A DNA stretch of 64,000 bases from a virus: positions 124,001-188,000 of IMG/VR virus record IMGVR_UViG_3300020179_000005; one strand, given 5' to 3'. The translations under genes were made by a program, and so were the position numbers. The notes beneath the pieces were generated by a model, which was not told the DNA's origin, did no database searches, and saw only the letters and a program-made list of their open reading frames with translations. This document shows positions 1 to 64,000 of the stretch, piece by piece (position 1 is the first letter of the stretch; each line of letters starts with the position of its first letter).

Positions 1-516
1 ACCTGCACCAAACAAAGGGGTTCCAGCTTCGACTCCAAGTGTACTTCTTAAACCACCCATCTTTAATTTTCCAGATTGCTCCAATTTATTTAAGAGTCTG
101 TGTCCTTGAGCAAAAGTGTAAATTCCAGAACCCTGTGATCCAGCGGTAAATACCGACAAAGAGTGCATCCTTGTCATTGCCCTTGGCCTCATAGTTATAT
201 TGTTTAATCTCGATGGTTTTACAAACGGATCTTTACCTGCTATATTTCTGCGTTTTCCAAAAAGAAAAGATTTTTCAGTGGCTGCAGTTGGTGACATTGC
301 TCCTTTTTGAAAAATTCCAAACTTTGACCTTGAGTTTGCAAAGCGCGTGGTGTCGTCCATGAATCCACCGCGTATGAGAGTATTTGAACCCCTAAACGAA
401 CTAAATCCAATAGATGCCGTTATACCAGGAATGTGCTCTATCATTCTTTGGGCTAAAGGAGTCTCAGTATTCAATGTCCCCATTGACTGATCGTAGTCAT
501 CGTAAGATAAAGGCAT
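1..516 (-). CDS. hypothetical protein, 3' end cut by window edge
   Basis: The leftward frame is open from an ATG at 516 to the left edge (172 codons, no stop). I recognise no family. The visible part is Ser/Arg/Gly-rich, basic, and has no membrane segment. It starts 2 nt after the end of the gene to its right, so it is the last visible member of the leftward operon that runs from 8598. By position it may be a virion or assembly protein, but nothing in the sequence proves this. Confidence 0.7.
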   Translation of the reverse strand, partial: MPLSYDDYDQSMGTLNTETPLAQRMIEHIPGITASIGFSSFRGSNTLIRGGFMDDTTRFANSRSKFGIFQKGAMSPTAATEKSFLFGKRRNIAGKDPFVKPSRLNNITMRPRAMTRMHSLSVFTAGSQGSGIYTFAQGHRLLNKLEQSGKLKMGGLRSTLGVEAGTPLFGAG

Positions 517-518
517 TT

Positions 519-845
519 TTATCCTCTCGAATTGTGCATTCCGAGAACAATATCTCCTGATGCGTTTAGTGCTTCTGCGTTTCTCAAAGACACGTTATTG
601 TACGGGCTTTGATCATAAAATTGTCTATTTCTTTCAAGGTGACCTTTTGTGTACATAGCAGGAAAAGCAGCTGCACCTGTTACGGCACCAAGTATTGCTC
701 CTGCGGCTCTTGTTTTTGCTCCACCTATAGAAAATGCTTTACCTTCTCTTCCTATTGCTGCTACCGCATTTCCAATTGTTTTTCTGGGAGTTCTTGCCAC
801 AAGACTAGTTGCTCCGATATCCAAGTCCGCCACCAACTGCAGCAC
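519..845 (-). CDS. small Gly/Ala-rich hypothetical protein
   Basis: 108 codons from a GTG at 845. A hydrophobic Ala/Gly stretch at about residues 45-62 could be a membrane or virion-core helix; the rest is basic. It overlaps the upstream gene by 41 nt in another frame (+1). An alternative GTG at 800, just after the upstream stop, has a GGAG 11 nt before it and may be the real start. The long overlap could also mean that the two frames form one protein by a frameshift between 805 and 854. No family recognised. Confidence 0.6.
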   Translation of the reverse strand: MLQLVADLDIGATSLVARTPRKTIGNAVAAIGREGKAFSIGGAKTRAAGAILGAVTGAAAFPAMYTKGHLERNRQFYDQSPYNNVSLRNAEALNASGDIVLGMHNSRG

Positions 846-1137
846 CGACTCCGGCTAATCCGGCAGCAAAACCCACGCCCCTAGCGGGATCAACCATAAA
901 TTTATCTTGTGGAGCCGAATACTGCATTGCCCCCCCAAGAGGACCACCCATTGCTGAGCCTATTAAAAATCTTGCAGAAACGTTTTTACCTAAAAATGCT
1001 GCATCTGCATTTGGATCCCCAAGTGCGGCTTCCATCGCGCCTTCCCTAACAGAAGGTCCAATCCTACTGGCCGCCCCCATGGCACCAGCTACACCTAGAG
1101 CCCCAATCATCGCTGCTCTACCAAGACCTAAAGCCAT
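805..1137 (-). CDS. Gly/Ala-rich hydrophobic hypothetical protein
   Basis: 110 residues. Three Gly/Ala-rich hydrophobic segments (about residues 5-22, 58-70 and 88-106) with GxxxG-like spacing suggest membrane insertion or tight helix packing, as in some phage internal (ejected) proteins; that role is a guess. ATG start at 1137, 5 nt after the stop of the upstream gene. Its last 41 nt overlap the next gene in a different frame. Confidence 0.65.
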   Translation of the reverse strand: MALGLGRAAMIGALGVAGAMGAASRIGPSVREGAMEAALGDPNADAAFLGKNVSARFLIGSAMGGPLGGAMQYSAPQDKFMVDPARGVGFAAGLAGVGAAVGGGLGYRSN

Positions 1138-1142
1138 TTAAA

Positions 1143-2810
1143 TTACACTCCCGAATATAGATGGTTGTATTTATCATTTCCCATTCGATGATGGTTTATT
1201 CTATTTCTGTCTAAGTTTCCTACCACTCCAGCGGTGACCAGAGGGTCTCTTCTTCTTGCATTCATTGGCTGAACTCCCCTTGTTTCATCCATAGACATTC
1301 TCCCAGCGTACTGCTGTATAGGTTGTTCGTCCATTGTTTCATTATAAACGTCATTTTCACGAGTTCTTTTATACATATAGTAACCAGCTGCTGCCGCAGT
1401 CATACCTATGCCAATACCTTTTAATCCACCTTTATTTTGAATAAGACTCTCTATAAACTCATTGGCTTGCATTCCAATCATTCTTCTTTTTTGTCTCATT
1501 CTTAAGATTCTTTGAGTTGATTTTGACATACCAGATATTGCGTCGCTAATCGCTCCCATAACGCCTTTTGTTCCATCTGCTTCGCCTCTTATTCTTTTTG
1601 CTGCTTCGGCCATATCATCTGCAGCTGCTCCACTACCTTTCGTTACATTTTTACTTTCAAATCCGGTCAATACGAGCGTAGATTCATCGGCACTAGTTTT
1701 TGCGTAATGTGCCCTTAATGATCTAATGTGAACGTCGTTGTCAATTTCAATTCCAGCTGCTCTAGCTGATCTTACAAATCTTTCCGTTTCTTTTTCGCCG
1801 GCGTACGCAACTCCGATTCCGCCATCATCTATTTTTTGAGCTATTGTCTTTATTATAGTTTCTTCCGATGCTCCCCTTTCTCCCATGTTAATAATTGCTT
1901 GAAGGGATTGACGAGCCGTAGCTAATTCTTCTGTCAATGCTGTTTGAGTTGCTTTATTTCCCCTCAATAGTTCGGATCTGTCATTCATTATGTAATCGTA
2001 TAAATTTTTTGCTACCACTTCAGAACTGGATTTACCTTCTTGTTCAGCTAAATGAAAAAATACATTTAATTGGTCTTTTTTGGAAACTCTTGCAACGCTT
2101 AAACTAAAATCACCCTTACTCAGGACATCTTCGCCCAAAGCTTCCTTCACTATCTGCATGGGTACAAAAATTCTTTCAGCTATTTGTTCCGATGGAGTCA
2201 CTCCGGCTCGAAAGACGTCAATTTTTGATCCAGTTTTAAAATGAGAAACTCCGTATTCAGACATTAGGTCTTTGTTTTTTGCGTATCTAAAATAGTGAAC
2301 GTCTTGCGAAGCGGCTTTTCTAGCTGATTCCGAAATACTTATATCGGAAGAAGCGGCTATTGCTCTTTCTCTAGCGGATCTAAGCTCATCAGAAGTTGAT
2401 TGAGCAACTATGGTACTAAACATTCTACCCTGATTACTCATTTTTACATGGGGTGATCCTATGTCTATTGCTGCCTCTGCTAACTCCAACGCCGTTCTTG
2501 CAGTCGCATTATTTAAGCCCGGATTAAATTGAGCTTCTCCCTTAACCGCTTTGAAAAACGGAGTTTGACCTCCTAATAAATCGTAAGTTTTACCCATTGA
2601 CGCAATAAGTCTTTTTTCGTCTAATGCAACAGTTTCGCCAACCTGGGAGCTCAAACTACTTAAATTTCTTACTATGTTTTCAACTTCGTCAAGTTGACTC
2701 GCCTCTCTGTAGTTTATTCCTAAATCAAGTATTTTCCCAGCCCTGGTATTTATTGATACCGATTCCCCGACAGTCACTCCAGCTGGTCGGGGAAGATCGA
2801 TTGTTTCCAC
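1143..2810 (-). CDS. large hypothetical protein, probable virion component; frame extends upstream without a start
   Basis: 555 codons from a GTG at 2810. No family recognised. Rich in Ala, Ser and charged residues with long predicted helices; one short hydrophobic segment near residues 472-486 (GIGMTAAAAGYY) followed by basic residues; Arg/Asn-rich C-terminus. The same frame stays open and looks fully coding for another 64 codons up to a stop at 3003-3005, yet contains no ATG, GTG or TTG. Those codons encode a charged, protein-like segment (for example FDKKRGQSVFRVGENIFELD). So this protein is probably the C-terminal part of the exonuclease-domain protein that ends at 2971, joined by a +1 shift between 2974 and 3002, or split by an indel. 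Confidence 0.75.
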   Translation of the reverse strand: METIDLPRPAGVTVGESVSINTRAGKILDLGINYREASQLDEVENIVRNLSSLSSQVGETVALDEKRLIASMGKTYDLLGGQTPFFKAVKGEAQFNPGLNNATARTALELAEAAIDIGSPHVKMSNQGRMFSTIVAQSTSDELRSARERAIAASSDISISESARKAASQDVHYFRYAKNKDLMSEYGVSHFKTGSKIDVFRAGVTPSEQIAERIFVPMQIVKEALGEDVLSKGDFSLSVARVSKKDQLNVFFHLAEQEGKSSSEVVAKNLYDYIMNDRSELLRGNKATQTALTEELATARQSLQAIINMGERGASEETIIKTIAQKIDDGGIGVAYAGEKETERFVRSARAAGIEIDNDVHIRSLRAHYAKTSADESTLVLTGFESKNVTKGSGAAADDMAEAAKRIRGEADGTKGVMGAISDAISGMSKSTQRILRMRQKRRMIGMQANEFIESLIQNKGGLKGIGIGMTAAAAGYYMYKRTRENDVYNETMDEQPIQQYAGRMSMDETRGVQPMNARRRDPLVTAGVVGNLDRNRINHHRMGNDKYNHLYSGV

Positions 2811-2970
2811 AAAACTTTCATCAATACTTTGATCTATAATTTCTCTTAAGTGTGTTCTTGTTAGATCTGTATCTAATTCAAAGATGTTTTCTCCAACCCT
2901 AAATACGGATTGTCCTCTTTTTTTGTCAAAACTAATTATTCCCTTTGATTCTTTTAGGTCTTCGGCAAGA

Positions 2971-4572
2971 TCACCGCGGTGGCGTAAATAATCCTTTCCC
3001 GGTTATCTCATCCAAAGTGGATGTTATCTGTACTTCATCTATAAATTTATCCTTGACTATGTTTCTTACGGCCATAGAAAGATGAGATACGTCTGCTATG
3101 TTTGTGGTTGGAGTTAGTGCTGCTGATTGAAATACCTTTGCCTGCGCCCCCCTAACCAAACTACTGTATCCTGATCTCTCTTTTTGATCTACGATCCTTA
3201 GAGCAAATGGATCTTTCTGTTCTTGCAATCCTATGTTAATATATTTCTGCACATAACTTTGAAGCATTGCATCCGTGTCCGCCATGTGTGTTCCGCCATA
3301 AATTTTATGAAACAATTGTCTGGCTTTCTCTCCTGTTTCGCCTGCTTGTTGTGCTTCTTTTTCAATTAACTCAAGAAGATTTGTCCTCATTGCTATGGCT
3401 TCTACTGAGGCCGTTGCGGCTGATTGTCCCATTTTAGCTCGTGCTAAAAATTCAGGAGAGTATAACAATTCGTTAAATCTTTTTAGGTGAGCTGCGTCAT
3501 CGAACTTCCCCGACGCATCCAAAAAAGTTTCGCCTAGCTCATCTATCTTTTGTTGCACTAGCCTATTCATATGCACTCTTGATACCTCTAAGGTATCGAT
3601 GATAAAATTCGCTTCACGGTCTGCCATTCTTTTATGAAATTTATCTGTAGCTTCCATAGCTGCTTTATGTTCACTAAAACCTGCTTGTTGTTTTGCGGTG
3701 TTCGTCATTGCCTGAATATCAAATAATACGTTATGGCCAGAAACATGATCGGCTTCCATCAATTTTTCCATGAATCTTGCGTAATTATCTAAAAAATCTT
3801 TTCCGCCTCTTGAATCACTAATAATTCTTGCTCTACTACTTCTTGCTTGTTCAGAAAAGAACTCTGTTAAAGATTTGCTTCCGGCAACTGTTATTCCGCC
3901 CAACTGTCTACTATTGTACGTAAAATTGAAATCATCCAAAAGACGTATGTTTCCATTTATGTTTTCGCTTATTGCAAATGATCTTACTTCGGAACCCTCG
4001 AATACCCCAGTTGTTTCCACGTCAAAAGTATAAATTTTTTTACCAACTAAAGAATCTGAAAGTTCTTTATAATTCGTTGTTTGCTCCAGGGTATTAACTC
4101 CCATTAAATTAGATATACCCACATTAAACGCGTCCATATCTGATATTCTTGGATTTATATTAAATATTGTTCTATTTAAAAGCGTAATTATTCCGTGATT
4201 AACATTTGTTGTATCAACGTTGTATTTAGCTGCTTTCCTATAAAGGTTTGTGCTTGGAAGTTGTTGACCTGGAAGTCCAATTTCTGCAAATAACCTTGGG
4301 AGCTTTAAAACTTCATTTGTATATTCGCTTTTCATCATTGCCATACTTGCTTCGTCGAGAATAGATAAGTCTATCTTTCCACCGGCAATCAGTGTATCTA
4401 AATTAACTCTTCCTACTTTAGCTGAATTAACTTTTCCAGTCTCTAACAGTTTTATGTATTTTTCGTGAAATTCAGAATATCTTTGCAGGAATGCTTCAGG
4501 AGTTCCGTAAATTTCCTGTAATTTCGCAACGTCTAACCCTGACGGGGCGAGGCCGCTTGTGGTGTAATCCAC
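2971..4572 (-). CDS. protein with internal DnaQ-like DEDDh 3'-5' exonuclease domain
   Basis: 533 codons from a GTG at 4572. Residues about 178-440 carry the DEDDh exonuclease motifs: Exo I FDVETTG (D184, E186), Exo II SGHNVLFD (D285) and Exo III H429 with D434 five residues later. This fold removes nucleotides from 3' ends with two metal ions. The N-terminal 170 residues are unlike any family I know, and there is no polymerase domain. The gene lies in a presumed structural operon and its frame seems to continue, after a +1 shift, into the next 555-codon frame, which would give a protein of about 1,140 residues. A virion-borne nuclease is possible but unproven. Confidence 0.8.
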   Translation of the reverse strand: MDYTTSGLAPSGLDVAKLQEIYGTPEAFLQRYSEFHEKYIKLLETGKVNSAKVGRVNLDTLIAGGKIDLSILDEASMAMMKSEYTNEVLKLPRLFAEIGLPGQQLPSTNLYRKAAKYNVDTTNVNHGIITLLNRTIFNINPRISDMDAFNVGISNLMGVNTLEQTTNYKELSDSLVGKKIYTFDVETTGVFEGSEVRSFAISENINGNIRLLDDFNFTYNSRQLGGITVAGSKSLTEFFSEQARSSRARIISDSRGGKDFLDNYARFMEKLMEADHVSGHNVLFDIQAMTNTAKQQAGFSEHKAAMEATDKFHKRMADREANFIIDTLEVSRVHMNRLVQQKIDELGETFLDASGKFDDAAHLKRFNELLYSPEFLARAKMGQSAATASVEAIAMRTNLLELIEKEAQQAGETGEKARQLFHKIYGGTHMADTDAMLQSYVQKYINIGLQEQKDPFALRIVDQKERSGYSSLVRGAQAKVFQSAALTPTTNIADVSHLSMAVRNIVKDKFIDEVQITSTLDEITGKGLFTPPR

Positions 4573-4598
4573 CTAAATTTACCGAACTGTATATGTCA

Positions 4599-5333
4599 CT
4601 AAGAGGCATTGTCTGTTTTGTCCGTATCAATAATTTGAGATTCTATGTACTCATCGAGTTCGTATGTTCCCAATTTTTGTTTCAAAAGTTTTTCTTTTTC
4701 TATTTGGATAGATTGAACCTTGTACAATATGTCGGAGATTGCTTGAGCGCTGTCTATTTGCATCTGGCCAGCTTTGGCTTTTGCTTCTCTTGTTGCCAAG
4801 AGTTGATTTCTTAAGTCTTTTCTTCTTTTATGCAGCTTGTCTTCAAGTTCAACCGCAAGATGCAATTCTTTTTTAAGTACCGGCATTCCGTTTTCATCAA
4901 TACCAATTACGTTTTCTTGTACAAAATGTTCTTTTGCCAAAAGCTTTGTTTTTCTAAGGTATTGAACTTCTTGATCAACAAGATCTCTTATCATTGACAC
5001 CTCAATGAGATTGTCTGGATGTACATCTAATTGCTCCATATACTCCATTGTGAATTGAGAAACCATTGACATTTCTATTGGACATGGATTTCCTTTTGGG
5101 GCCAGGTTTTGCTTAAGTAAGGGACAGGTATCTGCAAATATACATTTTTGAGCTTCGCAATTCATCGGGATCGAAGAAAACATGCTGCTTCGTGTTTTTT
5201 GCGGCCTTACCAATTCAACGGCTTTTGTTTTATCTTCATCCGACCAGTTTTCGGGAAAAAATAAATCCGGTCTTAGAGATTCAAATTCTTTCAGGAATTT
5301 TTTTTTGTCGTCAAATTTTTCTATGTCAGCCAT
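4599..5333 (-). CDS. hypothetical protein with Cys cluster and coiled coil
   Basis: 244 residues, ATG start. Residues 58-84 hold four or five cysteines (CEAQKC, DTCPL, NPCPI), a likely metal or iron-sulphur site. Residues about 125-230 are charged and helical, probably coiled coil. Overlaps the upstream small gene by 8 nt, showing translational coupling in the leftward operon. No family recognised. Confidence 0.75.
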   Translation of the reverse strand: MADIEKFDDKKKFLKEFESLRPDLFFPENWSDEDKTKAVELVRPQKTRSSMFSSIPMNCEAQKCIFADTCPLLKQNLAPKGNPCPIEMSMVSQFTMEYMEQLDVHPDNLIEVSMIRDLVDQEVQYLRKTKLLAKEHFVQENVIGIDENGMPVLKKELHLAVELEDKLHKRRKDLRNQLLATREAKAKAGQMQIDSAQAISDILYKVQSIQIEKEKLLKQKLGTYELDEYIESQIIDTDKTDNAS

Positions 5334-5508
5334 TAAAATCTATCCATTCAGATTGAAATTTTTCATCATTAACAAACATTTCAGACACTGCCGATTTACA
5401 ATAAGTACAATAATAATCTTTAGATATTATAACAGCTTTGTCGCTTTTTCTTTTTTGTTTTTTTGACAAAATTAAAGATAGTTGCGATTCACATCTTGGG
5501 CAGTTCAT
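5326..5508 (-). CDS. small zinc-ribbon protein
   Basis: 60 residues with two CxxC pairs (CPRC at 3-6, CTYC at 34-37), the usual zinc-ribbon arrangement. Lys-rich middle. Its start overlaps the stop of the upstream gene by 1 nt and its end overlaps the next gene by 8 nt. Role unknown; such ribbons often bind nucleic acid or act as assembly adaptors. Confidence 0.7.
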   Translation of the reverse strand: MNCPRCESQLSLILSKKQKRKSDKAVIISKDYYCTYCKSAVSEMFVNDEKFQSEWIDFNG

Positions 5509-5927
5509 TAGATTTCTCCGAGAAGTTTTAGAAGACCTTTCTGAAGTTTTTCTTGCACTGCTACATCCTGGGCGGCATTCACGAAAGTACTTACTTCTCT
5601 CATTTCATCGGGAGAAAGATAAGATGAAACCCTATACCTTGCGCCCTTGCATATGTCGCAATATATTTCTTGTTCTTCTGAATAACAGTCGCATTTTTCT
5701 ATTATTTCAAAATTCTCTAGAGCCTCTGCTGTATTTAACCATTTGTTTTTAAATAGTTTTTTTGTTTGCTCTTTGTAGGCTCTCAACTTTTGAGGATCAT
5801 TAGACAGTAAAGTTCCCATATCTAAAGAATGTTTCATTAACTCATTTATACTTTTATATAAAAAATTTGCTAGTTGAAAATCACCGTTTTTATCAATATA
5901 GTTTTTCCAGTTATTCATTGGTTTCAC
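5508..5927 (-). CDS. hypothetical protein with CxC/CxxC cluster
   Basis: 139 codons from a GTG at 5927; an in-frame ATG at 5918 is an alternative start. Helical N-terminal half, then a cysteine cluster (CDC at about 79-81, CDIC at 90-93) that could bind zinc, then a helical tail. No family recognised. Tightly packed in the leftward operon, overlapping both neighbours. Confidence 0.7.
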   Translation of the reverse strand: MKPMNNWKNYIDKNGDFQLANFLYKSINELMKHSLDMGTLLSNDPQKLRAYKEQTKKLFKNKWLNTAEALENFEIIEKCDCYSEEQEIYCDICKGARYRVSSYLSPDEMREVSTFVNAAQDVAVQEKLQKGLLKLLGEI

Positions 5928-6084
5928 CTAAATATGATTCTACTTTTGCATTTATGTATTCCATATATGGCTTAACGCCAAATCCCAAAAATGCATTGGA
6001 TGGTATTCCAAAGCCCATATTAACTCCACCCAAACCACCATTAATTATATTTTCGTCTAATTCAAATTCTTGCTCTTGTTTCAT
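5911..6084 (-). CDS. small hypothetical protein
   Basis: 57 residues, ATG at 6084. Acidic N-terminus, then a Gly-rich stretch (NGGLGGVNMGFG). Its end overlaps the next gene by 17 nt. No recognised family; called because it fills the operon gap, has an ATG start and overlaps its neighbour as the others do. Confidence 0.55.
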   Translation of the reverse strand: MKQEQEFELDENIINGGLGGVNMGFGIPSNAFLGFGVKPYMEYINAKVESYLGETNE

Positions 6085-6110
6085 TACATATCACATCTTT
6101 CTTTTTTTAT

Positions 6111-6872
6111 TTAATATCTATAGTTACTTTGTCTTCCTCTCGAAGTGCCGCCTGATCTTCTTGATTGGACAACGCTAGCAGCGGCAACTACTCCAGCTCC
6201 AATTAGTGCATTTCTTTTAAAGTTTCTACTTTTCATCAAACCTGAAAATCTACTTGCCCTTCCTGGGCCCGGATTCGGAGCTTGTCCTGAAACATCGGCT
6301 AACGGACCGGCGCCTGCTGAAGATGCTGGAGCTACTGGTCTTGTTGGTGCAGCTGTCGGCGGAGCAGCACTTATTGGAACAGGCCTACTTACCCTTGGAG
6401 TTCCTCTACCCGTTCTTCTATCAAAGGCGGCAGCATCACGAGCATGCAAATCTTCGAGTGATGGAACACGTCTAGTTACCCTTGGAGTTCCTCTACCCGT
6501 TCTTGCATCAAAGGCTTTCGCTTGGTCACCGTGCAATGTAGACCCAAAACCTTCCATATCAATTGGCAAAGAGCGGGGTGATAATCGATGCCTAAGGGCT
6601 GCCCTTCGTGAATAGCCACTCTCAAGCATTGGAATATTTTGACTGCCCCTTGGTGCGTTTTGGGGTACACCCATTCCCATATCGCCGAAACGATAATCTG
6701 CGGCTCTACTTGCTCTGCTACTTGCTCTGTTTGATACGCTAGATTTTATTCTTCCCATCGATTCCCTTGCCCTACCCATAAAGCGGGAACGGGCAGTTTG
6801 TGGTTGCATCCTTTCAAGCATTGGGATATTTTGACTGCCCCTTGGTGCGTTTTGCGGTACACCCATTCCCAT
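6111..6872 (-). CDS. repeat-containing Arg/Pro-rich protein
   Basis: 253 codons from ATG 6872. The protein contains internal repeats: two copies of a GMGVPQNAPRG...IPMLE unit (residues about 3-20 and 67-84) and two copies of a RTGRGTPRV unit. A Pro/Ala-rich linker (about 165-200) precedes a C-terminal hydrophobic segment flanked by Arg (ALIGAGVVAAASVV). The repeats exist at the DNA level too. The frame runs upstream to 6923 and overlaps the tail of the next gene, whose own reading frame there is an out-of-frame copy of the same repeat, so the two genes were probably one. Function unknown, likely virion. Confidence 0.65.
   Translation of the reverse strand: MGMGVPQNAPRGSQNIPMLERMQPQTARSRFMGRARESMGRIKSSVSNRASSRASRAADYRFGDMGMGVPQNAPRGSQNIPMLESGYSRRAALRHRLSPRSLPIDMEGFGSTLHGDQAKAFDARTGRGTPRVTRRVPSLEDLHARDAAAFDRRTGRGTPRVSRPVPISAAPPTAAPTRPVAPASSAGAGPLADVSGQAPNPGPGRASRFSGLMKSRNFKRNALIGAGVVAAASVVQSRRSGGTSRGRQSNYRY
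6619..6695 (-). repeat. direct repeat copy 1 (about 72 bp)
   Basis: Nearly identical to 6806-6886; encodes the NAPRGSQNIPMLE unit. A second shorter pair lies at 6538-6570 and 6903-6935 (the MEGFGST unit) and a third at 6395-6440 and 6475-6515 (the RTGRGTPRV unit). Such repeats allow slippage or recombination and may explain the frame loss nearby. Confidence 0.75.
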
Positions 6873-7171
6873 ATCGCCGAAACGATGAACTTGCTGCTCC
6901 GTGTAGACCCAAAGCCTTCCATGTTAATTCCAAGATTTCTACCAGCCCTCATTCTTGAAGGTCGAGCAACACGATTAATAAATGAATTACCACGTGCACC
7001 ACTCAACCTGGGTGCTCTTGCTGGATCTAAGTTTGCAGCAGTGTTGGGGGCGGTAAGACTAGAATAGGGGGTGCGACCTTGGTGTCTTCTTCCCGCATTT
7101 TGATTGATTCCGGGTCTTACTCTTACTCCATCATAATTCATACCGGGAACATCTGGAAACATGTAGGGCAT
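6746..7171 (-). CDS. N-terminal part of the repeat protein, frame lost near its end
   Basis: 141 codons from ATG 7171. The first ~88 residues are Arg/Asn/Gly-rich and end in the NMEGFGST unit also found in the following gene. From about residue 90 on, the frame reads the downstream repeat DNA in the wrong phase. A one-base insertion, or a -1 shift, in 6872-6923 would restore one long repeat protein of about 345 residues. Either a real frameshift or an assembly indel in a repeat. Confidence 0.6.
   Translation of the reverse strand: MPYMFPDVPGMNYDGVRVRPGINQNAGRRHQGRTPYSSLTAPNTAANLDPARAPRLSGARGNSFINRVARPSRMRAGRNLGINMEGFGSTRSSKFIVSAIWEWVYRKTHQGAVKISQCLKGCNHKLPVPALWVGQGNRWEE
6806..6886 (-). repeat. 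direct repeat copy 2 (about 72 bp)
   Basis: Second copy of the unit at 6619-6695, with a few substitutions. The boundary of this copy is where the reading frame of the upstream gene is lost. Confidence 0.75.
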
Positions 7172-7181
7172 TGTTGAAATC

Positions 7182-8357
7182 CTATTCTACTATTTTTGTT
7201 TTTTTACTTGGTTTCTTTAAAGAAAAAATAAAATTATCATCATTATAATCTATATTAAAAATAGTACCTTTTGGAATGGTACTTTGAACAATTATCTTAG
7301 ATATGCCAGTTTCTATTTGGTCCCTTCTTATTTGAGCCAATCCTCTAGCCCCCTTAACTGAATCTATGCCTTTTTCTATTAAAGCATCTATCACCCTAGT
7401 GTTGTACTCGGCAAAGAATCCTTTTTTGTTTAATTTTGAAGAAACTAGCTGCATTTCTAATTCTGCTATCTTTTCGCAATCTTGTCTAGAAAGATGATTG
7501 AAGATTACGATCTTGTCAATTCTGTTTAAGAATTCAGGTCTAAAATATTTTCTTACCGCGTCAAGCGTATTTCTTTCGACTAATGACTTAAGGGGTATGG
7601 CAGATGTCGATTGAACATAGTTAATGTTTTTATTGAATCCAGTACCTTTGCCTATCAAATGATCTACCGTTTTTTCGTTACCTAAGTTTGTTGTCAGGAT
7701 AATAATTGTTCCCCTAAAATCTATTATCTTACCTTTTGCATCGGTGATGGCTCCCTCGTCAAATATTGTTAAGAATGTGTTCCAAATGTCTGGATGGGCT
7801 TTTTCAACCTCATCTATGAGAACAACTGAATTTGGATTTTTTTCAATCTGATTTACTAACTGCCCACCTTCATCATGACCAACATAACCAGGAGGAGAAC
7901 CTATCAATTTTGAGTTTTCATGCTTATGTTGAAATTCGCCGCAGTCTATTCTAACCATAGGGATATTAGGATCAAATAAATAATTATGAAGAGTCTTTGC
8001 CAAATGTGTTTTTCCTACTCCAGATGATCCAGAAAATAGAAAAACTCCCAATGGCCTATTTGAATCGTTCATGTCTGCTTGAGACCTAACTAGTGCAGCA
8101 GATACAGTTTCTATTGCCTCATCTTGTCCTATGATGTTAGATTTTAGATGTTCTTCTAAATTAGCAAATTTTACTTTTTCTATTTTCTTTATCTTTTTTA
8201 TTTTTTGAGTGGGATGAGAAGAAGGTCTATCTTTATATTTTGAGATAATATTTTTTAACTCATCAAAATTATTATCCATTACATCGTCTATGTCAAAGTT
8301 AGTATTTGTGTAGGCAATTGATATCCAGTAATCTATATCAAGACCGGGATTTAGCAT
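7182..8357 (-). CDS. Clp-type AAA+ ATPase, single D2-like module
   Basis: 391 residues. Motifs of the ClpA/B/C second ATPase domain: Walker A GSSGVGKT (110-117), aromatic pore loop GYVG (157-160), Walker B VVLIDE (178-183), sensor 1 TTN (222-224), arginine finger in RPEFLNRID, and the ClpB-type C-terminal small domain. It lacks a Clp N-domain and D1, so it is about half a ClpB; residues 1-70 are unlike known Clp proteins. It could unfold or remodel proteins as a ring during head or tail assembly, or recruit a protease; no ClpP-binding IGF/L loop is evident. Start overlaps the upstream gene by 20 nt. Confidence 0.9.
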   Translation of the reverse strand: MLNPGLDIDYWISIAYTNTNFDIDDVMDNNFDELKNIISKYKDRPSSHPTQKIKKIKKIEKVKFANLEEHLKSNIIGQDEAIETVSAALVRSQADMNDSNRPLGVFLFSGSSGVGKTHLAKTLHNYLFDPNIPMVRIDCGEFQHKHENSKLIGSPPGYVGHDEGGQLVNQIEKNPNSVVLIDEVEKAHPDIWNTFLTIFDEGAITDAKGKIIDFRGTIIILTTNLGNEKTVDHLIGKGTGFNKNINYVQSTSAIPLKSLVERNTLDAVRKYFRPEFLNRIDKIVIFNHLSRQDCEKIAELEMQLVSSKLNKKGFFAEYNTRVIDALIEKGIDSVKGARGLAQIRRDQIETGISKIIVQSTIPKGTIFNIDYNDDNFIFSLKKPSKKTKIVE

Positions 8358-8598
8358 TACGCATCCGCGTATACAACGCTTCTATGCATCTTTCTGCGTT
8401 TGATCTAGTCATCAAACTTAGTGCATTTGAGACTTCTGTTTTTAGGTTATAAATTACGTATTGAAGAATTTTTCTTCTACGATCTTTTTCTGTTTTTACT
8501 GTTATCTCAGAAATAAATTTTTCTATTTGTTCGGGCTCGAGCACCTTATACTTGACAAACGTATTTAAATCAGGAACATATATTTGGTAAATCTTCAC
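8338..8598 (-). CDS. small hypothetical protein
   Basis: 86 residues, ATG 8598, mostly helical and charged (Lys/Glu/Arg-rich). First clear gene of the leftward operon next to the divergent control region; overlaps the AAA+ gene. No family recognised; could be an adaptor for that ATPase by position only. Confidence 0.7.
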   Translation of the reverse strand: MKIYQIYVPDLNTFVKYKVLEPEQIEKFISEITVKTEKDRRRKILQYVIYNLKTEVSNALSLMTRSNAERCIEALYTRMRNAKSRS

Positions 8599-8703
8599 AC
8601 CAACCCCAAATCTATTTTCATATTTTTAATAAAACATATATACTTATATAGAATATTATTAATATATATATGTATATTAGTAATATAATATATAGTATAT
8701 ATA

Positions 8704-8729
8704 ACTGGGGGTAGGGGGTAGGGGGTGCA
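8704..8729. other. G-rich tract in divergent intergenic region
   Basis: Three runs of five G separated by TA lie between the leftward and rightward operons, next to about 70 nt of almost pure A/T (8625-8703). It could form a G-quadruplex or mark an origin or promoter region. Only the composition is seen. Confidence 0.4.
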
Positions 8730-8769
8730 ATTCAAGTCTAGCAGGTTTAACATCGAATGTCAATTATTC

Positions 8770-8925
8770 TTATTCTTTTATTTTTTCTATCTTAGGACAG
8801 TTTTCCTGACACGGTCCCGCGTATGCCCAATATCTAAGTAAATCATCGACAGTATTAAACCTATTATTGAGAAGAAATCTAGCTCTGTAAAAATCTTGAC
8901 CAATTACATTTCTATGTTGCATCAT
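8770..8925 (-). CDS. small hypothetical protein
   Basis: 51 codons from tandem ATGs at 8925/8922. Aromatic, charged sequence (YRARFLLNNRF, LLRYWAYAG) and a C-x3-C pair near the end. The frame stays open and protein-like for about 19 more codons upstream (FFGGILGVNKYTQNGH) without a usual start, to the very start of the rightward operon. Either a small leftward gene or the end of a gene broken there. Confidence 0.45.
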   Translation of the reverse strand: MMQHRNVIGQDFYRARFLLNNRFNTVDDLLRYWAYAGPCQENCPKIEKIKE

Positions 8926-8984
8926 ATGTCCGTTCTGTGTATACTTGTTGACACCAAGTATACCACCAAAAAACAGAGGAAACT

Positions 8985-9248
8985 ATGACAAGTCAAACAA
9001 GCAAGTTGGAAGAGAAAAACCCTCAATTATTCTACAACATCAAGATTGCCAGAATACAAAAGATGTATACTCTATTAGACAAAATAAGACGTGCTCAACT
9101 CGGAACCGACAAACAATCTAGAGTAGAATATAGGTACATGGAAAAGCAACTTCTAGTTGAAATAGATGAAGAAATTAAATTGGCTGTTAACATGACAAAA
9201 AAATATAAGATAAATTTTTCTGAGAAAGATCTAATCAAAAATGTCTAA
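8985..9248 (+). CDS. small hypothetical protein upstream of recA
   Basis: 87 residues, ATG, with AGAGGAAAC upstream as a ribosome site. Lys-rich helical protein, probably coiled coil. Overlaps recA by 8 nt, so the two are co-translated. No family recognised. Confidence 0.75.
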   Translation: MTSQTSKLEEKNPQLFYNIKIARIQKMYTLLDKIRRAQLGTDKQSRVEYRYMEKQLLVEIDEEIKLAVNMTKKYKINFSEKDLIKNV

Positions 9249-10203
9249 TGAATCTAAAGGTTTAGAACTGGCAATAGCTCAACTTGAAAGACAGTTTGGT
9301 TCTGGATCTATAATGCGTCTTGGTAATTTCAATGTTGAATCTTGGCCTTCAGTTCCAACAGGAGCTCCTTCGCTTGATGCGATTCTTGGAATTGGCGGAC
9401 TTCCAAGAGGAAGAATAGTTGAGATCTATGGTCCAGAATCTTCTGGTAAATCAACCATTGCGCTGTCTGTTGTTACCGAAGCTCAAAAATTAGGTTTACG
9501 TTGTGCGTACATAGATGCTGAACACGCGTTAGATCCAATTTATATGCAATCGTTAGGAGTAGATTTAGATAATCTTTTGTTGTCACAACCAGATTACGGT
9601 GAACAAGCTCTAGAAATAGTTGATCGTTTAATTAAAACAGGGGAAATAGGAGTTGTTGTGATTGACTCTGTTGCCTCACTAATACCCAAGGCTGAACTCG
9701 AAGGTGAAATGGAATCTGCCCAAATGGGACTACAGGCAAGATTAATGGCAAAGGCTATGCGTAAACTGGTTGGCTTAGCCTCAGAAAATAAAACTCTCTT
9801 AATTTTTATTAATCAACTTCGTAATAAAATTGGAATTATGTTTGGTAATCCAGAAACAACTCCAGGCGGCATGGCCCTAAAGTATGCTGCGTCTGTTAGA
9901 ATCGACATTCGCAAGAAAGAAGACTTAAAGGATAAGGATGGAAACTCTATAGGAGTTGCCGTTAAGGCAAAGGTCATCAAGAATAAAATGGCACCGCCGC
10001 TGAAAATGACAGAGTTTGACATACTTTATGGTAAAGGTATAGACAAGTATGGTTGTTATTTTGACATTGCCATAGAAAAAGGAATATTTTCACAACGTGG
10101 AGCCTGGGTGTATTATGGAGACGAATCATTTGCACAAGGTAGAGATAACGCAATTCAGAAACTAAAAGAAAGACAAGATATTTTAGATTTAATTAAATCA
10201 TGA
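9241..10203 (+). CDS. recA: RecA recombinase
   Basis: 320 residues. Walker A GPESSGKS (64-71), catalytic E94 in YIDAEHALDP, Walker B VVVIDSVASL (138-147), and the L2 loop FGNPETTPGG (201-210). It forms ATP-dependent filaments on single-stranded DNA and drives strand exchange and repair. It is shorter than bacterial RecA (about 350), lacking the acidic C-terminal tail that damps activity. More similar in motifs to bacterial RecA than to T4 UvsX, suggesting acquisition from a bacterium or an old phage recA lineage. Confidence 0.96.
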   Translation: MSNESKGLELAIAQLERQFGSGSIMRLGNFNVESWPSVPTGAPSLDAILGIGGLPRGRIVEIYGPESSGKSTIALSVVTEAQKLGLRCAYIDAEHALDPIYMQSLGVDLDNLLLSQPDYGEQALEIVDRLIKTGEIGVVVIDSVASLIPKAELEGEMESAQMGLQARLMAKAMRKLVGLASENKTLLIFINQLRNKIGIMFGNPETTPGGMALKYAASVRIDIRKKEDLKDKDGNSIGVAVKAKVIKNKMAPPLKMTEFDILYGKGIDKYGCYFDIAIEKGIFSQRGAWVYYGDESFAQGRDNAIQKLKERQDILDLIKS

Positions 10204-10367
10204 ACACACAAAAGATAAATCCCGCTGTTTGTCCAGATTGTAGTTTTCCGCCCAATTTTGCGGTCGTAGATCTTTCGAATAAAGATGACGTGCGACAAAA
10301 GTTTTCCGTTAAATGCAGAGACTGCGGAGATGAATGGTCGGAGTATTTGGAGAAAGATGAATACTAA
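10200..10367 (+). CDS. small zinc-ribbon protein
   Basis: 55 codons; the ATG overlaps the recA stop (ATGA). Two CxxC pairs (CPDC at 11-14, CRDC at 39-42) make a typical zinc ribbon. Coupled to recA and overlapping the next gene by 11 nt. Role unknown. Confidence 0.65.
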   Translation: MNTQKINPAVCPDCSFPPNFAVVDLSNKDDVRQKFSVKCRDCGDEWSEYLEKDEY

Positions 10368-10488
10368 TCTAAAAGATTTAGAAAAGGATTATGACGATTG
10401 TCCGTGCGGCCAAACCGCCGCGACGAGAAAATTTTTTAATTTAATTCAAGATACTTTTTGCGGAAATAGAGATGAGGAAGACGATTAG
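10357..10488 (+). CDS. small acidic hypothetical protein
   Basis: 43 codons from ATG 10357 with GAGAAAG before it. Contains CPCG near residue 15 and an acidic tail. A longer frame from 10285 would overlap the zinc-ribbon gene and is less likely. No family. Confidence 0.5.
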   Translation: MNTNLKDLEKDYDDCPCGQTAATRKFFNLIQDTFCGNRDEEDD

Positions 10489-10731
10489 TTGAATTACTAT
10501 ATCCGTATGGGAAAAGATTCATACAAGAGATTGATGGATATCTTTGCTCGTATGATAAAAAATCAAAGATCTGAAATAGTAAACTTTGCAGACATAAACG
10601 ATCCAGATCTAGAAAAGGTAATAACCATACATCCCGACGAACAAGGCAACTTGGTTATTTCCGTATTCAGCCCGGAACAATGGATGATGGTACAAGACGT
10701 TTGCCTAATGACCCGGCAAAGAAGAATCTGA
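10489..10731 (+). CDS. hypothetical protein
   Basis: 80 codons from a TTG at 10489, or 74 from ATG 10507. Compact alpha/beta-like sequence, no family recognised. The frame +1 to it, opening at about 10708, is coding-like for 35 codons to 10819 but has no good start, so a frame change near its end is possible. Confidence 0.55.
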   Translation: MNYYIRMGKDSYKRLMDIFARMIKNQRSEIVNFADINDPDLEKVITIHPDEQGNLVISVFSPEQWMMVQDVCLMTRQRRI

Positions 10732-10830
10732 AATAGTATCAGGATTAGAAGAAGACAATCTTACCAAAAAGATGATAATAGATCCCAAAGATTATCCTAA
10801 TACCAACATTGACTTTTAAATAATAAAAAT

Positions 10831-10854
10831 TCCCCCTCCAGCAGGAATTGGGGA
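10831..10854. terminator. possible bidirectional terminator
   Basis: TCCCC/GGGGA stem with a 14-nt loop between the converging recA operon and the leftward gene at 10870, A/T-rich on both sides. Stem is short. Confidence 0.35.
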
Positions 10855-10869
10855 GTATATTTTTATATA

Positions 10870-11082
10870 TCAGTAATCGTATCCGTAATCATCCTCATCA
10901 TAAAAATCGTTGGCACTTACCAGTTGTTTTGATGCGCCGTAGTAGGTTTTCATTGTGTAAGCATCGTCGTATTCTTCTTCTATCCACTGTAGGCAATCAG
11001 GGCATCTGATGTTGTCCTCTGAGGTTTCTTGTGAAACCATGATTTCTGAGGCACATGACGGACAGTCTATGAATGTAGGCAT
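10870..11082 (-). CDS. zinc-ribbon protein with acidic Tyr-rich tail
   Basis: 70 residues. CPSC (7-10) and CPDC (28-31) form a zinc ribbon; the C-terminus is rich in Asp, Glu and Tyr. Single leftward gene between two rightward groups, with its own promoter region at 11083-11150 implied. Function unknown; resembles small phage or actinobacterial zinc-ribbon regulators in shape only. Confidence 0.7.
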   Translation of the reverse strand: MPTFIDCPSCASEIMVSQETSEDNIRCPDCLQWIEEEYDDAYTMKTYYGASKQLVSANDFYDEDDYGYDY

Positions 11083-11343
11083 TTGTCTTCCTTTTTTGCG
11101 GGCGATTTTATGAATATGATGTAGCCGGACTATGACTATACACCATGGAACATATTATGACAACTTTTGTGAACATTTTTTGGCAACCCATATAAAGTCA
11201 TATAAAATCCTAATACCTTAAAATAAGGAAAAATTTATAAAGGGGTAATAGTGAGTATTGTTGGAACATCAAAGCTCTAACATGCCCACCCCGGTATGGG
11301 GGTTCTTATCCACGAATACCAACAACATGAGGAGGAAAAACTC

Positions 11344-11706
11344 ATGAACGCAATACTGAAGGCAATCCAGGATGTACTCGTGTACATTCGTACAAACATG
11401 CGTGAAGATGAGCACATTTGTGCTGATCCATCGCTGTACCAACTGATCACCTTGAGTGGTCAAGTCGACATTGACATCATTGCTGGTGCACTGTACCAGC
11501 TGTATGTCTGTGAGTCACGCACTGTTATCAAGCCACATTCGCATGTGTTCATGCGTCCTGAGGTGCAAGATGCAGTGTACGCAATACTCGGGAATGACGA
11601 ACATGCAAAGAAGGCTGTTCGTTATTCCATCGAGTCAATTCAACACGAACAAATGGCTGAGAAGTGGGCTGCAGAAGGCCGCCCAGTAATCAACCTTCGT
11701 CCATAA
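11344..11706 (+). CDS. hypothetical protein
   Basis: 120 residues from ATG 11344, preceded by AGGAGG. The ribosome site and start lie in a small hairpin (ATGAG / CTCAT). Helical acidic protein of unknown family. First gene of the region of single-gene units; followed by a 67-bp element repeated after the next gene. Confidence 0.75.
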   Translation: MNAILKAIQDVLVYIRTNMREDEHICADPSLYQLITLSGQVDIDIIAGALYQLYVCESRTVIKPHSHVFMRPEVQDAVYAILGNDEHAKKAVRYSIESIQHEQMAEKWAAEGRPVINLRP

Positions 11707-11770
11707 GGCGAAACCCCTGCATACCCAGGGGTCATTGTGGTGTGAGAGACCACGATCTGAAGAGCCATCT
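11704..11770 (+). repeat. 67-bp 3' element, copy 1
   Basis: Begins at the stop codon of the gene. Two hairpins: ACCCC/GGGGT and GTGGT/ACCAC. Copy 2 at 12302-12368 differs at only two or three loop positions. No U-run follows, so it may be an RNA stabiliser or processing signal rather than a terminator. Confidence 0.7.
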
Positions 11771-11804
11771 CATATTCCCCGGTACGGGGGTTGCCCCTCT
11801 GATA

Positions 11805-11853
11805 ACAAGGGCTGTGCTGTGCGTCTGACACCACATTAAACACGAATCAGATA
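11805..11853 (+). repeat. 49-bp leader element, copy 1
   Basis: Matches 12992-13040 with a few changes. Each copy lies in the 5' leader of a gene, so it is probably a shared promoter or leader sequence. Confidence 0.6.
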
Positions 11854-11916
11854 AAGCGAGTTACACGCTTTCAGCTTTCTATTATGTAACACTTTTCCAC
11901 AAGGAGGAAAAGAGTC

Positions 11917-12294
11917 ATGTTCAACACAATCATCATGGGAGTCAAGGAATTCTTCTTGACTTCATGCGAGCAATACGGACAGATGCTGAGCAACAAGCAG
12001 CAGTACATCGAGGTTGTGGGTAAGTACATTACCCATGATGGCAATCAGGTGTGGCTGGAGCTCAATGGATGCGATGCGTCTGACAGTCATGTGTTTCCCC
12101 ACAAGAACAACATCTTTGGATATCTCAATGAGATGTACAAGGGTAAGATTGTTCGTGTTAAGGGCGAGCGTCGTTTTGACTGGAAGACAGAAACGTGGGG
12201 TTACAGCTGGACCCTGCACTGCGTCAATGTCTGGGAACAGGGCATGGATGCAGCTCCCGCAAACATCAAGAAGATGTGCGGTACCAACTGCTGA
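11917..12294 (+). CDS. hypothetical protein
   Basis: 125 residues, ATG after AAGGAGG. The ribosome site sits in a hairpin (CTTTTCC / GGAAAAG). Beta-rich middle; single-unit gene, followed by copy 2 of the 67-bp element. No family recognised. Confidence 0.75.
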   Translation: MFNTIIMGVKEFFLTSCEQYGQMLSNKQQYIEVVGKYITHDGNQVWLELNGCDASDSHVFPHKNNIFGYLNEMYKGKIVRVKGERRFDWKTETWGYSWTLHCVNVWEQGMDAAPANIKKMCGTNC

Positions 12295-12301
12295 GAAGCA
12301 G

Positions 12302-12368
12302 TAAGGCGAAACCCCTGCGTACCCAGGGGTCATTGTGGTGTAAGAGACCACGATCTGAAGAGCCATCT
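12302..12368 (+). repeat. 67-bp 3' element, copy 2
   Basis: Second copy of 11704-11770; same two stems, changes confined mainly to loops. Confidence 0.7.
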
Positions 12369-12493
12369 TCGTCGTTGCTTGGAAAAGCGGAATGCAGCTT
12401 TAACGTTACCAAAGCTGCCAGCAGAAATGCTGACATTCAGGTTAAATGACACTTACCTTTAAAAGTATCACAAACAAACATGGAGGTAAAAAC

Positions 12494-12868
12494 ATGTTTG
12501 ATTTCATCCACATGCTGTTCACTGGGATCATCTTGATCCTTGTGGCAGCCTTCGCGGCCGTTGCAGTCGGTGTACTTGCACTGGTCGCATTTGGTCAAAT
12601 TCAGCAGGCACGCAGCGAAAAGGTGTTCGCACCAATCGCTTCACTTCTGGGCATGGTCATTCTCATGTTCGGATTGGCCGGCTTTCCCTGGATTGCTGCT
12701 TGGGCTTTTCCTGAGACGCGATGGGGAGTTGCAATTGGGTTGACCGCTTGGGTGTCAATCCTTTTCCTTGGAGCAGGCCTCATGGTCTGTGAAGAAGAAA
12801 TGACCAATGCACAAAAAAAGCGGAAGAAGGCAAAAAAGCGTTATCCGAGCTATAAAATCAACTATTAA
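12494..12868 (+). CDS. small multi-pass membrane protein
   Basis: 124 residues from ATG 12494 with TGGAGG before it. Three hydrophobic segments at about 8-35, 48-68 and 75-97, then a Lys/Arg-rich cytoplasmic tail. Function unknown; could be holin-like or a superinfection-exclusion protein by topology only. Confidence 0.75.
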   Translation: MFDFIHMLFTGIILILVAAFAAVAVGVLALVAFGQIQQARSEKVFAPIASLLGMVILMFGLAGFPWIAAWAFPETRWGVAIGLTAWVSILFLGAGLMVCEEEMTNAQKKRKKAKKRYPSYKINY

Positions 12869-12895
12869 GTAAAAGAAATACACAAAAGAAATACA

Positions 12896-12938
12896 CCCCT
12901 GGGTCAGCGGGCTCTGCTGATCCGGGGGTTTTTCTTTT
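12896..12938 (+). terminator. Rho-independent terminator
   Basis: GC-rich hairpin (CCCC ... GGGG with an inner CAGC/GCTG stem) followed by TTTTTCTTTT. Runs directly into the GACTAG leader element. Confidence 0.85.
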
Positions 12939-12962
12939 ATGACTAGCAGATAGATTGCTAGT
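12936..12962 (+). promoter_or_regulatory. TTTATGACTAG leader element 1
   Basis: TTTTATGACTAG, then hairpin ACTAGCA/TGCTAGT (7 bp). First of a family of 17 with the same GRCTAG start but changing stems; see findings. Confidence 0.7.
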
Positions 12963-12991
12963 TTGCTCCTCTGTTCTATGCAGAAATGCAA

Positions 12992-13040
12992 ACAAGGGCT
13001 GTGCTGTGCATCTGGCACCACAATAAACACGAACCAGATA
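12992..13040 (+). repeat. 49-bp leader element, copy 2
   Basis: Second copy of 11805-11853, in the leader of the gene at 13088. Confidence 0.6.
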
Positions 13041-13043
13041 TTC

Positions 13044-13069
13044 TTGTTGCCCGTTGGGGAATACCCAAC
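13044..13069 (+). promoter_or_regulatory. 5' leader switch candidate
   Basis: 13044-13057 is perfectly complementary over 14 nt to 13439-13452, just after the stop of the same gene. Part of it also forms a local hairpin (GTTGGG/CCCAAC, 13053-13069), so two folds exclude each other. Suggests an RNA switch or mRNA end-to-end pairing. Confidence 0.55.
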
Positions 13070-13087
13070 AAACAAGGAGGTAAGCTC

Positions 13088-13429
13088 ATGCTTACTGCAA
13101 TCGCAATCGCAATCCTCGTGGGTGTGGCGGCTTCGGCTGTCACTGCCGCGTTCCTCCAAGCCAAGGTCGTCGGTCTGGTTCACCAGATCAAAGACCTCGT
13201 CGTCCAGATGGGTGACGAAAAGGCAAAGGCTCAAGAAATCATCTCCAAGTTGGAGAAGGATGTTGAGTCATGGAAAAGCAGCTCAAGCCGTCACCTGAAT
13301 GACTGGAGTGAGCTGTACAAAGAAAAGCGGGTATGGACTGAGGCACTTGAAAAAGCAGCCGAAGCCAAAGCCGCCAAGAAGGCCAACAAGACCAGCAAGA
13401 AGCCGGTCAAGAAGGCCAACAAGAAATAA
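13088..13429 (+). CDS. membrane-anchored coiled-coil protein
   Basis: 113 residues from ATG 13088 after AAGGAGG. One N-terminal membrane helix (residues 3-25), then a heptad-like coiled coil (28-70) and a Lys/Ala-rich basic tail. No family; topology resembles small phage spanin or secretion-accessory proteins but without a lipobox. Confidence 0.75.
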   Translation: MLTAIAIAILVGVAASAVTAAFLQAKVVGLVHQIKDLVVQMGDEKAKAQEIISKLEKDVESWKSSSSRHLNDWSELYKEKRVWTEALEKAAEAKAAKKANKTSKKPVKKANKK

Positions 13430-13464
13430 CCACGAATACCAACGGGCAACAATGAAAAGGATTA

Positions 13465-13500
13465 CCCCTGGGGACTTCGGTCTCCGGGGGTTTTTCTTTT
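13465..13500 (+). terminator. Rho-independent terminator
   Basis: CCCC ... CTTCGG tetraloop ... GGGG stem followed by TTTTTCTTTT. Same sequence as the terminator at 14629. Confidence 0.88.
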
Positions 13501-13502
13501 AT

Positions 13503-13546
13503 GACTAGCCATCCGGCTTGTCATCACCAACTACCTGAGGAGGTAG
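13503..13546 (+). promoter_or_regulatory. leader element 2 and ribosome-site hairpin
   Basis: GACTAGCC/GGCTTGTC hairpin (13503-13522, one T-T mismatch), then CTACCT/AGGTAG (13531-13546), which encloses the AGGAGG ribosome site of the metalloprotease gene. Translation may need the hairpin to open. Confidence 0.65.
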
Positions 13547-13550
13547 CGCA

Positions 13551-14609
13551 ATGAAACTTATGAATAAAATCAAGAGATTGCTCTTTATGAGCAAGACAGT
13601 AGAAACGGATATCGTCTGGGTGGCTTTCTCCACCTGGCCCAATCATGGGGAATGGCGTCTCCGTCGTCGGTACATCTGGGTAAGGAATGATCGCAAGATC
13701 GCTTTCTTTATCACTGGTGTCATCATGCTGTTTACCACACCAGTGGTAGCCAGTGTGGCGTACAATGTTCTCAGCGCAGATGAGGACACTGTGGTTGAAC
13801 AAACCACTGAAACAACTATCAACAGTGAACCTGTTGAACCCGGATACACAGAGTATTGCGAAGGCAATGTGTGGCAGTGGGATGAAGTGGTGCAAAATTG
13901 GACATGTCAAGTTGACATTGATCCTACTACCACTACAACATCAACAACACTGCCTCCTGTGCATCAGGTCCAGTATGTGTGTGATATGGCGCCATCAACC
14001 AGCAGTAACTACTTGTTCAGGACATTTACAAGTAGTAATGGCACGGTGATATCAGATGGTAGTGCAGAAGACACGCAGTACATCTTCCCATTGATCCAGG
14101 AGAGCGACATATACCTACATGTTGATATCATGGGCATTAATGAAGATCATGAATTGTGGCGTGAATTTGCAGATGTGGCAGAATATCTGTCAATTTATCT
14201 GAATAAGAACGTCACGGTTGGTATTGGTGAGGTTGATGAAGACTTCAATGGCATGGTTTTGCCAATCAGGTCTGAATTTGATCCTCGTCAATCAGGTACA
14301 AGCAATGGTGGTGGCGGTGTTGCATGGGCTGAAACGCGAGTAAGTGGCTTCTTTGGCATTTACTTTGCGGATACTGCCATATACATCCGCGAAAACTATT
14401 TGTTTGCTACTGGTGATTGGGCGAATGATCCACATCGATCATTTAAGTACACCGGGTTCAGCACCTTGATACACGAATTTGGTCATGCTATTGGCTTTGA
14501 TCATGTTCATGGCAAGGATGCAGTTATGTCATACGAAAGTGATGAATTTGTTCGTCATTACCTACCGGGTGATGATGCAGGTTATCAGGCACTAATTTGC
14601 AATAAGTAA
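13551..14609 (+). CDS. membrane-anchored metzincin zinc metalloprotease
   Basis: 352 residues. Zinc site HEFGHAIGFDH (308-318), i.e. HExxHxxGxxH with catalytic E309, and a Met-turn (AVMS, M326), which define metzincins of the matrixin type. A basic N-terminus precedes one membrane helix (about 50-70), followed by an acidic linker and a Thr-rich spacer (about 125-137), so the catalytic domain should face outside the cell. This is unusual for a phage; it might cleave host surface proteins, act in exclusion or help release. Own transcription unit. Confidence 0.88.
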   Translation: MKLMNKIKRLLFMSKTVETDIVWVAFSTWPNHGEWRLRRRYIWVRNDRKIAFFITGVIMLFTTPVVASVAYNVLSADEDTVVEQTTETTINSEPVEPGYTEYCEGNVWQWDEVVQNWTCQVDIDPTTTTTSTTLPPVHQVQYVCDMAPSTSSNYLFRTFTSSNGTVISDGSAEDTQYIFPLIQESDIYLHVDIMGINEDHELWREFADVAEYLSIYLNKNVTVGIGEVDEDFNGMVLPIRSEFDPRQSGTSNGGGGVAWAETRVSGFFGIYFADTAIYIRENYLFATGDWANDPHRSFKYTGFSTLIHEFGHAIGFDHVHGKDAVMSYESDEFVRHYLPGDDAGYQALICNK

Positions 14610-14628
14610 GTAATAAGAAAAAGGATCA

Positions 14629-14664
14629 CCCCTGGGGACTTCGGTCTCCGGGGGTTTTTCTTTT
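14629..14664 (+). terminator. Rho-independent terminator
   Basis: CCCC/GGGG stem with CTTCGG loop and TTTTTCTTTT. Confidence 0.88.
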
Positions 14665-14666
14665 AT

Positions 14667-14710
14667 GACTAGGCATCCGGCCTGTCATACCCAACTACCT
14701 AAGGAGGTAG
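14667..14710 (+). promoter_or_regulatory. leader element 3 and ribosome-site hairpin
   Basis: GAC-T-AGGC / GCCT-GTC hairpin with bulged T (14667-14686), then CTACCT/AGGTAG (14695-14710) enclosing the ribosome site. Confidence 0.65.
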
Positions 14711-14714
14711 CGCA

Positions 14715-15464
14715 ATGAATAACAAAATCCGAATAATCGAATCAATCAAGGAAGACCTACGCAGGGCCGGACATTCCCTTAGTGATTATCAGGCGGCTTG
14801 GAAGATGTTGCTAGATTCTGTCAAAGTCGAGGGTAATGACAGCAAGTTCAAGGTCATCAAGGTAGAGACCGAAAACAACAAGAAGATGTTTCCGCTTTTC
14901 TTGCACGACACCCTTACTGGCACAATTGACGAAGAAGAATGTTATCTTCACAACGAACTTAGCAGGTTTGAATTTGATATGACTCAAGGGTTTGTGGCTA
15001 ACGAACACGCTTACTTGTTTGCCTATGGAGAAAGCTTGATCGTTCAAGTGATTATTCGTTTTATGAGCTTTATCGGCGACAACTTTATATTTGATGATGA
15101 TGCGACAAAGTCTGGAAATCGAATCGGAGACTTTACTGCACTTGCGTGGGATTACAATAGCTACAAATACATGGTCGATCCACAAACTTATGGATCATCG
15201 CAAGACATTAATAAGGGCGGTCTTAAAGAGTTTTTCTTTCTTGATGACTCTCGTCATGGCTGGGGTCGCCAGAGTGGACTAGAAGTTCTTGCAGATGTAT
15301 TTGATGGTCATCCAGTTATTGAATCTATCTTGCAGACGAACATGCCAACTTTGTATGGCTACAAGCCTCACAATCCAAGGAATCCTTGGGACGTGTTAAT
15401 CGAGAAGCTAGACGAATACAACAAACAACTAATCGAACGAAACAACAAAAAGGAGAATCAATAA
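14715..15464 (+). CDS. hypothetical protein, paralogue of the next gene
   Basis: 249 residues. Shares with the next protein a pattern of Y-L-[FL]-x-[YW]-GES-x2-VQV and a later DF[TM]A block at similar spacing, and the end [KR]ENQ, so the two are likely diverged duplicates. Acidic and aromatic-rich. No known family. The stop overlaps the next start (TAATG). Confidence 0.75.
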   Translation: MNNKIRIIESIKEDLRRAGHSLSDYQAAWKMLLDSVKVEGNDSKFKVIKVETENNKKMFPLFLHDTLTGTIDEEECYLHNELSRFEFDMTQGFVANEHAYLFAYGESLIVQVIIRFMSFIGDNFIFDDDATKSGNRIGDFTALAWDYNSYKYMVDPQTYGSSQDINKGGLKEFFFLDDSRHGWGRQSGLEVLADVFDGHPVIESILQTNMPTLYGYKPHNPRNPWDVLIEKLDEYNKQLIERNNKKENQ

Positions 15465-16177
15465 TGACTAATTCACCAATGCCCAACCCAACACGCTTGG
15501 AGGCTATGCAACCAGTCTGGAACAATCTCCTAGGAGATGCGGTCTTGGTTGACATGAATAACAACAAGATTGAGTTGAAGCTCAATGAATTCAATCACGA
15601 CAAGAAGTTCTTCAAGATCAATGTCGTGGATGAAATCAAGGGTGAACAACATCTGATGGTTCCGTGTCCGATTGCCCTTGTTGAATACAATGGCGTTGAG
15701 TATCATCATAACTACTTACTTCTGTGGGGTGAATCTGCAGTTGTTCAGGTTAGGATAAATTACAGGACCAACTTTCATCCTGAATATCCTGATCACATCT
15801 GGTCGATTGATCCTTCACCGGAGACTGACTTCATGGCTTGGCTATGGAAATCAGATGCGTACGCTGCGGATGTCAAGGTTTTGTGGAACAATCGAAACCC
15901 TGAAGACAATTGCCAAGACTTTAGCCCAGATGGTCGTTTCAAGCTCATTAATTATAACGATCACTTTGAGCTTCACGAAAGGCTCTCAGGCAACTGGGTG
16001 TGGGTAGACGAATTTGTTCTCAATACGACTTTCTTGCTCGCGGATGTGTTGCTTATTCCGACACATGCTGATATGTGGAGTTGGCTTGTTTGGAGGGTAA
16101 ACACCGAGACCGACTTGTCCAATCCGGACAGCTACTTTAATACGAAGTATCACTACAACAAAAGGGAGAATCAATAA
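15464..16177 (+). CDS. hypothetical protein, paralogue of the previous gene
   Basis: 237 residues from ATG 15464 (AAAGGAG ribosome site inside the upstream gene). Shares the GES...VQV core with the upstream protein. Trp-rich. Stop overlaps the next start (TAATG), so 14715-16645 is a small four-gene operon, the only one in this region. Confidence 0.75.
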   Translation: MTNSPMPNPTRLEAMQPVWNNLLGDAVLVDMNNNKIELKLNEFNHDKKFFKINVVDEIKGEQHLMVPCPIALVEYNGVEYHHNYLLLWGESAVVQVRINYRTNFHPEYPDHIWSIDPSPETDFMAWLWKSDAYAADVKVLWNNRNPEDNCQDFSPDGRFKLINYNDHFELHERLSGNWVWVDEFVLNTTFLLADVLLIPTHADMWSWLVWRVNTETDLSNPDSYFNTKYHYNKRENQ

Positions 16178-16485
16178 TGCGTAAGCAGAGCAGAAGAACA
16201 CTTCCGAGGTGCAATGCACAGATATGGCCGAAGAAGAAATACAAACTGAAGAACGGTTTGGAAAGAACACCTGCCATACCCGGTCAACCGAATAATCAGC
16301 GGTGCACCAGGTCAATTAGGTGTCCTCACCACAAGAATCGTAATTCAGAATGCCCAGTAATTGAAGAGGTGGGCAAGACAGTATTCCTTTCCTGGGAACA
16401 GGTCAAGGAATTAATCAACAATGGTCACAGAGAAGTGACTGGAAGAAACTACTACGAGGACAGAAAGGAGAGCAGCAATGCCTAA
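16177..16485 (+). CDS. basic Cys/His-containing small protein
   Basis: 102 residues. Lys/Arg-rich N-terminus and a cluster C43-R-C-P-H-H-x(7)-C type, possibly one zinc site. Overlaps the next gene by 8 nt. Unknown family. Confidence 0.65.
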   Translation: MRKQSRRTLPRCNAQIWPKKKYKLKNGLERTPAIPGQPNNQRCTRSIRCPHHKNRNSECPVIEEVGKTVFLSWEQVKELINNGHREVTGRNYYEDRKESSNA

Positions 16486-16645
16486 TACGCCACTAGCGGG
16501 AGAAAAGTACGGTTGTGCAAAACAACGCAGAGTCGTACATTTCGCAGTGACACTTGAACAATACGAAAGTATTGAAGATGACGCCATGATGGCAAACATG
16601 ACGGTATCTGAATACATTCGTTTCAAGTTGGAATTGAATAAATAA
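16478..16645 (+). CDS. small ribbon-helix-helix-like DNA-binding protein
   Basis: 55 residues from ATG 16478. After a basic N-terminus comes a beta strand (VVHFAVT), helix (EQYESIEDDAMMAN), then TVSEYIRFKLEL, matching the CopG/Arc-type ribbon-helix-helix pattern. Probably a dimeric repressor of its own operon or of phage genes. Confidence 0.65.
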   Translation: MPNTPLAGEKYGCAKQRRVVHFAVTLEQYESIEDDAMMANMTVSEYIRFKLELNK

Positions 16646-16660
16646 CTAATAAAAGATTGG

Positions 16661-16697
16661 GGGATGGCCCTTACCCTCTGGGGGCCATCCCTTTTTC
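16661..16697 (+). terminator. Rho-independent terminator
   Basis: GGATGGCCC/GGGCCATCC stem (9 bp) followed by CTTTTTCTTTA. Confidence 0.9.
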
Positions 16698-16703
16698 TTT
16701 ATT

Positions 16704-16822
16704 GCTAGCCATCCGGTTTCTTGCTACCGGGTGGTTGGCTCTTCGTAGAGGAGATGCGTGCTGCTCTCCTCTGCGCTCCTTTGCCAGAGATGAGTACATT
16801 ACTAGTAAATCCAGTTTTTTTT
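16704..16822 (+). ncRNA. structured small RNA, copy A
   Basis: About 119 nt with no convincing gene. Hairpin 1: 16704-16717 with 16726-16739, 14 bp including G-U pairs. Hairpin 2: 16745-16753 with 16766-16774. End: ACTAGT palindrome and eight T (terminator-like). Copy B at 17142-17263 keeps both hairpins with paired changes (for example GAGGAG/CTCCTC here, AGAGGGG/CCCCTTT there). Starts with the same GCTAG as the gene leaders. Confidence 0.6.
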
Positions 16823-16824
16823 AT

Positions 16825-16848
16825 GACTAGGAATATGGTTTCTTAGTT
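16825..16848 (+). promoter_or_regulatory. leader element 5
   Basis: GACTAGGAA / TTTCTTAGTT hairpin with TATGG loop, all pairs Watson-Crick or G-U. Followed by GGGTC...GGCCC hairpin with AGGAGG in its loop, then the start codon. Confidence 0.65.
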
Positions 16849-16873
16849 AAGGGTCTTAGGAGGGCCCAGAACA

Positions 16874-17086
16874 ATGAAGGACTTATTCGATTTATTTGAG
16901 GAAGAATTTGATCTCAGATTGCAATGGATAGAAATGCTGGGTAGGCAGCGGATTCTTTGGAATAGTCAGGGAAGAGGAAGAAACGATGAAGTGGACAAAG
17001 AATTTCGTAGGGTTTGCGATGAGTGCTGCAGGATTGGCATCTTGTTGGCAAGGAAGCAGACTGAATTAGAGGAATTTCAACTCTAA
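16874..17086 (+). CDS. small hypothetical protein
   Basis: 70 residues, ATG, ribosome site TTAGGAGG. Acidic helical protein with one Cys pair (CDECC). Single unit between the two small-RNA copies. Confidence 0.7.
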   Translation: MKDLFDLFEEEFDLRLQWIEMLGRQRILWNSQGRGRNDEVDKEFRRVCDECCRIGILLARKQTELEEFQL

Positions 17087-17141
17087 TTCATGTGTAAGGA
17101 AAGGATGAGTACATTACTAGTAAATTCATTTTTTCTTTATG

Positions 17142-17263
17142 GCTAGCCATCCGGTTTCTTGCTTTCCGGTGGTTGGCTCTTCTGAGAGGGGATGCGTTCG
17201 GCTCCCCTTTATGCTTTTCTTTGCCAGGGATGAGTACATAACTAGTAAATCCAGTTTTTTTTT
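17142..17263 (+). ncRNA. structured small RNA, copy B
   Basis: Second copy of the RNA at 16704. Hairpin 1: 17142-17154 with 17166-17177 (one bulged T). Hairpin 2: 17185-17191 with 17204-17210. Tail ACTAGT and nine T. Stems conserved, loops and many paired bases changed. Confidence 0.6.
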
Positions 17264-17333
17264 ATGGCTAGAGTAAAGGTCTCTGGCTAGGCAGCTCTAC
17301 TGCGCCTAAAAGATAGTAGAGGGAAGGAGCTGC
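17264..17333 (+). promoter_or_regulatory. leader element 7 and start-site hairpin
   Basis: GCTAGAG/CTCTGGC hairpin (17267-17287). Then GCAGCTC (17291-17297) pairs with GAGCTGC (17327-17333), hiding the GGAG ribosome site just before the start codon. Confidence 0.6.
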
Positions 17334-17335
17334 TC

Positions 17336-17662
17336 ATGGCTGGCTACAGTAAGCCAGAAATGAAGCAGTGGCTTTTTGACTTGGTTCTGGAAGGTAATAA
17401 AACGCTTCCAGACTGGCAAGTTGAGATCGACACAAGTGTGTGGGCAGCCTGCACACCAGAAGGTTTCTCCTTGCAGCTCAAGCGAACCGTTGGGGATTAC
17501 TACAAAGTGATCCACCTAGGCGTTATTCGCTGGGATCAGTTGGAGACTGCAATGAGGTTTTCGTGGGTCGACCGCGAACTCGGTGTAGTAAAGCCACCCG
17601 AAGAGGTTATCAACTGGATGTTACTGGCCAGTTCAGATGCCTCCGACGATTCGGTTGAATAA
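17336..17662 (+). CDS. hypothetical protein
   Basis: 108 residues, ATG. Mixed alpha/beta, Trp-rich, no family recognised. Its stop codon lies in a hairpin (TCGGTT/AACCGA, 17651-17667). Confidence 0.75.
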   Translation: MAGYSKPEMKQWLFDLVLEGNKTLPDWQVEIDTSVWAACTPEGFSLQLKRTVGDYYKVIHLGVIRWDQLETAMRFSWVDRELGVVKPPEEVINWMLLASSDASDDSVE

Positions 17663-17680
17663 ACCGATTTCGTTGTGATT

Positions 17681-17719
17681 ATGATGGCGATCACCATATC
17701 GCCTGACCAAGAGAAGAAA
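17681..17719 (+). repeat. 3' UTR repeat, copy 1
   Basis: GGCGAT/ATCGCC hairpin element, repeated at 18018-18055 with one paired-position change (A to G giving U-G). Confidence 0.65.
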
Positions 17720-17721
17720 GA

Positions 17722-17743
17722 GGGGCTTCGGCCCCTTTTTCTT
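17722..17743 (+). terminator. Rho-independent terminator
   Basis: GGGGCTTCGGCCCC followed by TTTTTCTTT. Confidence 0.92.
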
Positions 17744-17746
17744 TAT

Positions 17747-17783
17747 GGCTAGTATTTAGGTCTCTAATCTGAGATCGCTAGTC
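17747..17783 (+). promoter_or_regulatory. leader element 8
   Basis: Outer stem GGCTAG/CTAGTC, inner stem GGTCTC/GAGATC. Confidence 0.65.
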
Positions 17784-17799
17784 AAGAAAGGAAAACCCA

Positions 17800-18003
17800 A
17801 TGGCACGGAAGAAGTCGGCCACCACGCAGAACCCAAAGCGTCGGCGTGGCTTGACTGGCGCTGGGTACATCAACACGTTTGAGTACCTGCCGCAGATGGA
17901 AGCCGTTCATCCGAGGAACGGCTACGGTCTGCGTGCTCCTTGGGAGTATCGCCGTAACTGGCGGCGCTTCCACAAGAACAGCAAGCCGAAAGGGAAGAAG
18001 TAA
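17800..18003 (+). CDS. small basic protein
   Basis: 67 residues, strongly basic (Arg/Lys) with aromatic middle. Probably binds nucleic acid. Stop codon in the loop of GGAAGAA/TTCTTCC (17993-18010). Confidence 0.7.
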   Translation: MARKKSATTQNPKRRRGLTGAGYINTFEYLPQMEAVHPRNGYGLRAPWEYRRNWRRFHKNSKPKGKK

Positions 18004-18017
18004 TTCTTCCATGACAC

Positions 18018-18055
18018 ATGATGGCGATCACCATGTCGCCTGACCAAGAGAAGAA
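18018..18055 (+). repeat. 3' UTR repeat, copy 2
   Basis: Second copy of 17681-17719. Confidence 0.65.
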
Positions 18056-18058
18056 GAA

Positions 18059-18080
18059 GGGGCTTCGGCCCCTTTTTCTT
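18059..18080 (+). terminator. Rho-independent terminator
   Basis: GGGGCTTCGGCCCC followed by TTTTTCTTT. Confidence 0.92.
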
Positions 18081-18083
18081 TAT

Positions 18084-18191
18084 GACTAGGACTTAGGTCT
18101 CTAGTTATCGTGCCAGGTATGAGCGACACACCTAATCAACAAGTGTCGCACCTTTCCCGAAAGGGAGAAAGGGGGTATCCATCATGGATAC
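18084..18191 (+). promoter_or_regulatory. leader element 9 with three more hairpins
   Basis: GACTAG/CTAGTT with inner GAC/GTC (18084-18106); GCGACAC/GTGTCGC (18123-18149); CCTTTC/GAAAGG; and GTATCC/GGATAC (18175-18191), whose stem contains the ATG of the next gene. Confidence 0.6.
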
Positions 18192-18654
18192 TTTCCTGGT
18201 AGTAATGGCAACGCTCTTCTTGGGCGTTGTGACCCTGGTTTCGGTGATCAATGCCGAAGCCATCAACAAGCACTGGAATCTCGCAATGGAGGCGTACGCA
18301 GATCTTGCGTATTCTTTCCAGGAGTTCTGGTGGACAAGCATCAGGCCTGAAATCAGGGGTCTGATGGGCAAAAAGAACCCAGTCTGGGAACCGCCAACGG
18401 CACTTGGGTACTACTTTGGGGATATCGTCAAGCTTGACGACTCTGAGAAGTGGTACATGGTGTTGTCCAGCGGTATCTGGATGATTTCAGTGAGCTCACC
18501 GCTACTCGTCCATGAGTGCGATGACACACTGAAAGTCGTTCAGGCCAAAGGCTGGAAGTACGTGTACAACAACGAAAAAGTCGTTGAACACGTACCCGCA
18601 GATGCCGTAGAGGCATTTCTCGACAGAATGATCGAGGAGAAGATCTACGGCTGA
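18184..18654 (+). CDS. membrane-anchored hypothetical protein
   Basis: 156 residues. N-terminal membrane helix or signal anchor (3-24), then a soluble domain. No family recognised. A perfect 8-bp hairpin follows in the 3' UTR (18661-18686). Confidence 0.72.
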   Translation: MDTFLVVMATLFLGVVTLVSVINAEAINKHWNLAMEAYADLAYSFQEFWWTSIRPEIRGLMGKKNPVWEPPTALGYYFGDIVKLDDSEKWYMVLSSGIWMISVSSPLLVHECDDTLKVVQAKGWKYVYNNEKVVEHVPADAVEAFLDRMIEEKIYG

Positions 18655-18700
18655 ATGTAAGTAGTTGATTGGCACGAGTCAACTACCTACAGAAGAATTA

Positions 18701-18740
18701 GGGTGGTCCCTTACCCTCTGGGGGACCACCCTTTTTCTTT
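18701..18740 (+). terminator. Rho-independent terminator
   Basis: GGGTGGTCCC/GGGACCACCC stem followed by TTTTTCTTT. Confidence 0.9.
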
Positions 18741-18742
18741 AT

Positions 18743-18778
18743 GACTAGTTTTTAGGTTACCAAAGGTGGCCGCTAGTC
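18743..18778 (+). promoter_or_regulatory. leader element 10
   Basis: Outer GACTAG/CTAGTC, inner GGTTACC/GGTGGCC (G-U pairs). Confidence 0.65.
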
Positions 18779-18803
18779 AAGGGTCTTAGGAGGGCCCACA
18801 ACA

Positions 18804-19445
18804 ATGGAAGCAATGTTCATCATGCTCATGGAGTTCATGAGCAAAGTCATGAATGCTGTGGAGACACGGCATCATGACGGAAAGCGTACGAAAGGCGAAG
18901 GCTCCGGCATTCATTCTTTCGTTTCGCTTGTACGATGGATCAATCAGAACAAAGGCTTGGTCAAGGCAGCAATTGCCAATGACAGAGAAATGTTCGAGTT
19001 GATCATGAAGCAGGCAAGTCAAACGTTGAAGACATACATCAGAACCGGTGTGTGGAACACGGTGTACTGGGTTACCTCATTCGATGGTTACTTCTACCGC
19101 CACCTGTTCGTCGACGACGACACACGCTACAAAATCAATCCGAAAGTTCACTTCGTGTGGACTCCTCGGAATGGACAAAGCATGACCAAGGACGAAGACA
19201 ATCGTCTTTTTGGTAAAATAAGAAACGTTGCAAACAGTCTGGATAAGGCTGGATACGACGTGTTTTGCTATGACATCGAGTGGGAACCAATCACACTAAA
19301 CATTGGAGACGGCGCGGAAAAACGCGTCAAATACAGCTGTGGAAATGTGTTTGAGCTTCTCGAAGAGTTCCTCGACCGGCCAAGCCAAGAAATCAGTAAA
19401 CTGGTTTGGCAAGCAAAAATGGAAGACAAACTCCAGCACGAATAA
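18804..19445 (+). CDS. hypothetical protein
   Basis: 213 residues, ATG after AGGAGG in a GGGTC/GGCCC hairpin. Helical N-terminal half, alpha/beta C-terminal half. No family recognised. Confidence 0.72.
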   Translation: MEAMFIMLMEFMSKVMNAVETRHHDGKRTKGEGSGIHSFVSLVRWINQNKGLVKAAIANDREMFELIMKQASQTLKTYIRTGVWNTVYWVTSFDGYFYRHLFVDDDTRYKINPKVHFVWTPRNGQSMTKDEDNRLFGKIRNVANSLDKAGYDVFCYDIEWEPITLNIGDGAEKRVKYSCGNVFELLEEFLDRPSQEISKLVWQAKMEDKLQHE

Positions 19446-19462
19446 ATGAATAAATAAAGACT

Positions 19463-19500
19463 GAGGGTGGTTCGGGAAATCCGGCCACCCTCTTTCTTTA
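19463..19500 (+). terminator. Rho-independent terminator
   Basis: GAGGGTGG/CCACCCTC stem followed by TTTCTTTA. Confidence 0.88.
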
Positions 19501-19501
19501 T

Positions 19502-19556
19502 GGCTAGGAATTAGGTCTGTAGTTTTAGACCGTTAGCTTTTGTGTGTGTATGTGTC
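19502..19556 (+). promoter_or_regulatory. leader element 11 with GT tract
   Basis: GGCTA/TAGCT outer and GGTCT/AGACC inner stems (19502-19538). The GT tract at 19541-19555 is complementary, with one mismatch, to the CA tract after the gene (19858-19874). Confidence 0.6.
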
Positions 19557-19578
19557 AATCAAGTACCAGGAGGTACTC

Positions 19579-19851
19579 ATGTCAATACACGAAATGAACG
19601 ACGACTTCCTCGACAGGATGTTTCTCTTGCAGGAACGCCTGGAAAAGGATGATCGTCAAGGAAACAAAATCCACAAGCGACGAGGTACACACTTCGTCAG
19701 GTACTGGTATTTCCCAAACGAGGACCTGTTCATCGTTGGGAAGTGTGAATCAATGGGCAAAGTGGTGAACACCTGGAGTAAGGAAACAACGTTTCTTCTT
19801 TCCAGCGAACCACCACGCAAAAGCAATAGCAAGCCGAAAGGCAAGCGATAA
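19579..19851 (+). CDS. small hypothetical protein
   Basis: 90 residues from ATG 19579; AGGAGG lies in the hairpin AGTACC/GGTACT. Basic C-terminus (SKPKGK) like that of the gene at 17800. No family. Confidence 0.72.
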   Translation: MSIHEMNDDFLDRMFLLQERLEKDDRQGNKIHKRRGTHFVRYWYFPNEDLFIVGKCESMGKVVNTWSKETTFLLSSEPPRKSNSKPKGKR

Positions 19852-19857
19852 CAACCA

Positions 19858-19874
19858 ACACACACACACACACA
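19858..19874 (+). repeat. CA dinucleotide tract
   Basis: Eight to nine CA units directly after the gene; partner of the GT tract in its leader. Confidence 0.7.
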
Positions 19875-19877
19875 AAT

Positions 19878-19901
19878 GAAATAAGGGAGAGGGGCTTCGG
19901 C
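19878..19901 (+). terminator. Rho-independent terminator
   Basis: AGAGGGGCTTCGGCCCCTCT followed by TTC. Confidence 0.9.
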
Positions 19902-19915
19902 CCCTCTTTCTTTAT

Positions 19916-19939
19916 GACTAGGAATATGGTTTCCTGGTC
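19916..19939 (+). promoter_or_regulatory. leader element 12
   Basis: GACTAGGAA/TTTCCTGGTC hairpin with TATGG loop; almost the same as elements 5 and 14 with compensating changes. Confidence 0.68.
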
Positions 19940-19964
19940 AAGGGTCCAAGGAGGGCCCAAAATA

Positions 19965-20858
19965 ATGAAAAGCATTAACGACATGGAAATGAAGCGACAG
20001 AAATTGACACAACTATGCCAAGAGGTCACAAGTGATGTAATTAAGAAACATGGTTCCCTACGTAATCAATGTGGCCATGGAGCGTCTGAGCTCAGGAAAC
20101 GGGCAAGGAAATCGGGAATTAAGCTCAATCTTCAGGGTGGCTTATTTAATTATGGCACTGAGCACAACTGGTGTGTTGACCCAGAAACAAACGAGATATA
20201 CGATCCAACTGCAGAGCAGTTCATTATTGGAATCAATGGCCTACAGAATGAAGAGACCTCCAAGCTCTACTTGTCATTGAACGATGATGAAATATCTGAT
20301 TTGCAATCTCTTGCCAGGAGCAAGGGATTTATTTGGAGCTTCAGTGAGGGTGTTTCGCAAATCGTCTTTGGCTACCAAGTAAGTATCGCAAATCAGAAAA
20401 TAGTTGACAAGTTTCGGTTTTACTATCCAGACTTGACTCATGTTGTTGTTCGCAACACAAAGGATGAAGTACGGAAAGCAAAGAATGGTAACACCTATGC
20501 TGTTATCAGAAACAATGTTGTTGAGTTTCATATCGATAAAATGAACGTCAAGAAATGGAAGAATGACTTAAACGTAACAGGTCCTGAAGTGGTGAGTTAC
20601 ATTGTGTTCAAGAATCCGAACAACAGCTATTGGATCAGGGTTGTTGAACAAAGGCTGTTTGTTTCAAAGAATGGAAAGACTGGTGTTATAACCAAACTTG
20701 GTGAAGAATTGAAGAACATCAAGATCAATAAGAAAGGCAAGCTTTACAGGACAATAAAGATCGAAGACGGATGTTTTGTGAATGAAATGATTGATCAGCA
20801 TTACTTTTTGCTAATCAAGAGATTTGAAGAACTTACATCACGTAATAGTGATCAATAA
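19965..20858 (+). CDS. protein with possible cysteine-hydrolase-like N-terminus
   Basis: 297 residues from ATG 19965. Residues 36-86 read NQCGHGA ... EHNWCVDPETNEIYDPTAEQF-like: a Cys (C36), a His before Trp (H67) and Asp (D72 or D80) in the order of a papain/transglutaminase-like triad. The rest (100-297) is unlike known families. If active it could cleave or cross-link proteins; the assignment rests only on the residue pattern. Confidence 0.7.
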   Translation: MKSINDMEMKRQKLTQLCQEVTSDVIKKHGSLRNQCGHGASELRKRARKSGIKLNLQGGLFNYGTEHNWCVDPETNEIYDPTAEQFIIGINGLQNEETSKLYLSLNDDEISDLQSLARSKGFIWSFSEGVSQIVFGYQVSIANQKIVDKFRFYYPDLTHVVVRNTKDEVRKAKNGNTYAVIRNNVVEFHIDKMNVKKWKNDLNVTGPEVVSYIVFKNPNNSYWIRVVEQRLFVSKNGKTGVITKLGEELKNIKINKKGKLYRTIKIEDGCFVNEMIDQHYFLLIKRFEELTSRNSDQ

Positions 20859-20914
20859 ATATTCTTTAGCCGATTGATATACAACTAGTAAATTTAACTA
20901 CATTATTAATCTTT
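20854..20914 (+). repeat. 60-bp 3' UTR repeat, copy 1
   Basis: Matches 23015-23076; ends in the ACTAGTAAAT tail and T-rich stretch that act as terminator. Confidence 0.6.
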
Positions 20915-20923
20915 TATTTTTAT

Positions 20924-20975
20924 GACTAGTCATCCGACTTAGTCATCAAACCAAAAATGGGGAGGATAAACCCAT
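20924..20975 (+). promoter_or_regulatory. leader element 13 and start hairpin
   Basis: GACTA-GTC / GAC-TTAGTC hairpin (20924-20944), then ATGGG/CCCAT (20957-20975) with GGAGG in the loop and the start codon in the stem. Confidence 0.65.
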
Positions 20976-23016
20976 GAAAGCAATAAGGTGGATTAACAGG
21001 TTCCAAGACAACTCGTTTCAAGAGATCGAAGTTGATCTAGACAATCTGAAAGCAAAGAACACTTATCAGTTAGTAGAAATCATGCGTCAACTCAACATAA
21101 TCGAGAACAAGCTAGAAACAGGTATTGGTATTGTTGTTGATGAAAACGACCAAAAAGTGGCCGATTGGTTCACTTTCCCAAATCTCAAAGTCTTGATTTA
21201 TGATGAGATTGATGAGTTGGCTGCTAATGAACAAAATGCTGCTCGTGAATCAAAGAACATGATCAGCGGGTACAGGTTTCGGAAATTTGGAACAACGGAA
21301 GTTGGAAAGAACCTTTGGCCAGAGTCACGGTATTATTTAGCACAGATCGTCAATGCTGAGACCGGTGAAGTAGATAAGAACATGTTGGGACAATGGGGTT
21401 ACACCAAGCATGACTGGGGTCAGTGGATATGGGGCCTAGAAGTTAATCTCAATAAGAGAAAGAATGGCAAGGGGTGGACAATTCATTGTTCTTTAAGTGC
21501 GACTTATTACAACAACTATGAATCAATATCAGATGAAAGAAGCAAGAATTATGACCCCCTTTATGTCAAGCTCACAAACGCACTTGAAACAGCGGGAATT
21601 AAAATGAAGCACAAGAAAACGTGCACGACTTTCTTTCAACCAATGAAAGAAATGATCTTTGTCAATGAAACTAAGGTTGGAGTACGTTGCTTGACCACAA
21701 AAGTCGATAAAAATGGATTCAAACCATTGTGGGGGCAATCTCTTTCTCAGCAATTGAAATTCAAGTTTCTACAGGGTGAAGTACAGATTTTGGTCAATGA
21801 TGCGTATCGTTGTCTAGAAAAGGTATACAAGAAGACAGACATTTTGCCAATTTGTGAAAACCTGTCATTTGACAGAATTTTCCCAGACGAATACAATAGT
21901 TTGAGCTACCCCATGCCGACTCAACTGTATGGAATAACTCAAGATCAGTTGCGTTATCTTTCTGGTGCCAAAAACATTCACCAAGCATTAAATAATGCTT
22001 TTGGTACTCCTGTAGAGAAAATGGGCAAAGAAGAATCACGGTATATCTTTCTTGAGATTCCTATCAAAGAAAATTCTGGAATTACAAGAAGAGCATTTGG
22101 TGGGCAACAACAATTCAAGCATTGGCACCATTTGTGCTCGGCCATTCAAATGGTCAGAATGTTCAAAGCATTTGGACTTAATTTCTTTGAACAAATGAAG
22201 ATTGATTTTGTTCTGCCACCAATACCTGTAATGCACAAGGTTGAAAGACTTGGAGGCGATCAGAATTATGCGATATACCCAATAAGAACAGGGTCTAATC
22301 CGGGGAATTACCGTATATACAATGACATACAGAACATGCAAAAGTACTTCAAGACCTTTGGTGCAACAACTGCATACAAGAATCAAATCTTGCAGACTTT
22401 TACATGGGACGAAACTGATACAAAGAAGCTGGAAGAGCTCGCAAAAGAACCACATCGCACCCACGCCACCGCAGCGTGTGAGCGTCAGAATCAGATCTAT
22501 CATCTATTAAATCAAGTTGCTGACACTCTTTCTTCATTGAAGAAAATTCCTGTTGGAAATCGCAGAAAAGCGGTTATTGAACAGGTAAAGAGGCAGAAGT
22601 ATGACTTTGATCAAACTCACGATTACGTAGTTACAGAAGCAATGAAATACAAGAATGAAGCCAGGCCAACGAAAAATACCAGGTTGATCAATTCGTTCGA
22701 TGGCAAAGAAATCATTGATGGAGTAATCTTCAGGGCTCCTAAGACCACGCATGATCTTTACCTGTGGGGTACACAACAGAACAACTGCATCGGAACTTCT
22801 TGGGCAGAAGTTGTTGCCGACAGATATCAATTCATCGTTGGCTTTGAATATGCAGATACGGGTAAGTGGATTGGACATGCAAGGTTCGTACTCCTTGATT
22901 CCGGCAAAGAGCTTGAAATTCAAGAGTTTCGAGGTAAGGGTGAAGAGCCACGAGAAGATCTACGTAAAGAGCTTGTCAAGTGGATGAAGAGCAATTTGGT
23001 AAAGAAGGAAAACTAA
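20974..23016 (+). CDS. PcfJ-like protein
   Basis: 680 residues, ATG. The C-terminal ~120 residues match the PcfJ-like pattern: LYLWGTQQNNCIGT (conserved Asn-Cys), then an alternating beta section ending in LEIQEFRGKGEEP. PcfJ-like proteins are common on phages and conjugative elements; their reaction is not established. The N-terminal 500 residues are not recognised. Own unit with leader and CTAG-type terminator. Confidence 0.78.
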   Translation: MKAIRWINRFQDNSFQEIEVDLDNLKAKNTYQLVEIMRQLNIIENKLETGIGIVVDENDQKVADWFTFPNLKVLIYDEIDELAANEQNAARESKNMISGYRFRKFGTTEVGKNLWPESRYYLAQIVNAETGEVDKNMLGQWGYTKHDWGQWIWGLEVNLNKRKNGKGWTIHCSLSATYYNNYESISDERSKNYDPLYVKLTNALETAGIKMKHKKTCTTFFQPMKEMIFVNETKVGVRCLTTKVDKNGFKPLWGQSLSQQLKFKFLQGEVQILVNDAYRCLEKVYKKTDILPICENLSFDRIFPDEYNSLSYPMPTQLYGITQDQLRYLSGAKNIHQALNNAFGTPVEKMGKEESRYIFLEIPIKENSGITRRAFGGQQQFKHWHHLCSAIQMVRMFKAFGLNFFEQMKIDFVLPPIPVMHKVERLGGDQNYAIYPIRTGSNPGNYRIYNDIQNMQKYFKTFGATTAYKNQILQTFTWDETDTKKLEELAKEPHRTHATAACERQNQIYHLLNQVADTLSSLKKIPVGNRRKAVIEQVKRQKYDFDQTHDYVVTEAMKYKNEARPTKNTRLINSFDGKEIIDGVIFRAPKTTHDLYLWGTQQNNCIGTSWAEVVADRYQFIVGFEYADTGKWIGHARFVLLDSGKELEIQEFRGKGEEPREDLRKELVKWMKSNLVKKEN

Positions 23017-23076
23017 TAAATATTCTTTAGCCGACTGATATAAGACTAGTATATTTAACTACATTACTAGTCTTTT
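23015..23076 (+). repeat. 60-bp 3' UTR repeat, copy 2
   Basis: Second copy of 20854-20914. Confidence 0.6.
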
Positions 23077-23081
23077 TTTTT
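23044..23081 (+). terminator. CTAG-type terminator
   Basis: GACTAGTA/TTACTAGTC hairpin followed by nine T. Uses the same CTAG core as the leaders. Confidence 0.75.
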
Positions 23082-23083
23082 AT

Positions 23084-23107
23084 GACTAGGAATATGGTTT
23101 CCTAGTC
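23084..23107 (+). promoter_or_regulatory. leader element 14
   Basis: Perfect GACTAGGAA/TTTCCTAGTC hairpin, TATGG loop. Confidence 0.7.
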
Positions 23108-23132
23108 AAGGGTCTTAGGAGGGCCCAAAACA

Positions 23133-23672
23133 ATGAAAGCAAACCGCTACTACATCGCTGGGACTGGCTCTCGTGAGCTGATTCTGGATGTTGACAAGCG
23201 TCGTGAGGTCCGTGATTATCTTGCGGACCTTCTGACAAAGGCAAAGGAAAAGCATGGTGACAAGTTGATTGTCATCAGCGGAATGGCAGAAGGCTTTGAT
23301 GAAGCACTTGCTCGTGCTGCAATCATGGCTGATGTGTCGTTTATCGCGGCAATTCCCAGCCCTGATTACATTGAGTACTACTGGGGTAAAACCAGTATGC
23401 TCAGGCGTAACAGAATGAGTGAAGCACAGGAAATCCTGTCAAAGGCACAAGAAATCGTTTACGTGTGCCCATCAAGCCCAAGCAAACGTGGCAATGGCGT
23501 TAAGTATCCGCAAAACGGTGGTGCAAACATCGACCGAAACGAGTGGATGGTCGACCATGCAAACATTGTCTGGGTGTACAATCCAACTACTCCAGGTACC
23601 GCTAGGTGCTATGCCTACCTCAAGAAGGTTGGCAAGCCCGCATTTATCATTGACACCACTAAAAAGCTTTAA
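23133..23672 (+). CDS. SLOG-superfamily (DprA/YspA-like) nucleotide-binding protein
   Basis: 179 residues. Rossmann-like pattern: IAGTGSREL (8-16), LIVISGMAEGFDEALARAA (residues 45-63) and a late NEWMVDHANIVWVYNP block, as in the DprA/YspA/LOG (SLOG) group. Such proteins bind nucleotides or nucleotide-derived signals and often sense them in defence or stress systems. Stop codon lies in the stem TAACCA/TTGGTT. Exact ligand unknown. Confidence 0.75.
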   Translation: MKANRYYIAGTGSRELILDVDKRREVRDYLADLLTKAKEKHGDKLIVISGMAEGFDEALARAAIMADVSFIAAIPSPDYIEYYWGKTSMLRRNRMSEAQEILSKAQEIVYVCPSSPSKRGNGVKYPQNGGANIDRNEWMVDHANIVWVYNPTTPGTARCYAYLKKVGKPAFIIDTTKKL

Positions 23673-23707
23673 CCAGCTAATTGGTTGGTAATAAGGGATC
23701 TATATAT

Positions 23708-23746
23708 GGCTAGTAAATTTAACTATATTACTAGTCTTTTATTTTT
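23708..23746 (+). terminator. CTAG-type terminator
   Basis: GGCTAGTAA/TTACTAGTC hairpin, then T-rich tract. Confidence 0.7.
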
Positions 23747-23749
23747 TAT

Positions 23750-23797
23750 GGTTAGCCATCCGGCTACCAAAATCAACAATGGGGAGGAAAAACCCAT
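23750..23797 (+). promoter_or_regulatory. leader element 15 and start hairpin
   Basis: GGT-T-AGCC/GGCTACC hairpin with bulged T (23750-23768); ATGGG/CCCAT (23779-23797) around GGAGG and start codon. Confidence 0.65.
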
Positions 23798-24227
23798 GAG
23801 TAAGCGGTTTGATCAAGAAATACAGAAGGCAATACAGAAGGGTTACGTTGAAGGACTGACCATCAAGTGCGAGCGATGTGCTGGCACTGGATTGTGGCCA
23901 ACCATCGAAGATCCGGAAGGCTTGCACCACAAGTGCTTTCGGTGCGATGGAACTGGACAAGTTCAGATAATGAGCATCGCGCAAGTTGCACTCATCAGGA
24001 AACTGATGTATGTGGACCAAGTTATTGCCAGGGAGTCCGCTTTCGGAGGCACTACCGCGCAATGGTCACGTATCGAATACAAGATGGCTGGCCATTTGGC
24101 TGGCATGCCCTATCTGTCAATGGCAGAAGGCAGAAAAATCATTGGTGAACTGATGAACTCGAAGAAGACCAAGGAAAAAGAAAGCCTTGATCAATGCGAG
24201 ATCGACTTCGGTCACATCTACGAATAA
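23796..24227 (+). CDS. DnaJ-type zinc-finger protein
   Basis: 143 residues from ATG 23796. Two CxxCxGTG motifs (CERCAGTG at 25-32, CFRCDGTG at 47-54) form one DnaJ-like zinc centre; no J domain. Helical C-terminal part. Common in phages as small single-finger proteins; partner unknown. Confidence 0.8.
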   Translation: MSKRFDQEIQKAIQKGYVEGLTIKCERCAGTGLWPTIEDPEGLHHKCFRCDGTGQVQIMSIAQVALIRKLMYVDQVIARESAFGGTTAQWSRIEYKMAGHLAGMPYLSMAEGRKIIGELMNSKKTKEKESLDQCEIDFGHIYE

Positions 24228-24250
24228 CAAGGCAAGCAAGAAAAGAAGAA

Positions 24251-24275
24251 GGGGTCCAAAAGGGCCCCTTTTTCT
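24251..24275 (+). terminator. Rho-independent terminator
   Basis: GGGGTCC/GGGCCCC stem followed by TTTTTCTTT. Confidence 0.9.
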
Positions 24276-24279
24276 TTAT

Positions 24280-24308
24280 GACTAGTACTTAGACTTCAAG
24301 TATCAGTC
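24280..24308 (+). promoter_or_regulatory. leader element 16
   Basis: GACTAGTACTT/AAGTATCAGTC hairpin (10 of 11 positions pair). Confidence 0.65.
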
Positions 24309-24372
24309 AGGGTTGAAGTGTCGTTTCCCAAATCAAAAATGACGCAATGTACATCCATACAAGGAGGATGAC

Positions 24373-24690
24373 ATGAACAAGCAAATCAAGTGCGGTGCCT
24401 GCGGGCATACGCACCCGACCGTGGCAGAGGTATTCAGCTGCCACAACACACTGGGGGTTTTCAAACTCCAGGAAGCGGATGAACTGGCGAAAGACATGCC
24501 AAAGCGCCAGTTCGTCAAGACTCCAAAGGCACAGGAGCCCAAGACCTACCAGGTCCATGTGTTCCCGACCAAGGAGGGCGCCGAGGCATTCATTGCCAAA
24601 ACGCCAAAGACCCGACTCGGAACGACGAAAGTCAAGTACGTGGACGGACAGCCCGAGAAGACCTATCAGGTCATCGAGAGCTTGAAGTAA
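24373..24690 (+). CDS. small zinc-binding hypothetical protein
   Basis: 105 residues, ATG after AAGGAGG. CGACGHTH (7-14) and a later FSCH could form one zinc site. Lys-rich C-terminal half. No family. Confidence 0.7.
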   Translation: MNKQIKCGACGHTHPTVAEVFSCHNTLGVFKLQEADELAKDMPKRQFVKTPKAQEPKTYQVHVFPTKEGAEAFIAKTPKTRLGTTKVKYVDGQPEKTYQVIESLK

Positions 24691-24751
24691 TAACCTAGCA
24701 GGGGAAAGAAGTCACCCCTGCAAACCAAGAGTCGGGTTCAGCCGACAGTAG

Positions 24752-24773
24752 AAGGGGCTTCGGCCCCTTTTAC
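24752..24773 (+). terminator. Rho-independent terminator
   Basis: AAGGGGCTTCGGCCCCTTTTACTTT; preceded by another hairpin GTCGG/CCGAC. Confidence 0.88.
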
Positions 24774-24778
24774 TTTAT

Positions 24779-24814
24779 GACTAGTACTTAGGTCTCTATT
24801 CTGAGGCCGCTAGT
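24779..24814 (+). promoter_or_regulatory. leader element 17
   Basis: Outer ACTAG/CTAGT, inner GGTCTC/GAGGCC. Confidence 0.65.
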
Positions 24815-24838
24815 AGCTCAAGAGAAAGGAAACTCATC

Positions 24839-27481
24839 ATGAGCGCAATCAACCAAGCGGTGAAGGGCGAAATCCCGATCATCGCATTCCTGTCAGGAAA
24901 GTGGCGAATCCTGACCAACAATCCCAGGGCACACGAAAAGTCTGCTCTGGAACTGTTCAGGGATACCAAAGAGCCAATCCAAGTCCAGACACGGACTCCA
25001 CAAGGTAGGACAATTTCCAACTACCTGATGGAAATCCACAATGGAACCTGGATCTACCCTGCGTTGAGCAAGTTGAACAAAAGAGGATTCACATTCCGAC
25101 TTGGTTCAATCTCAATCAGTGACCTAAAGCATGAAATCAAGTTGAAGAGGACCAATATCGACCTGTTGGTTGATGGATCCACTTTTGCTTGGGCAAATGC
25201 GACCTATGCATTCTTCCTTTACATCGATGGAATGGATCGTGAGATCTTCAGCCTCGAGGCAATGGACATGATTGCACTGGATGCAAAGAAGACACCAAAG
25301 CGACTGCAAGAAGTTGGTCGTTCATGCCAGATGTACAAGTCTGGTAAGTTCGACGAACTGAGCTGCTTGATGTTGGTGGACCCCAGCAATGAAATCCCAG
25401 AAGCTGAACATGATCACGGACCGGGTAACTGGCCTGCTGCTCGTGAAGAAGTCACCCTGGAGATGAGCCCTGATGGCAATAATTGCAATCCGTACGACGG
25501 ACCAATCATTGTCAGTCAGAGCTTCTTGCGGGAGATGTGCTACAAGATGGAAGAAGGTCATGAAAAGCGCCGTATGATTGCAATGATCATGGGCAACAAG
25601 ATTGACCGGTTCATCTTCCGACTGAGGACTCCGTACGGACTCGTAAAGGGTTTGGGTTTGTGCAGGCCTGACAGGGTGATGTCTCATGATGTCATCTTCC
25701 ACAGCAGTGCAATCAAGCCGGAGTTCCATTCGGATGGCAACAACTATCTGGCAACGGCGTTCATTCACGAGAACATCCACACGGCGATGTGGGACATGCA
25801 GAGCACGTTCCACAATCACGATTGGTTGTTCACCGAAGAGCGTTTCGTTCAGGACTCAGAGTCATTGGTGGATGACATCACCAAATCGTTCGCAGACAAC
25901 AAAGTGCCGGACTTCATCTTGCACCAAGTAAAGTTTGCTCATGACGAAGCTGGTGTGCACCACGAAGAACCTGTAGTGGCTGGTTGGAAGACCGCTGTTG
26001 TCAGGTGGCTTGAGGCAGGGAATGATCTGTCTGCTTCTGCTTGCTTTAACAGGCTGGCGATTGGTTCTGTAGAAATGCAGATGCAATCAGCACGAGACAA
26101 CAACCGTTGGTGGCTGCCAATGAGCAATGCATTCATGGCAACCGTCAACACCTATGCTGCCTTGGAGCACATGGCGATGATGGACCTTCCGGAAGAGAAG
26201 CGCAATTGTGTCTTCTATCTGGAGAATGTTGGTGTGGTAATTCCCACCGACAGGTTCGTTGATACCGCTGTGTTGCATGACACATGGGATCAAGACGGTG
26301 ATCAAGCCAAGTTCATCTGGATCAAAATCTGGTGCAGCCAGTATGGTCGAGAGAAACTGGAGAAGCTGTATTCGGACTCGGTACTGCCAGTCAACATGAT
26401 TGTGCCAGAGACACCGGAGGAAGCCATCGACGTCTGCGTAGTGATTCGTTCACCAAACGGACCAGGTGGGTACAGCATTGAGTGGTTTGATGCAGAGACC
26501 ATGCCATGGCACAGGCGTAATGACGAGCGGGTTCCGGTCATCGACTTGAACACTGCTCCATTCGGCATGTCGACTTTGCTGGAGACCTCTGAGCGAGGAG
26601 AGATTCCTCATTCAGTGGAGTACACCAGCAGGATGATCACACGAGACAACGTCAAACGGATGATCAGGGCACAGTTGGTAAATCCCAACGTAGGTACGTA
26701 TGCCAACTTGATCATGGCTTACTCTGCAATCATGGGAGTGAGCTATCCTGAGTGGCTGCCGGCAAACAGCAACGATGTGATCGACACCAATCAACAGGAG
26801 GCGGACATCGATTCCTTCCTCTACCTGAAGTTTGGAATGTTGCACATGCAAAAGTTGATCGTGAATGAAATCATTCGCGAACAGGTGCCTGTTGACAAGT
26901 TCGTGTTCAAGACACGTCTGTCGATTGGCATGGACGAAACAGATCAGGACATGCTTGAGGACATTCTGGTGGATGGCAAATTCACCCGTATGGACAATGT
27001 GAACAAGCACACCCTGGATCAAGTCAAGAAGATGATCGTTGAAGTTTCATTCGGTCGTCGTCTGGAATCTGAAACTCGTCAGTTGGTCATGGACAAATTG
27101 TCGATAGTCAAGCCGGAACACGTCGAATGGGCAAGTGGACTCTTCAAGGAGTTCGATGTGCGCCTCAAGCGTGCAGATGCAAAGTACCACTCCTCAGTGG
27201 CCAAGGCCGGTAAACTCGGGTTCAACAGCAAGTATCTCAAGATGTTTGCCGAAACCGAGCGCAGCAGGGAAATTGGCGATATTCAATCGGACCTGTACAA
27301 CAGGATCAATTCACACACAGCACCAGAAAAGTGGGCTGTACTGCTGTACCGGTACATCGTGGATCCGAGCCTGAACTCTGGCAAGTACGGTCTCAGTGAC
27401 CGGATCATCTTCCAGAATGGCCAGGAAGGACAACCCACGGTCATGGACCTGTTGATCCAAGGTTTGGCTGACCTCAAGTAA
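24839..27481 (+). CDS. two-barrel (YonO / RdRp-like) DNA-dependent RNA polymerase
   Basis: 880 residues. First double-psi-barrel signs: NPYDGPIIVSQSF (217-229), then FRLRTPYGLVKGLGL (260-274) with the invariant-type KG, and SSAIKPEF (289-296). Second barrel: the metal motif DQDGD (484-488) after a LHDTW turn, then VVIRSPNG (534-541) and NVGTYAN (617-623). This order (DG..VS, R..G.KG, IK, DxDGD, ..G..N) is that of the QDE-1/YonO/crAss-phage polymerase group, which copies DNA into RNA as a single chain. It would give the phage its own transcription and could read the repeated leader elements; a paralogue lies at 36174. Own unit. Confidence 0.82.
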   Translation: MSAINQAVKGEIPIIAFLSGKWRILTNNPRAHEKSALELFRDTKEPIQVQTRTPQGRTISNYLMEIHNGTWIYPALSKLNKRGFTFRLGSISISDLKHEIKLKRTNIDLLVDGSTFAWANATYAFFLYIDGMDREIFSLEAMDMIALDAKKTPKRLQEVGRSCQMYKSGKFDELSCLMLVDPSNEIPEAEHDHGPGNWPAAREEVTLEMSPDGNNCNPYDGPIIVSQSFLREMCYKMEEGHEKRRMIAMIMGNKIDRFIFRLRTPYGLVKGLGLCRPDRVMSHDVIFHSSAIKPEFHSDGNNYLATAFIHENIHTAMWDMQSTFHNHDWLFTEERFVQDSESLVDDITKSFADNKVPDFILHQVKFAHDEAGVHHEEPVVAGWKTAVVRWLEAGNDLSASACFNRLAIGSVEMQMQSARDNNRWWLPMSNAFMATVNTYAALEHMAMMDLPEEKRNCVFYLENVGVVIPTDRFVDTAVLHDTWDQDGDQAKFIWIKIWCSQYGREKLEKLYSDSVLPVNMIVPETPEEAIDVCVVIRSPNGPGGYSIEWFDAETMPWHRRNDERVPVIDLNTAPFGMSTLLETSERGEIPHSVEYTSRMITRDNVKRMIRAQLVNPNVGTYANLIMAYSAIMGVSYPEWLPANSNDVIDTNQQEADIDSFLYLKFGMLHMQKLIVNEIIREQVPVDKFVFKTRLSIGMDETDQDMLEDILVDGKFTRMDNVNKHTLDQVKKMIVEVSFGRRLESETRQLVMDKLSIVKPEHVEWASGLFKEFDVRLKRADAKYHSSVAKAGKLGFNSKYLKMFAETERSREIGDIQSDLYNRINSHTAPEKWAVLLYRYIVDPSLNSGKYGLSDRIIFQNGQEGQPTVMDLLIQGLADLK

Positions 27482-27606
27482 TTAATCCTTTATTGATTGT
27501 GAATACCTATGGGTATTCTAAATAGGTCTCTCTGGCTGGCTAGGCTCTAGGTTGCTTGGCTGGCTTGGGTTGTTGCGTGTTGACTCTTCTTACGGGTCTA
27601 ACGCGC

Positions 27607-27621
27607 AAAATAGGGGTCTTT
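27607..27621 (+). promoter_or_regulatory. AAAATAGGGG element 1
   Basis: AAAATA then GGGG-TCTTT-CCCC hairpin; the G run begins the stem. Confidence 0.55.
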
Positions 27622-27655
27622 CCCCGTTTGGCGTTGCTGAACGGGTTTGACTCTG

Positions 27656-27681
27656 AAAATAGGGGCTCATTCCCGAGCCTC
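27656..27681 (+). promoter_or_regulatory. AAAATAGGGG element 2
   Basis: AAAATA then GGGGCTC/GAGCCTC hairpin. Lies 60-80 nt before the gene at 27740. Confidence 0.55.
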
Positions 27682-27739
27682 TTCAGGCGGTCACTGCCTG
27701 CGTAAGAAAGTGGCAAAGCGGTCAAGGAGCCGCAGCAAT

Positions 27740-28252
27740 ATGAAGCAGATACTGAAGGCGCTCTACGCCAACAATGATTGGCAGGAGCGAGTGAACACCG
27801 AGACGGGCAAGCGATTCTGGCAGGTGCTAGTTGGGCCTGTTGGCTTTGATGCCGTTTCGGCGGAAGACCGTCAGGTCAACGCGTACAACTGGGCAATCAA
27901 CGAAGATGACCAGTTGACCGTGGAAGTGGACGGTGCCAAGCACTCAGTGAACCTGAAGTCCTATGTGGACGAAGTGGTTCGCAGTGCGACTGGTGGAATC
28001 AACCCGAAGGGTGTGTTGCGCGTCTTGTGCGACGACATCGTGCTGGGGAAGGCCACCGAGTTGACCTACAAGGATGGCAGCGTCCACCCGCAAATCACGG
28101 TGTACCCCGTGAACTTCGTGGTTGAGACCTACCAGCGGAGCAGGCCAGCAGCGGTGAAGATGGACAACGCAGCGTTCGCAGCGCTGAAGAGTCGGATGTC
28201 GCAGCCGACGCGGCCAGTGGTGGTCGCTGAGAGCAGTGACGCACCGTTCTGA
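27740..28252 (+). CDS. possible single-stranded DNA-binding-like protein
   Basis: 170 residues from ATG 27740 after AAGGAG. Beta-rich N-terminal two thirds and a flexible end with the terminal motif ESSDAPF, like the acidic ...PF tip of bacterial SSB that recruits partners. No OB-fold signature can be proved by eye, so the call is tentative. Stop codon in loop of CCGTTC/GAACGG (28244-28260). Confidence 0.6.
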   Translation: MKQILKALYANNDWQERVNTETGKRFWQVLVGPVGFDAVSAEDRQVNAYNWAINEDDQLTVEVDGAKHSVNLKSYVDEVVRSATGGINPKGVLRVLCDDIVLGKATELTYKDGSVHPQITVYPVNFVVETYQRSRPAAVKMDNAAFAALKSRMSQPTRPVVVAESSDAPF

Positions 28253-28269
28253 CCGAACGGCGGAATGTG

Positions 28270-28299
28270 TTGGTGGGGGGGCTTCGGCCCCCCTGCCAA
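28270..28299 (+). terminator. strong hairpin, probable terminator
   Basis: TTGG-TGGGGGG / CCCCCCT-CCAA stem with CTTCGG loop, but followed by A-rich rather than T-rich sequence. Confidence 0.6.
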
Positions 28300-28429
28300 T
28301 AAAAAATTGGTCTAGGTATATAGGTTCTTGCTATCCCTCCTTGGGGACACCCAGTCCGGCGGTGCTATGCACTTCTCACCGTCGGGCTGGGTCGTCTTTT
28401 CGTGTGGGTGCTTGAATGGTAATACAAAA

Positions 28430-28439
28430 AAAATAGGGG
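28430..28439 (+). promoter_or_regulatory. AAAATAGGGG element 3
   Basis: 30 nt before the next gene's start. The stretch 28300-28429 before it has no gene I can support. Confidence 0.5.
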
Positions 28440-28468
28440 TAACATCCAAGTCAACAGTGGAGGGCATC

Positions 28469-28675
28469 ATGCCTAAGCAATCAGTGAATCCAGTAATTCC
28501 GTTTGAAGTAATGATTCCCAAGCGGGGAGATAGGTCTCAGGTGTTGGCGGAAATCGTCAGCATCGTCGAGAACGCACCTTCTTCCAAGTGGGACAAGTAC
28601 CAAAGTGCAGAACAAGAGTTCCATCTCTTCAATGTGATGGCAGCTTCCTCAATCCCGGAGGACAATAACGTATAA
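28469..28675 (+). CDS. small hypothetical protein
   Basis: 68 residues from ATG 28469 after GGAGGG. No family recognised. Confidence 0.6.
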   Translation: MPKQSVNPVIPFEVMIPKRGDRSQVLAEIVSIVENAPSSKWDKYQSAEQEFHLFNVMAASSIPEDNNV

Positions 28676-28679
28676 GATG

Positions 28680-29155
28680 TTTCCCTGTACAACCGTAATC
28701 ACATGCAGGGTTATGCCATCGGGCGAAGAACCGATGTTAGCGGAGAATGGTTGGATTGTCCGGGTTTATTCTGTGTCGGCCCTTAAGTGGAAGTACGTAC
28801 AGGATAGACGAAACTTATTGTGAACTGGGCTGGCCCGTCCCAAAGGATGTCGGAGTCTGTTGATATCTTCGGAGCAACAGACAGGGCGCTATTAATGGGA
28901 GATTGATGTCCCGTGGATACATCAATGGTGTAATTGCAGCATCAGACAGCTCTTGCTGACATACCAAGTAGACAAAGTGCAGTAGTATGTCACAGAATTA
29001 AAAGTGGGGAAGGCGTTCGCAACTCCCCATGGTTATGGGACTGGCTTAAATGCCGGGCCATTGACGGGTTTCGGTTCAACCGAGTAATGTCCCATCTGGC
29101 TGACCCACCTACGGCGAACCTAGTGGGTGGGGCGCAAGCCCTGCCCACTCGATAA
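28680..29155 (+). ncRNA. large structured non-coding RNA candidate
   Basis: No convincing gene over about 550 nt, but many perfect stems: CATCGG/CCGATG, GTCTGTTG/CAACAGAC with a CTTCGG-type turn, TTGATGT/ACATCAA, GACATAC/GTATGTC, GGGGA/TCCCC, ATGGGAC/GTCCCAT closing a branch, CGGTT/ACCG and a final GTGGG-GGGC-GCAA-GCCC-CCCAC hairpin with GNRA loop. Size and density resemble the large phage-linked RNAs (GOLLD, ROOL, HEARO class); I cannot assign it to one of them. Confidence 0.6.
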
Positions 29156-29208
29156 TAATATATAAAAAAATTTTTTATTAGCTTATAATTCTAAAAATTT
29201 ACACTAGA

Positions 29209-29218
29209 AAAATAGGGG
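29209..29218 (+). promoter_or_regulatory. AAAATAGGGG element 4
   Basis: Directly before the gene at 29227; the G run may also serve as ribosome site. Confidence 0.5.
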
Positions 29219-29226
29219 GGTGTTTC

Positions 29227-29448
29227 ATGACGCAAGAATGGACAGATTTGGTGCCCAAGTGCACCATACACAATGTTCCGATGAGAGTAAAACAACTGAC
29301 ACTCACTGAAGAACGCGAAGTTCGTGATTGTGACCTGATCATTGACGACACGCGCAAACACTGGGTTTGTGATTCGTGCCGCATTGTTTGGGTTTCCATC
29401 ATTGAGAACAACGAGATGAATGTACTTGGTATTCCAAGGTCGCACTAA
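29227..29448 (+). CDS. small zinc-binding hypothetical protein
   Basis: 73 residues. C12-x2-H and a later C48-x2-C suggest one zinc site. Followed at once by an AAAATAGGGG element. Confidence 0.65.
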   Translation: MTQEWTDLVPKCTIHNVPMRVKQLTLTEEREVRDCDLIIDDTRKHWVCDSCRIVWVSIIENNEMNVLGIPRSH

Positions 29449-29457
29449 AAATAGGGG
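29448..29457 (+). promoter_or_regulatory. AAAATAGGGG element 5
   Basis: Overlaps the stop of the upstream gene; G run 6 nt before the next ATG. Confidence 0.5.
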
Positions 29458-29462
29458 TAATT

Positions 29463-29639
29463 ATGAAATATGTGTTATTGCCAGTAATGTGGAAAATAAA
29501 GAATGCTTGTTGGCGCATAGCCGTCAAATTGAGCAAACTTGAATACACGATACTTGATCGTATCGATGCAATTGATCCCCACTATGCCGATAGGCAGTGG
29601 GCTAAGAAAATATTCAACAAAAACAAAGGGGTAAAGTAA
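29463..29639 (+). CDS. small basic hypothetical protein
   Basis: 58 residues, ATG; stop overlaps next start (TAATG). Basic amphipathic helix. First of a chain of six coupled tiny genes to 30473. Confidence 0.55.
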   Translation: MKYVLLPVMWKIKNACWRIAVKLSKLEYTILDRIDAIDPHYADRQWAKKIFNKNKGVK

Positions 29640-29845
29640 TGTCATCATGGAAGTTAACCAAAGCAGTAATGCGTGCTCAACTAATCTGGATGGTCATCGC
29701 ATTTTCGGTAATGTTCATCGTCGGTTTGTTTGTGACCAAGGACAAGGTTCCAAGCAAAAGGACCAAGGATGGTTTCAAGACCGAAGAGATGCAGTCCGTC
29801 TACGATCACTATCTGAATAAGGAGATGAAGTATGGCAAGTCCTGA
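29639..29845 (+). CDS. single-pass membrane protein
   Basis: 68 residues with one membrane helix (about 12-33) and a charged tail. Coupled to both neighbours. Confidence 0.6.
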   Translation: MSSWKLTKAVMRAQLIWMVIAFSVMFIVGLFVTKDKVPSKRTKDGFKTEEMQSVYDHYLNKEMKYGKS

Positions 29846-29966
29846 AAACACCAAATGGTGGAAGGAATCCGAACGCTTGAAGGAAAAAAACAAGCGTCGT
29901 TCTGCCCGCCGCAAAGCAAATCCCGGTTTCCATAATCCCAGAGCCAAAAAGAAAGAGAGTGAATAA
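29832..29966 (+). CDS. very basic small protein
   Basis: 44 residues, ATG, more than a third Lys/Arg. Overlaps neighbours (14 nt and 1 nt). Likely binds nucleic acid. Confidence 0.5.
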   Translation: MASPENTKWWKESERLKEKNKRRSARRKANPGFHNPRAKKKESE

Positions 29967-30286
29967 TGTACATATTCCACGAAAACCAATACGACACCGA
30001 TAGCAGCAGTATCTACGGGTTCTTTGTCTACCGCAAAGACGGAAAGTCCATGCCCAAGGGTATGATCACTTCGTTCAATGCGATGTGGTACAAAGCCTTG
30101 GATAGGTTCCCTTCTTTCAGCCAGATCGAGTTCGCCGTTCAATCACCAACTGGTGACTCGTCAGACCACTTCGACTACACGATGCCCTGTGCGAATTTCG
30201 AACAGGCAAAAGCCATTGTGGACAACTATCGTGCAGGCTTGTACGAAATGCTGGGTGAAATTCGTAAAGAGGAGTTGTACTCATGA
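29966..30286 (+). CDS. hypothetical protein
   Basis: 106 residues, start overlaps previous stop. Aromatic-rich alpha/beta protein, no family recognised. Confidence 0.65.
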   Translation: MYIFHENQYDTDSSSIYGFFVYRKDGKSMPKGMITSFNAMWYKALDRFPSFSQIEFAVQSPTGDSSDHFDYTMPCANFEQAKAIVDNYRAGLYEMLGEIRKEELYS

Positions 30287-30378
30287 AACCGATCACTAAA
30301 ATTGGTTTGATCGTCACCACGATTGCATTCCTAATTTCTGGTGCAGCATACAAGTTCCGGCGAAAGCCGGGCTTGTAA
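30283..30378 (+). CDS. tiny membrane protein
   Basis: 31 residues, ATGA overlap with the gene before. One hydrophobic helix (7-22), basic tail. Confidence 0.5.
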   Translation: MKPITKIGLIVTTIAFLISGAAYKFRRKPGL

Positions 30379-30473
30379 TGCTGTTACCGGGAATATTCAC
30401 GGCAATCATTCTAAATCTTATTGTCATAGTCTTGGTCGGATTGGCCAAGGTTAATGACGATAGAAAAAAATAA
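30378..30473 (+). CDS. tiny membrane protein
   Basis: 31 residues, TAATG overlap. One hydrophobic helix (2-23), charged tail; pairs with the previous tiny membrane protein. Confidence 0.5.
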   Translation: MLLPGIFTAIILNLIVIVLVGLAKVNDDRKK

Positions 30474-30504
30474 CACTAGCCTTCCTGTTTTAAAAATTCC
30501 TAGG

Positions 30505-30514
30505 AAAATAGGGG
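30505..30514 (+). promoter_or_regulatory. AAAATAGGGG element 6
   Basis: Follows a CTAGCC...CCTAGG stretch; precedes the ribosome site GGGAGG. Confidence 0.5.
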
Positions 30515-30536
30515 TCATATTGAAGGGAGGTGATGC

Positions 30537-30608
30537 GTGTTTGATTGGTTGTTCGATCTAATCACTGAACTAATAGATGCAATATTCGGAACATATGAAG
30601 AATTCTAA
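30537..30608 (+). CDS. possible 23-residue peptide
   Basis: GTG start after AGGGAGGTGAT, an excellent ribosome site, and a clean stop. Acidic amphipathic sequence. Too short to be certain. Confidence 0.35.
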   Translation: MFDWLFDLITELIDAIFGTYEEF

Positions 30609-30631
30609 CAACAAAAGAAAGAGGTAATGTC

Positions 30632-30832
30632 ATGCGTAAGTTAGGTAAACTGTTGGGCAAGACAACCGCCCAAACAAAGAACCTCGCCAAGTCCACCAAG
30701 AGTGGTGGTAAGGCTGCGATCAGCAAGACAAAGTCAACATTGGTAACGGCCAAAGACGACTTCGTTGCTGGTTACAAGGAACAGGCTGGTGGAGAAAGTT
30801 CCTCACCAATCGTTCCTGAATCAGGCGATTGA
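30632..30832 (+). CDS. Lys/Ser-rich basic small protein
   Basis: 66 residues; repetitive Lys/Thr/Ser/Gly N-terminal two thirds, histone-tail-like composition; may coat DNA. No family. Confidence 0.6.
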   Translation: MRKLGKLLGKTTAQTKNLAKSTKSGGKAAISKTKSTLVTAKDDFVAGYKEQAGGESSSPIVPESGD

Positions 30833-30837
30833 AATAC

Positions 30838-30877
30838 AAAATAGGGGATCGTTCAGCAGTGAACTTTCCTTCAGCAA
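30838..30877 (+). promoter_or_regulatory. AAAATAGGGG element 7
   Basis: AAAATA then AGGGGA/TTTCCT outer and GTTCA/TGAAC inner stems; 60 nt before the 345-residue gene. Confidence 0.55.
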
Positions 30878-30925
30878 TACATCATATCATATCAAACAAT
30901 AAAACACAAAGGAAAAAAACATATT

Positions 30926-31963
30926 ATGTCCACACTAAGCAACAAGTTCGGTATCAAGAGCGACACATTCGCTGTTGTCACCGAGAACCCCGATGCGCTC
31001 AAGTCCCAGAGTTCAACCGTCAAGTTGATCAAGGACAAGCGCGTCAAGATCAAGGGTTCCATCAACGGCAATGCCATTGACACCTATGCGACTCTGGAGT
31101 CCGCATTCTGGACTCGTCTGACGGTTCGTGACCACGAAGTCCGCCGCCAGAACGCAGAGCCCCGTATCAGCCAAGTCTTTGGTGGCGTGTTCAAGCCAGT
31201 CAAGTTGAAGGTTGAAGTCGAACTCGGCGGTCAGGTAATGACGCTGAGTGAGTTGATCGAGACCCTCATTCTTGAGAGCGCCAAGGGCAAGAGCCTTGAT
31301 GACGTGCGTAAGATCCTCAACGACACCAACCTGATCAAGGGCCTCAGCGACGGTATGCCACTGATGTTCCAACAGATGGGTGCCAGCCAGAACGGTTTCG
31401 CCCACGCGGTGGAAATCTTCAAGGCGGCAGGTGGTATTGACGATCTGGCAACGCTGCACAAGAATCCGCGTTTCCACACCTGCTATGACATGAAAGCCAA
31501 TCAGGGTCTGGAAGTGGTTGCCTTCGAGTTGGGTTCAGCCGACCGCAAGCAATCCACCACTGGTCAGGGTTTCATTGACATCGTTGACGCGGTGTTCAGC
31601 AACCTCGTGCGTGTCATTGAACACAAGACCGCAGCGAGCATCCTGTCCAAGCAGATTCAGGAGAAGGCAGCCGAGATGTCCCAAGGGGATGTCAAACTGC
31701 ACGAAGCCAAGATCAAGAACGAACTTGACATGAGCCGTCAGTACCCAGTGATCTGGTCTGGTGCTTCTCGTCAGGTTGATGTGCAAGCCAATGGTGAGAA
31801 AGTTACCAGAGACAAGTACAACGCAACCAACGCACCGTGTGGTCGTTGGACGGTTGTGACTGCCAATGGTAACGTGGATCTGGATGTCTGGTCTAACTCG
31901 ACCAACAAGCCAGCCAACGCACCTGTCGCAGTACAGGTTGACACCACAGTTGCACCGTTCTAA
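30926..31963 (+). CDS. abundant-type hypothetical protein with acidic PF end
   Basis: 345 residues, ATG after AAAGGA. Helical middle, beta-like C-terminal third, ending VDTTVAPF. GC-rich, well-adapted codons compared with neighbours suggest high expression. No family recognised. Stop codon sits in the loop of a CACC-TTCT/AGAA-GGTG hairpin (31953-31973). Confidence 0.72.
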   Translation: MSTLSNKFGIKSDTFAVVTENPDALKSQSSTVKLIKDKRVKIKGSINGNAIDTYATLESAFWTRLTVRDHEVRRQNAEPRISQVFGGVFKPVKLKVEVELGGQVMTLSELIETLILESAKGKSLDDVRKILNDTNLIKGLSDGMPLMFQQMGASQNGFAHAVEIFKAAGGIDDLATLHKNPRFHTCYDMKANQGLEVVAFELGSADRKQSTTGQGFIDIVDAVFSNLVRVIEHKTAASILSKQIQEKAAEMSQGDVKLHEAKIKNELDMSRQYPVIWSGASRQVDVQANGEKVTRDKYNATNAPCGRWTVVTANGNVDLDVWSNSTNKPANAPVAVQVDTTVAPF

Positions 31964-31969
31964 GTAGAA

Positions 31970-32028
31970 GGTGTTGTTCCCGCCAGTTAGTTGCCATCAG
32001 AGCAAAAAGCCCATCTGGCGGGGACACC
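31970..32028 (+). terminator. large hairpin, probable terminator
   Basis: CCCGCCAG/CTGGCGGG stem extended by GGTG/CACC, loop of about 28 nt. Confidence 0.5.
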
Positions 32029-32084
32029 ACCAATACTTATAATAATAAAAAATAATACTAGCCCTAATGAAAGGTAGGCTATTT

Positions 32085-32366
32085 ATGTACCCGATTGCCT
32101 TGGCGGTGTTCTTGGGTTTTGCTGTGGCGTTTGCCACGGATGCAATTCTCAATTATCTTCCGTTCCTGCAGAAGGTTCCATACCTAGGAAAGCCTGAAGT
32201 TCTGTTTCCAGTGTTGACCGTCTTGACGGTCTGGGCAGCAGATGTCAGCATTCTGGGAGCCTATGGATTTGGTGGAGATCAATGGTTGAATGTCGTTGGT
32301 TCGGCATTTGCCATCGTGGTCGCTACTAAAACCGTAGATGAAATCACTGACGCTTTGACGCGTTAG
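32085..32366 (+). CDS. small membrane protein, holin-like shape
   Basis: 93 residues from ATG 32085 (AAAGGTAGG before it; an ATG at 32067 is less likely). Three hydrophobic segments. Could be a holin by size and topology only. Confidence 0.6.
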   Translation: MYPIALAVFLGFAVAFATDAILNYLPFLQKVPYLGKPEVLFPVLTVLTVWAADVSILGAYGFGGDQWLNVVGSAFAIVVATKTVDEITDALTR

Positions 32367-32451
32367 AGGTAGTAGTGGGTGGTAGTGTCCTTGCACTATC
32401 ACCCACAAACCCCTATAAAAAAAATTTTACTAATTCAAAAAGGAGCAAACA

Positions 32452-32682
32452 ATGACAAAACGCCCACCACTAACACCATGTATCATTTGTGAAAAAGCAG
32501 TAATGCACCTATGGGAAAACAACGCCACCAACCTCAATGGTGGTTGTGACATCAGGATCAGTGCTCATTATGGTAGTGAGTTTGATACCTCTAAATTTGC
32601 CGGCATTGTGTGTGACGAATGTGTAGACAACTTGGTTCAATCCAAACGACTCAGGTTTATCGGTTACAATCACGATCTATAG
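32452..32682 (+). CDS. small zinc-binding protein
   Basis: 76 residues, ATG after AAGGAG. CIIC (10-13) and CDEC (54-57) make a zinc ribbon-like site. Confidence 0.7.
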   Translation: MTKRPPLTPCIICEKAVMHLWENNATNLNGGCDIRISAHYGSEFDTSKFAGIVCDECVDNLVQSKRLRFIGYNHDL

Positions 32683-32945
32683 AACGAATGTGTACTGTCT
32701 ACTCTATAGTCTATATAAGGCTATAGGGTAGCAGTAACAAAAAATATTTCTAGTCTTCTGGGTACCGAAAAAATTCGGTCCTTTACGGTAATAAATATTT
32801 TTATTTTTATTAGTCCTCTGGTCACCGAATTTTTCGGGGGGCCCCAGAAAAAAGTTCTTTTAGGTGTTGCATCTAAAAAAGAATATATGCTATAGTATAT
32901 TCAGCAAGCAATACCAAAATTATTCAAACTTACAAGGAGCAATGT

Positions 32946-33176
32946 ATGCCAAAGCAACATCAATCCAAAGCCATCAAAGAAGTCTTTCGGGAGCTGAGAA
33001 GACTTGGCTTTGTAGTAGAACAGAAGAAATCAGGCGCATACCGGATTGTCCCCCCTTCAACAATTCCGGGCCCGATATATACAACTCACGGCACAGAATC
33101 AGCGTTACACCCAATACGCCGTGACTTTAAAAAATATTATAACATAACTCTTCAATCTACTCTTAAAGTCAAATAA
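32946..33176 (+). CDS. HicA-like small protein
   Basis: 76 residues. Pattern KEVFRELRRLGFVVEQKKSG-AYRI and HGTESALHPIRRDFKK resembles the double-stranded-RNA-binding-like fold of HicA toxins, but the usual catalytic Gly-Ser-His is AYR here and no HicB partner follows. The 263 nt before it contain two related hairpins around ACCGAA/TTCGGT and no gene. Confidence 0.5.
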   Translation: MPKQHQSKAIKEVFRELRRLGFVVEQKKSGAYRIVPPSTIPGPIYTTHGTESALHPIRRDFKKYYNITLQSTLKVK

Positions 33177-33193
33177 CAAGGAAAAGTTTGTTA

Positions 33194-33238
33194 GAGCTAC
33201 GAGGTTAAATATGCCCCTATATTGTGACCTCGTAGCTC
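33194..33238. other. 12-bp perfect inverted repeat
   Basis: GAGCTACGAGGT / ACCTCGTAGCTC with a 21-nt loop. Terminator of the gene before or a protein-binding site; no U-run follows. Confidence 0.6.
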
Positions 33239-33404
33239 GATTTAATTAAAAGGACTTTTTATTATTAAACTTAAATAAATATCAGTATTAGAATAAAATG
33301 TTATCAAAAGTAAAATTAAAGGCTCTCTCGGGCCTGAACCCATTATACTTTTATTATATTTTGTATTATCAACATACTATATCAATATCAAAGGCGGTAG
33401 TGTC

Positions 33405-33557
33405 ATGGCTAAATTGCCCAACAAATGGAATGATCAGGATCGCAAAGACTTCAAAAATGGAGTACGCCTACGTGCTGTTACCATACAGGATAAAAAAAAG
33501 ACGTGGAACAAAAAGGCTTGTAGAATAAAAATACCCTTGGATCACAACTTCGACTAA
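33405..33557 (+). CDS. small basic hypothetical protein
   Basis: 50 residues from ATG 33405 after AAAGG. Chosen over a longer frame starting at 33298 because of its ribosome site and better composition. No family. Confidence 0.55.
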   Translation: MAKLPNKWNDQDRKDFKNGVRLRAVTIQDKKKTWNKKACRIKIPLDHNFD

Positions 33558-33670
33558 CTTCCAGTGGGTTGCAGTGGTGAACAGTGGGGATATCTTTATA
33601 TTCCTACAAGCATATACTCTATCCCTATTAGCATATACGTAAAAATTATAAAAATTTTTGCGGGCGGCCT

Positions 33671-33743
33671 GCCCTGGTAGCTCAGTGGATAGAGCAACGG
33701 ACTTCTAATCCGCAGGTCGTAGGTTCGACTCCTACTCAGGGCG
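33671..33743 (+). tRNA. tRNA-Arg (TCT)
   Basis: Full cloverleaf: acceptor GCCCTGG/TCAGGGC, anticodon loop CTTCTAA, T loop GTTCGACTC. No encoded CCA. Reads AGA, a codon often rare in GC-rich hosts. Confidence 0.95.
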
Positions 33744-33750
33744 CAAAATG

Positions 33751-33797
33751 GAAACTAAAAGGATTGGCTGTTGCGTCAGCCAATTCGGTATAGTTTC
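33751..33797 (+). terminator. long hairpin after tRNA-Arg
   Basis: GAAACTA/TAGTTTC outer and ATTGGCTG/CAGCCAAT inner stems, all perfect. Probably ends the tRNA transcript; no U-run. The stretch 33800-33932 has no gene I can support. Confidence 0.5.
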
Positions 33798-33932
33798 TGG
33801 GCACATAACAAAAATGTGTGGATGAAGACCAACCTTGTAGGATTCCCTCCATTTATCCTAACATGTTCCCGATTCCTACTCCCCCTGTGAATCGCCAGAA
33901 CTATATCCAACTTAAGAAAGGTTCATTGCCAT

Positions 33933-34391
33933 ATGTCAACGCAGCTCATGGATTCTAAACGCTTACCAATGACAGATGACCCTAAGATAGTTTCTATTCT
34001 TAGAGTTCATCATGCATTATGGAATAGGGAATCTTTTATTGAGCGGGGCGGCCAGAAGTACACGCCTTTTGTACCAGCTCATGATGGTTACATATCCGTC
34101 GTACTGCCAAACGAACAGGGTTATAACTTATTATGGATTACTCAGAATCTGAATAAATCCACTTCAGGATCTTTAGAGATTAAAAAAGCCCGTTCGTTGG
34201 GTAACGACAAAAGAATTACATGGATCGTAGACAATTCAAACTCTAAGTTTTTGTACCTTGGTTCGGTCCATACTTGCAATTATTTTGACGGCCAAGAAGA
34301 TATAATCATTGAGCGTTATTACCAAGATGAACCCACTCAAGTCCTATGGACTAACATGCCTTTTTACTTGCCTGTCAAGTCTAAATATTAG
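33933..34391 (+). CDS. hypothetical protein
   Basis: 152 residues, ATG after AGAAAGG. Mixed alpha/beta; no family recognised. Confidence 0.7.
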   Translation: MSTQLMDSKRLPMTDDPKIVSILRVHHALWNRESFIERGGQKYTPFVPAHDGYISVVLPNEQGYNLLWITQNLNKSTSGSLEIKKARSLGNDKRITWIVDNSNSKFLYLGSVHTCNYFDGQEDIIIERYYQDEPTQVLWTNMPFYLPVKSKY

Positions 34392-34520
34392 AAATTGTTA
34401 ATGGGTCAAATTTATATAGGTTTGTTCTCAACCATACTATATATATATTAATATGTTGTAATTCAAATAAAATAAATTTCAACAAAACTTGCATATTTTA
34501 CCCTTCTACACTATAATATT

Positions 34521-34540
34521 TATACACCTTTATACACCTT
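34521..34540 (+). promoter_or_regulatory. tandem 10-bp operator-like repeat
   Basis: TATACACCTT twice in a row, 18 nt before the start of a helix-turn-helix gene; a likely site for autoregulation. Confidence 0.5.
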
Positions 34541-34557
34541 AAACGGAGAGTACCATA

Positions 34558-34764
34558 ATGGCTAAGCCATCAAAAACACCACAAATTGAACAATTCATCA
34601 ACACACACGTCAACAATACTTTTTCAACAAAAGAGATGTGCGAACAAATCGGAGTGAGCCTTCCAACTTTGTTGAATTATATTAGAGCCAATCAAAACAG
34701 ATTTCAGCTTGTATCCTACGGTACTTACACCATAGTTCAAGCTTCAACATCTGCTAATTCTTAA
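34558..34764 (+). CDS. small helix-turn-helix DNA-binding protein
   Basis: 68 residues. FSTKEMCEQIGVSLPTLLNYI (about 21-41) is a clear helix-turn-helix, followed by a wing-like beta end. Probable transcription regulator, perhaps of itself through the tandem repeat upstream. Confidence 0.72.
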   Translation: MAKPSKTPQIEQFINTHVNNTFSTKEMCEQIGVSLPTLLNYIRANQNRFQLVSYGTYTIVQASTSANS

Positions 34765-34799
34765 CTTTATTATTAGATAAGGTTACTATACAAGGATAT

Positions 34800-34895
34800 A
34801 ATGCCCGTTCCCAGCGGGCAGGGAAAAGATCCCTAACATAACAGAGCAATACTGTGAAGTCGGAGATAGGCAACCTGCCATCTGTGACGGGCATT
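34800..34895 (+). ncRNA. structured RNA element
   Basis: AATGCCCGT (34800-34808) pairs perfectly with ACGGGCATT (34887-34895), closing a branch with inner AGGGA/TCCCT and GGC/GCC hairpins; T-rich sequence follows. A small RNA or a leader element of the transglycosylase gene. Confidence 0.5.
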
Positions 34896-34991
34896 TCGTT
34901 TTTGTCCGCACATCTTCGGGTTCGCAACCTGCGTTATACTAATGACAATTGTTAATTGATTGTCAGACTAGACGATAAGGAGCGAAAACGC

Positions 34992-35639
34992 ATGCTAGTA
35001 CAAAACGCGATAAAATATTTTGTAGTAACCTTACTTACCTTTGTTAACTTTACTGGACTGTTTGTAGTCAATCAGTTACATGAAGAAACAAAGCAAGTTA
35101 AGGAGCCCCCTAGTACCCTTGTGGTACAAACACATCACACCGTACAACAACATAACAATCTTTATTCATTAAATGAAACTAAAGATATTGGTTCTAATAT
35201 AAATAGCGTTCAGCATTACGGACTAACATTTAAACATGGTGATATTTCTTGGTTACCATACCTTGCTGCTCAAGCAGGTTGGCCAGAACACACATGGAAT
35301 AAGTTAGGCCAGATAATCTTACGCGAGTCAGGCGGTTGTCCCAACCGTCGTGGCGGTGATGTCGTAAATTCTAATTGTGTCATAACCAGAGTTTCTGAAT
35401 GGAACCACCGTTCAGACACAGGCTTGTTACAGATCAACGGAGTCAATTACAACACTAAGCGCAACAAGTGGGCAGCAGTATGCAATAGAATGTCTGTCTG
35501 CACACAAGAGCCTTTGTTGGATCCATTGACCAATCTTAAAGCCGGTAAACTTCTTTATGATATAGCAGGATGGTCACCATGGAATCCCTGCACATGGGAT
35601 ATTTCCAAGTGTCCAAAAAAGGTATCGACATCTGACTAA
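34992..35639 (+). CDS. membrane-anchored lytic transglycosylase / lysozyme-like protein
   Basis: 215 residues from ATG 34992 (AAGGAG 9 nt before). N-terminal membrane helix (8-27), spacer, then SLT-like motifs: ILRESGG with catalytic E112, TGLLQING, and LDPLTNLKAGKLLY, ending GWSPWN. Cleaves peptidoglycan glycan strands outside the membrane. Cys pairs suggest disulphides. May help lysis or peptidoglycan passage. Confidence 0.82.
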   Translation: MLVQNAIKYFVVTLLTFVNFTGLFVVNQLHEETKQVKEPPSTLVVQTHHTVQQHNNLYSLNETKDIGSNINSVQHYGLTFKHGDISWLPYLAAQAGWPEHTWNKLGQIILRESGGCPNRRGGDVVNSNCVITRVSEWNHRSDTGLLQINGVNYNTKRNKWAAVCNRMSVCTQEPLLDPLTNLKAGKLLYDIAGWSPWNPCTWDISKCPKKVSTSD

Positions 35640-35652
35640 AATAGGGGATCTT
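35638..35652 (+). promoter_or_regulatory. AAAATAGGGG element 8
   Basis: Overlaps the stop of the upstream gene; GGGGA/TTCCC hairpin follows. Confidence 0.5.
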
Positions 35653-35712
35653 ATTCCCTTTATTTTAATTCAAAATATGGCATAAACATCTAACTAAAGA
35701 AAGGCTAGTTGT

Positions 35713-36126
35713 ATGTTCCTTACTATGATGATCGTTCTTGGTTTATCATCATTTATCGTAGAAATGATGCTCGCAGTGAATATTCCGTGGTGGAGACAAA
35801 ATGCTCATCGGTTGAAATGGTTTAACATGATCATTTCAATCACTTTGTCATCAGTACTTGGCTTTCTATTTGGAGCCGCAGGTCTTGTCGTTATGGGCGC
35901 TGCTTTGTTTGGTACTGTTTTATCTATTCCGGGTTATGCATTCTTGCACTGGAATTATGATTCAGAGCAAGCAGCCCGCTATGGTGGCAACATGCTTTCC
36001 CATATTCGCGGAAAATGGGTTCAAGCATTCAAAGATCTTGCTAAAGTAATTTATACAGTAATAAAAGTAATTACATTTCCCGTCTGGGGATTGAGATGGG
36101 TAGCAAACAAAATAAACAATAGATAG
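35713..36126 (+). CDS. membrane protein
   Basis: 137 residues, ATG. Three hydrophobic segments (about 3-25, 38-58, 62-82) and an amphipathic basic C-terminus. No family. Confidence 0.68.
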   Translation: MFLTMMIVLGLSSFIVEMMLAVNIPWWRQNAHRLKWFNMIISITLSSVLGFLFGAAGLVVMGAALFGTVLSIPGYAFLHWNYDSEQAARYGGNMLSHIRGKWVQAFKDLAKVIYTVIKVITFPVWGLRWVANKINNR

Positions 36127-36173
36127 TATATTTATAGCCATATCAACGCAACTATGGAGAAAATGGAGATTAT

Positions 36174-38759
36174 ATGACATTGTCCTATCGACCAAGAGTT
36201 CGGCTCAACGCAGAAATATACGGTCCTTTGCGTAGCATGAACGATTACCAGTTCGGCTTCTATGACACAGGCTTTCTGCGTCAAGCCGTACAGGCACTTT
36301 CTGAGCAGCATTCTACGGAAAAACCTGTGTCGTTTAGAATGGCCACTCTACCAATACCTCAGACACCATCCGAATTACGGATAGCAGAAGCCATCGTTCG
36401 CCATCCACAGATTTCTTATGCAATCGTGGACAAGGACAAAATGGCCTTCGTTATCATCGAGGGGTGTCCAGGTTGGCTAGAGGCATTCAAGCGTCTTGGT
36501 TACGAAGTTTACGCCGGAGACAAGACTGCGAAACGACTCAAGACTTTTCACCGTCCTGCACTGTTGAACGCAACGTTTGCCAAGGACGAGTTGAACGTAA
36601 TGATCGTAGATCCCACTCAATATTCAGAATACAATTTCAATGATCCCGAAATGTTAGCTTCTTTGTCACAAGACTATCCCGGTGTAGATTTCAAGGACCC
36701 AAAAGTTCTTGCTCGCTTGTTGGACGGTGGTTTTGTCGTATCTTCAAAGTTGATACAGCGTGCTGTAGCCAACTTGCCGGTATACGAACCCTCAAAGACC
36801 ACCGACACCAAAGAGTATTATTACGATTGGCGGATTCGCAAGAAGCTGGTACGCAATCTCTTGAAGCAGAAAGTATACAATGCCCGCATCGTTTTCGATA
36901 AGGGTTTCCTCAAGGGTAATTGCATAGTTTCTGACAACCTACCTGAGGGAGTTGATATCATCACTTCCCAGGATAACATCAAGTCAGAAATCAAGTATGA
37001 AAACGGATTCAAATTCATTGCAGAGCCGCAAGGTTCCCACGAACGAGTAATCACCGACGACCAAACGCTCATCAACCTTCCAAATCTGTTTCGCCAGTCA
37101 GACATGGAGTTCTGGCTAGACGAAGAGTACAAGAAAATGTTTGATGATGCGGTCAACTGTCGTCTGCTTACGAACTGGCGTGAAATCTACAAACGACAGT
37201 TCCGTAACCTCGCAGACGCAGAAGACGAAGAGGCCAACTCTAGAATGTCGTACGTTGGTTACCGATGGGTATCCTCTGGAATGAAGATAACCGATTCACC
37301 TTGGCTCTTTGAAACATTGGCAACCAGCCACGCAAAACCATACCAGTCTCGGGTTCCCATTCCTTGTTCTGTCTACGAACAGGTGATACCAGAGTCGTTG
37401 GCACATATGGCTGGCTATGAGCTGAGCGTACAGGTGGAACAGGGTCAAATCATTCGTATCAACGAGATAGGCGTTCACGTCGTCAACGACGCTGATTGGC
37501 TCGAGATGTACGAGTCGCACGGCGGCCACGACGAGGACGATTATTTCAAGCTGTTCTACCGCACCATGGAAGGCGGGAAATTTGACGGACAAAAAGTCGT
37601 CATCGTATGCCGTTCACCAAACGGTATCGGTGAGTACTCGATCTTTCGGTATGTAGAGGGCCAATGGTCACCCACTTGGCACAAAGCAGATGGCACTCCG
37701 ATCAAGTTCCCCACCGTTTCCGGGCGCGGATGGCCAAAACGACTCAGTGAATGTATTCGTGATAAAGAAGTACGTTATACTGGATTTCCATCCGAACACG
37801 TTAAGAAGTCCAAGAAAACCGGCTTGTATACACAAGACGACGTCATTTCAGATATCAAAGTCGCCATGACCGGCGGCAATGTCGGAGGTTACGTCAATGC
37901 CGCAATGGTTCATTCTTTGATCATTCACAAACATCGTCCAGTCCAACTTTGTTCTATGGAAAAGGCAATTGACAAGTGCATCAACCCCGACTTTGCAGAG
38001 GATGTACTTGCGATTGACGAAGAAGCCAAGAAGATCGTCAGAGAGATCATCGATTCCGCACAACCAATAGACACGAATGTTTGGCTGAAACGAGGTTTCA
38101 AACGTTATCTGAAGGACGGAGAAGAGATCGTACTGCACGACGGTAAGATAACACAAATGAATCTACTTTGTTCACAAAAGTATTCGGAGTATTGCCAGAA
38201 AGTACGCAATTGGGCGCAGCTAAACGCTAAGCCACCGCAGATCGTACATGATCTCGCCCAACGCCTCTACTTTCAGGCACTTTCCACGGTAAAGGACTTT
38301 CGTAGCAAGATCTATCAGGTCAATATTTCTGAAACCACGCAATCAACTGGCAACATAGTCAGAGGATCATGGGAGTCAATGTACACTGAGATTGTTAATA
38401 TCATTAATTCTTTCCAGCGTATAGAAGACAAGCATGATTTTGTGTTGTCCATGTATTCGGTTTCTTTGAACGTTCCCACATCTGCAGGTAAGGTTACGGA
38501 TCAGATCGTAATGAATCGATTCGTTTATCCTTATTTGGAGTCTGCATTACAGTTTTACGGTATTGCAAGCACCGTCTTTTTCACCCCGAAAGCGGACGGC
38601 GATGTGGACGTAAACACGTTCAAGAGCGACAAATGGCAGTACGACAAGCACATCTATCACGACCCGATGTCTTTCCAAGAAGCACATCGTCAGGACACGG
38701 AAGTTGTGTTCACACCCACGATCAAGTTCACCAGAACTTCCAGCGTATCAAGATATTAA
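36174..38759 (+). CDS. diverged two-barrel RNA polymerase-like protein
   Basis: 861 residues. Aligns by motif with the polymerase at 24839: LLDGGFVVSSKLI (182-194) for DGPIIVSQSFL, LKGNCIVSD (246-254) for the KG motif, DNIKSEI for IKPEF, GHDEDDYFKLF (451-461) at the place of DQDGD, CRSPNGIGEYSI (479-490) and NVGGYVN (569-575). The metal motif is DEDD instead of DxDGD, so it may be a catalytic variant or an inactive subunit pairing with the other protein. Family membership is firmer than activity. Confidence 0.7.
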   Translation: MTLSYRPRVRLNAEIYGPLRSMNDYQFGFYDTGFLRQAVQALSEQHSTEKPVSFRMATLPIPQTPSELRIAEAIVRHPQISYAIVDKDKMAFVIIEGCPGWLEAFKRLGYEVYAGDKTAKRLKTFHRPALLNATFAKDELNVMIVDPTQYSEYNFNDPEMLASLSQDYPGVDFKDPKVLARLLDGGFVVSSKLIQRAVANLPVYEPSKTTDTKEYYYDWRIRKKLVRNLLKQKVYNARIVFDKGFLKGNCIVSDNLPEGVDIITSQDNIKSEIKYENGFKFIAEPQGSHERVITDDQTLINLPNLFRQSDMEFWLDEEYKKMFDDAVNCRLLTNWREIYKRQFRNLADAEDEEANSRMSYVGYRWVSSGMKITDSPWLFETLATSHAKPYQSRVPIPCSVYEQVIPESLAHMAGYELSVQVEQGQIIRINEIGVHVVNDADWLEMYESHGGHDEDDYFKLFYRTMEGGKFDGQKVVIVCRSPNGIGEYSIFRYVEGQWSPTWHKADGTPIKFPTVSGRGWPKRLSECIRDKEVRYTGFPSEHVKKSKKTGLYTQDDVISDIKVAMTGGNVGGYVNAAMVHSLIIHKHRPVQLCSMEKAIDKCINPDFAEDVLAIDEEAKKIVREIIDSAQPIDTNVWLKRGFKRYLKDGEEIVLHDGKITQMNLLCSQKYSEYCQKVRNWAQLNAKPPQIVHDLAQRLYFQALSTVKDFRSKIYQVNISETTQSTGNIVRGSWESMYTEIVNIINSFQRIEDKHDFVLSMYSVSLNVPTSAGKVTDQIVMNRFVYPYLESALQFYGIASTVFFTPKADGDVDVNTFKSDKWQYDKHIYHDPMSFQEAHRQDTEVVFTPTIKFTRTSSVSRY

Positions 38760-38791
38760 TAACAACAATATATGAAAGGTAAGTATATTAT

Positions 38792-39718
38792 ATGAATAAA
38801 GATACAGAGATTCAAATGCAGCAAGATGAAATTGGTTCTGATTTGGAGATCAACGTTCCTTTGTGGAGAAATTTCGTGAAGGACGTTCGCAAGATGACTT
38901 ATCCCGAAGATCCTCACACTGTTCGGGAATTGGTCAAGGCCTATTATCGACTGCAGGATGCACGCATTGCGATTGCAGCCCAGTCCAGAGAATTGGCCAA
39001 ACGCGAAAAGCCGAATCAAATGAACGAACACATGGCTATCAACATGAAGTACATGGAGCAGTCGTTGGTTGATCCATTCAAGCACTTCAGTGGCAAGTAC
39101 TTGGCCGGACGATGGGCACTTTCCCAGTACGGCATAGGTCCGGTAATCACCGCTGGATTGTTGTCCAACATTGACATTTCCAAGGCCCATACTGCTGGTA
39201 GCATTTGGCGTTTCGCTGGAATGGATCCCACGGTTGTTTGGCAGAAGGGCGAAAAGCGCCCTTATAACGCAGATCTAAAGACTCTCGTTTGGAAAATTGG
39301 ACAGAGTTTCATGAAGTTCTCTGGTCGCGACCAGTGCTTTTATGGCAAGTTGTATCTGCAGGACAAAGCACGTCGTGTACAGTTGAACGAATCTGGAACA
39401 TATTCCGAAAGAGCCAAGTCAATCTTGGAGCAGAAACAATGGAAGAAGAACAATCCTACCCGTCGCAGACTGCAGGAAGGTTATTTACCTGACGGTCAGA
39501 TAGATGGTCAGGCACGTCGCTTTGCTGCCAAGATCTTTTTGTCTCATTTCCATACGGTGTGGTACGAAGATTACCACACTAATCTTCAGGGTACTCCCGT
39601 ACGCGCACCCCGACCTTATGTCATTCAGCATGGCGGTCATTCTCATATGATCGAAGTGCCGAATTATCATCAAGCAGTGGACGGTGTTTCTTCCGGATAC
39701 ATCATTTTGGACAAATAA
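38792..39718 (+). CDS. helix-hairpin-helix protein
   Basis: 308 residues. Residues 112-147 (QYGIGPVITAGLL ... IWRFAGMDP) match the helix-hairpin-helix of the IS110-type transposase C-terminal domain, which binds DNA non-specifically. The catalytic DEDD domain of those transposases is absent, so this is not a transposase. Likely DNA-binding protein in replication or packaging. Confidence 0.72.
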   Translation: MNKDTEIQMQQDEIGSDLEINVPLWRNFVKDVRKMTYPEDPHTVRELVKAYYRLQDARIAIAAQSRELAKREKPNQMNEHMAINMKYMEQSLVDPFKHFSGKYLAGRWALSQYGIGPVITAGLLSNIDISKAHTAGSIWRFAGMDPTVVWQKGEKRPYNADLKTLVWKIGQSFMKFSGRDQCFYGKLYLQDKARRVQLNESGTYSERAKSILEQKQWKKNNPTRRRLQEGYLPDGQIDGQARRFAAKIFLSHFHTVWYEDYHTNLQGTPVRAPRPYVIQHGGHSHMIEVPNYHQAVDGVSSGYIILDK

Positions 39719-39757
39719 ATAACTTCTTTGTTTTGACCCAAAATACCGGAGGATAAT

Positions 39758-40291
39758 ATGACACAAATGTTAACGAAAATACATTCTGATGTAGTGAGTA
39801 CAATCGTAAGTTATTTCGACGAACATCTTGATCCACTATTGGTTACCGATGTATCTAGATATGCGCCTGGACGCAGAAGATTGTGGCTTCAGTACGAAGC
39901 GCCTCTTACTGCATCTAGACCATGGTTACCCGGACATAGAGACCAAAGAATATGGACTTATATACAGTCGATATGTCGACCTCATAAGTTCAGCCCTGAC
40001 TTTGGTTTGGTGTCAAAGGGTGGTCAGATAGGCCCACATAGAGATGCATCAGCTTTGTGCGCCCATGCAATAAGTATTAACTTGGGTAGAGTTACTTGGT
40101 GCATGGGGGAAAAAGAACAGGTCGAAAAGATCGATCTTGTTGGAGGAGAGGTATTTTCCTTCAACAGTAAAAATGTTCATTGGGTTGAGAACGTAGATCC
40201 GCAACGTTGGGCTATCAACCTTTGGAATGTGTCCAATATTGAGACCCAGCGGTATCAGCAGATCAAGATTCAATACCCGTTATCTGAATAA
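39758..40291 (+). CDS. 2-oxoglutarate/Fe(II) dioxygenase-like protein
   Basis: 177 residues. IGPHRD (H94, D96), HWVENV (H141) and R150 form the iron and 2-oxoglutarate-binding pattern HxD...H...R on a beta-jelly-roll-like background. Such phage enzymes hydroxylate proteins or nucleic-acid bases; substrate not visible here. Confidence 0.72.
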   Translation: MTQMLTKIHSDVVSTIVSYFDEHLDPLLVTDVSRYAPGRRRLWLQYEAPLTASRPWLPGHRDQRIWTYIQSICRPHKFSPDFGLVSKGGQIGPHRDASALCAHAISINLGRVTWCMGEKEQVEKIDLVGGEVFSFNSKNVHWVENVDPQRWAINLWNVSNIETQRYQQIKIQYPLSE

Positions 40292-40332
40292 TATTTTTAA
40301 CCGTAGCCTGAAGAGAGTGCCGTTCACCGGAG

Positions 40333-40671
40333 TGAATCATTGATTTCAATTTGTAACAAGATCTATGAATGAATCATCATTTGGGATTAGTATCATGTCT
40401 GAGGAATGAATCACAAACATTTAATGGTAACATGTAAAGCGAATGAATCATTTTCGCCGATTTGTAACAAACGCAGTAAATGAATCACTAACAACGATTT
40501 TGAACATGATGCACGAATGAATTATAGTCATTGATTTGTAACAATTACTGGGAATGAATCATCAGGATGAATTCGTAGCAAACCACCTGAATGAATCACA
40601 CATCGAAACATGTATCATTAGGTAGAAATGAATCAACACCTTTGATTGTAACACGTACGAAAAATGAACCA
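40333..40671. repeat. 37-bp iteron array (9-10 copies)
   Basis: TGAATCA begins at 40333, 40370, 40407, 40444, 40481, 40518 (TGAATTA), 40555, 40592, 40629 and, degenerate, 40665: an exact 37-bp period. Each unit carries a second box TTGTAACA (variants GTATCA, GTAACA, GTAGCA) about 18 nt in; the DNA between boxes differs freely. Typical of protein-binding iterons at replication origins or partition sites. Lies in a gene-free gap before 40747. Confidence 0.85.
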
Positions 40672-40746
40672 TTTCAAATAAAAGGATCGGAACGAGTGGA
40701 CCCATACCACCCATTCCGACCCTACCAACCACAAAGGAGTCACAAA

Positions 40747-41127
40747 GTGACGACTACAGTATACACCAAAACATCCGACGTTGACAAAATGTTGGACGTT
40801 TTGCGGACTTTAATTTCTTCACCTAGAGTTGAGCCAACTATTATTGACTATCATCCTGAGTCACGTAAGGGAATAGTTTATAAGATTGGTAAATACACCA
40901 AAAAGACCGTAAACTACGTGAAAAGAACAGAGTCAAAAACAGGCGTTCTTGTTGCTACATGGGTAGTAGAAAGCATCGCTTATGCATTGACGTTCTTGGT
41001 ATTGTTGTCTTCCGGTGCAGTAGTTACTGCTGCATTGTGGACAGCTTTGTATGTTTATATTACTTATGCTTTCTTTGACATGCTCAAAGATTCTGTCGTA
41101 TTCAATAGTATAATCAAAGGATCGTAG
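40747..41127 (+). CDS. membrane-associated hypothetical protein
   Basis: 126 residues from GTG 40747 with AAAGGAG before it; the frame is open further left through the iterons but that part is not a gene. Basic middle, two hydrophobic segments near the end (about 78-112). Confidence 0.65.
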   Translation: MTTTVYTKTSDVDKMLDVLRTLISSPRVEPTIIDYHPESRKGIVYKIGKYTKKTVNYVKRTESKTGVLVATWVVESIAYALTFLVLLSSGAVVTAALWTALYVYITYAFFDMLKDSVVFNSIIKGS

Positions 41128-41135
41128 AAAATATT

Positions 41136-41741
41136 ATGGCGATTAAGTATCCTTCTTTACAAGACTATGTAAATAGTCCAGAAGAAGAAATAAAAAATAT
41201 CACTAGTTCTTTTAGTGACCACGTTAAGCTAACTAACAATGCTGCTTATCGCCCTAGATTGGTATTTTTCGATTTCTTTGGAGACAAGATTTTTGGTATT
41301 GTGGCCAGATCTTATGTAGATGAAACGGATTTCAAGTCTTGCATTGCAGAGATGATGTATTCTTACAGTGCTGTGCATGCAGAAGCATGTGTGCTTGTGC
41401 TTGATTCTACGTATAAATCTAAAGATTCTAAAGATGTTAACAATTGTTTGCATTGTTATTTTGTGGGTGACAAATCGGCCGGCGTAGTCTTTCTTCCTTA
41501 CACTTTGAACGACAAAGAAGTAGTTTGGGACACTGCCCAACAAAGTTCAAAGGAGATAGATCTAAAGGATCACGACGGAGTTACTCAGGAGATGATAGAA
41601 TTGCTTTATGCTTATACACATCTTGATAAACCTCCGTTCAGTATAAATGATTTGTTATCGTACTATACATCAATGCATTATCAATTTAGATCATTTAAGA
41701 ATATGAATATAACGTATATTGATTACAGTAAGAGTAAATGA
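41136..41741 (+). CDS. hypothetical protein
   Basis: 201 residues, ATG, no family recognised. Looks like an alpha/beta domain (RLVFFDFFGDKIFGIV, EACVLVLDS). Confidence 0.7.
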   Translation: MAIKYPSLQDYVNSPEEEIKNITSSFSDHVKLTNNAAYRPRLVFFDFFGDKIFGIVARSYVDETDFKSCIAEMMYSYSAVHAEACVLVLDSTYKSKDSKDVNNCLHCYFVGDKSAGVVFLPYTLNDKEVVWDTAQQSSKEIDLKDHDGVTQEMIELLYAYTHLDKPPFSINDLLSYYTSMHYQFRSFKNMNITYIDYSKSK

Positions 41742-41745
41742 AAAT

Positions 41746-41907
41746 ATGCAAAAAAACAAACAAAATATAAAAACAGAAAAAGAATATATAACATTAAAAG
41801 ACAAAACCGTAGTTTATTATGTTAAGATCGACACTGTTTCTGACGAACAAGTAGAAGACATGATGACCGAGTCTGTGTCGTACGAATATCAAGAGTCATA
41901 TAGTTAG
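41746..41907 (+). CDS. small hypothetical protein
   Basis: 53 residues from ATG 41746; Lys-rich start, acidic end. Four nt after the previous stop. Confidence 0.55.
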   Translation: MQKNKQNIKTEKEYITLKDKTVVYYVKIDTVSDEQVEDMMTESVSYEYQESYS

Positions 41908-41914
41908 GAGAGTT

Positions 41915-43603
41915 GTGACTATACAACTTAGACCATATCAACAGGAAGCGCTAGATGCAATAGTCAATAATATTGACAAGAATATTTTTAGACAGCTGAT
42001 AGTTCTTCCGACTGGTTCAGGTAAAACAGTTGTATTTAGTCATCTACCCCAAACTATACCCGATGCTTTACCGATGCTCGTTCTTGCCCACAGAGGTGAA
42101 CTTCTAGAACAGGCCAAGGACAAAATTTTATGGTCCAATCCTGATCTGGATGTTCAAACAGAAAAAGCAGAACAAACTGCAGAACTCTGTGACGTTGTAG
42201 TTGCTTCTGTGCAAACTCTTGGTAGGTCAGATTCTAACAGAATAAATAAATTTTCTAAAAATTATTTTAAGACTATAGTCGTGGACGAAGCACATCATGC
42301 TGCAGCCACAACGTACAGAAGAATATTGGATTATTTTGATCCCAATCTTCTTTTGGGCGTTACCGCTACACCACAACGAAGTGATTCGGTAAGATTGACA
42401 GATGTTTTCGACGAGATAGTTTACTATAAAAATATTCTTGATTTAATTCAAGAAGGATATCTTTGTAGGTTAGTAGGTTATAGAATAAACACAGACACTG
42501 ACATTTCGGAAGTGGAGACAACAAATGGCGATTATATCGCGTCTCAATTGGAAGATACTATCAATAATCCTTACCGTAACAATCTTGTTGTTAAGTCTTA
42601 TCTGGAGATTGCAAAAGATAAAAAAGCCCTCGTATTTGCCGCTGGAGTACAGCACGCAAAAGACCTGGCCGCATCCTTTGCGAGACAAGGGACACCTGTA
42701 CGAGTAGTTCTTGGCGACACTCCAGACGAACAAAGACAATCTACTTTCAATGATTTTCGTTCTGGAAAAATAAAAGTAGTCGTCAATGTGGGTGTATTAA
42801 CCGAGGGCTTTGACGAGCCTTCTGTAGAGGTCGTTATATTGGCTAGACCAACACGATCATCATTGTTGTACACTCAGATAGTCGGTCGTGGAACCCGTCT
42901 ATTTGAGGGAAAAAACAATTGCATGATCATAGACGTAGCCGATACCACGAAAGGCAAAAAGCCTTTGGGTCTCCCCACATTGTTGGGCATGCCGCCAGAT
43001 TTTGACCTGCAAGGTCAAGATTTGGTCGATGTTGCCAACAAGTACAAGGAACTGGAAGCCTACTGCCCAGGAGAGGCCGTTAGGGTGCTTAAACCACAGG
43101 ACATTGATTTAGCGTACAAGAGAATTGATTTGTTCATGCCGCCACCACCTAATCAGTTCATATTACAATATTCAACTTTTGTTTGGGCTGAAACTGCACA
43201 GGATGAATACAGATTGGGCATTGGAAACAACGAATCTTTAAAGATACACACAGACACTCTTGGAAGATTGTCTGTTGTGCACATACAAAAAGTTGGGTTC
43301 AATACTGTTCCTAATGAGACCGTATTAGGATACCCAGCTGATATTAGGGAAGCTTTTGCAAGAAGCGACAGGTGGGTCATAAACAATAGATCTTCCAGCG
43401 TAAATTTAATTGATAATCAATCTGTTTGGAGACATGATGAACCAACTGACAAGCAGAAAAGGTTGCTCAAAAGAATTGGTGTACCTTTGACTGCAGATAT
43501 GACCAAAGGTATTGCAAGCAACATCATAACAAAGTATTATGAAGCTAATCCCAAACCGAAATGGCTTGAAAACAAAATAGCTTCAAATAAGAAATGGAAG
43601 TAA
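41915..43603 (+). CDS. superfamily 2 DEAH helicase (RadD/UvsW-like)
   Basis: 562 codons from a GTG. Q-like motif LRPYQQEA, Walker A PTGSGKT (32-38), DEAH (124-127), TAT (150-152), TEGFD and QIVGRGTR (motif VI). N-terminal and C-terminal RecA-like domains plus about 190 extra residues. Unwinds or remodels branched nucleic acid using ATP; probably acts with RecA in replication and repair. Confidence 0.92.
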   Translation: MTIQLRPYQQEALDAIVNNIDKNIFRQLIVLPTGSGKTVVFSHLPQTIPDALPMLVLAHRGELLEQAKDKILWSNPDLDVQTEKAEQTAELCDVVVASVQTLGRSDSNRINKFSKNYFKTIVVDEAHHAAATTYRRILDYFDPNLLLGVTATPQRSDSVRLTDVFDEIVYYKNILDLIQEGYLCRLVGYRINTDTDISEVETTNGDYIASQLEDTINNPYRNNLVVKSYLEIAKDKKALVFAAGVQHAKDLAASFARQGTPVRVVLGDTPDEQRQSTFNDFRSGKIKVVVNVGVLTEGFDEPSVEVVILARPTRSSLLYTQIVGRGTRLFEGKNNCMIIDVADTTKGKKPLGLPTLLGMPPDFDLQGQDLVDVANKYKELEAYCPGEAVRVLKPQDIDLAYKRIDLFMPPPPNQFILQYSTFVWAETAQDEYRLGIGNNESLKIHTDTLGRLSVVHIQKVGFNTVPNETVLGYPADIREAFARSDRWVINNRSSSVNLIDNQSVWRHDEPTDKQKRLLKRIGVPLTADMTKGIASNIITKYYEANPKPKWLENKIASNKKWK

Positions 43604-43613
43604 ATATGCTATA

Positions 43614-44087
43614 ATGGTTATTACTATGTATGTTTCAAAATATTTAGTAAACCATTTCAGCATTACTCCAGAAAATTTTCCGTCTGTAAAAAAAGACGCT
43701 GAACGAAGAATAAAGTCTTTGTACATACCTGTTGGTTCAAAAGAACCAAAGATATGTTTTAATACCCCCGATGGTGTCAAATCGGAGGTATTTAAACAGC
43801 AAGTTTCTTCTCTTTTGTTGATACCATTGCACCCATATTATCATATGTATGTTGTTACTGATTTTGCGGTTCATCATCATAATGTAAATTTTGTTGCAAC
43901 GTGTTTGTACAGATCATGCACTTTGGCGATGCTTGGATTTCTTTCTACTAACGTGATATCTGGTGATGTGCTTGTATTCGGTTCAGCAAGTGCTCTTGAT
44001 CAGCAGAATCATGAGGTAGATTATTCTGTTCCATACGAGCTTGTTGAACAAATATCAAGATACTACGACCAGAAAATGATAGTATGA
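43614..44087 (+). CDS. hypothetical protein
   Basis: 157 residues, ATG 43614 (or 43626). His-rich strand region (FAVHHHNVNF). Overlaps the next gene by 4 nt. No family. Confidence 0.65.
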   Translation: MVITMYVSKYLVNHFSITPENFPSVKKDAERRIKSLYIPVGSKEPKICFNTPDGVKSEVFKQQVSSLLLIPLHPYYHMYVVTDFAVHHHNVNFVATCLYRSCTLAMLGFLSTNVISGDVLVFGSASALDQQNHEVDYSVPYELVEQISRYYDQKMIV

Positions 44088-44233
44088 AGTCCAAATATTC
44101 GCCACCTTCTAAATTGAAATGTTATGATTGCAACGTTTATTCTAATCAAGTAAGTTATAAGAAAAAGTTTGATCTTAAACTTTGCGTTTCCTGTTATATT
44201 AACAGAGAAATAAAAAGTTTGGGCAATAAATAA
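44084..44233 (+). CDS. small zinc-ribbon protein
   Basis: 49 residues, ATGA overlap. CYDC (13-16) and CVSC (34-37). Confidence 0.65.
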   Translation: MKSKYSPPSKLKCYDCNVYSNQVSYKKKFDLKLCVSCYINREIKSLGNK

Positions 44234-44254
44234 GGTTATACAGAAAGGATATAT

Positions 44255-44485
44255 ATGTCATTAAGTATTATGATTGGTTCAGAAGCAGAAGATTATAAGA
44301 ATATTAAGAATACTATAGTTTTTCTGGAAGCCGTCAAGGAATTGAAACCTCTTGGGCTTATAGATGACGAACGGTTCGAAGAATTGGAATATCTGATTAC
44401 TTGGTACCAGTCTATGTACGACGTCTTGACCAATCCCTTGGTTTCGTCTGAACAGCTTTACGATCCAAGTGAGTTGGTCAAATAG
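44255..44485 (+). CDS. small acidic hypothetical protein
   Basis: 76 residues, ATG after GAAAGG. Helical, acidic, no family. Confidence 0.65.
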   Translation: MSLSIMIGSEAEDYKNIKNTIVFLEAVKELKPLGLIDDERFEELEYLITWYQSMYDVLTNPLVSSEQLYDPSELVK

Positions 44486-44491
44486 TTCTAT

Positions 44492-44577
44492 GCCCAGGTG
44501 GCGGAACAGGCAGACGCAAGGGGCTTAAACCCCCTCGACTAGAGATAGTCGTACGGGTTCAATTCCCGTCTTGGGCA
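44492..44577 (+). tRNA. tRNA-Leu (TAA)
   Basis: Class II tRNA with long variable arm; acceptor GCCCAGG/CTTGGGC, anticodon loop CTTAAAC. Confidence 0.93.
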
Positions 44578-44598
44578 CATATTGGTTAGGGAGGTGTT

Positions 44599-44925
44599 AT
44601 GCCAGAAACGTTTGATCAAGATTATTCTTGGATAGAAAGTGCAGCATGCAAAGGCATGACACACTTATTTTTTGGGCATGTATCTGAGCGTCCACAAGCT
44701 GCTCATAGGCGCGAAGAAAAGGCTCGTAAAATATGCAATAACTGCGATGTTTTTGAGCAGTGCAGAAACTATGCCCGCTCGAACAGAGAGCATGGTTTTT
44801 GGGCTGGCGAAAATGAATACGACAGATCTTTACTTGGATTTGGTCCACCGAACATAAAGCTCCGTCGTTCAACTGTTTATCGCAGAGCAGCCAACACCAT
44901 TGAAGGTGAAGATATTGGCGAGTAG
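44599..44925 (+). CDS. WhiB-family iron-sulphur regulator
   Basis: 108 residues. Four cysteines in WhiB order (C17, C46, C49, C55; C-x2-C-x5-C) bind a [4Fe-4S] cluster; the turn motif is GFWAGE (66-71), close to the usual GVWGG; basic C-terminus for DNA contact. WhiB-like proteins bind the host sigma factor and are carried by actinophages to take over transcription. Its last 10 nt overlap tRNA-Asn. Confidence 0.9.
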   Translation: MPETFDQDYSWIESAACKGMTHLFFGHVSERPQAAHRREEKARKICNNCDVFEQCRNYARSNREHGFWAGENEYDRSLLGFGPPNIKLRRSTVYRRAANTIEGEDIGE

Positions 44926-44988
44926 CTCAGTTGGCAGAGCAAGGGACTGTTAATCCCTGGGTCGCAGGTTCGAGCCCTGCCTCGCCAG
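44916..44988 (+). tRNA. tRNA-Asn (GTT)
   Basis: Acceptor TGGCGAG/CTCGCCA, anticodon loop CTGTTAA, T arm GCAGGTTCGAGCCCTGC. Its 5' end lies inside the whiB gene, so processing of the tRNA would cut that mRNA. Confidence 0.94.
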
Positions 44989-45025
44989 CACGGTTTATAC
45001 GCATAATATTTATGAAAGGAATATT

Positions 45026-46438
45026 ATGAAGAAGATTTTTATTTCACTTATTGTTTTGGCATTAATGCCTTTGTTTGTTTTTTCGAACACAACAAGTGTC
45101 AAAGCAGATACATTACAGGCGTTAGGGCCAGTTAAGTTCAGAATGAATCTTACAAGAAGTTTGTCGCAGATTGGTGCTGTCAAGGCTCATCAGAATCTAC
45201 ACAAAGGCAATGGGTCTTTTGTGGTCGTTATAGATTCAGGCGTAGATGTTCAATCTTCATTTTTGTCCAACAAGGTGGCGTTGGAAGCATGTTTTGCAGT
45301 AGCCTGTCCAAATGGTACAACCAAAATGATTGGACAGGGAGCCGCAAAGCCGGTTCACTGGCATGGTACTCATGTGGCAGGAATCGTCGCCGGTTCCAAC
45401 GCCAACATGTCAGGAGTCGCACCAGAAGCAAAGATAATTGCAGTAAATATCTTTGACAGATACGGATCTACGTTTGACGGCAATATCATTGCTGCATTGC
45501 GGTGGGTTGATTCGATATCATCCGAATACAACATTGCTGCAGTAAACATGTCTCTTGGCACGACGATGGTATTTAAATCATCTTGCAATAGCTATATTCC
45601 AGATCTTACAAGTATTATCTCTAAACTTAAGTCAAAAAATATTGCCACAGTTGTGTCAGCAGGAAACGCTTATTCTCACGGAATGAGTTCTCCTGCATGC
45701 ATAACCGACACTATCAGTGTAGCTGCAACCTATTATAATAGGGACGAAGTAACTAAGTTTTCCAATGTTCATGAAGATACAGATTTTTCCGCTCCTGGAG
45801 ATAATATATATTCTTCAGAATTGAACGGTTCTTACAGAACTGCTTCAGGTACTTCCATGGCAGCTCCTCACGTTGCTGGTGCTTACGCAGTATACAGATC
45901 CAAGTACGGAGTACAGTCTGTAGACAAAGTAACACAAGACTTTAAGGATAGTTCAATGCCTGCAATAGATGATTTTACATCCATCGTCACAAAAAGAATA
46001 GACCTTGGATATTTGTTTGGTGACGGTCAAATGCCTTCACCCACAACTACAACAACAACGGTTTTGCGTCCGCCAGTAACCACTATCAAGCCTCCTGTTA
46101 CAACTACAACGGTTGTTGCGCCGGCTCCTCCTGAAGGAGACACTGAGTTTGTTTTGACCGTTCCTGAAATATTGGGCATATACAAAGATGTACACGGAAA
46201 AGATTATCTGTATCTTGATTTCAAGTATACTGGTAAAACAGATCTTCTTTCTGCATACTTATTTGATTGTTCATATTCTGGGTCAAACAATGTTTCAAGA
46301 TCTATTCGTAATAGAGGTCATAGATTAAATTATTTTTACGTTGCTATACCAGTATCTAACATTGATTCATGCAGAATTGCTGCTGTTTCAAAGTCTGGTG
46401 TTGTAGGTCAGTATACTGATTATTTCAAGTTAAAATAA
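45026..46438 (+). CDS. secreted subtilisin-like serine protease
   Basis: 470 residues. Signal peptide (1-28), then an S8 domain: D70 in VVIDSGVD, H113 in HGTHVAG, N214 in SAGN and S277 in GTSMAAPHVAG. A Thr/Pro-rich linker (about 343-370) leads to a C-terminal beta domain with Cys residues. Predicted to act outside the host cell. A secreted protease is rare on phages; possible roles are cleavage of host surface proteins, release or spread. Confidence 0.92.
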   Translation: MKKIFISLIVLALMPLFVFSNTTSVKADTLQALGPVKFRMNLTRSLSQIGAVKAHQNLHKGNGSFVVVIDSGVDVQSSFLSNKVALEACFAVACPNGTTKMIGQGAAKPVHWHGTHVAGIVAGSNANMSGVAPEAKIIAVNIFDRYGSTFDGNIIAALRWVDSISSEYNIAAVNMSLGTTMVFKSSCNSYIPDLTSIISKLKSKNIATVVSAGNAYSHGMSSPACITDTISVAATYYNRDEVTKFSNVHEDTDFSAPGDNIYSSELNGSYRTASGTSMAAPHVAGAYAVYRSKYGVQSVDKVTQDFKDSSMPAIDDFTSIVTKRIDLGYLFGDGQMPSPTTTTTTVLRPPVTTIKPPVTTTTVVAPAPPEGDTEFVLTVPEILGIYKDVHGKDYLYLDFKYTGKTDLLSAYLFDCSYSGSNNVSRSIRNRGHRLNYFYVAIPVSNIDSCRIAAVSKSGVVGQYTDYFKLK

Positions 46439-46469
46439 TGCCTTATCTCATCAAGAAAGGAAATATAAA

Positions 46470-47126
46470 ATGAAAGCAATTATTAATGGAATTGAGTTTG
46501 AAGGAACTCCTGAAGAATTTGTCAAGCTTATTGGCAAACATGATTCTTCAGTTTCTTCAAAGGGTTCTGAGGTTTATGTTTTTGATCCCAAAAGATTGAA
46601 CGGGAGTTCAAAGCCAAAGAGCAAAGATGATGCCAAGAGTGAATCCAAGGTAGTCGCAGAAGTAATGGAGACGTACTTAAGCGGCACTGCAGAGTTCCTT
46701 GCGGCACTTTATCGTTATCGTCCAAAGTTCGGTGGCGCATCCTATGCATTCCAGTTGTTTGCAACCGGTAAAGCATTTACCGTCAGATCTTTGGCTCAGA
46801 AGGCCGGTGTATCTTACGACGCGGTTTATGAGGTATTGCAAAGATCATTCAATGCAGGATGCAAAATCGGCATTGACAACAACCATGTTGCACCAGGTAC
46901 ACTACAAAGATCAAAAAAGACTTTGTCTGTTTCCGGTAGCAAAGATGATACAATTTCAATTGCTTTGGAAACCAAGATTAGGTTGGTTTCTTTGGGTACG
47001 GTAGAACAAGCAAAAGTTGCCGCTGACAATACGCGTGTTGCTTTTCGAAAGAACAAAGACTCTAAGACCAAGGCAGTCGTTGTTTCAACAGGTTCACCAC
47101 CCGTAACCAAGATAGTCTACAACTGA
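46470..47126 (+). CDS. helix-turn-helix-containing hypothetical protein
   Basis: 218 residues, ATG after AGAAAGG. FTVRSLAQKAGVSYDAVYEV (about 103-122) is a helix-turn-helix; Ser/Lys-rich linkers on both sides. Possible DNA-binding regulator. Confidence 0.68.
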   Translation: MKAIINGIEFEGTPEEFVKLIGKHDSSVSSKGSEVYVFDPKRLNGSSKPKSKDDAKSESKVVAEVMETYLSGTAEFLAALYRYRPKFGGASYAFQLFATGKAFTVRSLAQKAGVSYDAVYEVLQRSFNAGCKIGIDNNHVAPGTLQRSKKTLSVSGSKDDTISIALETKIRLVSLGTVEQAKVAADNTRVAFRKNKDSKTKAVVVSTGSPPVTKIVYN

Positions 47127-47133
47127 TTAGATC

Positions 47134-47206
47134 GCGCCTTTAGCTCAGTTGGTAGAGTAACGGACTTTTAATCCGCTGGTCGCGGGTTCGATCCCCGCAG
47201 GGCGCA
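47134..47206 (+). tRNA. tRNA-Lys (TTT)
   Basis: Acceptor GCGCCTT/AGGGCGC, anticodon loop CTTTTAA. Confidence 0.95.
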
Positions 47207-47294
47207 CGGTCCAGCATTAAAAAGTTTGTTTGAAATAAAAGTATGCAGTGACGTACATTTCAAACTAATCAAACAAAAAGTAGGAGGAATTTTT

Positions 47295-47648
47295 ATGCCA
47301 CCATTGAAGAAGAATAAGGTCGTCAAGGAAGAAAAAACGACTTTGGAACAAAAGGTACAAGCAGCAATAAATTCCAGTAGTTATTGTATGATTCCCCATC
47401 TGTATGCAGATTATGTCACCGTTCGTAATCCAATTACCGGAAAGGATCATCATCTGAAGACAGACAGTGAAGTTTTTCTTGAAATGGTTTGGGATTTGAC
47501 CCAAAGAGGGATGAAAGAAAAGATTTTAAAGGATCTTACGGCTTTTTCTGATTTGTATGATCCTAAATGGACAAAGATCATAGATCTTGTAAATGGTTAT
47601 ATCAAAGGCAAGGAAACTGCTAATGTCGAAAAAGTCGAAAGCACTTAG
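47295..47648 (+). CDS. hypothetical protein
   Basis: 117 residues from ATG 47295 after AGGAGG. Helical; no family. Overlaps next gene by 26 nt. Confidence 0.65.
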   Translation: MPPLKKNKVVKEEKTTLEQKVQAAINSSSYCMIPHLYADYVTVRNPITGKDHHLKTDSEVFLEMVWDLTQRGMKEKILKDLTAFSDLYDPKWTKIIDLVNGYIKGKETANVEKVEST

Positions 47649-47994
47649 ACCTTTTGTAGAGTCCGGCTCTATGAGCGACGTATTGTTGCATTTCATTTAT
47701 ATGTATAGTAGGACCACTGCGTATACAGATCCTACGTCTAGTGAGCTCTATACAATAAATGCTGCAAGATATAAAAAGAAAGACAATTTAGAAAGAGCTC
47801 TGTCTAGATTGTTAAAAATGAAACTAGTGAACTTCTATTCTCACGCTGACGGTAAACGATATTTCATTACCGATCGTGGTATAGATTGCGTGTATAGACT
47901 TGCGGCTCTTAGAAAAAGAAGAGAGATTAAACATAAGCGGGATGCTGGTATAAACAGCACTAATTTTAAGTATGGTTATGATGAACTTTTATAG
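47623..47994 (+). CDS. winged-helix-like hypothetical protein
   Basis: 123 residues from ATG 47623. Helix-rich N-terminus, then LERALSRLLKMKLVNFYSHADGKR-like recognition helix and wing, typical of replication or transcription winged helices. No exact family. Confidence 0.6.
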   Translation: MSKKSKALRPFVESGSMSDVLLHFIYMYSRTTAYTDPTSSELYTINAARYKKKDNLERALSRLLKMKLVNFYSHADGKRYFITDRGIDCVYRLAALRKRREIKHKRDAGINSTNFKYGYDELL

Positions 47995-48066
47995 GGGCCG
48001 GTAGCTCAGTGGCAGAGTGTCACCTTTACATGGTGAGTGTCGGGGGTTCGATTCCCTCTCGGCTCA
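47995..48066 (+). tRNA. tRNA-Val (TAC)
   Basis: Acceptor GGGCCGG/TCGGCTC with G-U pairs, anticodon loop TTTACAT. Confidence 0.92.
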
Positions 48067-48074
48067 CGACATAC

Positions 48075-48147
48075 GGGCCGTTAGCTCAGTGGTTAGAGCG
48101 TGGCACTCATAATGCCTTGGTCGTAGGTTCGATCCCTACACGGCCCA
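48075..48147 (+). tRNA. tRNA with CAT anticodon (Met, or Ile2 if modified)
   Basis: Acceptor GGGCCGT/ACGGCCC, anticodon loop CTCATAA. Lacks the initiator-type unpaired first base, so elongator Met or lysidine-modified Ile. Confidence 0.92.
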
Positions 48148-48190
48148 CCGAAACAGTAGCGTTAAGTATCCCGAAACGGTAGTGTTAAAT

Positions 48191-48328
48191 ATGACAGATA
48201 TGATTATCAGCAACATAGGTTATGGTTTATTTGTATGTTTGCTTGCGATTAGAATTTATGTAGGTATTAATTTTCTTGATAAAGAATCAAGAACATGTGA
48301 AGTTTGCGGAGTTGATCATGATTCATGA
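48191..48328 (+). CDS. small membrane protein with CxxC end
   Basis: 45 residues; membrane helix (5-27) and CEVC (36-39). Overlaps the frame of the next gene by a few nt. Confidence 0.5.
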   Translation: MTDMIISNIGYGLFVCLLAIRIYVGINFLDKESRTCEVCGVDHDS

Positions 48329-48354
48329 ACCATATTAGACAAGGAGTGCAAATA

Positions 48355-48603
48355 ATGGCGAAAGCAAAGAAGCGCAAGGCCAAAGCAAGACCCCGCGCTA
48401 AACGCGCAAAGACGACGAGTGGGGAGCGGTTCCGCGCCAAAATCGCTGCGCTTTGTAAGAACTATTTGATTGACGAAGATGGCGATGGACAAATTATTAT
48501 CTACACGGGTTTGATGGACGATGGAAATGACAACTATGTGTTGTTTGATGATGAGTCGGAGATGGCTTGGAAAGATGGCGCTCAATACTGGCCTGGTTCG
48601 TGA
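48355..48603 (+). CDS. small protein with very basic N-terminus
   Basis: 82 residues from ATG 48355 (AAGGAG before it). First 20 residues almost all Lys/Arg/Ala; then an acidic domain with DEDGDGQ. No family. Confidence 0.6.
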   Translation: MAKAKKRKAKARPRAKRAKTTSGERFRAKIAALCKNYLIDEDGDGQIIIYTGLMDDGNDNYVLFDDESEMAWKDGAQYWPGS

Positions 48604-48667
48604 CGTTTCTTAAAAGACAGCAAATGAGTATGTTTGATACATGATTCATCAGATTACAAGGAGTACC

Positions 48668-48808
48668 ATGGAAATGCCAATGAAAAACGAATATAAATAT
48701 GTTAAAAAGTATCGTACATTTGGAAAGTACTTGTTAGCAAGTGGTGTAGTATTGTACTTTATATTTATGGGTGCTTTCTTTAGTTCTTGCATAGGCAATA
48801 ACCTATGA
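48668..48808 (+). CDS. small membrane protein
   Basis: 46 residues, ATG after AAGGAG. Basic start, one membrane helix (22-40). ATGA overlap with next gene. Confidence 0.55.
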   Translation: MEMPMKNEYKYVKKYRTFGKYLLASGVVLYFIFMGAFFSSCIGNNL

Positions 48809-49089
48809 TGCATGATCCTTCAGATTACAAAGCGTCAATAGTTTTGACATATCAGCAGATGTGGGAAGTGTCTAAGGCCATATCCGCTCGGATAGCTGAT
48901 TGGGTAGGGGCTGGAGTTTTGTCTGAAAAAGATTTAGAAATAGGTTGGTTGACTCAAGTCCAACAAATTTTAGAACCACATATCAGCTATGCGGTGGACC
49001 AATGGGAAAGCGAATTAGTTGATAGAGAAATTTTTGATTTGGATCAAGCTATAAATAAAATGTTAGAAGAAGACGGCAGTGATAGCTGA
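48805..49089 (+). CDS. small acidic hypothetical protein
   Basis: 94 residues, coupled start. Helical acidic protein; no family. Confidence 0.65.
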   Translation: MMHDPSDYKASIVLTYQQMWEVSKAISARIADWVGAGVLSEKDLEIGWLTQVQQILEPHISYAVDQWESELVDREIFDLDQAINKMLEEDGSDS

Positions 49090-49204
49090 TCATCATAATA
49101 TATTAGACACCACGGGAATAGATATATTTTTTGTGGTAACGATTATATTATGCGCTATAATAGGATTTTATGTTAAGCGTTTAATAGACAAGGAGGATCA
49201 ATAA
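49079..49204 (+). CDS. small membrane protein
   Basis: 41 codons from GTG 49079; one membrane helix (15-33). Overlaps both neighbours. Confidence 0.5.
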   Translation: MIADHHNILDTTGIDIFFVVTIILCAIIGFYVKRLIDKEDQ

Positions 49205-49317
49205 TGATCGTTGAATCTATTTTTGGTTTGATAATTCTTGTTCTTCTTGGTCTAATGTTTGCTATAACCGTAAAATCATATGTTCAGGAAGAGAAAGATG
49301 AAAGAGATTACAAATGA
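49204..49317 (+). CDS. small membrane protein
   Basis: 37 residues, TAATG start after AAGGAGG; one membrane helix (5-24), charged tail. Confidence 0.55.
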   Translation: MIVESIFGLIILVLLGLMFAITVKSYVQEEKDERDYK

Positions 49318-49565
49318 ACAATCATGCACATCATCCAATAGTTTGGGATCACGAGCTTGGTGCTTATGTTTACAAGGGTGAGTCGTACAGTGGTCCAAGC
49401 ACAAAGAAGAATCAAAGAGTTGCCTCTGCCTATTCTTTGGAGCATTATAAGGTTCGTCAGTTAGAACTTATAGCCCAAGCTTTAGAGGGCCAAAAGGTCG
49501 TAAATGACTTAATGAGAAAACAATTAACTATACAGAATTATCGAACAGCTTATTTTGCTGAATGA
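49314..49565 (+). CDS. hypothetical protein
   Basis: 83 residues, ATGA overlap on both sides. Aromatic/His-rich start, helical end. No family. Confidence 0.65.
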   Translation: MNNHAHHPIVWDHELGAYVYKGESYSGPSTKKNQRVASAYSLEHYKVRQLELIAQALEGQKVVNDLMRKQLTIQNYRTAYFAE

Positions 49566-49861
49566 AAGGCCGTATCATGACAAGTAGGGACACCCATGAC
49601 ATAGAAGAGTACGAACGGGAACGGAAAACTACCAATGTCCAACCAGCCCTAATGGTTAAATTAATGATGGAATCTGAACCTTGTTTGTTTGCCAACAAGA
49701 ACAAACCTGTAGTTGTCCCTTACAAAATGCCGTATAATTTAATGGTGATTAGGGACAGAATGCTTGACATTAGTCGTTGGCATGCTCAGCTACAGGTTTC
49801 TTTTGAGCGTATTCTTCGTAGAGAGTCTTTTTATTCTGCCGGTTCGTTGTATATCAAATAG
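49562..49861 (+). CDS. hypothetical protein
   Basis: 99 residues from ATG 49562 (ATG 49577 also possible). Basic, helical; no family. Confidence 0.62.
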   Translation: MKGRIMTSRDTHDIEEYERERKTTNVQPALMVKLMMESEPCLFANKNKPVVVPYKMPYNLMVIRDRMLDISRWHAQLQVSFERILRRESFYSAGSLYIK

Positions 49862-49879
49862 TTGTAAAGGAGTTACGTT

Positions 49880-50197
49880 ATGGACAGTCAAGATATAATT
49901 AATCAGTACAGAATGGCTTTGCGTTTTTGTGCCGAGAACGAATTGCCTATTGGTGTTCACGATTTATTGGATGGTTTGGCCATTGCTGGTTTGAAGCTTT
50001 GTGATTTGAATGACGACGAATATGATGAAGAGGGTGTAAGTTTAACTTCCAAAGCTTACATGTATTCTGTTGTTGAGAATATAGAGACATCTCATCATAG
50101 AAATAAAGAAGTTGATGATTTTGATTCGGATATTGATGATGATCTTGATATTGAGGATTTTTATTCGGTAGATCCGTCTGACGAAACAGAGGTTTAG
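49880..50197 (+). CDS. acidic hypothetical protein
   Basis: 105 residues, ATG after AAGGAG. C-terminal 30 residues almost all Asp/Glu/Ile, DNA-mimic-like composition. No family. Confidence 0.66.
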   Translation: MDSQDIINQYRMALRFCAENELPIGVHDLLDGLAIAGLKLCDLNDDEYDEEGVSLTSKAYMYSVVENIETSHHRNKEVDDFDSDIDDDLDIEDFYSVDPSDETEV

Positions 50198-50198
50198 A

Positions 50199-50513
50199 AT
50201 GGCAGATATTATAGGTCCAGATGGAATAGCAATACCAAGAAACAACGTTTTTTGTTTACCTTTAAGCCCTGATAATTATTATGGAAGAGCTTCTACGATG
50301 GAAGAAATATCTAGAATGCCCGTACAGCCCACCTTTTACATTGGTCAGAGTAGAGACACACGAGAGTATGTTGGCATATCTTATTCATTGTTGGAAGATG
50401 GTACATATCATTTTTTTGTAAAGAGGAAGGAACGCGGTTCACTTTCTTATAGTGATTATGTTTTGGTTGGCACAAAATATACGAGAGTGAATCTTAAAAA
50501 TGAGTCTCGCTAA
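50199..50513 (+). CDS. hypothetical protein
   Basis: 104 residues, beta-rich, no family. Overlaps next gene by 14 nt. Confidence 0.64.
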   Translation: MADIIGPDGIAIPRNNVFCLPLSPDNYYGRASTMEEISRMPVQPTFYIGQSRDTREYVGISYSLLEDGTYHFFVKRKERGSLSYSDYVLVGTKYTRVNLKNESR

Positions 50514-50595
50514 GTCTCGCAAAGTTTCCAAAGGTCCTAAAAAGCCTCCCACACCACCACCACCGCCACCGGCGGACGTCCCCAAGGAGAAATAA
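50500..50595 (+). CDS. tiny Lys/Pro-rich peptide
   Basis: 31 residues; basic start then a run of Pro (PPTPPPPPPADVP). Looks like a linker or SH3-ligand-like peptide; may be non-functional. Confidence 0.4.
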   Translation: MSLAKSRKVSKGPKKPPTPPPPPPADVPKEK

Positions 50596-50597
50596 CT

Positions 50598-51089
50598 ATG
50601 GGAATGGATGTATACGGTAAAAATCCGAAAAATAAAAAGGGTGAGTATTTTCGGAATAGCGTATGGTGGTGGCATCCTTTATGGCATTACTGCGAAACTG
50701 TGCACAATGACATTGCACAAAAGGTAGAGGACGGTCATAGCAATAGTGGCTATGGCTTAGATTCAACTGACGCATATAAGCTTGGAATAAAACTTAGACA
50801 GGATTGCGTATCCGGACTTGCTTCGGAGTACGAAAGAAGATACATGGCAGAGTTGAGTCAATTGCCAAAAGAAAAATGCCATCTTTGCCGTGGTACAGGT
50901 ATCATTGTGAAAGAAAATGAATTTTACGTTTCAGCTGATGCAGAATCCGTATCAGGCAGTAAAGTTTGCCATGTTTGTTCTGGAGAAGGATTTACTGATT
51001 CTTTTAGTAAGAATTATCCTTTCTCTGCAGAAAATCTTAGAGATTTTGCTGAGTTTTGTATACATTCCGGTGGATTTAGTATACATTGA
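50598..51089 (+). CDS. phage protein with DnaJ-like zinc finger
   Basis: 163 residues. Begins MGMDVYGKNPKN, followed by WWWHPLWHY, a pattern seen in a widespread uncharacterised phage and bacterial family. Two CxxCxGxG motifs (CHLCRGTG at about 94-101, CHVCSGEG at 124-131) form a zinc centre. Confidence 0.75.
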   Translation: MGMDVYGKNPKNKKGEYFRNSVWWWHPLWHYCETVHNDIAQKVEDGHSNSGYGLDSTDAYKLGIKLRQDCVSGLASEYERRYMAELSQLPKEKCHLCRGTGIIVKENEFYVSADAESVSGSKVCHVCSGEGFTDSFSKNYPFSAENLRDFAEFCIHSGGFSIH

Positions 51090-51119
51090 TATTATTTATT
51101 TTTATTATTGGAGATTACG

Positions 51120-51413
51120 ATGGACAAAGATATTGATGAAATCTTTAATAGTGTAACTAAAAATTTTAACGATAGAGTCAGTCAGCTTAATGCGATGATT
51201 TTAGAAGTTCAGGATCTTTTTCCTCGTTATCGCGAATTGTCTAAATTGATTGTTGAAATATATTCTACTCCATCTCCGGATGAAAATAAGATTACAGAAC
51301 TTAAAGAAAATTTTTATAGATTGGTAAAGAATTTGAACTCTATTAATAAAGAAATATATACGATAATATTTGAGTCAGATTTTACCAATGATCAAAGTCA
51401 AAACAATGACTAG
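51120..51413 (+). CDS. coiled-coil hypothetical protein
   Basis: 97 residues from ATG 51120 after GGAG. Heptad-like throughout. Confidence 0.62.
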   Translation: MDKDIDEIFNSVTKNFNDRVSQLNAMILEVQDLFPRYRELSKLIVEIYSTPSPDENKITELKENFYRLVKNLNSINKEIYTIIFESDFTNDQSQNND

Positions 51414-51424
51414 AAAGGTTGATT

Positions 51425-52186
51425 ATGTCTGAGTTTTCGCGTCAGAATGACGATGATTTGTTTGATTACGATCCGTCTAAGGATAAACCAAAGGTATCAC
51501 ACGATTATATTTCTTCTTCTTCTAATTCAAAAGTATCTAATGAAGTTTATGATCAGATTACAAAAAGCATTGAAGAAAACGACGATGAAAATTATTTGAA
51601 GATCAACGGTTTGCGGATAAAATTTTCTCAGGCTATTTTGAATTCTTATGATTATTGGATATCGCCAATCGGCGCCATCTCGTCTTTTGTTACTATATCA
51701 CAAGTTCTTGATCAGTTAACTGGTGGAAGATTTTCCAGTTTATACCTTTACAATTATTTGGAAACCAGTATACTTAGACGCAAACATATTATATATCTTT
51801 TGAGTCAAACATTTGATCAAGTTTCTCGGAACAAAGACGACGACGATTCTTTTAGAGAGTTTTTGGCCAGACTTGATGTGAAGGTTTCTGATTCTTATCT
51901 TCCTACTTACGTAGGTACATTGGTAAGAATTTCCTCTCACATTCTTGCCAAGGACCGCGCAATGTATATCACATTGGCAAATAAACTTGATATTGTACCC
52001 AATGCGTCTGTACTAGAGTCTGTTTCTTCACCTAGCGAAGTGTACAACAATTCTCAACAGAACGTCAAAGCGGCTTCGGATTGTTTGTTGCAGGAAACAT
52101 TCAATAAATCAGTTGACATGGCTTTTGCTGAGAAGTTGAATAATTTGAATGGCACTCAAGTAGATTATCAGCTGCGTAGCATATGA
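51425..52186 (+). CDS. hypothetical protein
   Basis: 253 residues from ATG 51425. Acidic disordered N-terminus (1-45), helical body. ATGA overlap with the protease gene. No family. Confidence 0.68.
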   Translation: MSEFSRQNDDDLFDYDPSKDKPKVSHDYISSSSNSKVSNEVYDQITKSIEENDDENYLKINGLRIKFSQAILNSYDYWISPIGAISSFVTISQVLDQLTGGRFSSLYLYNYLETSILRRKHIIYLLSQTFDQVSRNKDDDDSFREFLARLDVKVSDSYLPTYVGTLVRISSHILAKDRAMYITLANKLDIVPNASVLESVSSPSEVYNNSQQNVKAASDCLLQETFNKSVDMAFAEKLNNLNGTQVDYQLRSI

Positions 52187-52614
52187 TAAAGTCTGTTGCC
52201 ATTCTTATTGTAACGGCAGTAGCAACAGCGGCTATAAATTATGCCTTGATGCCTACACCATTTGTGTTTTTTATAATACTTGTTCTTTTGGCTCATGAAT
52301 TTGGACATTATTTTATATCTTTATTGAACAGAGCAAGTCCTGACTTACCCTATATTATACCGTTACCATTAATTGCAATAGGAATAACAAGAGTACATAA
52401 TTTTCAAGAGCTCAAGCCAAATTCCCAAAAGTCCATACTTTTTGGTGGGCCTTTGTTTGGCGTAATTACAGCTATAAGTATATTTATATATCTCCTTACA
52501 AATCCAATCATTTCCCCACTTTATATGCTGATAATAGCATTGCTTGAGATCATTTTAAATTATTTCGGTTCTGACGGTTCAAGATACCGCAGAATATCTA
52601 ACAAGGAGTTATGA
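52183..52614 (+). CDS. M50-like intramembrane metalloprotease
   Basis: 143 residues with four hydrophobic segments. HEFGH (38-42) lies in a membrane helix, and a later YFGSDGSR has the Asp-Gly of the third zinc ligand of site-2 proteases. Very small for M50. Could release membrane-bound regulators or cut signal-anchor proteins. Confidence 0.75.
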   Translation: MIKSVAILIVTAVATAAINYALMPTPFVFFIILVLLAHEFGHYFISLLNRASPDLPYIIPLPLIAIGITRVHNFQELKPNSQKSILFGGPLFGVITAISIFIYLLTNPIISPLYMLIIALLEIILNYFGSDGSRYRRISNKEL

Positions 52615-52763
52615 TGTACGCTATTTTTATTCCTATTTTGATAACTGGTTTGGTTTTAAGGATTTATAACAATAAACTTAAACATATGATCAACGTTCAA
52701 GAGGAACAAAATGACACAGTTAAACAGACAACAGAAGATAGACAGAATACAACAGTATCTTAA
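52611..52763 (+). CDS. small membrane protein
   Basis: 50 residues, ATGATG start overlapping the previous stop. One membrane helix (3-19), polar Gln/Thr tail. Overlaps the next gene by 53 nt in another frame. Confidence 0.5.
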   Translation: MMYAIFIPILITGLVLRIYNNKLKHMINVQEEQNDTVKQTTEDRQNTTVS

Positions 52764-52938
52764 TGATTGTTGTTTTGACATACAAGGAATTTCGAGTTCT
52801 CAATCTTTGATGAACACCGCTGAAGCACAGCTTGCAAGAATACTTACCAAAATAGTGGTCGGTGGTGCTTCTATTTGGTGGAGTGTTATGGAGTTGAGAC
52901 AGTTTTTGAAAATCAGAAAAACGCAGAAAGGGTTATAA
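52711..52938 (+). CDS. small hypothetical protein
   Basis: 75 residues, ATG after GAGGAAC. Helical; coupled (TAATG) to the next gene. Confidence 0.6.
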   Translation: MTQLNRQQKIDRIQQYLNDCCFDIQGISSSQSLMNTAEAQLARILTKIVVGGASIWWSVMELRQFLKIRKTQKGL

Positions 52939-53300
52939 TGTCGTCTAACATAGAAAGTTTCAATTTTTCTTTTGCCATGGCTGCAAAAGCCAAGGATTCT
53001 TTGGAGGAGCAAGTTTCTAGCGTAGAGTCTAGGATAGAAAAGATAGTCGATCATTTTACGATAAATGACGCACCGATATTGAAGTTCATTCTCAATATGA
53101 ATCCTACCAGAGAAGACCTTAAAAAATTATCTAAAGCTTTAGATCGTTTGTCTGATTTGGTAGAAATTTATAATACATTGGATTCAAAGTTGTCGGTTAT
53201 CAATGCCGCAGAAAAGGATCCGAATTGGTTTGCTTTGGCTTTTGGTGATTTCAAAGAAGACATAGACAAAGGTATTGAGCAAATTCTAACAGAAGAATAA
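52938..53300 (+). CDS. coiled-coil protein upstream of the E2-like gene
   Basis: 120 residues from ATG 52938. Helical, probably coiled coil (20-50 and 58-90). No family; by position it may belong to the Ubl cassette. Confidence 0.65.
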   Translation: MSSNIESFNFSFAMAAKAKDSLEEQVSSVESRIEKIVDHFTINDAPILKFILNMNPTREDLKKLSKALDRLSDLVEIYNTLDSKLSVINAAEKDPNWFALAFGDFKEDIDKGIEQILTEE

Positions 53301-53321
53301 TTATAGATTGGATATAACATC

Positions 53322-54401
53322 ATGGACAAAGTGTCTTACTCATTTGTAAAGCAAGAAGATAGCATTGTCTTTCGTTCCAAGGTACAGGCATTCAACCTTG
53401 ATCATGTAACGGACAAAGACATTCGTTCTTTTTATTTGCAGTTTTCACAGTATGCTGCCTTTGATACTGGTTTGTTACCGTTGGACGGAACTGGTTTGCT
53501 TTGTGTTCGCAAAGCAGGCGAATACACACAGGTTGCCTACCAGTACAAACCAGGTAGTTATTATGTTAACTGGGGGACATACGAAAAGGATCCTGAAGCC
53601 AAAAAGTATCTTTTGGCGCAACCTTATCGAGTGGTTATAATAGATTTTAAGTCCAACAATTTGTTGGGTGCTAGAACGTTTTACACCACTACCCCTGTTA
53701 CGCATCCAGATGTCCAGTTGTATCATGTTAATCTTCCCAACATAAATTGCAGAGGGTACCGCGGCAATGGCGTTGGATGGATTTGTTTGTATCATAATAC
53801 CGATTGGAGTAGTCTGACGTTTAATGAGCGTTTGGCGCTTGCTTTGGAGCGTTGTTCCGGTTCTGAAGCATACAACGACAACAATATGTCGGAAACTGAC
53901 GGTCCGAGATTCTATCGAGACATGTACCAGAACGATGCTTCTTTTTCCTACATGTGGAATCCCAGCGTTTGGCAGAACAAAACATCTCAGGACGGTTATG
54001 AGTGGACTTTGTTTGCCCCGTGGATTCCTGTTGTAGTTGAGGGTCTCGACCGGCAGGCAGCACATTCAACTTCTTCTGAAGCTGTTCCGCTTACATTTTC
54101 AATGGCTTTGACTGGTACATACAAATCTTATTACACTGATAAGATGCCATTGAAACCCATAAATGCATTGCAGCGCAATGGAGAGAGCGTAATTACCGAT
54201 ATTACCAACTATTTTGTACAGTCTTACAATAATTCTTCAACACAGTATGTTGGTAGGGACATAATGGAGGATAGTAAGAAGTTTAGAGACTCTAGAAAAG
54301 AAGTTAACCAAGGTCAGTTGTTTGAAGAGTCTGAGTCCGAAGAAGATGAAGATCATGATGATGACGACCATGATCAAGGGGGAGAAGAAGGTCCTTTTTA
54401 G
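53322..54401 (+). CDS. E2-like ubiquitin-conjugating-fold protein (PRTRC-B-like)
   Basis: 359 residues. After a beta-rich half (1-135) comes LPNIN (138-142), the counterpart of the E2 HPN motif, then, with a short insert, GWICL (152-156) with candidate catalytic C155, DW (161-162) and the helix LTFNERLALAL, matching HPNI...ICL...W in eukaryotic E2s. It would take the Ubl from the E1 as a thioester and pass it to targets. A long C-terminal extension ends in an acidic stretch and EEGPF. The stop follows a five-U run; the -1 frame leads into the RING-like gene. Confidence 0.78.
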   Translation: MDKVSYSFVKQEDSIVFRSKVQAFNLDHVTDKDIRSFYLQFSQYAAFDTGLLPLDGTGLLCVRKAGEYTQVAYQYKPGSYYVNWGTYEKDPEAKKYLLAQPYRVVIIDFKSNNLLGARTFYTTTPVTHPDVQLYHVNLPNINCRGYRGNGVGWICLYHNTDWSSLTFNERLALALERCSGSEAYNDNNMSETDGPRFYRDMYQNDASFSYMWNPSVWQNKTSQDGYEWTLFAPWIPVVVEGLDRQAAHSTSSEAVPLTFSMALTGTYKSYYTDKMPLKPINALQRNGESVITDITNYFVQSYNNSSTQYVGRDIMEDSKKFRDSRKEVNQGQLFEESESEEDEDHDDDDHDQGGEEGPF

Positions 54402-54502
54402 ATATAAATTCTAAAGAGACTTTCGATGGTGTACCACTTACAATACTGGCTCAAGACTACATAACTGGCAGTATTGATACTGTTGATTTTGACAATACTA
54501 CA
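54371..54502 (+). other. candidate -1 frameshift / E2-RING fusion region
   Basis: The E2 frame ends GGT CCT TTT TAG. Sliding back one base on the U5 run gives TTA GAT ATA AAT and an open, protein-like frame of 35 codons up to the first possible start of the next gene (TTG 54503). No ATG or GTG occurs in those codons. One extra T in the true genome would give the same result. Confidence 0.55.
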
Positions 54503-55288
54503 TTGGTCTATTCCAATACTACTGGATTTTGGTATTCTAAAGATGGGGATTACTTGGCTGTTTGTTCAAATTGCGGTCAAGTACATTTTTGTTTTGAAGA
54601 AAATTATAATAAGTCTAATCCGTATGAAAGTTTTAATATTTGGTACCAAAATCAAGAGGCTTTCAATAATTTTTCTGATATGCCTGTTGTTATTTGTAGT
54701 ACTTGTAAAAAAGATTACATAGATGATATTTCAAAATGTAAATTATGTCTTGTTGATATACCTCCAAAAGAACATTATTCTCATGTTCACGAATTTAAAG
54801 ATACTAATCATTGTAAACATCTTATTTGTAATTCTTGTTCTAGTACTCATTGGTATCACCCTATGATGTGTCTGTGTGGCGAAGCAGTTTCAGAAGTTGA
54901 CATGTATCAAATCAAACCGATAGTTATAGATGAAATAACTAGCACGCATCATTCAGACGCATTCTTTGCTTTGAAGGATAGGCTTCAACTAGAGCATACC
55001 GATAGTGTTTATCTTTATGCTACTAAGATTTGTTCTTCTTGTTATTCAGAAAATCCATTTGATTATAATAAATTTATAAATAAGATATCAACTAATATTA
55101 ATATAGAAAGTTTGTCTTGTGTTGCTGATTCTTTGGGTGATATCGAGACAAAATATATACAATTGGTTGAGACTTACTACAAAAAGCCTACAGACGATGA
55201 TGTTGAAGTGTTAGTGCCTGCAATTTATTTACAGGCTCAAATCAAAAGTCACGGCTATGTAGGATATTTCTCTAAAGAAATAGTTTAA
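54503..55288 (+). CDS. Cys-rich protein with RING-like C3HC4 pattern (candidate E3)
   Basis: 261 codons from TTG 54503; frame open from 54374. Cysteine pairs at 21/24, 65/68 and 177/180 look like zinc ribbons. Between them: C79-x2-C82-x21-C104-x-H106-x2-C109-x2-C112-x10-C123-x-C125, which fits the RING cross-brace consensus except that the last pair is CxC, not CxxC. RING domains bring a charged E2 to a substrate; sitting between the E2-like and the JAMM gene supports that role. No ribosome site precedes the TTG, so it may be made only as a fusion to the E2. Confidence 0.68.
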   Translation: MVYSNTTGFWYSKDGDYLAVCSNCGQVHFCFEENYNKSNPYESFNIWYQNQEAFNNFSDMPVVICSTCKKDYIDDISKCKLCLVDIPPKEHYSHVHEFKDTNHCKHLICNSCSSTHWYHPMMCLCGEAVSEVDMYQIKPIVIDEITSTHHSDAFFALKDRLQLEHTDSVYLYATKICSSCYSENPFDYNKFINKISTNINIESLSCVADSLGDIETKYIQLVETYYKKPTDDDVEVLVPAIYLQAQIKSHGYVGYFSKEIV

Positions 55289-55316
55289 TTAAATAACAAA
55301 TTGAGGAGGATATGAT

Positions 55317-57089
55317 ATGACAGTACCACAACTGAATGACCTGAAGCATTTTTGGATGCCTTCAGGTGTTCCATGTTTTATCGCAGATCGTCAAGACATA
55401 TGCGATGTCGTGGAGAATATGGGTTTTCAAATATATTATTTGCTTTCGAACCACAAAACCGAAACCAAGTCGGTCACAAATAGTACTCCTTCTGCGTCGC
55501 CGCATAATTATGGTTATACCACTTATGGAAATTCAACCGTTACGTCGATAAAGATAGAAAAGAAGCCTAGACTTTTCAAGGTCGTAAACAATTACGTAGG
55601 TAGGGTAGTTGCGGTAAGTAATGACGAGTTTCCTGCTGAATTCATTGACATTGAAGACGAATGTACTTATAGCATGCCCCTCATTCCCATTGATGTTGTC
55701 AATAAGCTGGATGAGTTCTTTAGGCTTGTACACTCACAGCACGGTACGGAATCAATCGTTATACTTACATACGATACTACCAAGACCGGACCAGCAGGTT
55801 GGGGTGTTCTGGTTCCGGAACAAACAAACACCGCAGCCCATTGCAAGTATGATGCCGACAGCATCGTTGCATTAAAGCCCGAGAACGTCATGATTGTTGG
55901 TTCGGTACATTCGCACCCGGATATGCCTGCCTATGCTTCAGGCACAGATCATGACGATCAAGCTGATTTTGATGGTTTACACATAACCTATGGTTGGCAA
56001 AAGAATGTAAACAATGGTGCCACACAGTATTATGCCGAGTTACAAATGGCAGGCACAGGATACAAACTTGACATGGAAGATGTTTTTGAAACTGTAACGG
56101 TGCAGAAAGATCCTGATCCTGAAGTTGTGGAGTGGTCCACTAAAGTAAAAAAAGCCTACCCCCCCTACCAGGGGGGATACAACACCATTCAAAATGGTCG
56201 GCACACGCAAACAACTCAAACGACGACACCACAACAGCAGCCTGGGCTTCAGACTGGGAAGGCGGTTGGGGGATCTAGAACTCCTTTGAAGCAGGCCAGA
56301 TTTCTGGAAAAGTACGAGGATATGCTGGCAGCTTATCATATGCCGTACAACGCCGTTCTGGCTATTGAGGCAGAGCTTGATGAGCGGAACAGAGGACATT
56401 GTCTTGTGTGCGAAACCGAGATTAATATCTCCGATGTAAGAATCGGTTTGTGTCCCACATGCGAAGTTCCCCTTGTTCATCCAGAAGACCATATGTCTAC
56501 GATTGTTGAAAAGGTAGAGTCTTATTTGATCGACAATTATTTGCCGTATACTACTCCCGTTTATTTGTATTCGTTTACGGATGATAATCTTCCAAGCATA
56601 ATGAATATCAGTGACGAATTGAGATATTATACGGGTACGGCAATGAAGCCTATCGTTCAGAATTCTACCGTCAAAAAGGCGGATGTTTCTGACCTGTCTG
56701 ATTATGTTCATTTGCCAACACATACAGAGGACGTAATACCCATAGACAGTGCTTTCAGCTCTGGACATACTGCTTGTTGTGGTGTAAGGATAGAGAATGC
56801 TGAAGCTGATTGCGTTTGTGCCGTGAGACTGATGCCCGATGATGTTGTGGATTTTGATAGTTATTTGGCTGAAAATGCTGATATATATGTTCCGAATTCT
56901 CCATGCCATGATTGTACCCATTTTTATTCCATCAAATGCCCTGCGTTTAGAGAGCTTTTGACAGAATGGGTAAGGTCTAAAGATAGTTTCAACATTATTC
57001 TTTACACACATTCCGTCAATGGTTGCAGCAATTATGAACATTATGCAAATTCTTTTGCTGAAATTCAATATAATGACGAAATTAGATAG
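55317..57089 (+). CDS. JAB/JAMM isopeptidase with C-terminal zinc-finger modules (PRTRC-A-like)
   Basis: 590 residues, ATG after GAGGAGG. The JAMM motif is complete: H198-S-H200-x7-S208-x2-D211 in VHSHPDMPAYASGTD. Such metalloproteases cut isopeptide bonds after the Ubl Gly. A Gln/Thr/Pro linker (about 300-330) follows, then a zinc ribbon CLVC...CPTC (residues about 363-383) and more cysteine clusters near the end. Much longer than usual PRTRC-A or RadC-type JAB proteins, so the extra half may bind substrate. In the same operon as E2, RING-like, E1 and Ubl genes. Confidence 0.85.
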   Translation: MTVPQLNDLKHFWMPSGVPCFIADRQDICDVVENMGFQIYYLLSNHKTETKSVTNSTPSASPHNYGYTTYGNSTVTSIKIEKKPRLFKVVNNYVGRVVAVSNDEFPAEFIDIEDECTYSMPLIPIDVVNKLDEFFRLVHSQHGTESIVILTYDTTKTGPAGWGVLVPEQTNTAAHCKYDADSIVALKPENVMIVGSVHSHPDMPAYASGTDHDDQADFDGLHITYGWQKNVNNGATQYYAELQMAGTGYKLDMEDVFETVTVQKDPDPEVVEWSTKVKKAYPPYQGGYNTIQNGRHTQTTQTTTPQQQPGLQTGKAVGGSRTPLKQARFLEKYEDMLAAYHMPYNAVLAIEAELDERNRGHCLVCETEINISDVRIGLCPTCEVPLVHPEDHMSTIVEKVESYLIDNYLPYTTPVYLYSFTDDNLPSIMNISDELRYYTGTAMKPIVQNSTVKKADVSDLSDYVHLPTHTEDVIPIDSAFSSGHTACCGVRIENAEADCVCAVRLMPDDVVDFDSYLAENADIYVPNSPCHDCTHFYSIKCPAFRELLTEWVRSKDSFNIILYTHSVNGCSNYEHYANSFAEIQYNDEIR

Positions 57090-57101
57090 AAGGTGGATAA
57101 A

Positions 57102-57860
57102 ATGCAATCAAAAAGATTTGTTATCGTAGGTACAGGCGGCATAGGCACGTGGCTTGCTGCTGGTCTTGTACGTCTTTTGGAATGGAAAATGCCTGGTTCT
57201 GGTTTGATTCTCGTAGACGGAGACAACTACGAAGAGAAGAACAAGGAGCGCCAGGATTTTACAAAGTTAGGCAACAAGGCTGTTGTGAAAGCGGCCGAGT
57301 TGACGCCTCAGTTTCCCAAGACCACGATCATACCGGTACCAAAGTGGGTCGTGTCTGACGACAACACTGGAGTTTCCGCTGATAGTGATTCTCCCAGAAT
57401 TAAGGCTTCCGACTTGTTGATTGACGGCGACGTTGTTTTTGCTGTCGTCGATAATTTTGCTGCTCGCAAGATACTTTTCGACGCCGCTGCAAAACTTATA
57501 AACGTCGATGTATTCACAGGCGGTAACGACGATGCTTTGTTCGGTTCCATCTATCATTACCAAAGAAGAGATGGCAAGAACATAACTGAACATCCTGTCG
57601 TTTTTCATCCTGAATATGAAAATCCTCCTGACAAAAATCCAGGCGAACTTTCTTGTCAGGAAAGATCTAAGCTTGAGGGCGGTACGCAATTATTGGCTAC
57701 CAATATGGCGGTGGCCGCATTCATACTTGGTAGGGTTCATAAGACCATTGTTCTAGATCAAAGTCCCGAAGAAACCGAAATCTATTTTGATTTGGGTTTG
57801 GGAAAATCTGAGCCCTACAACAGAATGGTTTCGCAGGTCAATCAACCTGCGATGGTATAA
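57102..57860 (+). CDS. E1/ThiF-like Ubl-activating enzyme
   Basis: 252 residues from ATG 57102 (AAGGTGG before it). Rossmann nucleotide site VGTGGIG (9-15), LVDGD (37-41), the E1-type ERQDF (49-53), VDNFAARKILFD (116-127) and a candidate thioester Cys (C185 in GELSC). It would adenylate the C-terminal Gly of the Ubl and may hold it as thioester. Size matches the PRTRC ThiF family rather than MoeB/ThiF of cofactor pathways; no thiamine or molybdopterin genes are near. Confidence 0.88.
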   Translation: MQSKRFVIVGTGGIGTWLAAGLVRLLEWKMPGSGLILVDGDNYEEKNKERQDFTKLGNKAVVKAAELTPQFPKTTIIPVPKWVVSDDNTGVSADSDSPRIKASDLLIDGDVVFAVVDNFAARKILFDAAAKLINVDVFTGGNDDALFGSIYHYQRRDGKNITEHPVVFHPEYENPPDKNPGELSCQERSKLEGGTQLLATNMAVAAFILGRVHKTIVLDQSPEETEIYFDLGLGKSEPYNRMVSQVNQPAMV

Positions 57861-57885
57861 AACAACAACACAATAGGAGAATAAA

Positions 57886-58137
57886 ATGGATCAGTCAGCA
57901 TCGCAGAATCAACCTTCTGCATCGCAAGGTATTGCCAATGTTCGCTTTGGTGTATACAATCAGCCAAGCAACATTGGAGGTAAAACAGTTTCTCAGGCAA
58001 GAGAGCAGTTTTCTCGACTGTGGGGCATTCCCACGGACGCTGTTGCCTACAAAGGCAAGGACAAACTTGATGAAAACTATGTCATCCAGCCAGGCGACAA
58101 CGTGGAGTTCCACCGTCGCGCAGGCGAGAAGGGCTGA
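57886..58137 (+). CDS. ubiquitin-like beta-grasp protein ending in Lys-Gly (PRTRC-C-like)
   Basis: 83 residues, ATG after AGGAG. Disordered Gln/Ser start (1-15), then a beta-grasp pattern: VRFGVYN strand, helix TVSQAREQFSRLWG, and ...VIQPGDNVEFHRR before the end GEKG. PRTRC protein C has the same size and ends in a similar ...KG. The chain already ends in Gly, so no trimming is needed. Substrate-linked Ubl in this system. Confidence 0.82.
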   Translation: MDQSASQNQPSASQGIANVRFGVYNQPSNIGGKTVSQAREQFSRLWGIPTDAVAYKGKDKLDENYVIQPGDNVEFHRRAGEKG

Positions 58138-58152
58138 TATAGTTCAAGGTTT

Positions 58153-58194
58153 GAGTGGGGGGGACCATAACCTTTCAAATGGTTTCCCCCACTC
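58153..58194 (+). terminator. terminator-like hairpin after the Ubl gene
   Basis: GAGTGGGGG/CCCCCACTC (9 bp) with an inner ACCAT/ATGGT stem; few U after it. May partly end the transcript, giving more Ubl than AAA+ mRNA. Confidence 0.65.
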
Positions 58195-58236
58195 TTATAT
58201 AAAGGCGATATTTAATACAATAGAAAGCAGTATTTT

Positions 58237-59835
58237 ATGTTAAACGAAATAAAGATTGGTTATCCTGCTTTATGGATAAAAACCACTGAGTATTCTAGGG
58301 TTATTAGTAATATCGTGTCTTTTGATTTCAGAGACTATTATATGATAGATCCACAGCAAGGGTTTTCCAAGTACGTTGATTCAGATTGGAAACCGGTGCT
58401 CGTAGAATTTACTGACGAATCAGGCACAGTCGCTCATGTTCACACTTATGATTTATCTATTGCCGTAAATCATATAAAGAATAATACCGTTTCTGGAGGC
58501 AAGGCGCCTACGTTTTTGCTTCCCATACATGGCAAGCCAGAGGTTAATTTGTTTAGGTACGTGCCTATGGTGTATCAACTTGTTGAAAAGTATCGCAAGT
58601 CCTTTTGGACCGACACCATGTATGAAGAAATGCAGTTCATATTTCTTTCCGCTTTCGATGTGCCTGTTGATTATCCCAACCTTTTCAAAGTCATAGGTCA
58701 TGGAGTTCCCACTTCCGAAGAGTTGTTCCACATTGTGGATCATATTAATGTGTCTTCACATGGTCGTTTTGTTAATCCAGAAACCGTAAAAGATCTCGTA
58801 AAATCTGGCATTGGTCTAACGGAAACTGATTTCATCGATTATTGTTTGACTTCAATAGTCGACAACGGTCTTTTGGATCCAAAGTACATATACGAGAGAA
58901 AGATGGCCACCGTTAAACAAAAGGGCATTCTTGAGATCATAAAGCCTCGGTTGACATTTGCCGAAATCGGTGGTCTTGATAACATCAAGAACATAATCAA
59001 ACGTACCGCTTTCCTTAGGAACAATAGACAGAAAGCTGAGTCTTTTGGTGTGTCTCCAATCAGAAGAATATTGATGGTTGGTGTCCCCGGCACTGGCAAG
59101 TCGGCCATCTGTCAAGCTACCGCTAGTGAACTTGGGCTTGATCTTGCCAGAACCGGCATCAGCCAAGTCATGAATTCTTTTGTTGGTCAGTCAGAAGCCA
59201 ACATGCGTGCGGTGTTTAATCAGATTAGAGCTATGACGCCTTTGTGCGTTTGGATTGACGAGTTTGGTCGTGATCTTTCTGGTGGTTCGAGTTCGTCACA
59301 AGTTGACGCCGGTACCACAGATCGTGTCCATGGCGAGTTCTTAACTGGATTACAGGAATTACCAGAAGATACATTTTTGATGTGTGCCGCAAATCAACTT
59401 GATAATTTGCGACCAGAGATGCTTCGCGCTGATCGTTTCGACAAGATAGTGTTCGTTGGTTTGCCATCTTACAGTGAGCGTGTAGAGATACTAAAGATAT
59501 ATTTGTCTGGTATAGATACCGATCACGAGTACGATTATGATGCCCTTGCAAGAGTAACCGAAAATTTCACCGGTGCAGAGATTTCTGCTTTGATTAAAGA
59601 AGTCAAGTTCTTTGTTGTTGCCGATGAATTTCGTGCAATCAACACCCAGGACATTATGGCTCATGCCCCTAATGTTAAGAACATAATTTGGAATAAACAT
59701 AGAGATATGATAAAATCAATGTACAGTTATGCCTTGGCACAATGGGATTGGGCTTCTTCTGAACAACAGATCGATGCACAAAACGTACTATCTGGTCGTA
59801 CCGTTGATCAGCCGCAGGTTACTTGGAAAATATAA
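58237..59835 (+). CDS. Ycf46-like AAA+ ATPase
   Basis: 532 residues. N-terminal 230 residues as in Ycf46-type proteins, then AAA+: Walker A GVPGTGKS (282-289), Walker B LCVWIDE (336-342), sensor region CAANQLDNL and RADRFD arginine finger, with SF...GQSE pore-side pattern. Ring ATPases of this type remodel proteins. Its place right after the Ubl gene suggests it acts on tagged proteins, but this is inferred. Confidence 0.85.
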   Translation: MLNEIKIGYPALWIKTTEYSRVISNIVSFDFRDYYMIDPQQGFSKYVDSDWKPVLVEFTDESGTVAHVHTYDLSIAVNHIKNNTVSGGKAPTFLLPIHGKPEVNLFRYVPMVYQLVEKYRKSFWTDTMYEEMQFIFLSAFDVPVDYPNLFKVIGHGVPTSEELFHIVDHINVSSHGRFVNPETVKDLVKSGIGLTETDFIDYCLTSIVDNGLLDPKYIYERKMATVKQKGILEIIKPRLTFAEIGGLDNIKNIIKRTAFLRNNRQKAESFGVSPIRRILMVGVPGTGKSAICQATASELGLDLARTGISQVMNSFVGQSEANMRAVFNQIRAMTPLCVWIDEFGRDLSGGSSSSQVDAGTTDRVHGEFLTGLQELPEDTFLMCAANQLDNLRPEMLRADRFDKIVFVGLPSYSERVEILKIYLSGIDTDHEYDYDALARVTENFTGAEISALIKEVKFFVVADEFRAINTQDIMAHAPNVKNIIWNKHRDMIKSMYSYALAQWDWASSEQQIDAQNVLSGRTVDQPQVTWKI

Positions 59836-59843
59836 GGAGACAT

Positions 59844-60467
59844 ATGTCAGACATGGATCAAATAGAATATCAGATGTCTCAGACTGCTGAGCCTGTTGTA
59901 TCTGATATCTTACAGAAAGATTACGAGAAAGATCTTTACAAGAAATGGTTTAGGTCTAAAACTCAAAGTGGATTTTTGTCCATAAGGCCTTGGTATCAAG
60001 GTCTTAAGTTTAAGCTGGACATAGGTAAAACTTCGCCCGATGGCAAACTCATTTCTAGCACGATGGTATATTTAGATGCCATAGATTTTTCTGGTTATTT
60101 AAATTCTATTGCTATTGGTATAGGAAGCATAAATTTTCCCGCAAACAGCAAAACCGGTATTCCAACCGATGAAGGTTTTGTTTCTTACGGTGGAGGCATA
60201 ATAGAGTCAAAACCTATTTCTAGGATTTTCAAGTCTCATTATTGGCAGAATTCCGATAATAGTTTTGATTCTTCTGCGTTTGTTTGGAAGTGCGGTCATT
60301 TTGCTGCTAGAAAAACTGAGTCAGGTGCATTCATCCCGGACATGAAATCTTCTTTGTCCGTTGATAGCATAAAGGTTACTAGATCAGAAATAGTCAGCAT
60401 CTCTCATATGTTGAATCTTTCGTTGATATCTCACGTGGCAAACAAATCAGATTGGTATGCCGTATGA
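59844..60467 (+). CDS. hypothetical protein
   Basis: 207 residues from ATG 59844 after AAGGAG. Beta-rich middle with Gly-rich turns. ATGA overlap with next gene. No family. Confidence 0.68.
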   Translation: MSDMDQIEYQMSQTAEPVVSDILQKDYEKDLYKKWFRSKTQSGFLSIRPWYQGLKFKLDIGKTSPDGKLISSTMVYLDAIDFSGYLNSIAIGIGSINFPANSKTGIPTDEGFVSYGGGIIESKPISRIFKSHYWQNSDNSFDSSAFVWKCGHFAARKTESGAFIPDMKSSLSVDSIKVTRSEIVSISHMLNLSLISHVANKSDWYAV

Positions 60468-60844
60468 CCGAACAGGGAAATTATGATACTGACTTTTCTA
60501 CCATACAAATTGCAATTGATAATATGTTGAACGTTCTCGCCAAAGAAGTCACTTCGGTTCAAAAGGATATCGAACAGAGAGTAGAAGCAGTCGAAAAACA
60601 GATTGCTACTTTAGTTTTGGCGTACGGCGAACAGGCTGTTTTTATGGAAGCTTTGATAGGTCAGATAGCTTTTTCTACCGTTGAAGCCCAAAAGTCTTTT
60701 CGTGATACTTTGAAAGAGGCAAGAAAGTCTATGTTGGAGGTAATGCAGGATGGAACACAATCTTTTGTGGCAGACGGCGACAAAAAAATTGGACAAGCCA
60801 TTGCAGACGTGGTTGCAGAAAAGCTATCTGACCTTGGTCAATGA
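60464..60844 (+). CDS. coiled-coil protein
   Basis: 126 residues from ATG 60464; long heptad region (20-100). Coupled to both neighbours. Confidence 0.65.
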   Translation: MTEQGNYDTDFSTIQIAIDNMLNVLAKEVTSVQKDIEQRVEAVEKQIATLVLAYGEQAVFMEALIGQIAFSTVEAQKSFRDTLKEARKSMLEVMQDGTQSFVADGDKKIGQAIADVVAEKLSDLGQ

Positions 60845-61034
60845 TCACGAATGCGTACTGTTTCTAGATAGATACAATCACGTTTTGTTAAATCATTTAA
60901 GTTATCTTTCTGAAATATACGCTTGTGTTAAAACTGTTTATCCGGAGTTTAGATCTTTGCATTTGGCTAATACTTCGTTTTTAGATTATCTTAAATCTCA
61001 AAAAATCGAACTTTATTCATTGGAGGCGTTATGA
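60834..61034 (+). CDS. small hypothetical protein
   Basis: 66 codons from TTG 60834; an ATG at 60750 would overlap the previous gene by 95 nt. Aromatic helical protein; overlaps next start. Confidence 0.5.
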   Translation: MVNDHECVLFLDRYNHVLLNHLSYLSEIYACVKTVYPEFRSLHLANTSFLDYLKSQKIELYSLEAL

Positions 61035-61783
61035 TGGATATACATTCTCATATTAAGTCAGTTGATCATTTTGATCAAGTTTGGAATAAGAAGGTATCTT
61101 TGTTTAGTAAACATTTTGAGAATCGACCCGTTGTTGCTTGTCTTTATGATTTCAACATTACTTTCTTTTTGCGGGCTTTGGCTGATTCAATGATTGGTGT
61201 ATCTGATCAGATACCTCAGTCTGATATAAATACACACGAAGCATATTGTAAAATGAATTTAGAAGCTTTTATGAATTGTCGTGATGTTGCGTTTAATTTT
61301 TACATGAGGTATCAACCAAGAAAGAAACCTGTTACTCAAAAGCGGTTAGATGCTTTTAATGTTTCGTATCAATCTCTTACTGCCGCGCAGAAGAAGGCTG
61401 TGGTTTTACCTTATTTTTTCAATGATTTTTTTAATATTATTTTTGGTTCTTTTTATCCTTCGGTTCGTATTTCTTTGTTAAGTTTTATGTTTAAGAATAA
61501 AATAATTGTTCCGGATAAGTCGAATAAGTTTGTAACAATTGTTCCTTACGATCCGAGTAACGAGCATATATTCACCATGAATAAATCTTCTACTTCCCTT
61601 GCGTATGACACGATGCTTTCTGATTCTAAAGATGTTTTTGATGTACTTAAGTCCATGCAGTCATACATTGAGAACCTAATTAAGGATAACAATTTTGTTC
61701 AAAACAGTTACGAATCTTTGTTGAAAAAAATGGAATTGCAAGATAAACAGGGAATTAATGGTTATTTAATGACTTGGCATTAA
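61031..61783 (+). CDS. hypothetical protein
   Basis: 250 residues, ATGATG after GGAGG. Helical, Phe-rich; no family. Confidence 0.68.
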   Translation: MMDIHSHIKSVDHFDQVWNKKVSLFSKHFENRPVVACLYDFNITFFLRALADSMIGVSDQIPQSDINTHEAYCKMNLEAFMNCRDVAFNFYMRYQPRKKPVTQKRLDAFNVSYQSLTAAQKKAVVLPYFFNDFFNIIFGSFYPSVRISLLSFMFKNKIIVPDKSNKFVTIVPYDPSNEHIFTMNKSSTSLAYDTMLSDSKDVFDVLKSMQSYIENLIKDNNFVQNSYESLLKKMELQDKQGINGYLMTWH

Positions 61784-61793
61784 GGAGAATGTT

Positions 61794-63059
61794 ATGGATA
61801 ACGATAGCAGTGTTGCCGAAGCAAGTTTATTGGATTACGCTTTTATAGGTAAACCTCAGATAAATTTAGATGAGGTGACTTATTTGAAACTGGAGATTCC
61901 TTGTTCTCCCAGTGTCGATACAGGAGAACCGGCGGGGAACTTGCTTATACAATTAAATTCTGTTATGAATTTTTATGTGTATCCAATAAATCCTAATTAT
62001 GTTAATAGTGCCGCGGAGTTGGATGAGGGTCATTCTATTGACGAAATTATCATATTTGATTTATTTAATACCGGTAGTTTTTATATTTCCAAAGCTAATA
62101 TAATGAATGGAATTAAGTCTAATTCATTACCTTTGTATGTCCATATCAATAATGTTTGGAAATCTTCTCCGTTGATTAACACTGAATATCCACATGGATT
62201 TGTATACGCAGTCCAGATATCTTTTAGTGATCCATTTCAGGCTGATTATACGTTGAATTTTAAGCGTCACATATCTGAATTTTATGATGGCTGGGAAATT
62301 ATGATAGGGCATATGTTTTATGTAGGCTCTATGAAAAATTTTGTCGTATCCAGTGATCAATCTAAGAATTTATCAGATAAACTTAGTAATGATATTGAGA
62401 AACTCACTAAGGCAATCAAGAAGATGAAGACAACAAATTTGTCGCCGAATAAGACTAAAGGTCATGAAGCATTTAGTGTTTTTAATAGTAAGGGTCAAAG
62501 TAACGCACCAATATTTCATACCGATATAATATTAGAGGAGGAAGAGTCCATGTCGCAGTTTTCAATATGTTCTTATTTTAGCTTGAAAACTCAAAACGTA
62601 GATATAGTCAGCAAGGATTATGCTTATGCAAATCGTCCGGAAAACATTTGCATTTGTACGCATTCTGCTTTATCTAAGCCTGACAAAGCATCTTATTGTG
62701 GCTTTGGTTTGACTCCAAACCAAACTATCTGTCCTTATTATAAGTCTAGTTCTGTGCTACGAAAGAAGTACACTTCTAAGGGTAAAGGATCATTATCTTT
62801 TGATCTTTATGAGCATACAGATTACAAGGGAAATAAGGTTTTTAATTTGATCAATCCTGAAAATGATCAGGTGTCTTATACTTTGGTTCCTCCCGTAGAC
62901 GCACCTTATGATCAAGTAGTTTCTGAAATTGATTCTGTGGTCAATGAGGTTGTTTCTTCTTGTCCAGAGGAAGTGTCTTCCACGTTGGTTTCTCTTGAAG
63001 TGCCTCCTTCTACTGAGACACCCGTTGAGAAGAAAAGCTTTATATTGTCTCTTATATAG
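61794..63059 (+). CDS. Cys-rich hypothetical protein
   Basis: 421 residues, ATG after AAGGAG. Beta-rich N-terminal half; Lys-rich linker near 200-225; then a Cys/His cluster (CICTHS at about 286-291, C302, C312) that probably binds zinc; acidic Pro/Ser tail. Between the AAA+ gene and a second E2-like gene, so possibly part of the same system. Confidence 0.7.
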   Translation: MDNDSSVAEASLLDYAFIGKPQINLDEVTYLKLEIPCSPSVDTGEPAGNLLIQLNSVMNFYVYPINPNYVNSAAELDEGHSIDEIIIFDLFNTGSFYISKANIMNGIKSNSLPLYVHINNVWKSSPLINTEYPHGFVYAVQISFSDPFQADYTLNFKRHISEFYDGWEIMIGHMFYVGSMKNFVVSSDQSKNLSDKLSNDIEKLTKAIKKMKTTNLSPNKTKGHEAFSVFNSKGQSNAPIFHTDIILEEEESMSQFSICSYFSLKTQNVDIVSKDYAYANRPENICICTHSALSKPDKASYCGFGLTPNQTICPYYKSSSVLRKKYTSKGKGSLSFDLYEHTDYKGNKVFNLINPENDQVSYTLVPPVDAPYDQVVSEIDSVVNEVVSSCPEEVSSTLVSLEVPPSTETPVEKKSFILSLI

Positions 63060-63073
63060 TGAGAGGAGTTTTT

Positions 63074-64000
63074 ATGCCAGGCGTGTATAATATAGTGCAG
63101 TATTCACCTGACAATTCTAATTGGTTTCAGGTAAGGAACACATCAATAACTGGTTATTATTCTTGCGTAAGAGCAGCAAGTGAATTATTTCCAGAAGACA
63201 GTTTTGATTTTCTCGTTCAGTCATTAGTGTCTCTACAGTATGTTGTTCCTACTGAGCTGATTTACGATCAGCAGGACTATAATTTACAGATGCGTTCGAA
63301 ACGGCATATACTGCCTATGGCAGTTAGATACGTAGACAAGTCTCAGTCTTATTATATTGAACGCCCACCATGCAGAATTAATGTTAAATACAAAAATGCG
63401 AGAGCGTCGCACAGCGCTCCGGAAGTTGAAGATTTGTTTATATGGGTACCTTGGACAATAACAATAATGCCAGTTACGTTCATAAATAAATATGATCCAG
63501 GCGATGTAAGGATTTATTATTCTCATTCTGCGTTGTCTTCTTCTACTCAAATGTATATTAATTCTTTGTTTCCCAATACGCATTCAGATGCAAGAATATG
63601 TTGGTCTGGTTCTTTTTCAAATTTATTGACTCATGTAAAAGATCAGTCCGACTTTAATACTTTTGATTATAGATACTGGCATTCTATGATTTTTAATGAT
63701 TACATGTTAGGTGGATGGAACAATGACCTGATATCAAGACCATTGTATGCTTTGTCTGGTAGAACTAACGTGGGAGAAGCTGGGATAGTTAATCAGATCT
63801 TAGAAGGAGATTATAAATCTAAGTATCCTTTGGTAGATATGTACAGAAATCCTCAATCTTATCCTGAGTTTTACGATAGGTTGGTTTCTGTTGTAATTAA
63901 CAAGTTTAATTTTTCTAGATCCAAGGCATTGGATGTTGTTTCAAATGCACAATATGATTCCTATATCAGTAATTACGATTACGTAAAATTATTGTCTTTT
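63074..64000 (+). CDS. second E2-like protein, 3' end cut by window edge
   Basis: 309 codons to the right edge, ATG after GAGAGGAG. FPNTHSDARICW (166-177) matches HPNIxxxGxICL of E2 enzymes, with the same eight-residue step from Asn168 to Cys176 as in eukaryotic E2s. Preceding strands (DLFIWVPW, RIYY) fit the E2 core. PRTRC-B-like proteins share this pattern. Residues after 190 not recognised. Confidence 0.66.
   Translation, partial: MPGVYNIVQYSPDNSNWFQVRNTSITGYYSCVRAASELFPEDSFDFLVQSLVSLQYVVPTELIYDQQDYNLQMRSKRHILPMAVRYVDKSQSYYIERPPCRINVKYKNARASHSAPEVEDLFIWVPWTITIMPVTFINKYDPGDVRIYYSHSALSSSTQMYINSLFPNTHSDARICWSGSFSNLLTHVKDQSDFNTFDYRYWHSMIFNDYMLGGWNNDLISRPLYALSGRTNVGEAGIVNQILEGDYKSKYPLVDMYRNPQSYPEFYDRLVSVVINKFNFSRSKALDVVSNAQYDSYISNYDYVKLLSF

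Follow-up and report, generated by a model that had tools for sequence, protein, structure and literature searches.

A candidate phage-encoded ubiquitin-like conjugation cassette of the PRTRC kind

Gene content and conservation of the cassette

The window, which is the whole stretch of 64,000 nucleotides that was analysed, belongs to a 209.7-kb virus record in which genes for an E2-like protein, a JAMM protein, an E1-like enzyme and a candidate ubiquitin-like protein (Ubl) follow each other in a row (Table 1). The same record holds a terminase family match (2.8e-31). An earlier note on this DNA had described five adjacent genes, with a RING-like gene between E2 and JAMM, and had placed the start of the cassette at position 52,938. 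The four genes and their order stand, whereas the RING-like gene is an extension of E2, and position 52,938 is the ATG of a conserved small protein (UP1), E2 itself beginning at 53,322.

Table 1. Features of the cassette and of its surroundings (positions in the window)
Feature	Position	Strand	Remarks
UP1, conserved small protein directly upstream of E2	52938..53300	+	ATG at 52938
E2-like protein (UBC-like, PRTRC_B-like)	53322..54401	+	359 aa; Cys motif in homologues, hhalign match to PRTRC_B, AF2 model of a relative
Open stretch from the E2 stop to the first TTG of the zinc-rich ORF	54398..54502	+	coding-like codon use in the frame of the zinc-rich ORF
Zinc-rich ORF ('RING-like gene' of the earlier note)	54503..55288	+	261 aa, counted from a TTG that has no clear ribosome-binding site; homologous to the E2 extension
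JAMM/MPN+ metalloprotease candidate	55317..57089	+	590 aa; Prok-JAB match, PRTRC_A profile match, Cys-rich C-terminal region
E1-like adenylating enzyme (ThiF family)	57093..57860	+	255 aa; ThiF PF00899 1.2e-11, PRTRC ThiF profile match
Ubl candidate	57886..58137	+	83 aa, tail ...EFHRRAGEKG; GEKG conservation, weak PRTRC_C profile match
AAA+ ATPase, CDC48/PAN type	58237..59835	+	downstream of Ubl; PF00004 2.7e-23, above the cut-off; FVG pore-loop-1-like motif
D1, conserved protein after the AAA+ gene	59844..60467	+	ATG at 59844; listed ORF begins at TTG 59823
D2, conserved small protein	60464..60844	+	ATG at 60464; listed ORF begins at TTG 60452

The cassette was found at 49 places on 48 IMG/VR contigs, many of them near-copies of each other, so that the counts do not represent that many independent lineages. 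All four genes are present at 42 of these places, the remaining seven being cut by contig ends. The survey of related phages suggested in the earlier note gives the four genes in order, with identical strand, at 42/42 complete places. Among the distinct homologues that cover each active-site motif, 31 to 39 in number and some of them near-copies, the motif does not vary. Because of this invariance and of the conserved order, the motifs are considered to be beyond chance. The rows excluded from the motif counts as contig-end cuts are two of 38 for JAMM (L025, L040), one of 32 for the E1 N-terminal motif (L011) and one of 39 for the E2 architecture (L061). When genome contigs were scanned with the E1 alignment, 49 stretches fitted the pattern and one of them is a relative. 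A tblastn search of phages with the JAMM part and the Ubl of the window gave six records at E 1; at E 10 there were seven, which are chance matches.

The neighbourhood is also conserved. UP1 lies upstream, in order, at 41/42 complete places, and D1 and D2 are each present at 41/42. The AAA+ gene is found at 41 of the 42 places, and the contig of the 42nd stops 2.4 kb past Ubl; its product matches the NCBIfam CDC48 model at 6.4e-35, below the cut-off. The link of this ATPase to the cassette may be only positional, because the AAA+ family is also found in phages without the cassette. In phages JP1, RcMenchie, Dylan and RHph_I4, the proteins encoded behind the AAA+ gene were compared as possible relatives of D1 or Ubl, with no match.

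Relationship of the four proteins to PRTRC systems

The PRTRC or 'type 6d' operon includes genes for a Ubl (C), an E2-like protein (B), a JAB protein (A) and an E1 (ThiF), according to Iyer et al. 2006 (PMC1779556). When 11 phage families were compared with seven PRTRC families by profile-profile alignment (hhalign), as the earlier note had proposed for A, B, C and ThiF, the best four of the 77 pairs were exactly the four matching partners: E1 with ThiF (1.5e-23), JAMM with A (3e-8, 95% probability), E2 with B (0.003) and Ubl with C (0.0036), all the other 73 pairs being at 0.025 or above. The links of E1 and JAMM are strong, whereas those of E2 and Ubl are weak: each is the top of its row, yet with 10% and 9% probability, respectively. 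Addition of gp196 from Bacillus phage vB_BauM_KLEB27-3 to the E2 profile gives a PRTRC_B match of 0.00078 (25% probability), and addition of one Ubl repeat of the same phage to the Ubl profile gives a PRTRC_C match of 0.00038 (36%).

The window JAMM protein carries the full H-S-H-x7-S-x2-D motif, as had been claimed, and matches Pfam Prok-JAB above the cut-off (1.6e-6). HSHPx6SxxD is present in 36/38 homologues, the other two being cut by contig ends (36/36 of those covering the site), and Cys residues of the C-terminal part are invariant in the alignment. The score against the NCBIfam PRTRC A model is 16.4 bits (cut-off 101.8). A PDB search with the JAMM alignment gave weak rows only, among them an N11-like proteasome subunit (0.074).

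Both elements of the E2 pattern reported earlier, LPNIN and GWICL, are present in the E2-like protein; LPN replaces HPN, so there is no HPN histidine. Cys155 is the candidate catalytic residue and Cys143 a second invariant Cys, and the motif H.N.PN.NC.GY...VGW.CLY is found in 39/39 distinct homologues; downstream of the Cys, His248 is invariant across 20 aligned rows. With the single E2 sequence, no family of Pfam, PHROGs or NCBIfam was matched at E 1, and UQ_con is absent from the family scan of the virus record. Searches of the PDB gave weak or chance rows only (calpain-7 at 0.018 with the E2 alignment, a histidine kinase at 1.7 with the core alone). The fold was checked on an AF2 model of the L004 protein, which is 62% identical to the window E2. 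In the VIA comparison of this model of E2 with its zinc-rich extension, 30/50 rows are UBC entries, judged by titles, at Z 2.7-4.2; no Z reaches 5, the list is headed by a PHD-like domain that matches the zinc part, and CapZ, PURA (3.8) and other non-E2 rows are level with the UBC rows. Foldseek found nothing at 0.001 for the E2 model. The structural matches, all weak and level with unrelated rows, are mostly UBC enzymes and do not refute the E2 reading, as a model without a UBC fold would have done according to the earlier note.

Regarding E1, ERQDF and a Cys after GEL (Cys188) are present as described, the Pfam ThiF match is above the cut-off, and PGExSCQ with the invariant Cys188 is found in 32/32 distinct homologues covering it. 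A PDB search with the E1 alignment gave weak or chance rows: a designed protein at 0.0098, and Uba4, ThiF-type, TcdA and Uba5 entries at 0.04-0.1. The Ubl candidate has the length of 83 residues and the Lys-Gly end that had been reported; its assignment as a beta-grasp protein stays that of a candidate, the PRTRC_C link being weak. GEKG is present in 31/31 distinct Ubl homologues; it is terminal in 27 and followed by two further residues in four, as expected of a trimmed precursor. The tail GxKG of PRTRC_C, found in 6/8 aligned rows (the L101 piece ended at its GAKG), resembles it. The single Ubl sequence gave only a chance Pfam row (0.19) in Pfam, PHROGs and NCBIfam, and the PDB search with the Ubl alignment only chance rows, from 0.022.

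E1 and Ubl could also form a sulfur-carrier or small-molecule adenylation/thiolation pair similar to ThiS/MoaD, with the E2-like and JAMM proteins employed elsewhere and no protein being tagged. The Ubl sequence is ThiS-like in look (by eye), and the single-sequence scores of E1 are nearly equal for the ThiF/MoeB models (22.9 bits) and PRTRC ThiF (22.0 bits). However, the E1 profile prefers PRTRC ThiF (1.5e-23 vs 1.3e-10 for MoeB/ThiF), the CxxC pairs of MoeB/ThiF are absent in 27/27 phage E1s, and the pattern SC...E...Q...N occurs in 27/27 phage E1s, 5/10 PRTRC and 0/10 MoeB/ThiF proteins. In an unrooted tree of 14 of the 28 phage rows, with one of the 18 MoeB/ThiF loci left out as a duplicate, the window clade falls outside the MoeB/ThiF clade, the tree making no decision between PRTRC and MoeB as the nearer sister. 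For E1, the grouping with thiamine or molybdopterin enzymes that the earlier note had named as refuting evidence was thus not obtained. The strict company of a JAMM protein and an E2-like protein with invariant Cys also argues against such a pair, which is considered very unlikely.

Besides the pairing of all four core families, weak for E2 and Ubl, the phage cassette shares with the plasmid PRTRC systems the order B-A-ThiF, an E2 without the HPN His, the Ubl tail GxKG and an E1 without CxxC pairs. On the other hand, none of the 11 phage families tested by hhalign proved to be related to PRTRC E, F or ParB, and ParB_N was not found in the family scan of the virus record, which may be incomplete. 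The phage proteins fall below the NCBIfam equivalog cut-offs (for PRTRC ThiF, 22 bits against 144.75), the phage Ubl is located after E1, zinc-rich extensions are present on the phage E2 and JAMM proteins, and an AAA+ gene adjoins.

What looked new to the earlier note was a PRTRC-like set with a RING-like gene in the row, on an apparent phage. The virus setting holds, given the terminase match and the 49 places on 48 contigs, and among the literature matches listed no title or abstract opening describes a phage E1-E2-Ubl-JAMM cassette. Such phage-borne cassettes are not confined to the window clade, since cognates are present in named phages: KLEB27-3 (gp194-199), Vibrio phage D69 (0301-0307) and Salmonella phage Arash (gp246c-248c). 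These phages have E1, E2-like and JAMM proteins of PRTRC type, and KLEB27-3 and D69 a Ubl too. Unlike in the window, these Ubls are tandem repeats (four in KLEB27-3, three in D69), and the E2s, of 229-255 aa, are too short for the zinc extension; they match PRTRC_B but not the window-family E2 (0.66, 0.23 and 0.2 for KLEB27-3, D69 and Arash). The E1 of D69 is short as annotated. That of KLEB27-3 groups with PRTRC, apart from the window clade, in the unrooted E1 tree. The KLEB27-3 Ubl repeats lie near the E2, JAMM and E1 genes and match both the phage Ubl (2.1e-5) and PRTRC_C (2.6e-6).

The zinc-rich extension of E2

The ORF between the E2-like and JAMM genes had been read as a RING-like gene and as a new ingredient of such cassettes. 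As judged from sequence comparison, this ORF corresponds to an extension of E2, made of zinc modules and here displaced, rather than to a separate RING E3 gene. Its 304 open codons have a chance of about 3e-9 under base composition alone, and it matches the C-terminal E2 part of relatives (hmmsearch 1.5e-11, the best value among 200 shuffles being 0.62). This extension is fused to E2 in 36/38 distinct E2s whose C-terminus is present; in the window, a stop codon severs the zinc module from E2. The module is missing in the nearest non-identical relative of the window, and L003 is without it.

Insertion of a genuine RING E3 gene between E2 and JAMM would agree with the spacing in the window protein (C-x2-C ... 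C-x-H-x2-C-x2-C ... C-x-C), and PHD-type and RIM zinc fingers appear among the VIA rows for the zinc model (Z 3.6-4.6). Nevertheless, the homology to the E2 extension and the lack of the module in L003 make such an insertion quite improbable, as does its conservation: only CxxC pairs are kept in the alignments of the module, C-x-H is present in the window only, the last pair is C-x-C, and the C3HC4-type octet of RING-type E3s is not conserved. The model of the ORF is also of low confidence (pLDDT 58.5), its VIA rows are mostly ribosomal zinc proteins, with Z < 5, and Foldseek found nothing at 0.001.

The sequence CCT TTT TAG sits at the stop codon of the window E2. The open stretch that follows scores 0.245 bits/codon in codon use, which is about the median of real genes and is reached by 2.4% of other-frame open windows, the score being trained on the same genes used as its in-frame control. 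No notable RNA fold is predicted downstream of the stop (z -0.59). A programmed -1 frameshift at this position would have support from codon use but none from RNA folding. In the window phage the zinc module may be made separately or via this frameshift, or may be on its way to loss.

Proposed function and implications

The invariant motifs, the fixed order and the profile matches to four PRTRC partners lead to the view of the cassette as the phage form of a PRTRC ('type 6d') system, and it is probably a phage-encoded, reversible Ubl conjugation system of this kind. E1 would adenylate the C-terminal Gly of Ubl and hand Ubl to Cys155 of E2, which would move it onto amino groups of proteins, either phage or host, in the course of infection. 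The zinc-rich extension would be a built-in substrate adaptor of E2, E3-like in its role, and the JAMM protein would both trim Ubl precursors and take the tag off. More tentatively, the adjoining AAA+ ATPase could work on tagged proteins or complexes. A similar set is known from Caldiarchaeum subterraneum, whose operon encodes Ub, E1, E2 and JAMM/Rpn11 along with a small zinc protein (PMC5654768). That is an archaeal cellular system, however, in which a RING finger protein has been shown to act as E3 and processing of pro-ubiquitin leaves a Gly-Gly end (PMC5654768).

The E1-E2-JAMM logic also operates in phage-host conflict in bacteria, in BilABCD and CBASS Cap2/Cap3 (PMC11354881, PMC10097602). 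These are on the side of defence; BilD has two adenylation domains (PMC11354881) whereas the phage E1 is a single 255-aa domain, and in CBASS E2 and E1 are fused whereas the phage E2 is a separate gene. The cassette could be a real conjugation system serving counter-defence, by tagging host defence proteins, by removing their tags or by jamming a Ubl pathway of Bil or CBASS type in the host, with JAMM perhaps as the main actor. Host Ubl systems do act against phages (CBASS, PMC10097602; Bil, PMC11354881), and the many JAMM-type proteins of Borg elements have been suggested to counter host tagging (PMC12660748). Even so, counter-defence seems rather unlikely: E1, E2 and Ubl are complete at 42/42 places beside the same genes, which makes a core function likelier than a patchy accessory one, and PADLOC gave no E2, JAMM or Ubl match at 0.1, its E1-E2 models matching E1 only via the adenylation part.

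Phage Ubl and JAB proteins have been described together in lambda tail assembly, where TAP-I (Ubl) and TAP-K (JAB) are encoded among tail genes (PMC1779556). A comparable processing system for virion or tail assembly, with Ubl as assembly factor, would be in line with the annotation of an E1 and E2-like gene of phage Arash as 'structural protein' and with the tail-lysin family in the top PHROG row of UP1 (0.0022, probably a coiled-coil chance match). But the lambda-type clusters are described without E1 or E2 (PMC1779556), no clear tail gene is present among the scanned neighbours of the cassette, and neither its E1 nor its E2 shows any variation in the active-site motif, so that an assembly role is highly improbable.

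A broader form of the conjugation reading is that large phages run a complete ubiquitin-Cdc48-like axis, in which E1, E2 with a zinc E3 module, Ubl, JAMM and a CDC48/PAN-like AAA+ unfoldase would tag proteins of phage or host and extract them during infection, the window phage producing E2 both with and without its zinc module through a -1 frameshift at the E2 stop. This is a speculative proposal with a low probability of being correct in full.

Animals, plants and some bacterial plasmids are the best-known sources of ubiquitin-like tagging machinery, and protein tagging with Ubls has been described for cells and for bacterial defence against phages. The presence of the complete cassette as a fixed block over dozens of large phage contigs suggests that phages too may use Ubl tagging as a standard tool. 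It also provides a setting for asking about the role of the PRTRC genes on plasmids. Related to this, the cognate cassettes in named phages make direct tests possible, especially in KLEB27-3, whose host strain is known and which carries a polyubiquitin-like gene.

Layout and relatives of the cassette

The best reading of the genes at 52938-58137, which carry the sequence motifs quoted for them in the earlier note, is quite probably a phage-borne ubiquitin-like protein (Ubl) conjugation cassette of the PRTRC kind. The virus record G000 has 209,701 bases, of which the window is 124001-188000. It is matched at 2.8e-31 by phrog_2, which we take to be the large-terminase family; the same family also matches 13/14 control cellular genomes, and taken alone this is mild evidence of virus origin. 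Other window genes match PHROGs families (UvsX-like recombinase, helicase, ATP-dependent protease).

Genes of the cassette and its surroundings (window coordinates)
Feature	Position	Strand	Remark
M50-like membrane protease candidate	52183-52614		upstream of the cassette
UP1, small upstream gene	52938-53300	+	
E2 candidate	53322-54401	+	
Zinc-rich ORF	54503-55288	+	
JAMM gene	55317-57089	+	
E1 gene	57093-57860	+	
Ubl gene	57886-58137	+	
AAA+ gene	58237-59835		3' of Ubl; followed by two further conserved genes, D1 and D2

In Pfam, the window E1 matches ThiF (1.2e-11) and the JAMM gene Prok-JAB (1.6e-6), both above cut-off, and the AAA+ neighbour matches AAA (2.7e-23); nothing matched the E2, and the Ubl gave a chance row alone (0.19). 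The NCBIfam matches PRTRC_A (0.0051) and PRTRC_ThiF (8.6e-5) lie far under their cut-offs, the latter about equal to a ThiF model (5.4e-5). Single-sequence scans thus back two of the four proteins, and the E2 and Ubl therefore rest on indirect evidence.

IMG/VR was scanned with the E1 and E2 sequences and then with alignments of both, and the matches fall at 49 distinct places spread over 48 contigs; several contigs are near-copies of each other, and these are not 49 independent lineages. Locus L002, with 100% identity to the window across the twelve genes compared, does not count as an independent lineage. All four genes were found at 42/49 places, and in 42/42 of these they follow the order E2-JAMM-E1-Ubl on a single strand. 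UP1 lies upstream and the AAA+ gene downstream in 41/42 each, and D1 and D2 were likewise found at 41/42. Judged from gene positions and contig ranges, contig ends truncate the seven incomplete places; the one complete place without AAA+ is on a contig that stops 2.4 kb past the Ubl. The set is also carried by PXAT01000157.1, a 10 kb cellular-genome contig titled Ectothiorhodospiraceae MAG, which looks like phage sequence inside a MAG. Against the phage collection, one record was matched at 1e-5 by the window E1 and none at 0.1 by the window E2.

Some places show peculiarities. The M50-like gene (Peptidase_M50 5.6e-6, 26.3 bits, cut-off 27.2) was found at 27/42 complete places. IMGVR_UViG_3300042868_009074 (267.8 kb) bears two different cassette copies, L030 and L035, each with figures matching those of a copy on another contig (L031, L036), and two phages may have been joined in it by chimeric assembly. 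The divergent members L085, L086 and L096 have a short JAMM gene, with the C-terminal zinc region in a gene of its own; the JAMM gene is likewise short in L087 and L088. Between Ubl and AAA+, L085 and L086 have extra genes and L088 a 2-kb gap, and in L096 a gene that we read as HNH-like comes after Ubl.

Active sites were counted over distinct homologues. The E2 motif H.N.PN.NC.GY..VGW.CLY is kept in 39/39, JAMM HSHPx6SxxD in 36/38 (both misses are cut genes), and E1 PGExSCQ in 32/32 and GxGGxG in 31/32 (the sole miss is a cut gene). GEKG is present in 31/31 Ubls; it is the C-terminal end in 27 and is followed by two residues in four (SL twice, NI, LA), as it is by SK in the L096 Ubl, outside the 31 counted. 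Such a short tail beyond a fixed Gly is as would be expected for a precursor trimmed by a JAMM protease.

Relationship with PRTRC systems

PRTRC genes were taken from eight plasmids, with two more remote plasmids added for B, A and ThiF, and hhalign was used to compare 11 phage families with 7 PRTRC families. Of these 77 comparisons the best four are the expected pairs: E1-ThiF (1.5e-23, 99.6%), JAMM-A (3e-8, 95%), E2-B (0.003, 10%) and Ubl-C (0.0036, 9%), the remaining 73 being at E 0.025 or worse. The last two pairs are weak by probability, and the argument from them would lie in their specificity. The GEKG tail is also like that of PRTRC_C (GTKG or GAKG in 6/8 rows).

Grouping of the E1 with thiamine or molybdopterin enzymes, which had been named as evidence against a conjugation system, was not seen. 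The window-family E1 is closer to PRTRC ThiF (1.5e-23) than to MoeB/ThiF (1.3e-10); CxxC is absent from 27/27 phage E1s and 10/10 PRTRC ThiFs, and 9/10 MoeB/ThiF proteins have two. In a tree of 44 E1s, unrooted and silent on the order of groups, the 17 MoeB/ThiF rows form one clade (100/100) and the 14 phage rows another (100/99).

Operon type 6d of Iyer et al. (2006, PMC1779556) comprises Ubl, a JAB protein that bears an additional N-terminal domain, E1, and an E2-like protein in which the usual His is missing and a fixed downstream His is present; the phage set fits this description in outline. ParB, E and F of PRTRC plasmids, in contrast, have no counterpart in the phage set among the genes tested.

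Cousins were found in named phages. The divergent L088 E1 leads to Bacillus phage vB_BauM_KLEB27-3 (L110, OM634661.1, 216.7 kb, named host strain; cassette region 730-6720). Its gp199 has four tandem Ubl repeats, polyubiquitin-like, each with an AGVKG end, and matches Prok_Ub (5e-27) and PRTRC_C (8.8e-17) above cut-off, many chance rows also arising with this repetitive protein. The E2 gp196 matches Prok-E2_D (2.7e-4) and, below cut-off, PRTRC_B (0.0011); below cut-off too are gp195 JAMM with PRTRC_A (3.1e-7) and gp194 E1 with PRTRC_ThiF (7.7e-31). Vibrio phage D69 (L092, OZ195729.1, 3259-7816) has a gene of three Ubl-like repeats, each with a GTKG end (PRTRC_C profile E 0.0068), then E2-like (PRTRC_B 0.0057; profile 6.2e-7), JAMM (PRTRC_A 4.2e-20) and an E1 whose annotated form is short (PRTRC_ThiF 9.3e-5). 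The JAMM and E1 matches recur in D181 and D148. Salmonella phage Arash (L091, OQ632216.1, 1519-4539) has PRTRC-type JAMM (1.8e-21) and E1 (7e-15) and an E2-like gene (Prok-E2_D 0.024; profile 1.7e-6), with no Ubl among the neighbours tested. Its E1 and E2-like genes are annotated 'structural protein', and from this annotation both could be in the virion. The E2s of KLEB27-3, D69 and Arash do not match the window-family E2 profile (0.66, 0.23, 0.2) but PRTRC_B only, so the E2 link is the weakest part for the window family.

The E2 and its zinc-rich extension

The E2 of locus L004 with its zinc extension was modelled by AF2 (550 aa, 27 rows, pLDDT 80.4, pTM 0.59). Foldseek gave no match at 0.001. 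Of the 50 VIA rows shown, 30 are ubiquitin-conjugating enzymes or complexes by title (model residues ~38 to 210-259, Z 2.7 to 4.2); unrelated rows such as CapZ and PURA (3.8) tie with these, and the highest-scoring row (Z 4.4) is a PHD-like domain aligned to the zinc part. The tool warns that Z at such a level may reflect just a common arrangement; the VIA matches are counted as suggestive.

The RING-like E3 gene claimed between E2 and JAMM is not supported. Relatives have longer E2 genes, and in 36/39 distinct E2s there is an extension containing from 2 to 9 CxxC; one of the others is cut at the C-terminus, and two (that of the window, labelled L012, and that of L003, labelled L049) lack CxxC past the core. 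The zinc-rich ORF matches 11 E2 extensions at 1.5e-11 by hmmsearch (best of 200 shuffles 0.62), and by this comparison it is homologous to the relatives' C-terminal extension. CxxC pairs alone are common to the aligned sequences, which do not share the C-x-H of the RING-like pattern. The AF2 model of the ORF is poor (pLDDT 58.5), and most matches of its residues 58-119 are to ribosomal zinc proteins, with PHD-type and RIM zinc fingers among the rest (Z < 5). The ORF thus encodes zinc modules, perhaps treble clefs, rather than an established RING, and a RING E3 is not established for the window cassette. L003 (E1 86%) is the closest of the relatives that are not identical, and only 64 bases separate its E2 and JAMM, so the module can be lost.

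The window E2 ends in EGPF followed by TAG, and an xPF end is found in 27/39 distinct E2s. The -1 frame, that of the zinc ORF, is open from 54374 onward; its first start is the TTG at 54503, with no earlier ATG or GTG and no clear ribosome-binding site. The 35 codons from the E2 stop to this TTG have the codon use of real genes (0.245 bits per codon, a value not exceeded by 53% of in-frame windows and attained by 2.4% of other-frame and 0.35% of random open windows), and this favours translation across them. Candidates are -1 slippage on CCT TTT TAG, initiation at a non-standard start, or a break of recent origin; RNA folding downstream of CCT TTT TAG showed nothing notable (z -0.59).

The AAA+ neighbour and the possible role of the cassette

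The AAA+ neighbour is CDC48/PAN-like, with the aromatic-hydrophobic-Gly motif (FVG, FIG, YIG, WIG) in 34/34 distinct sequences, and it matches IetA models too (8.5e-29). Its family occurs in phages giving no match to cassette E1 or E2 (122 records at 1e-5), and in four such regions examined the genes beside it are not D1 or Ubl relatives; a Ubl-unfoldase axis is therefore attractive but unproven. One region without the cassette (Rhizobium phage RHph_I4, L017) has, at 8238-8948, genes with the annotations DUF1257 and DUF2997 after a related AAA+ gene.

What is new here is the zinc-extended E2, the Cys-rich JAMM extension and the AAA+ gene alongside, in a form fixed across a clade of large phages. 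Regarding the role in infection, counter-defence is the main rival, and we lean towards protein tagging for a core infection step.
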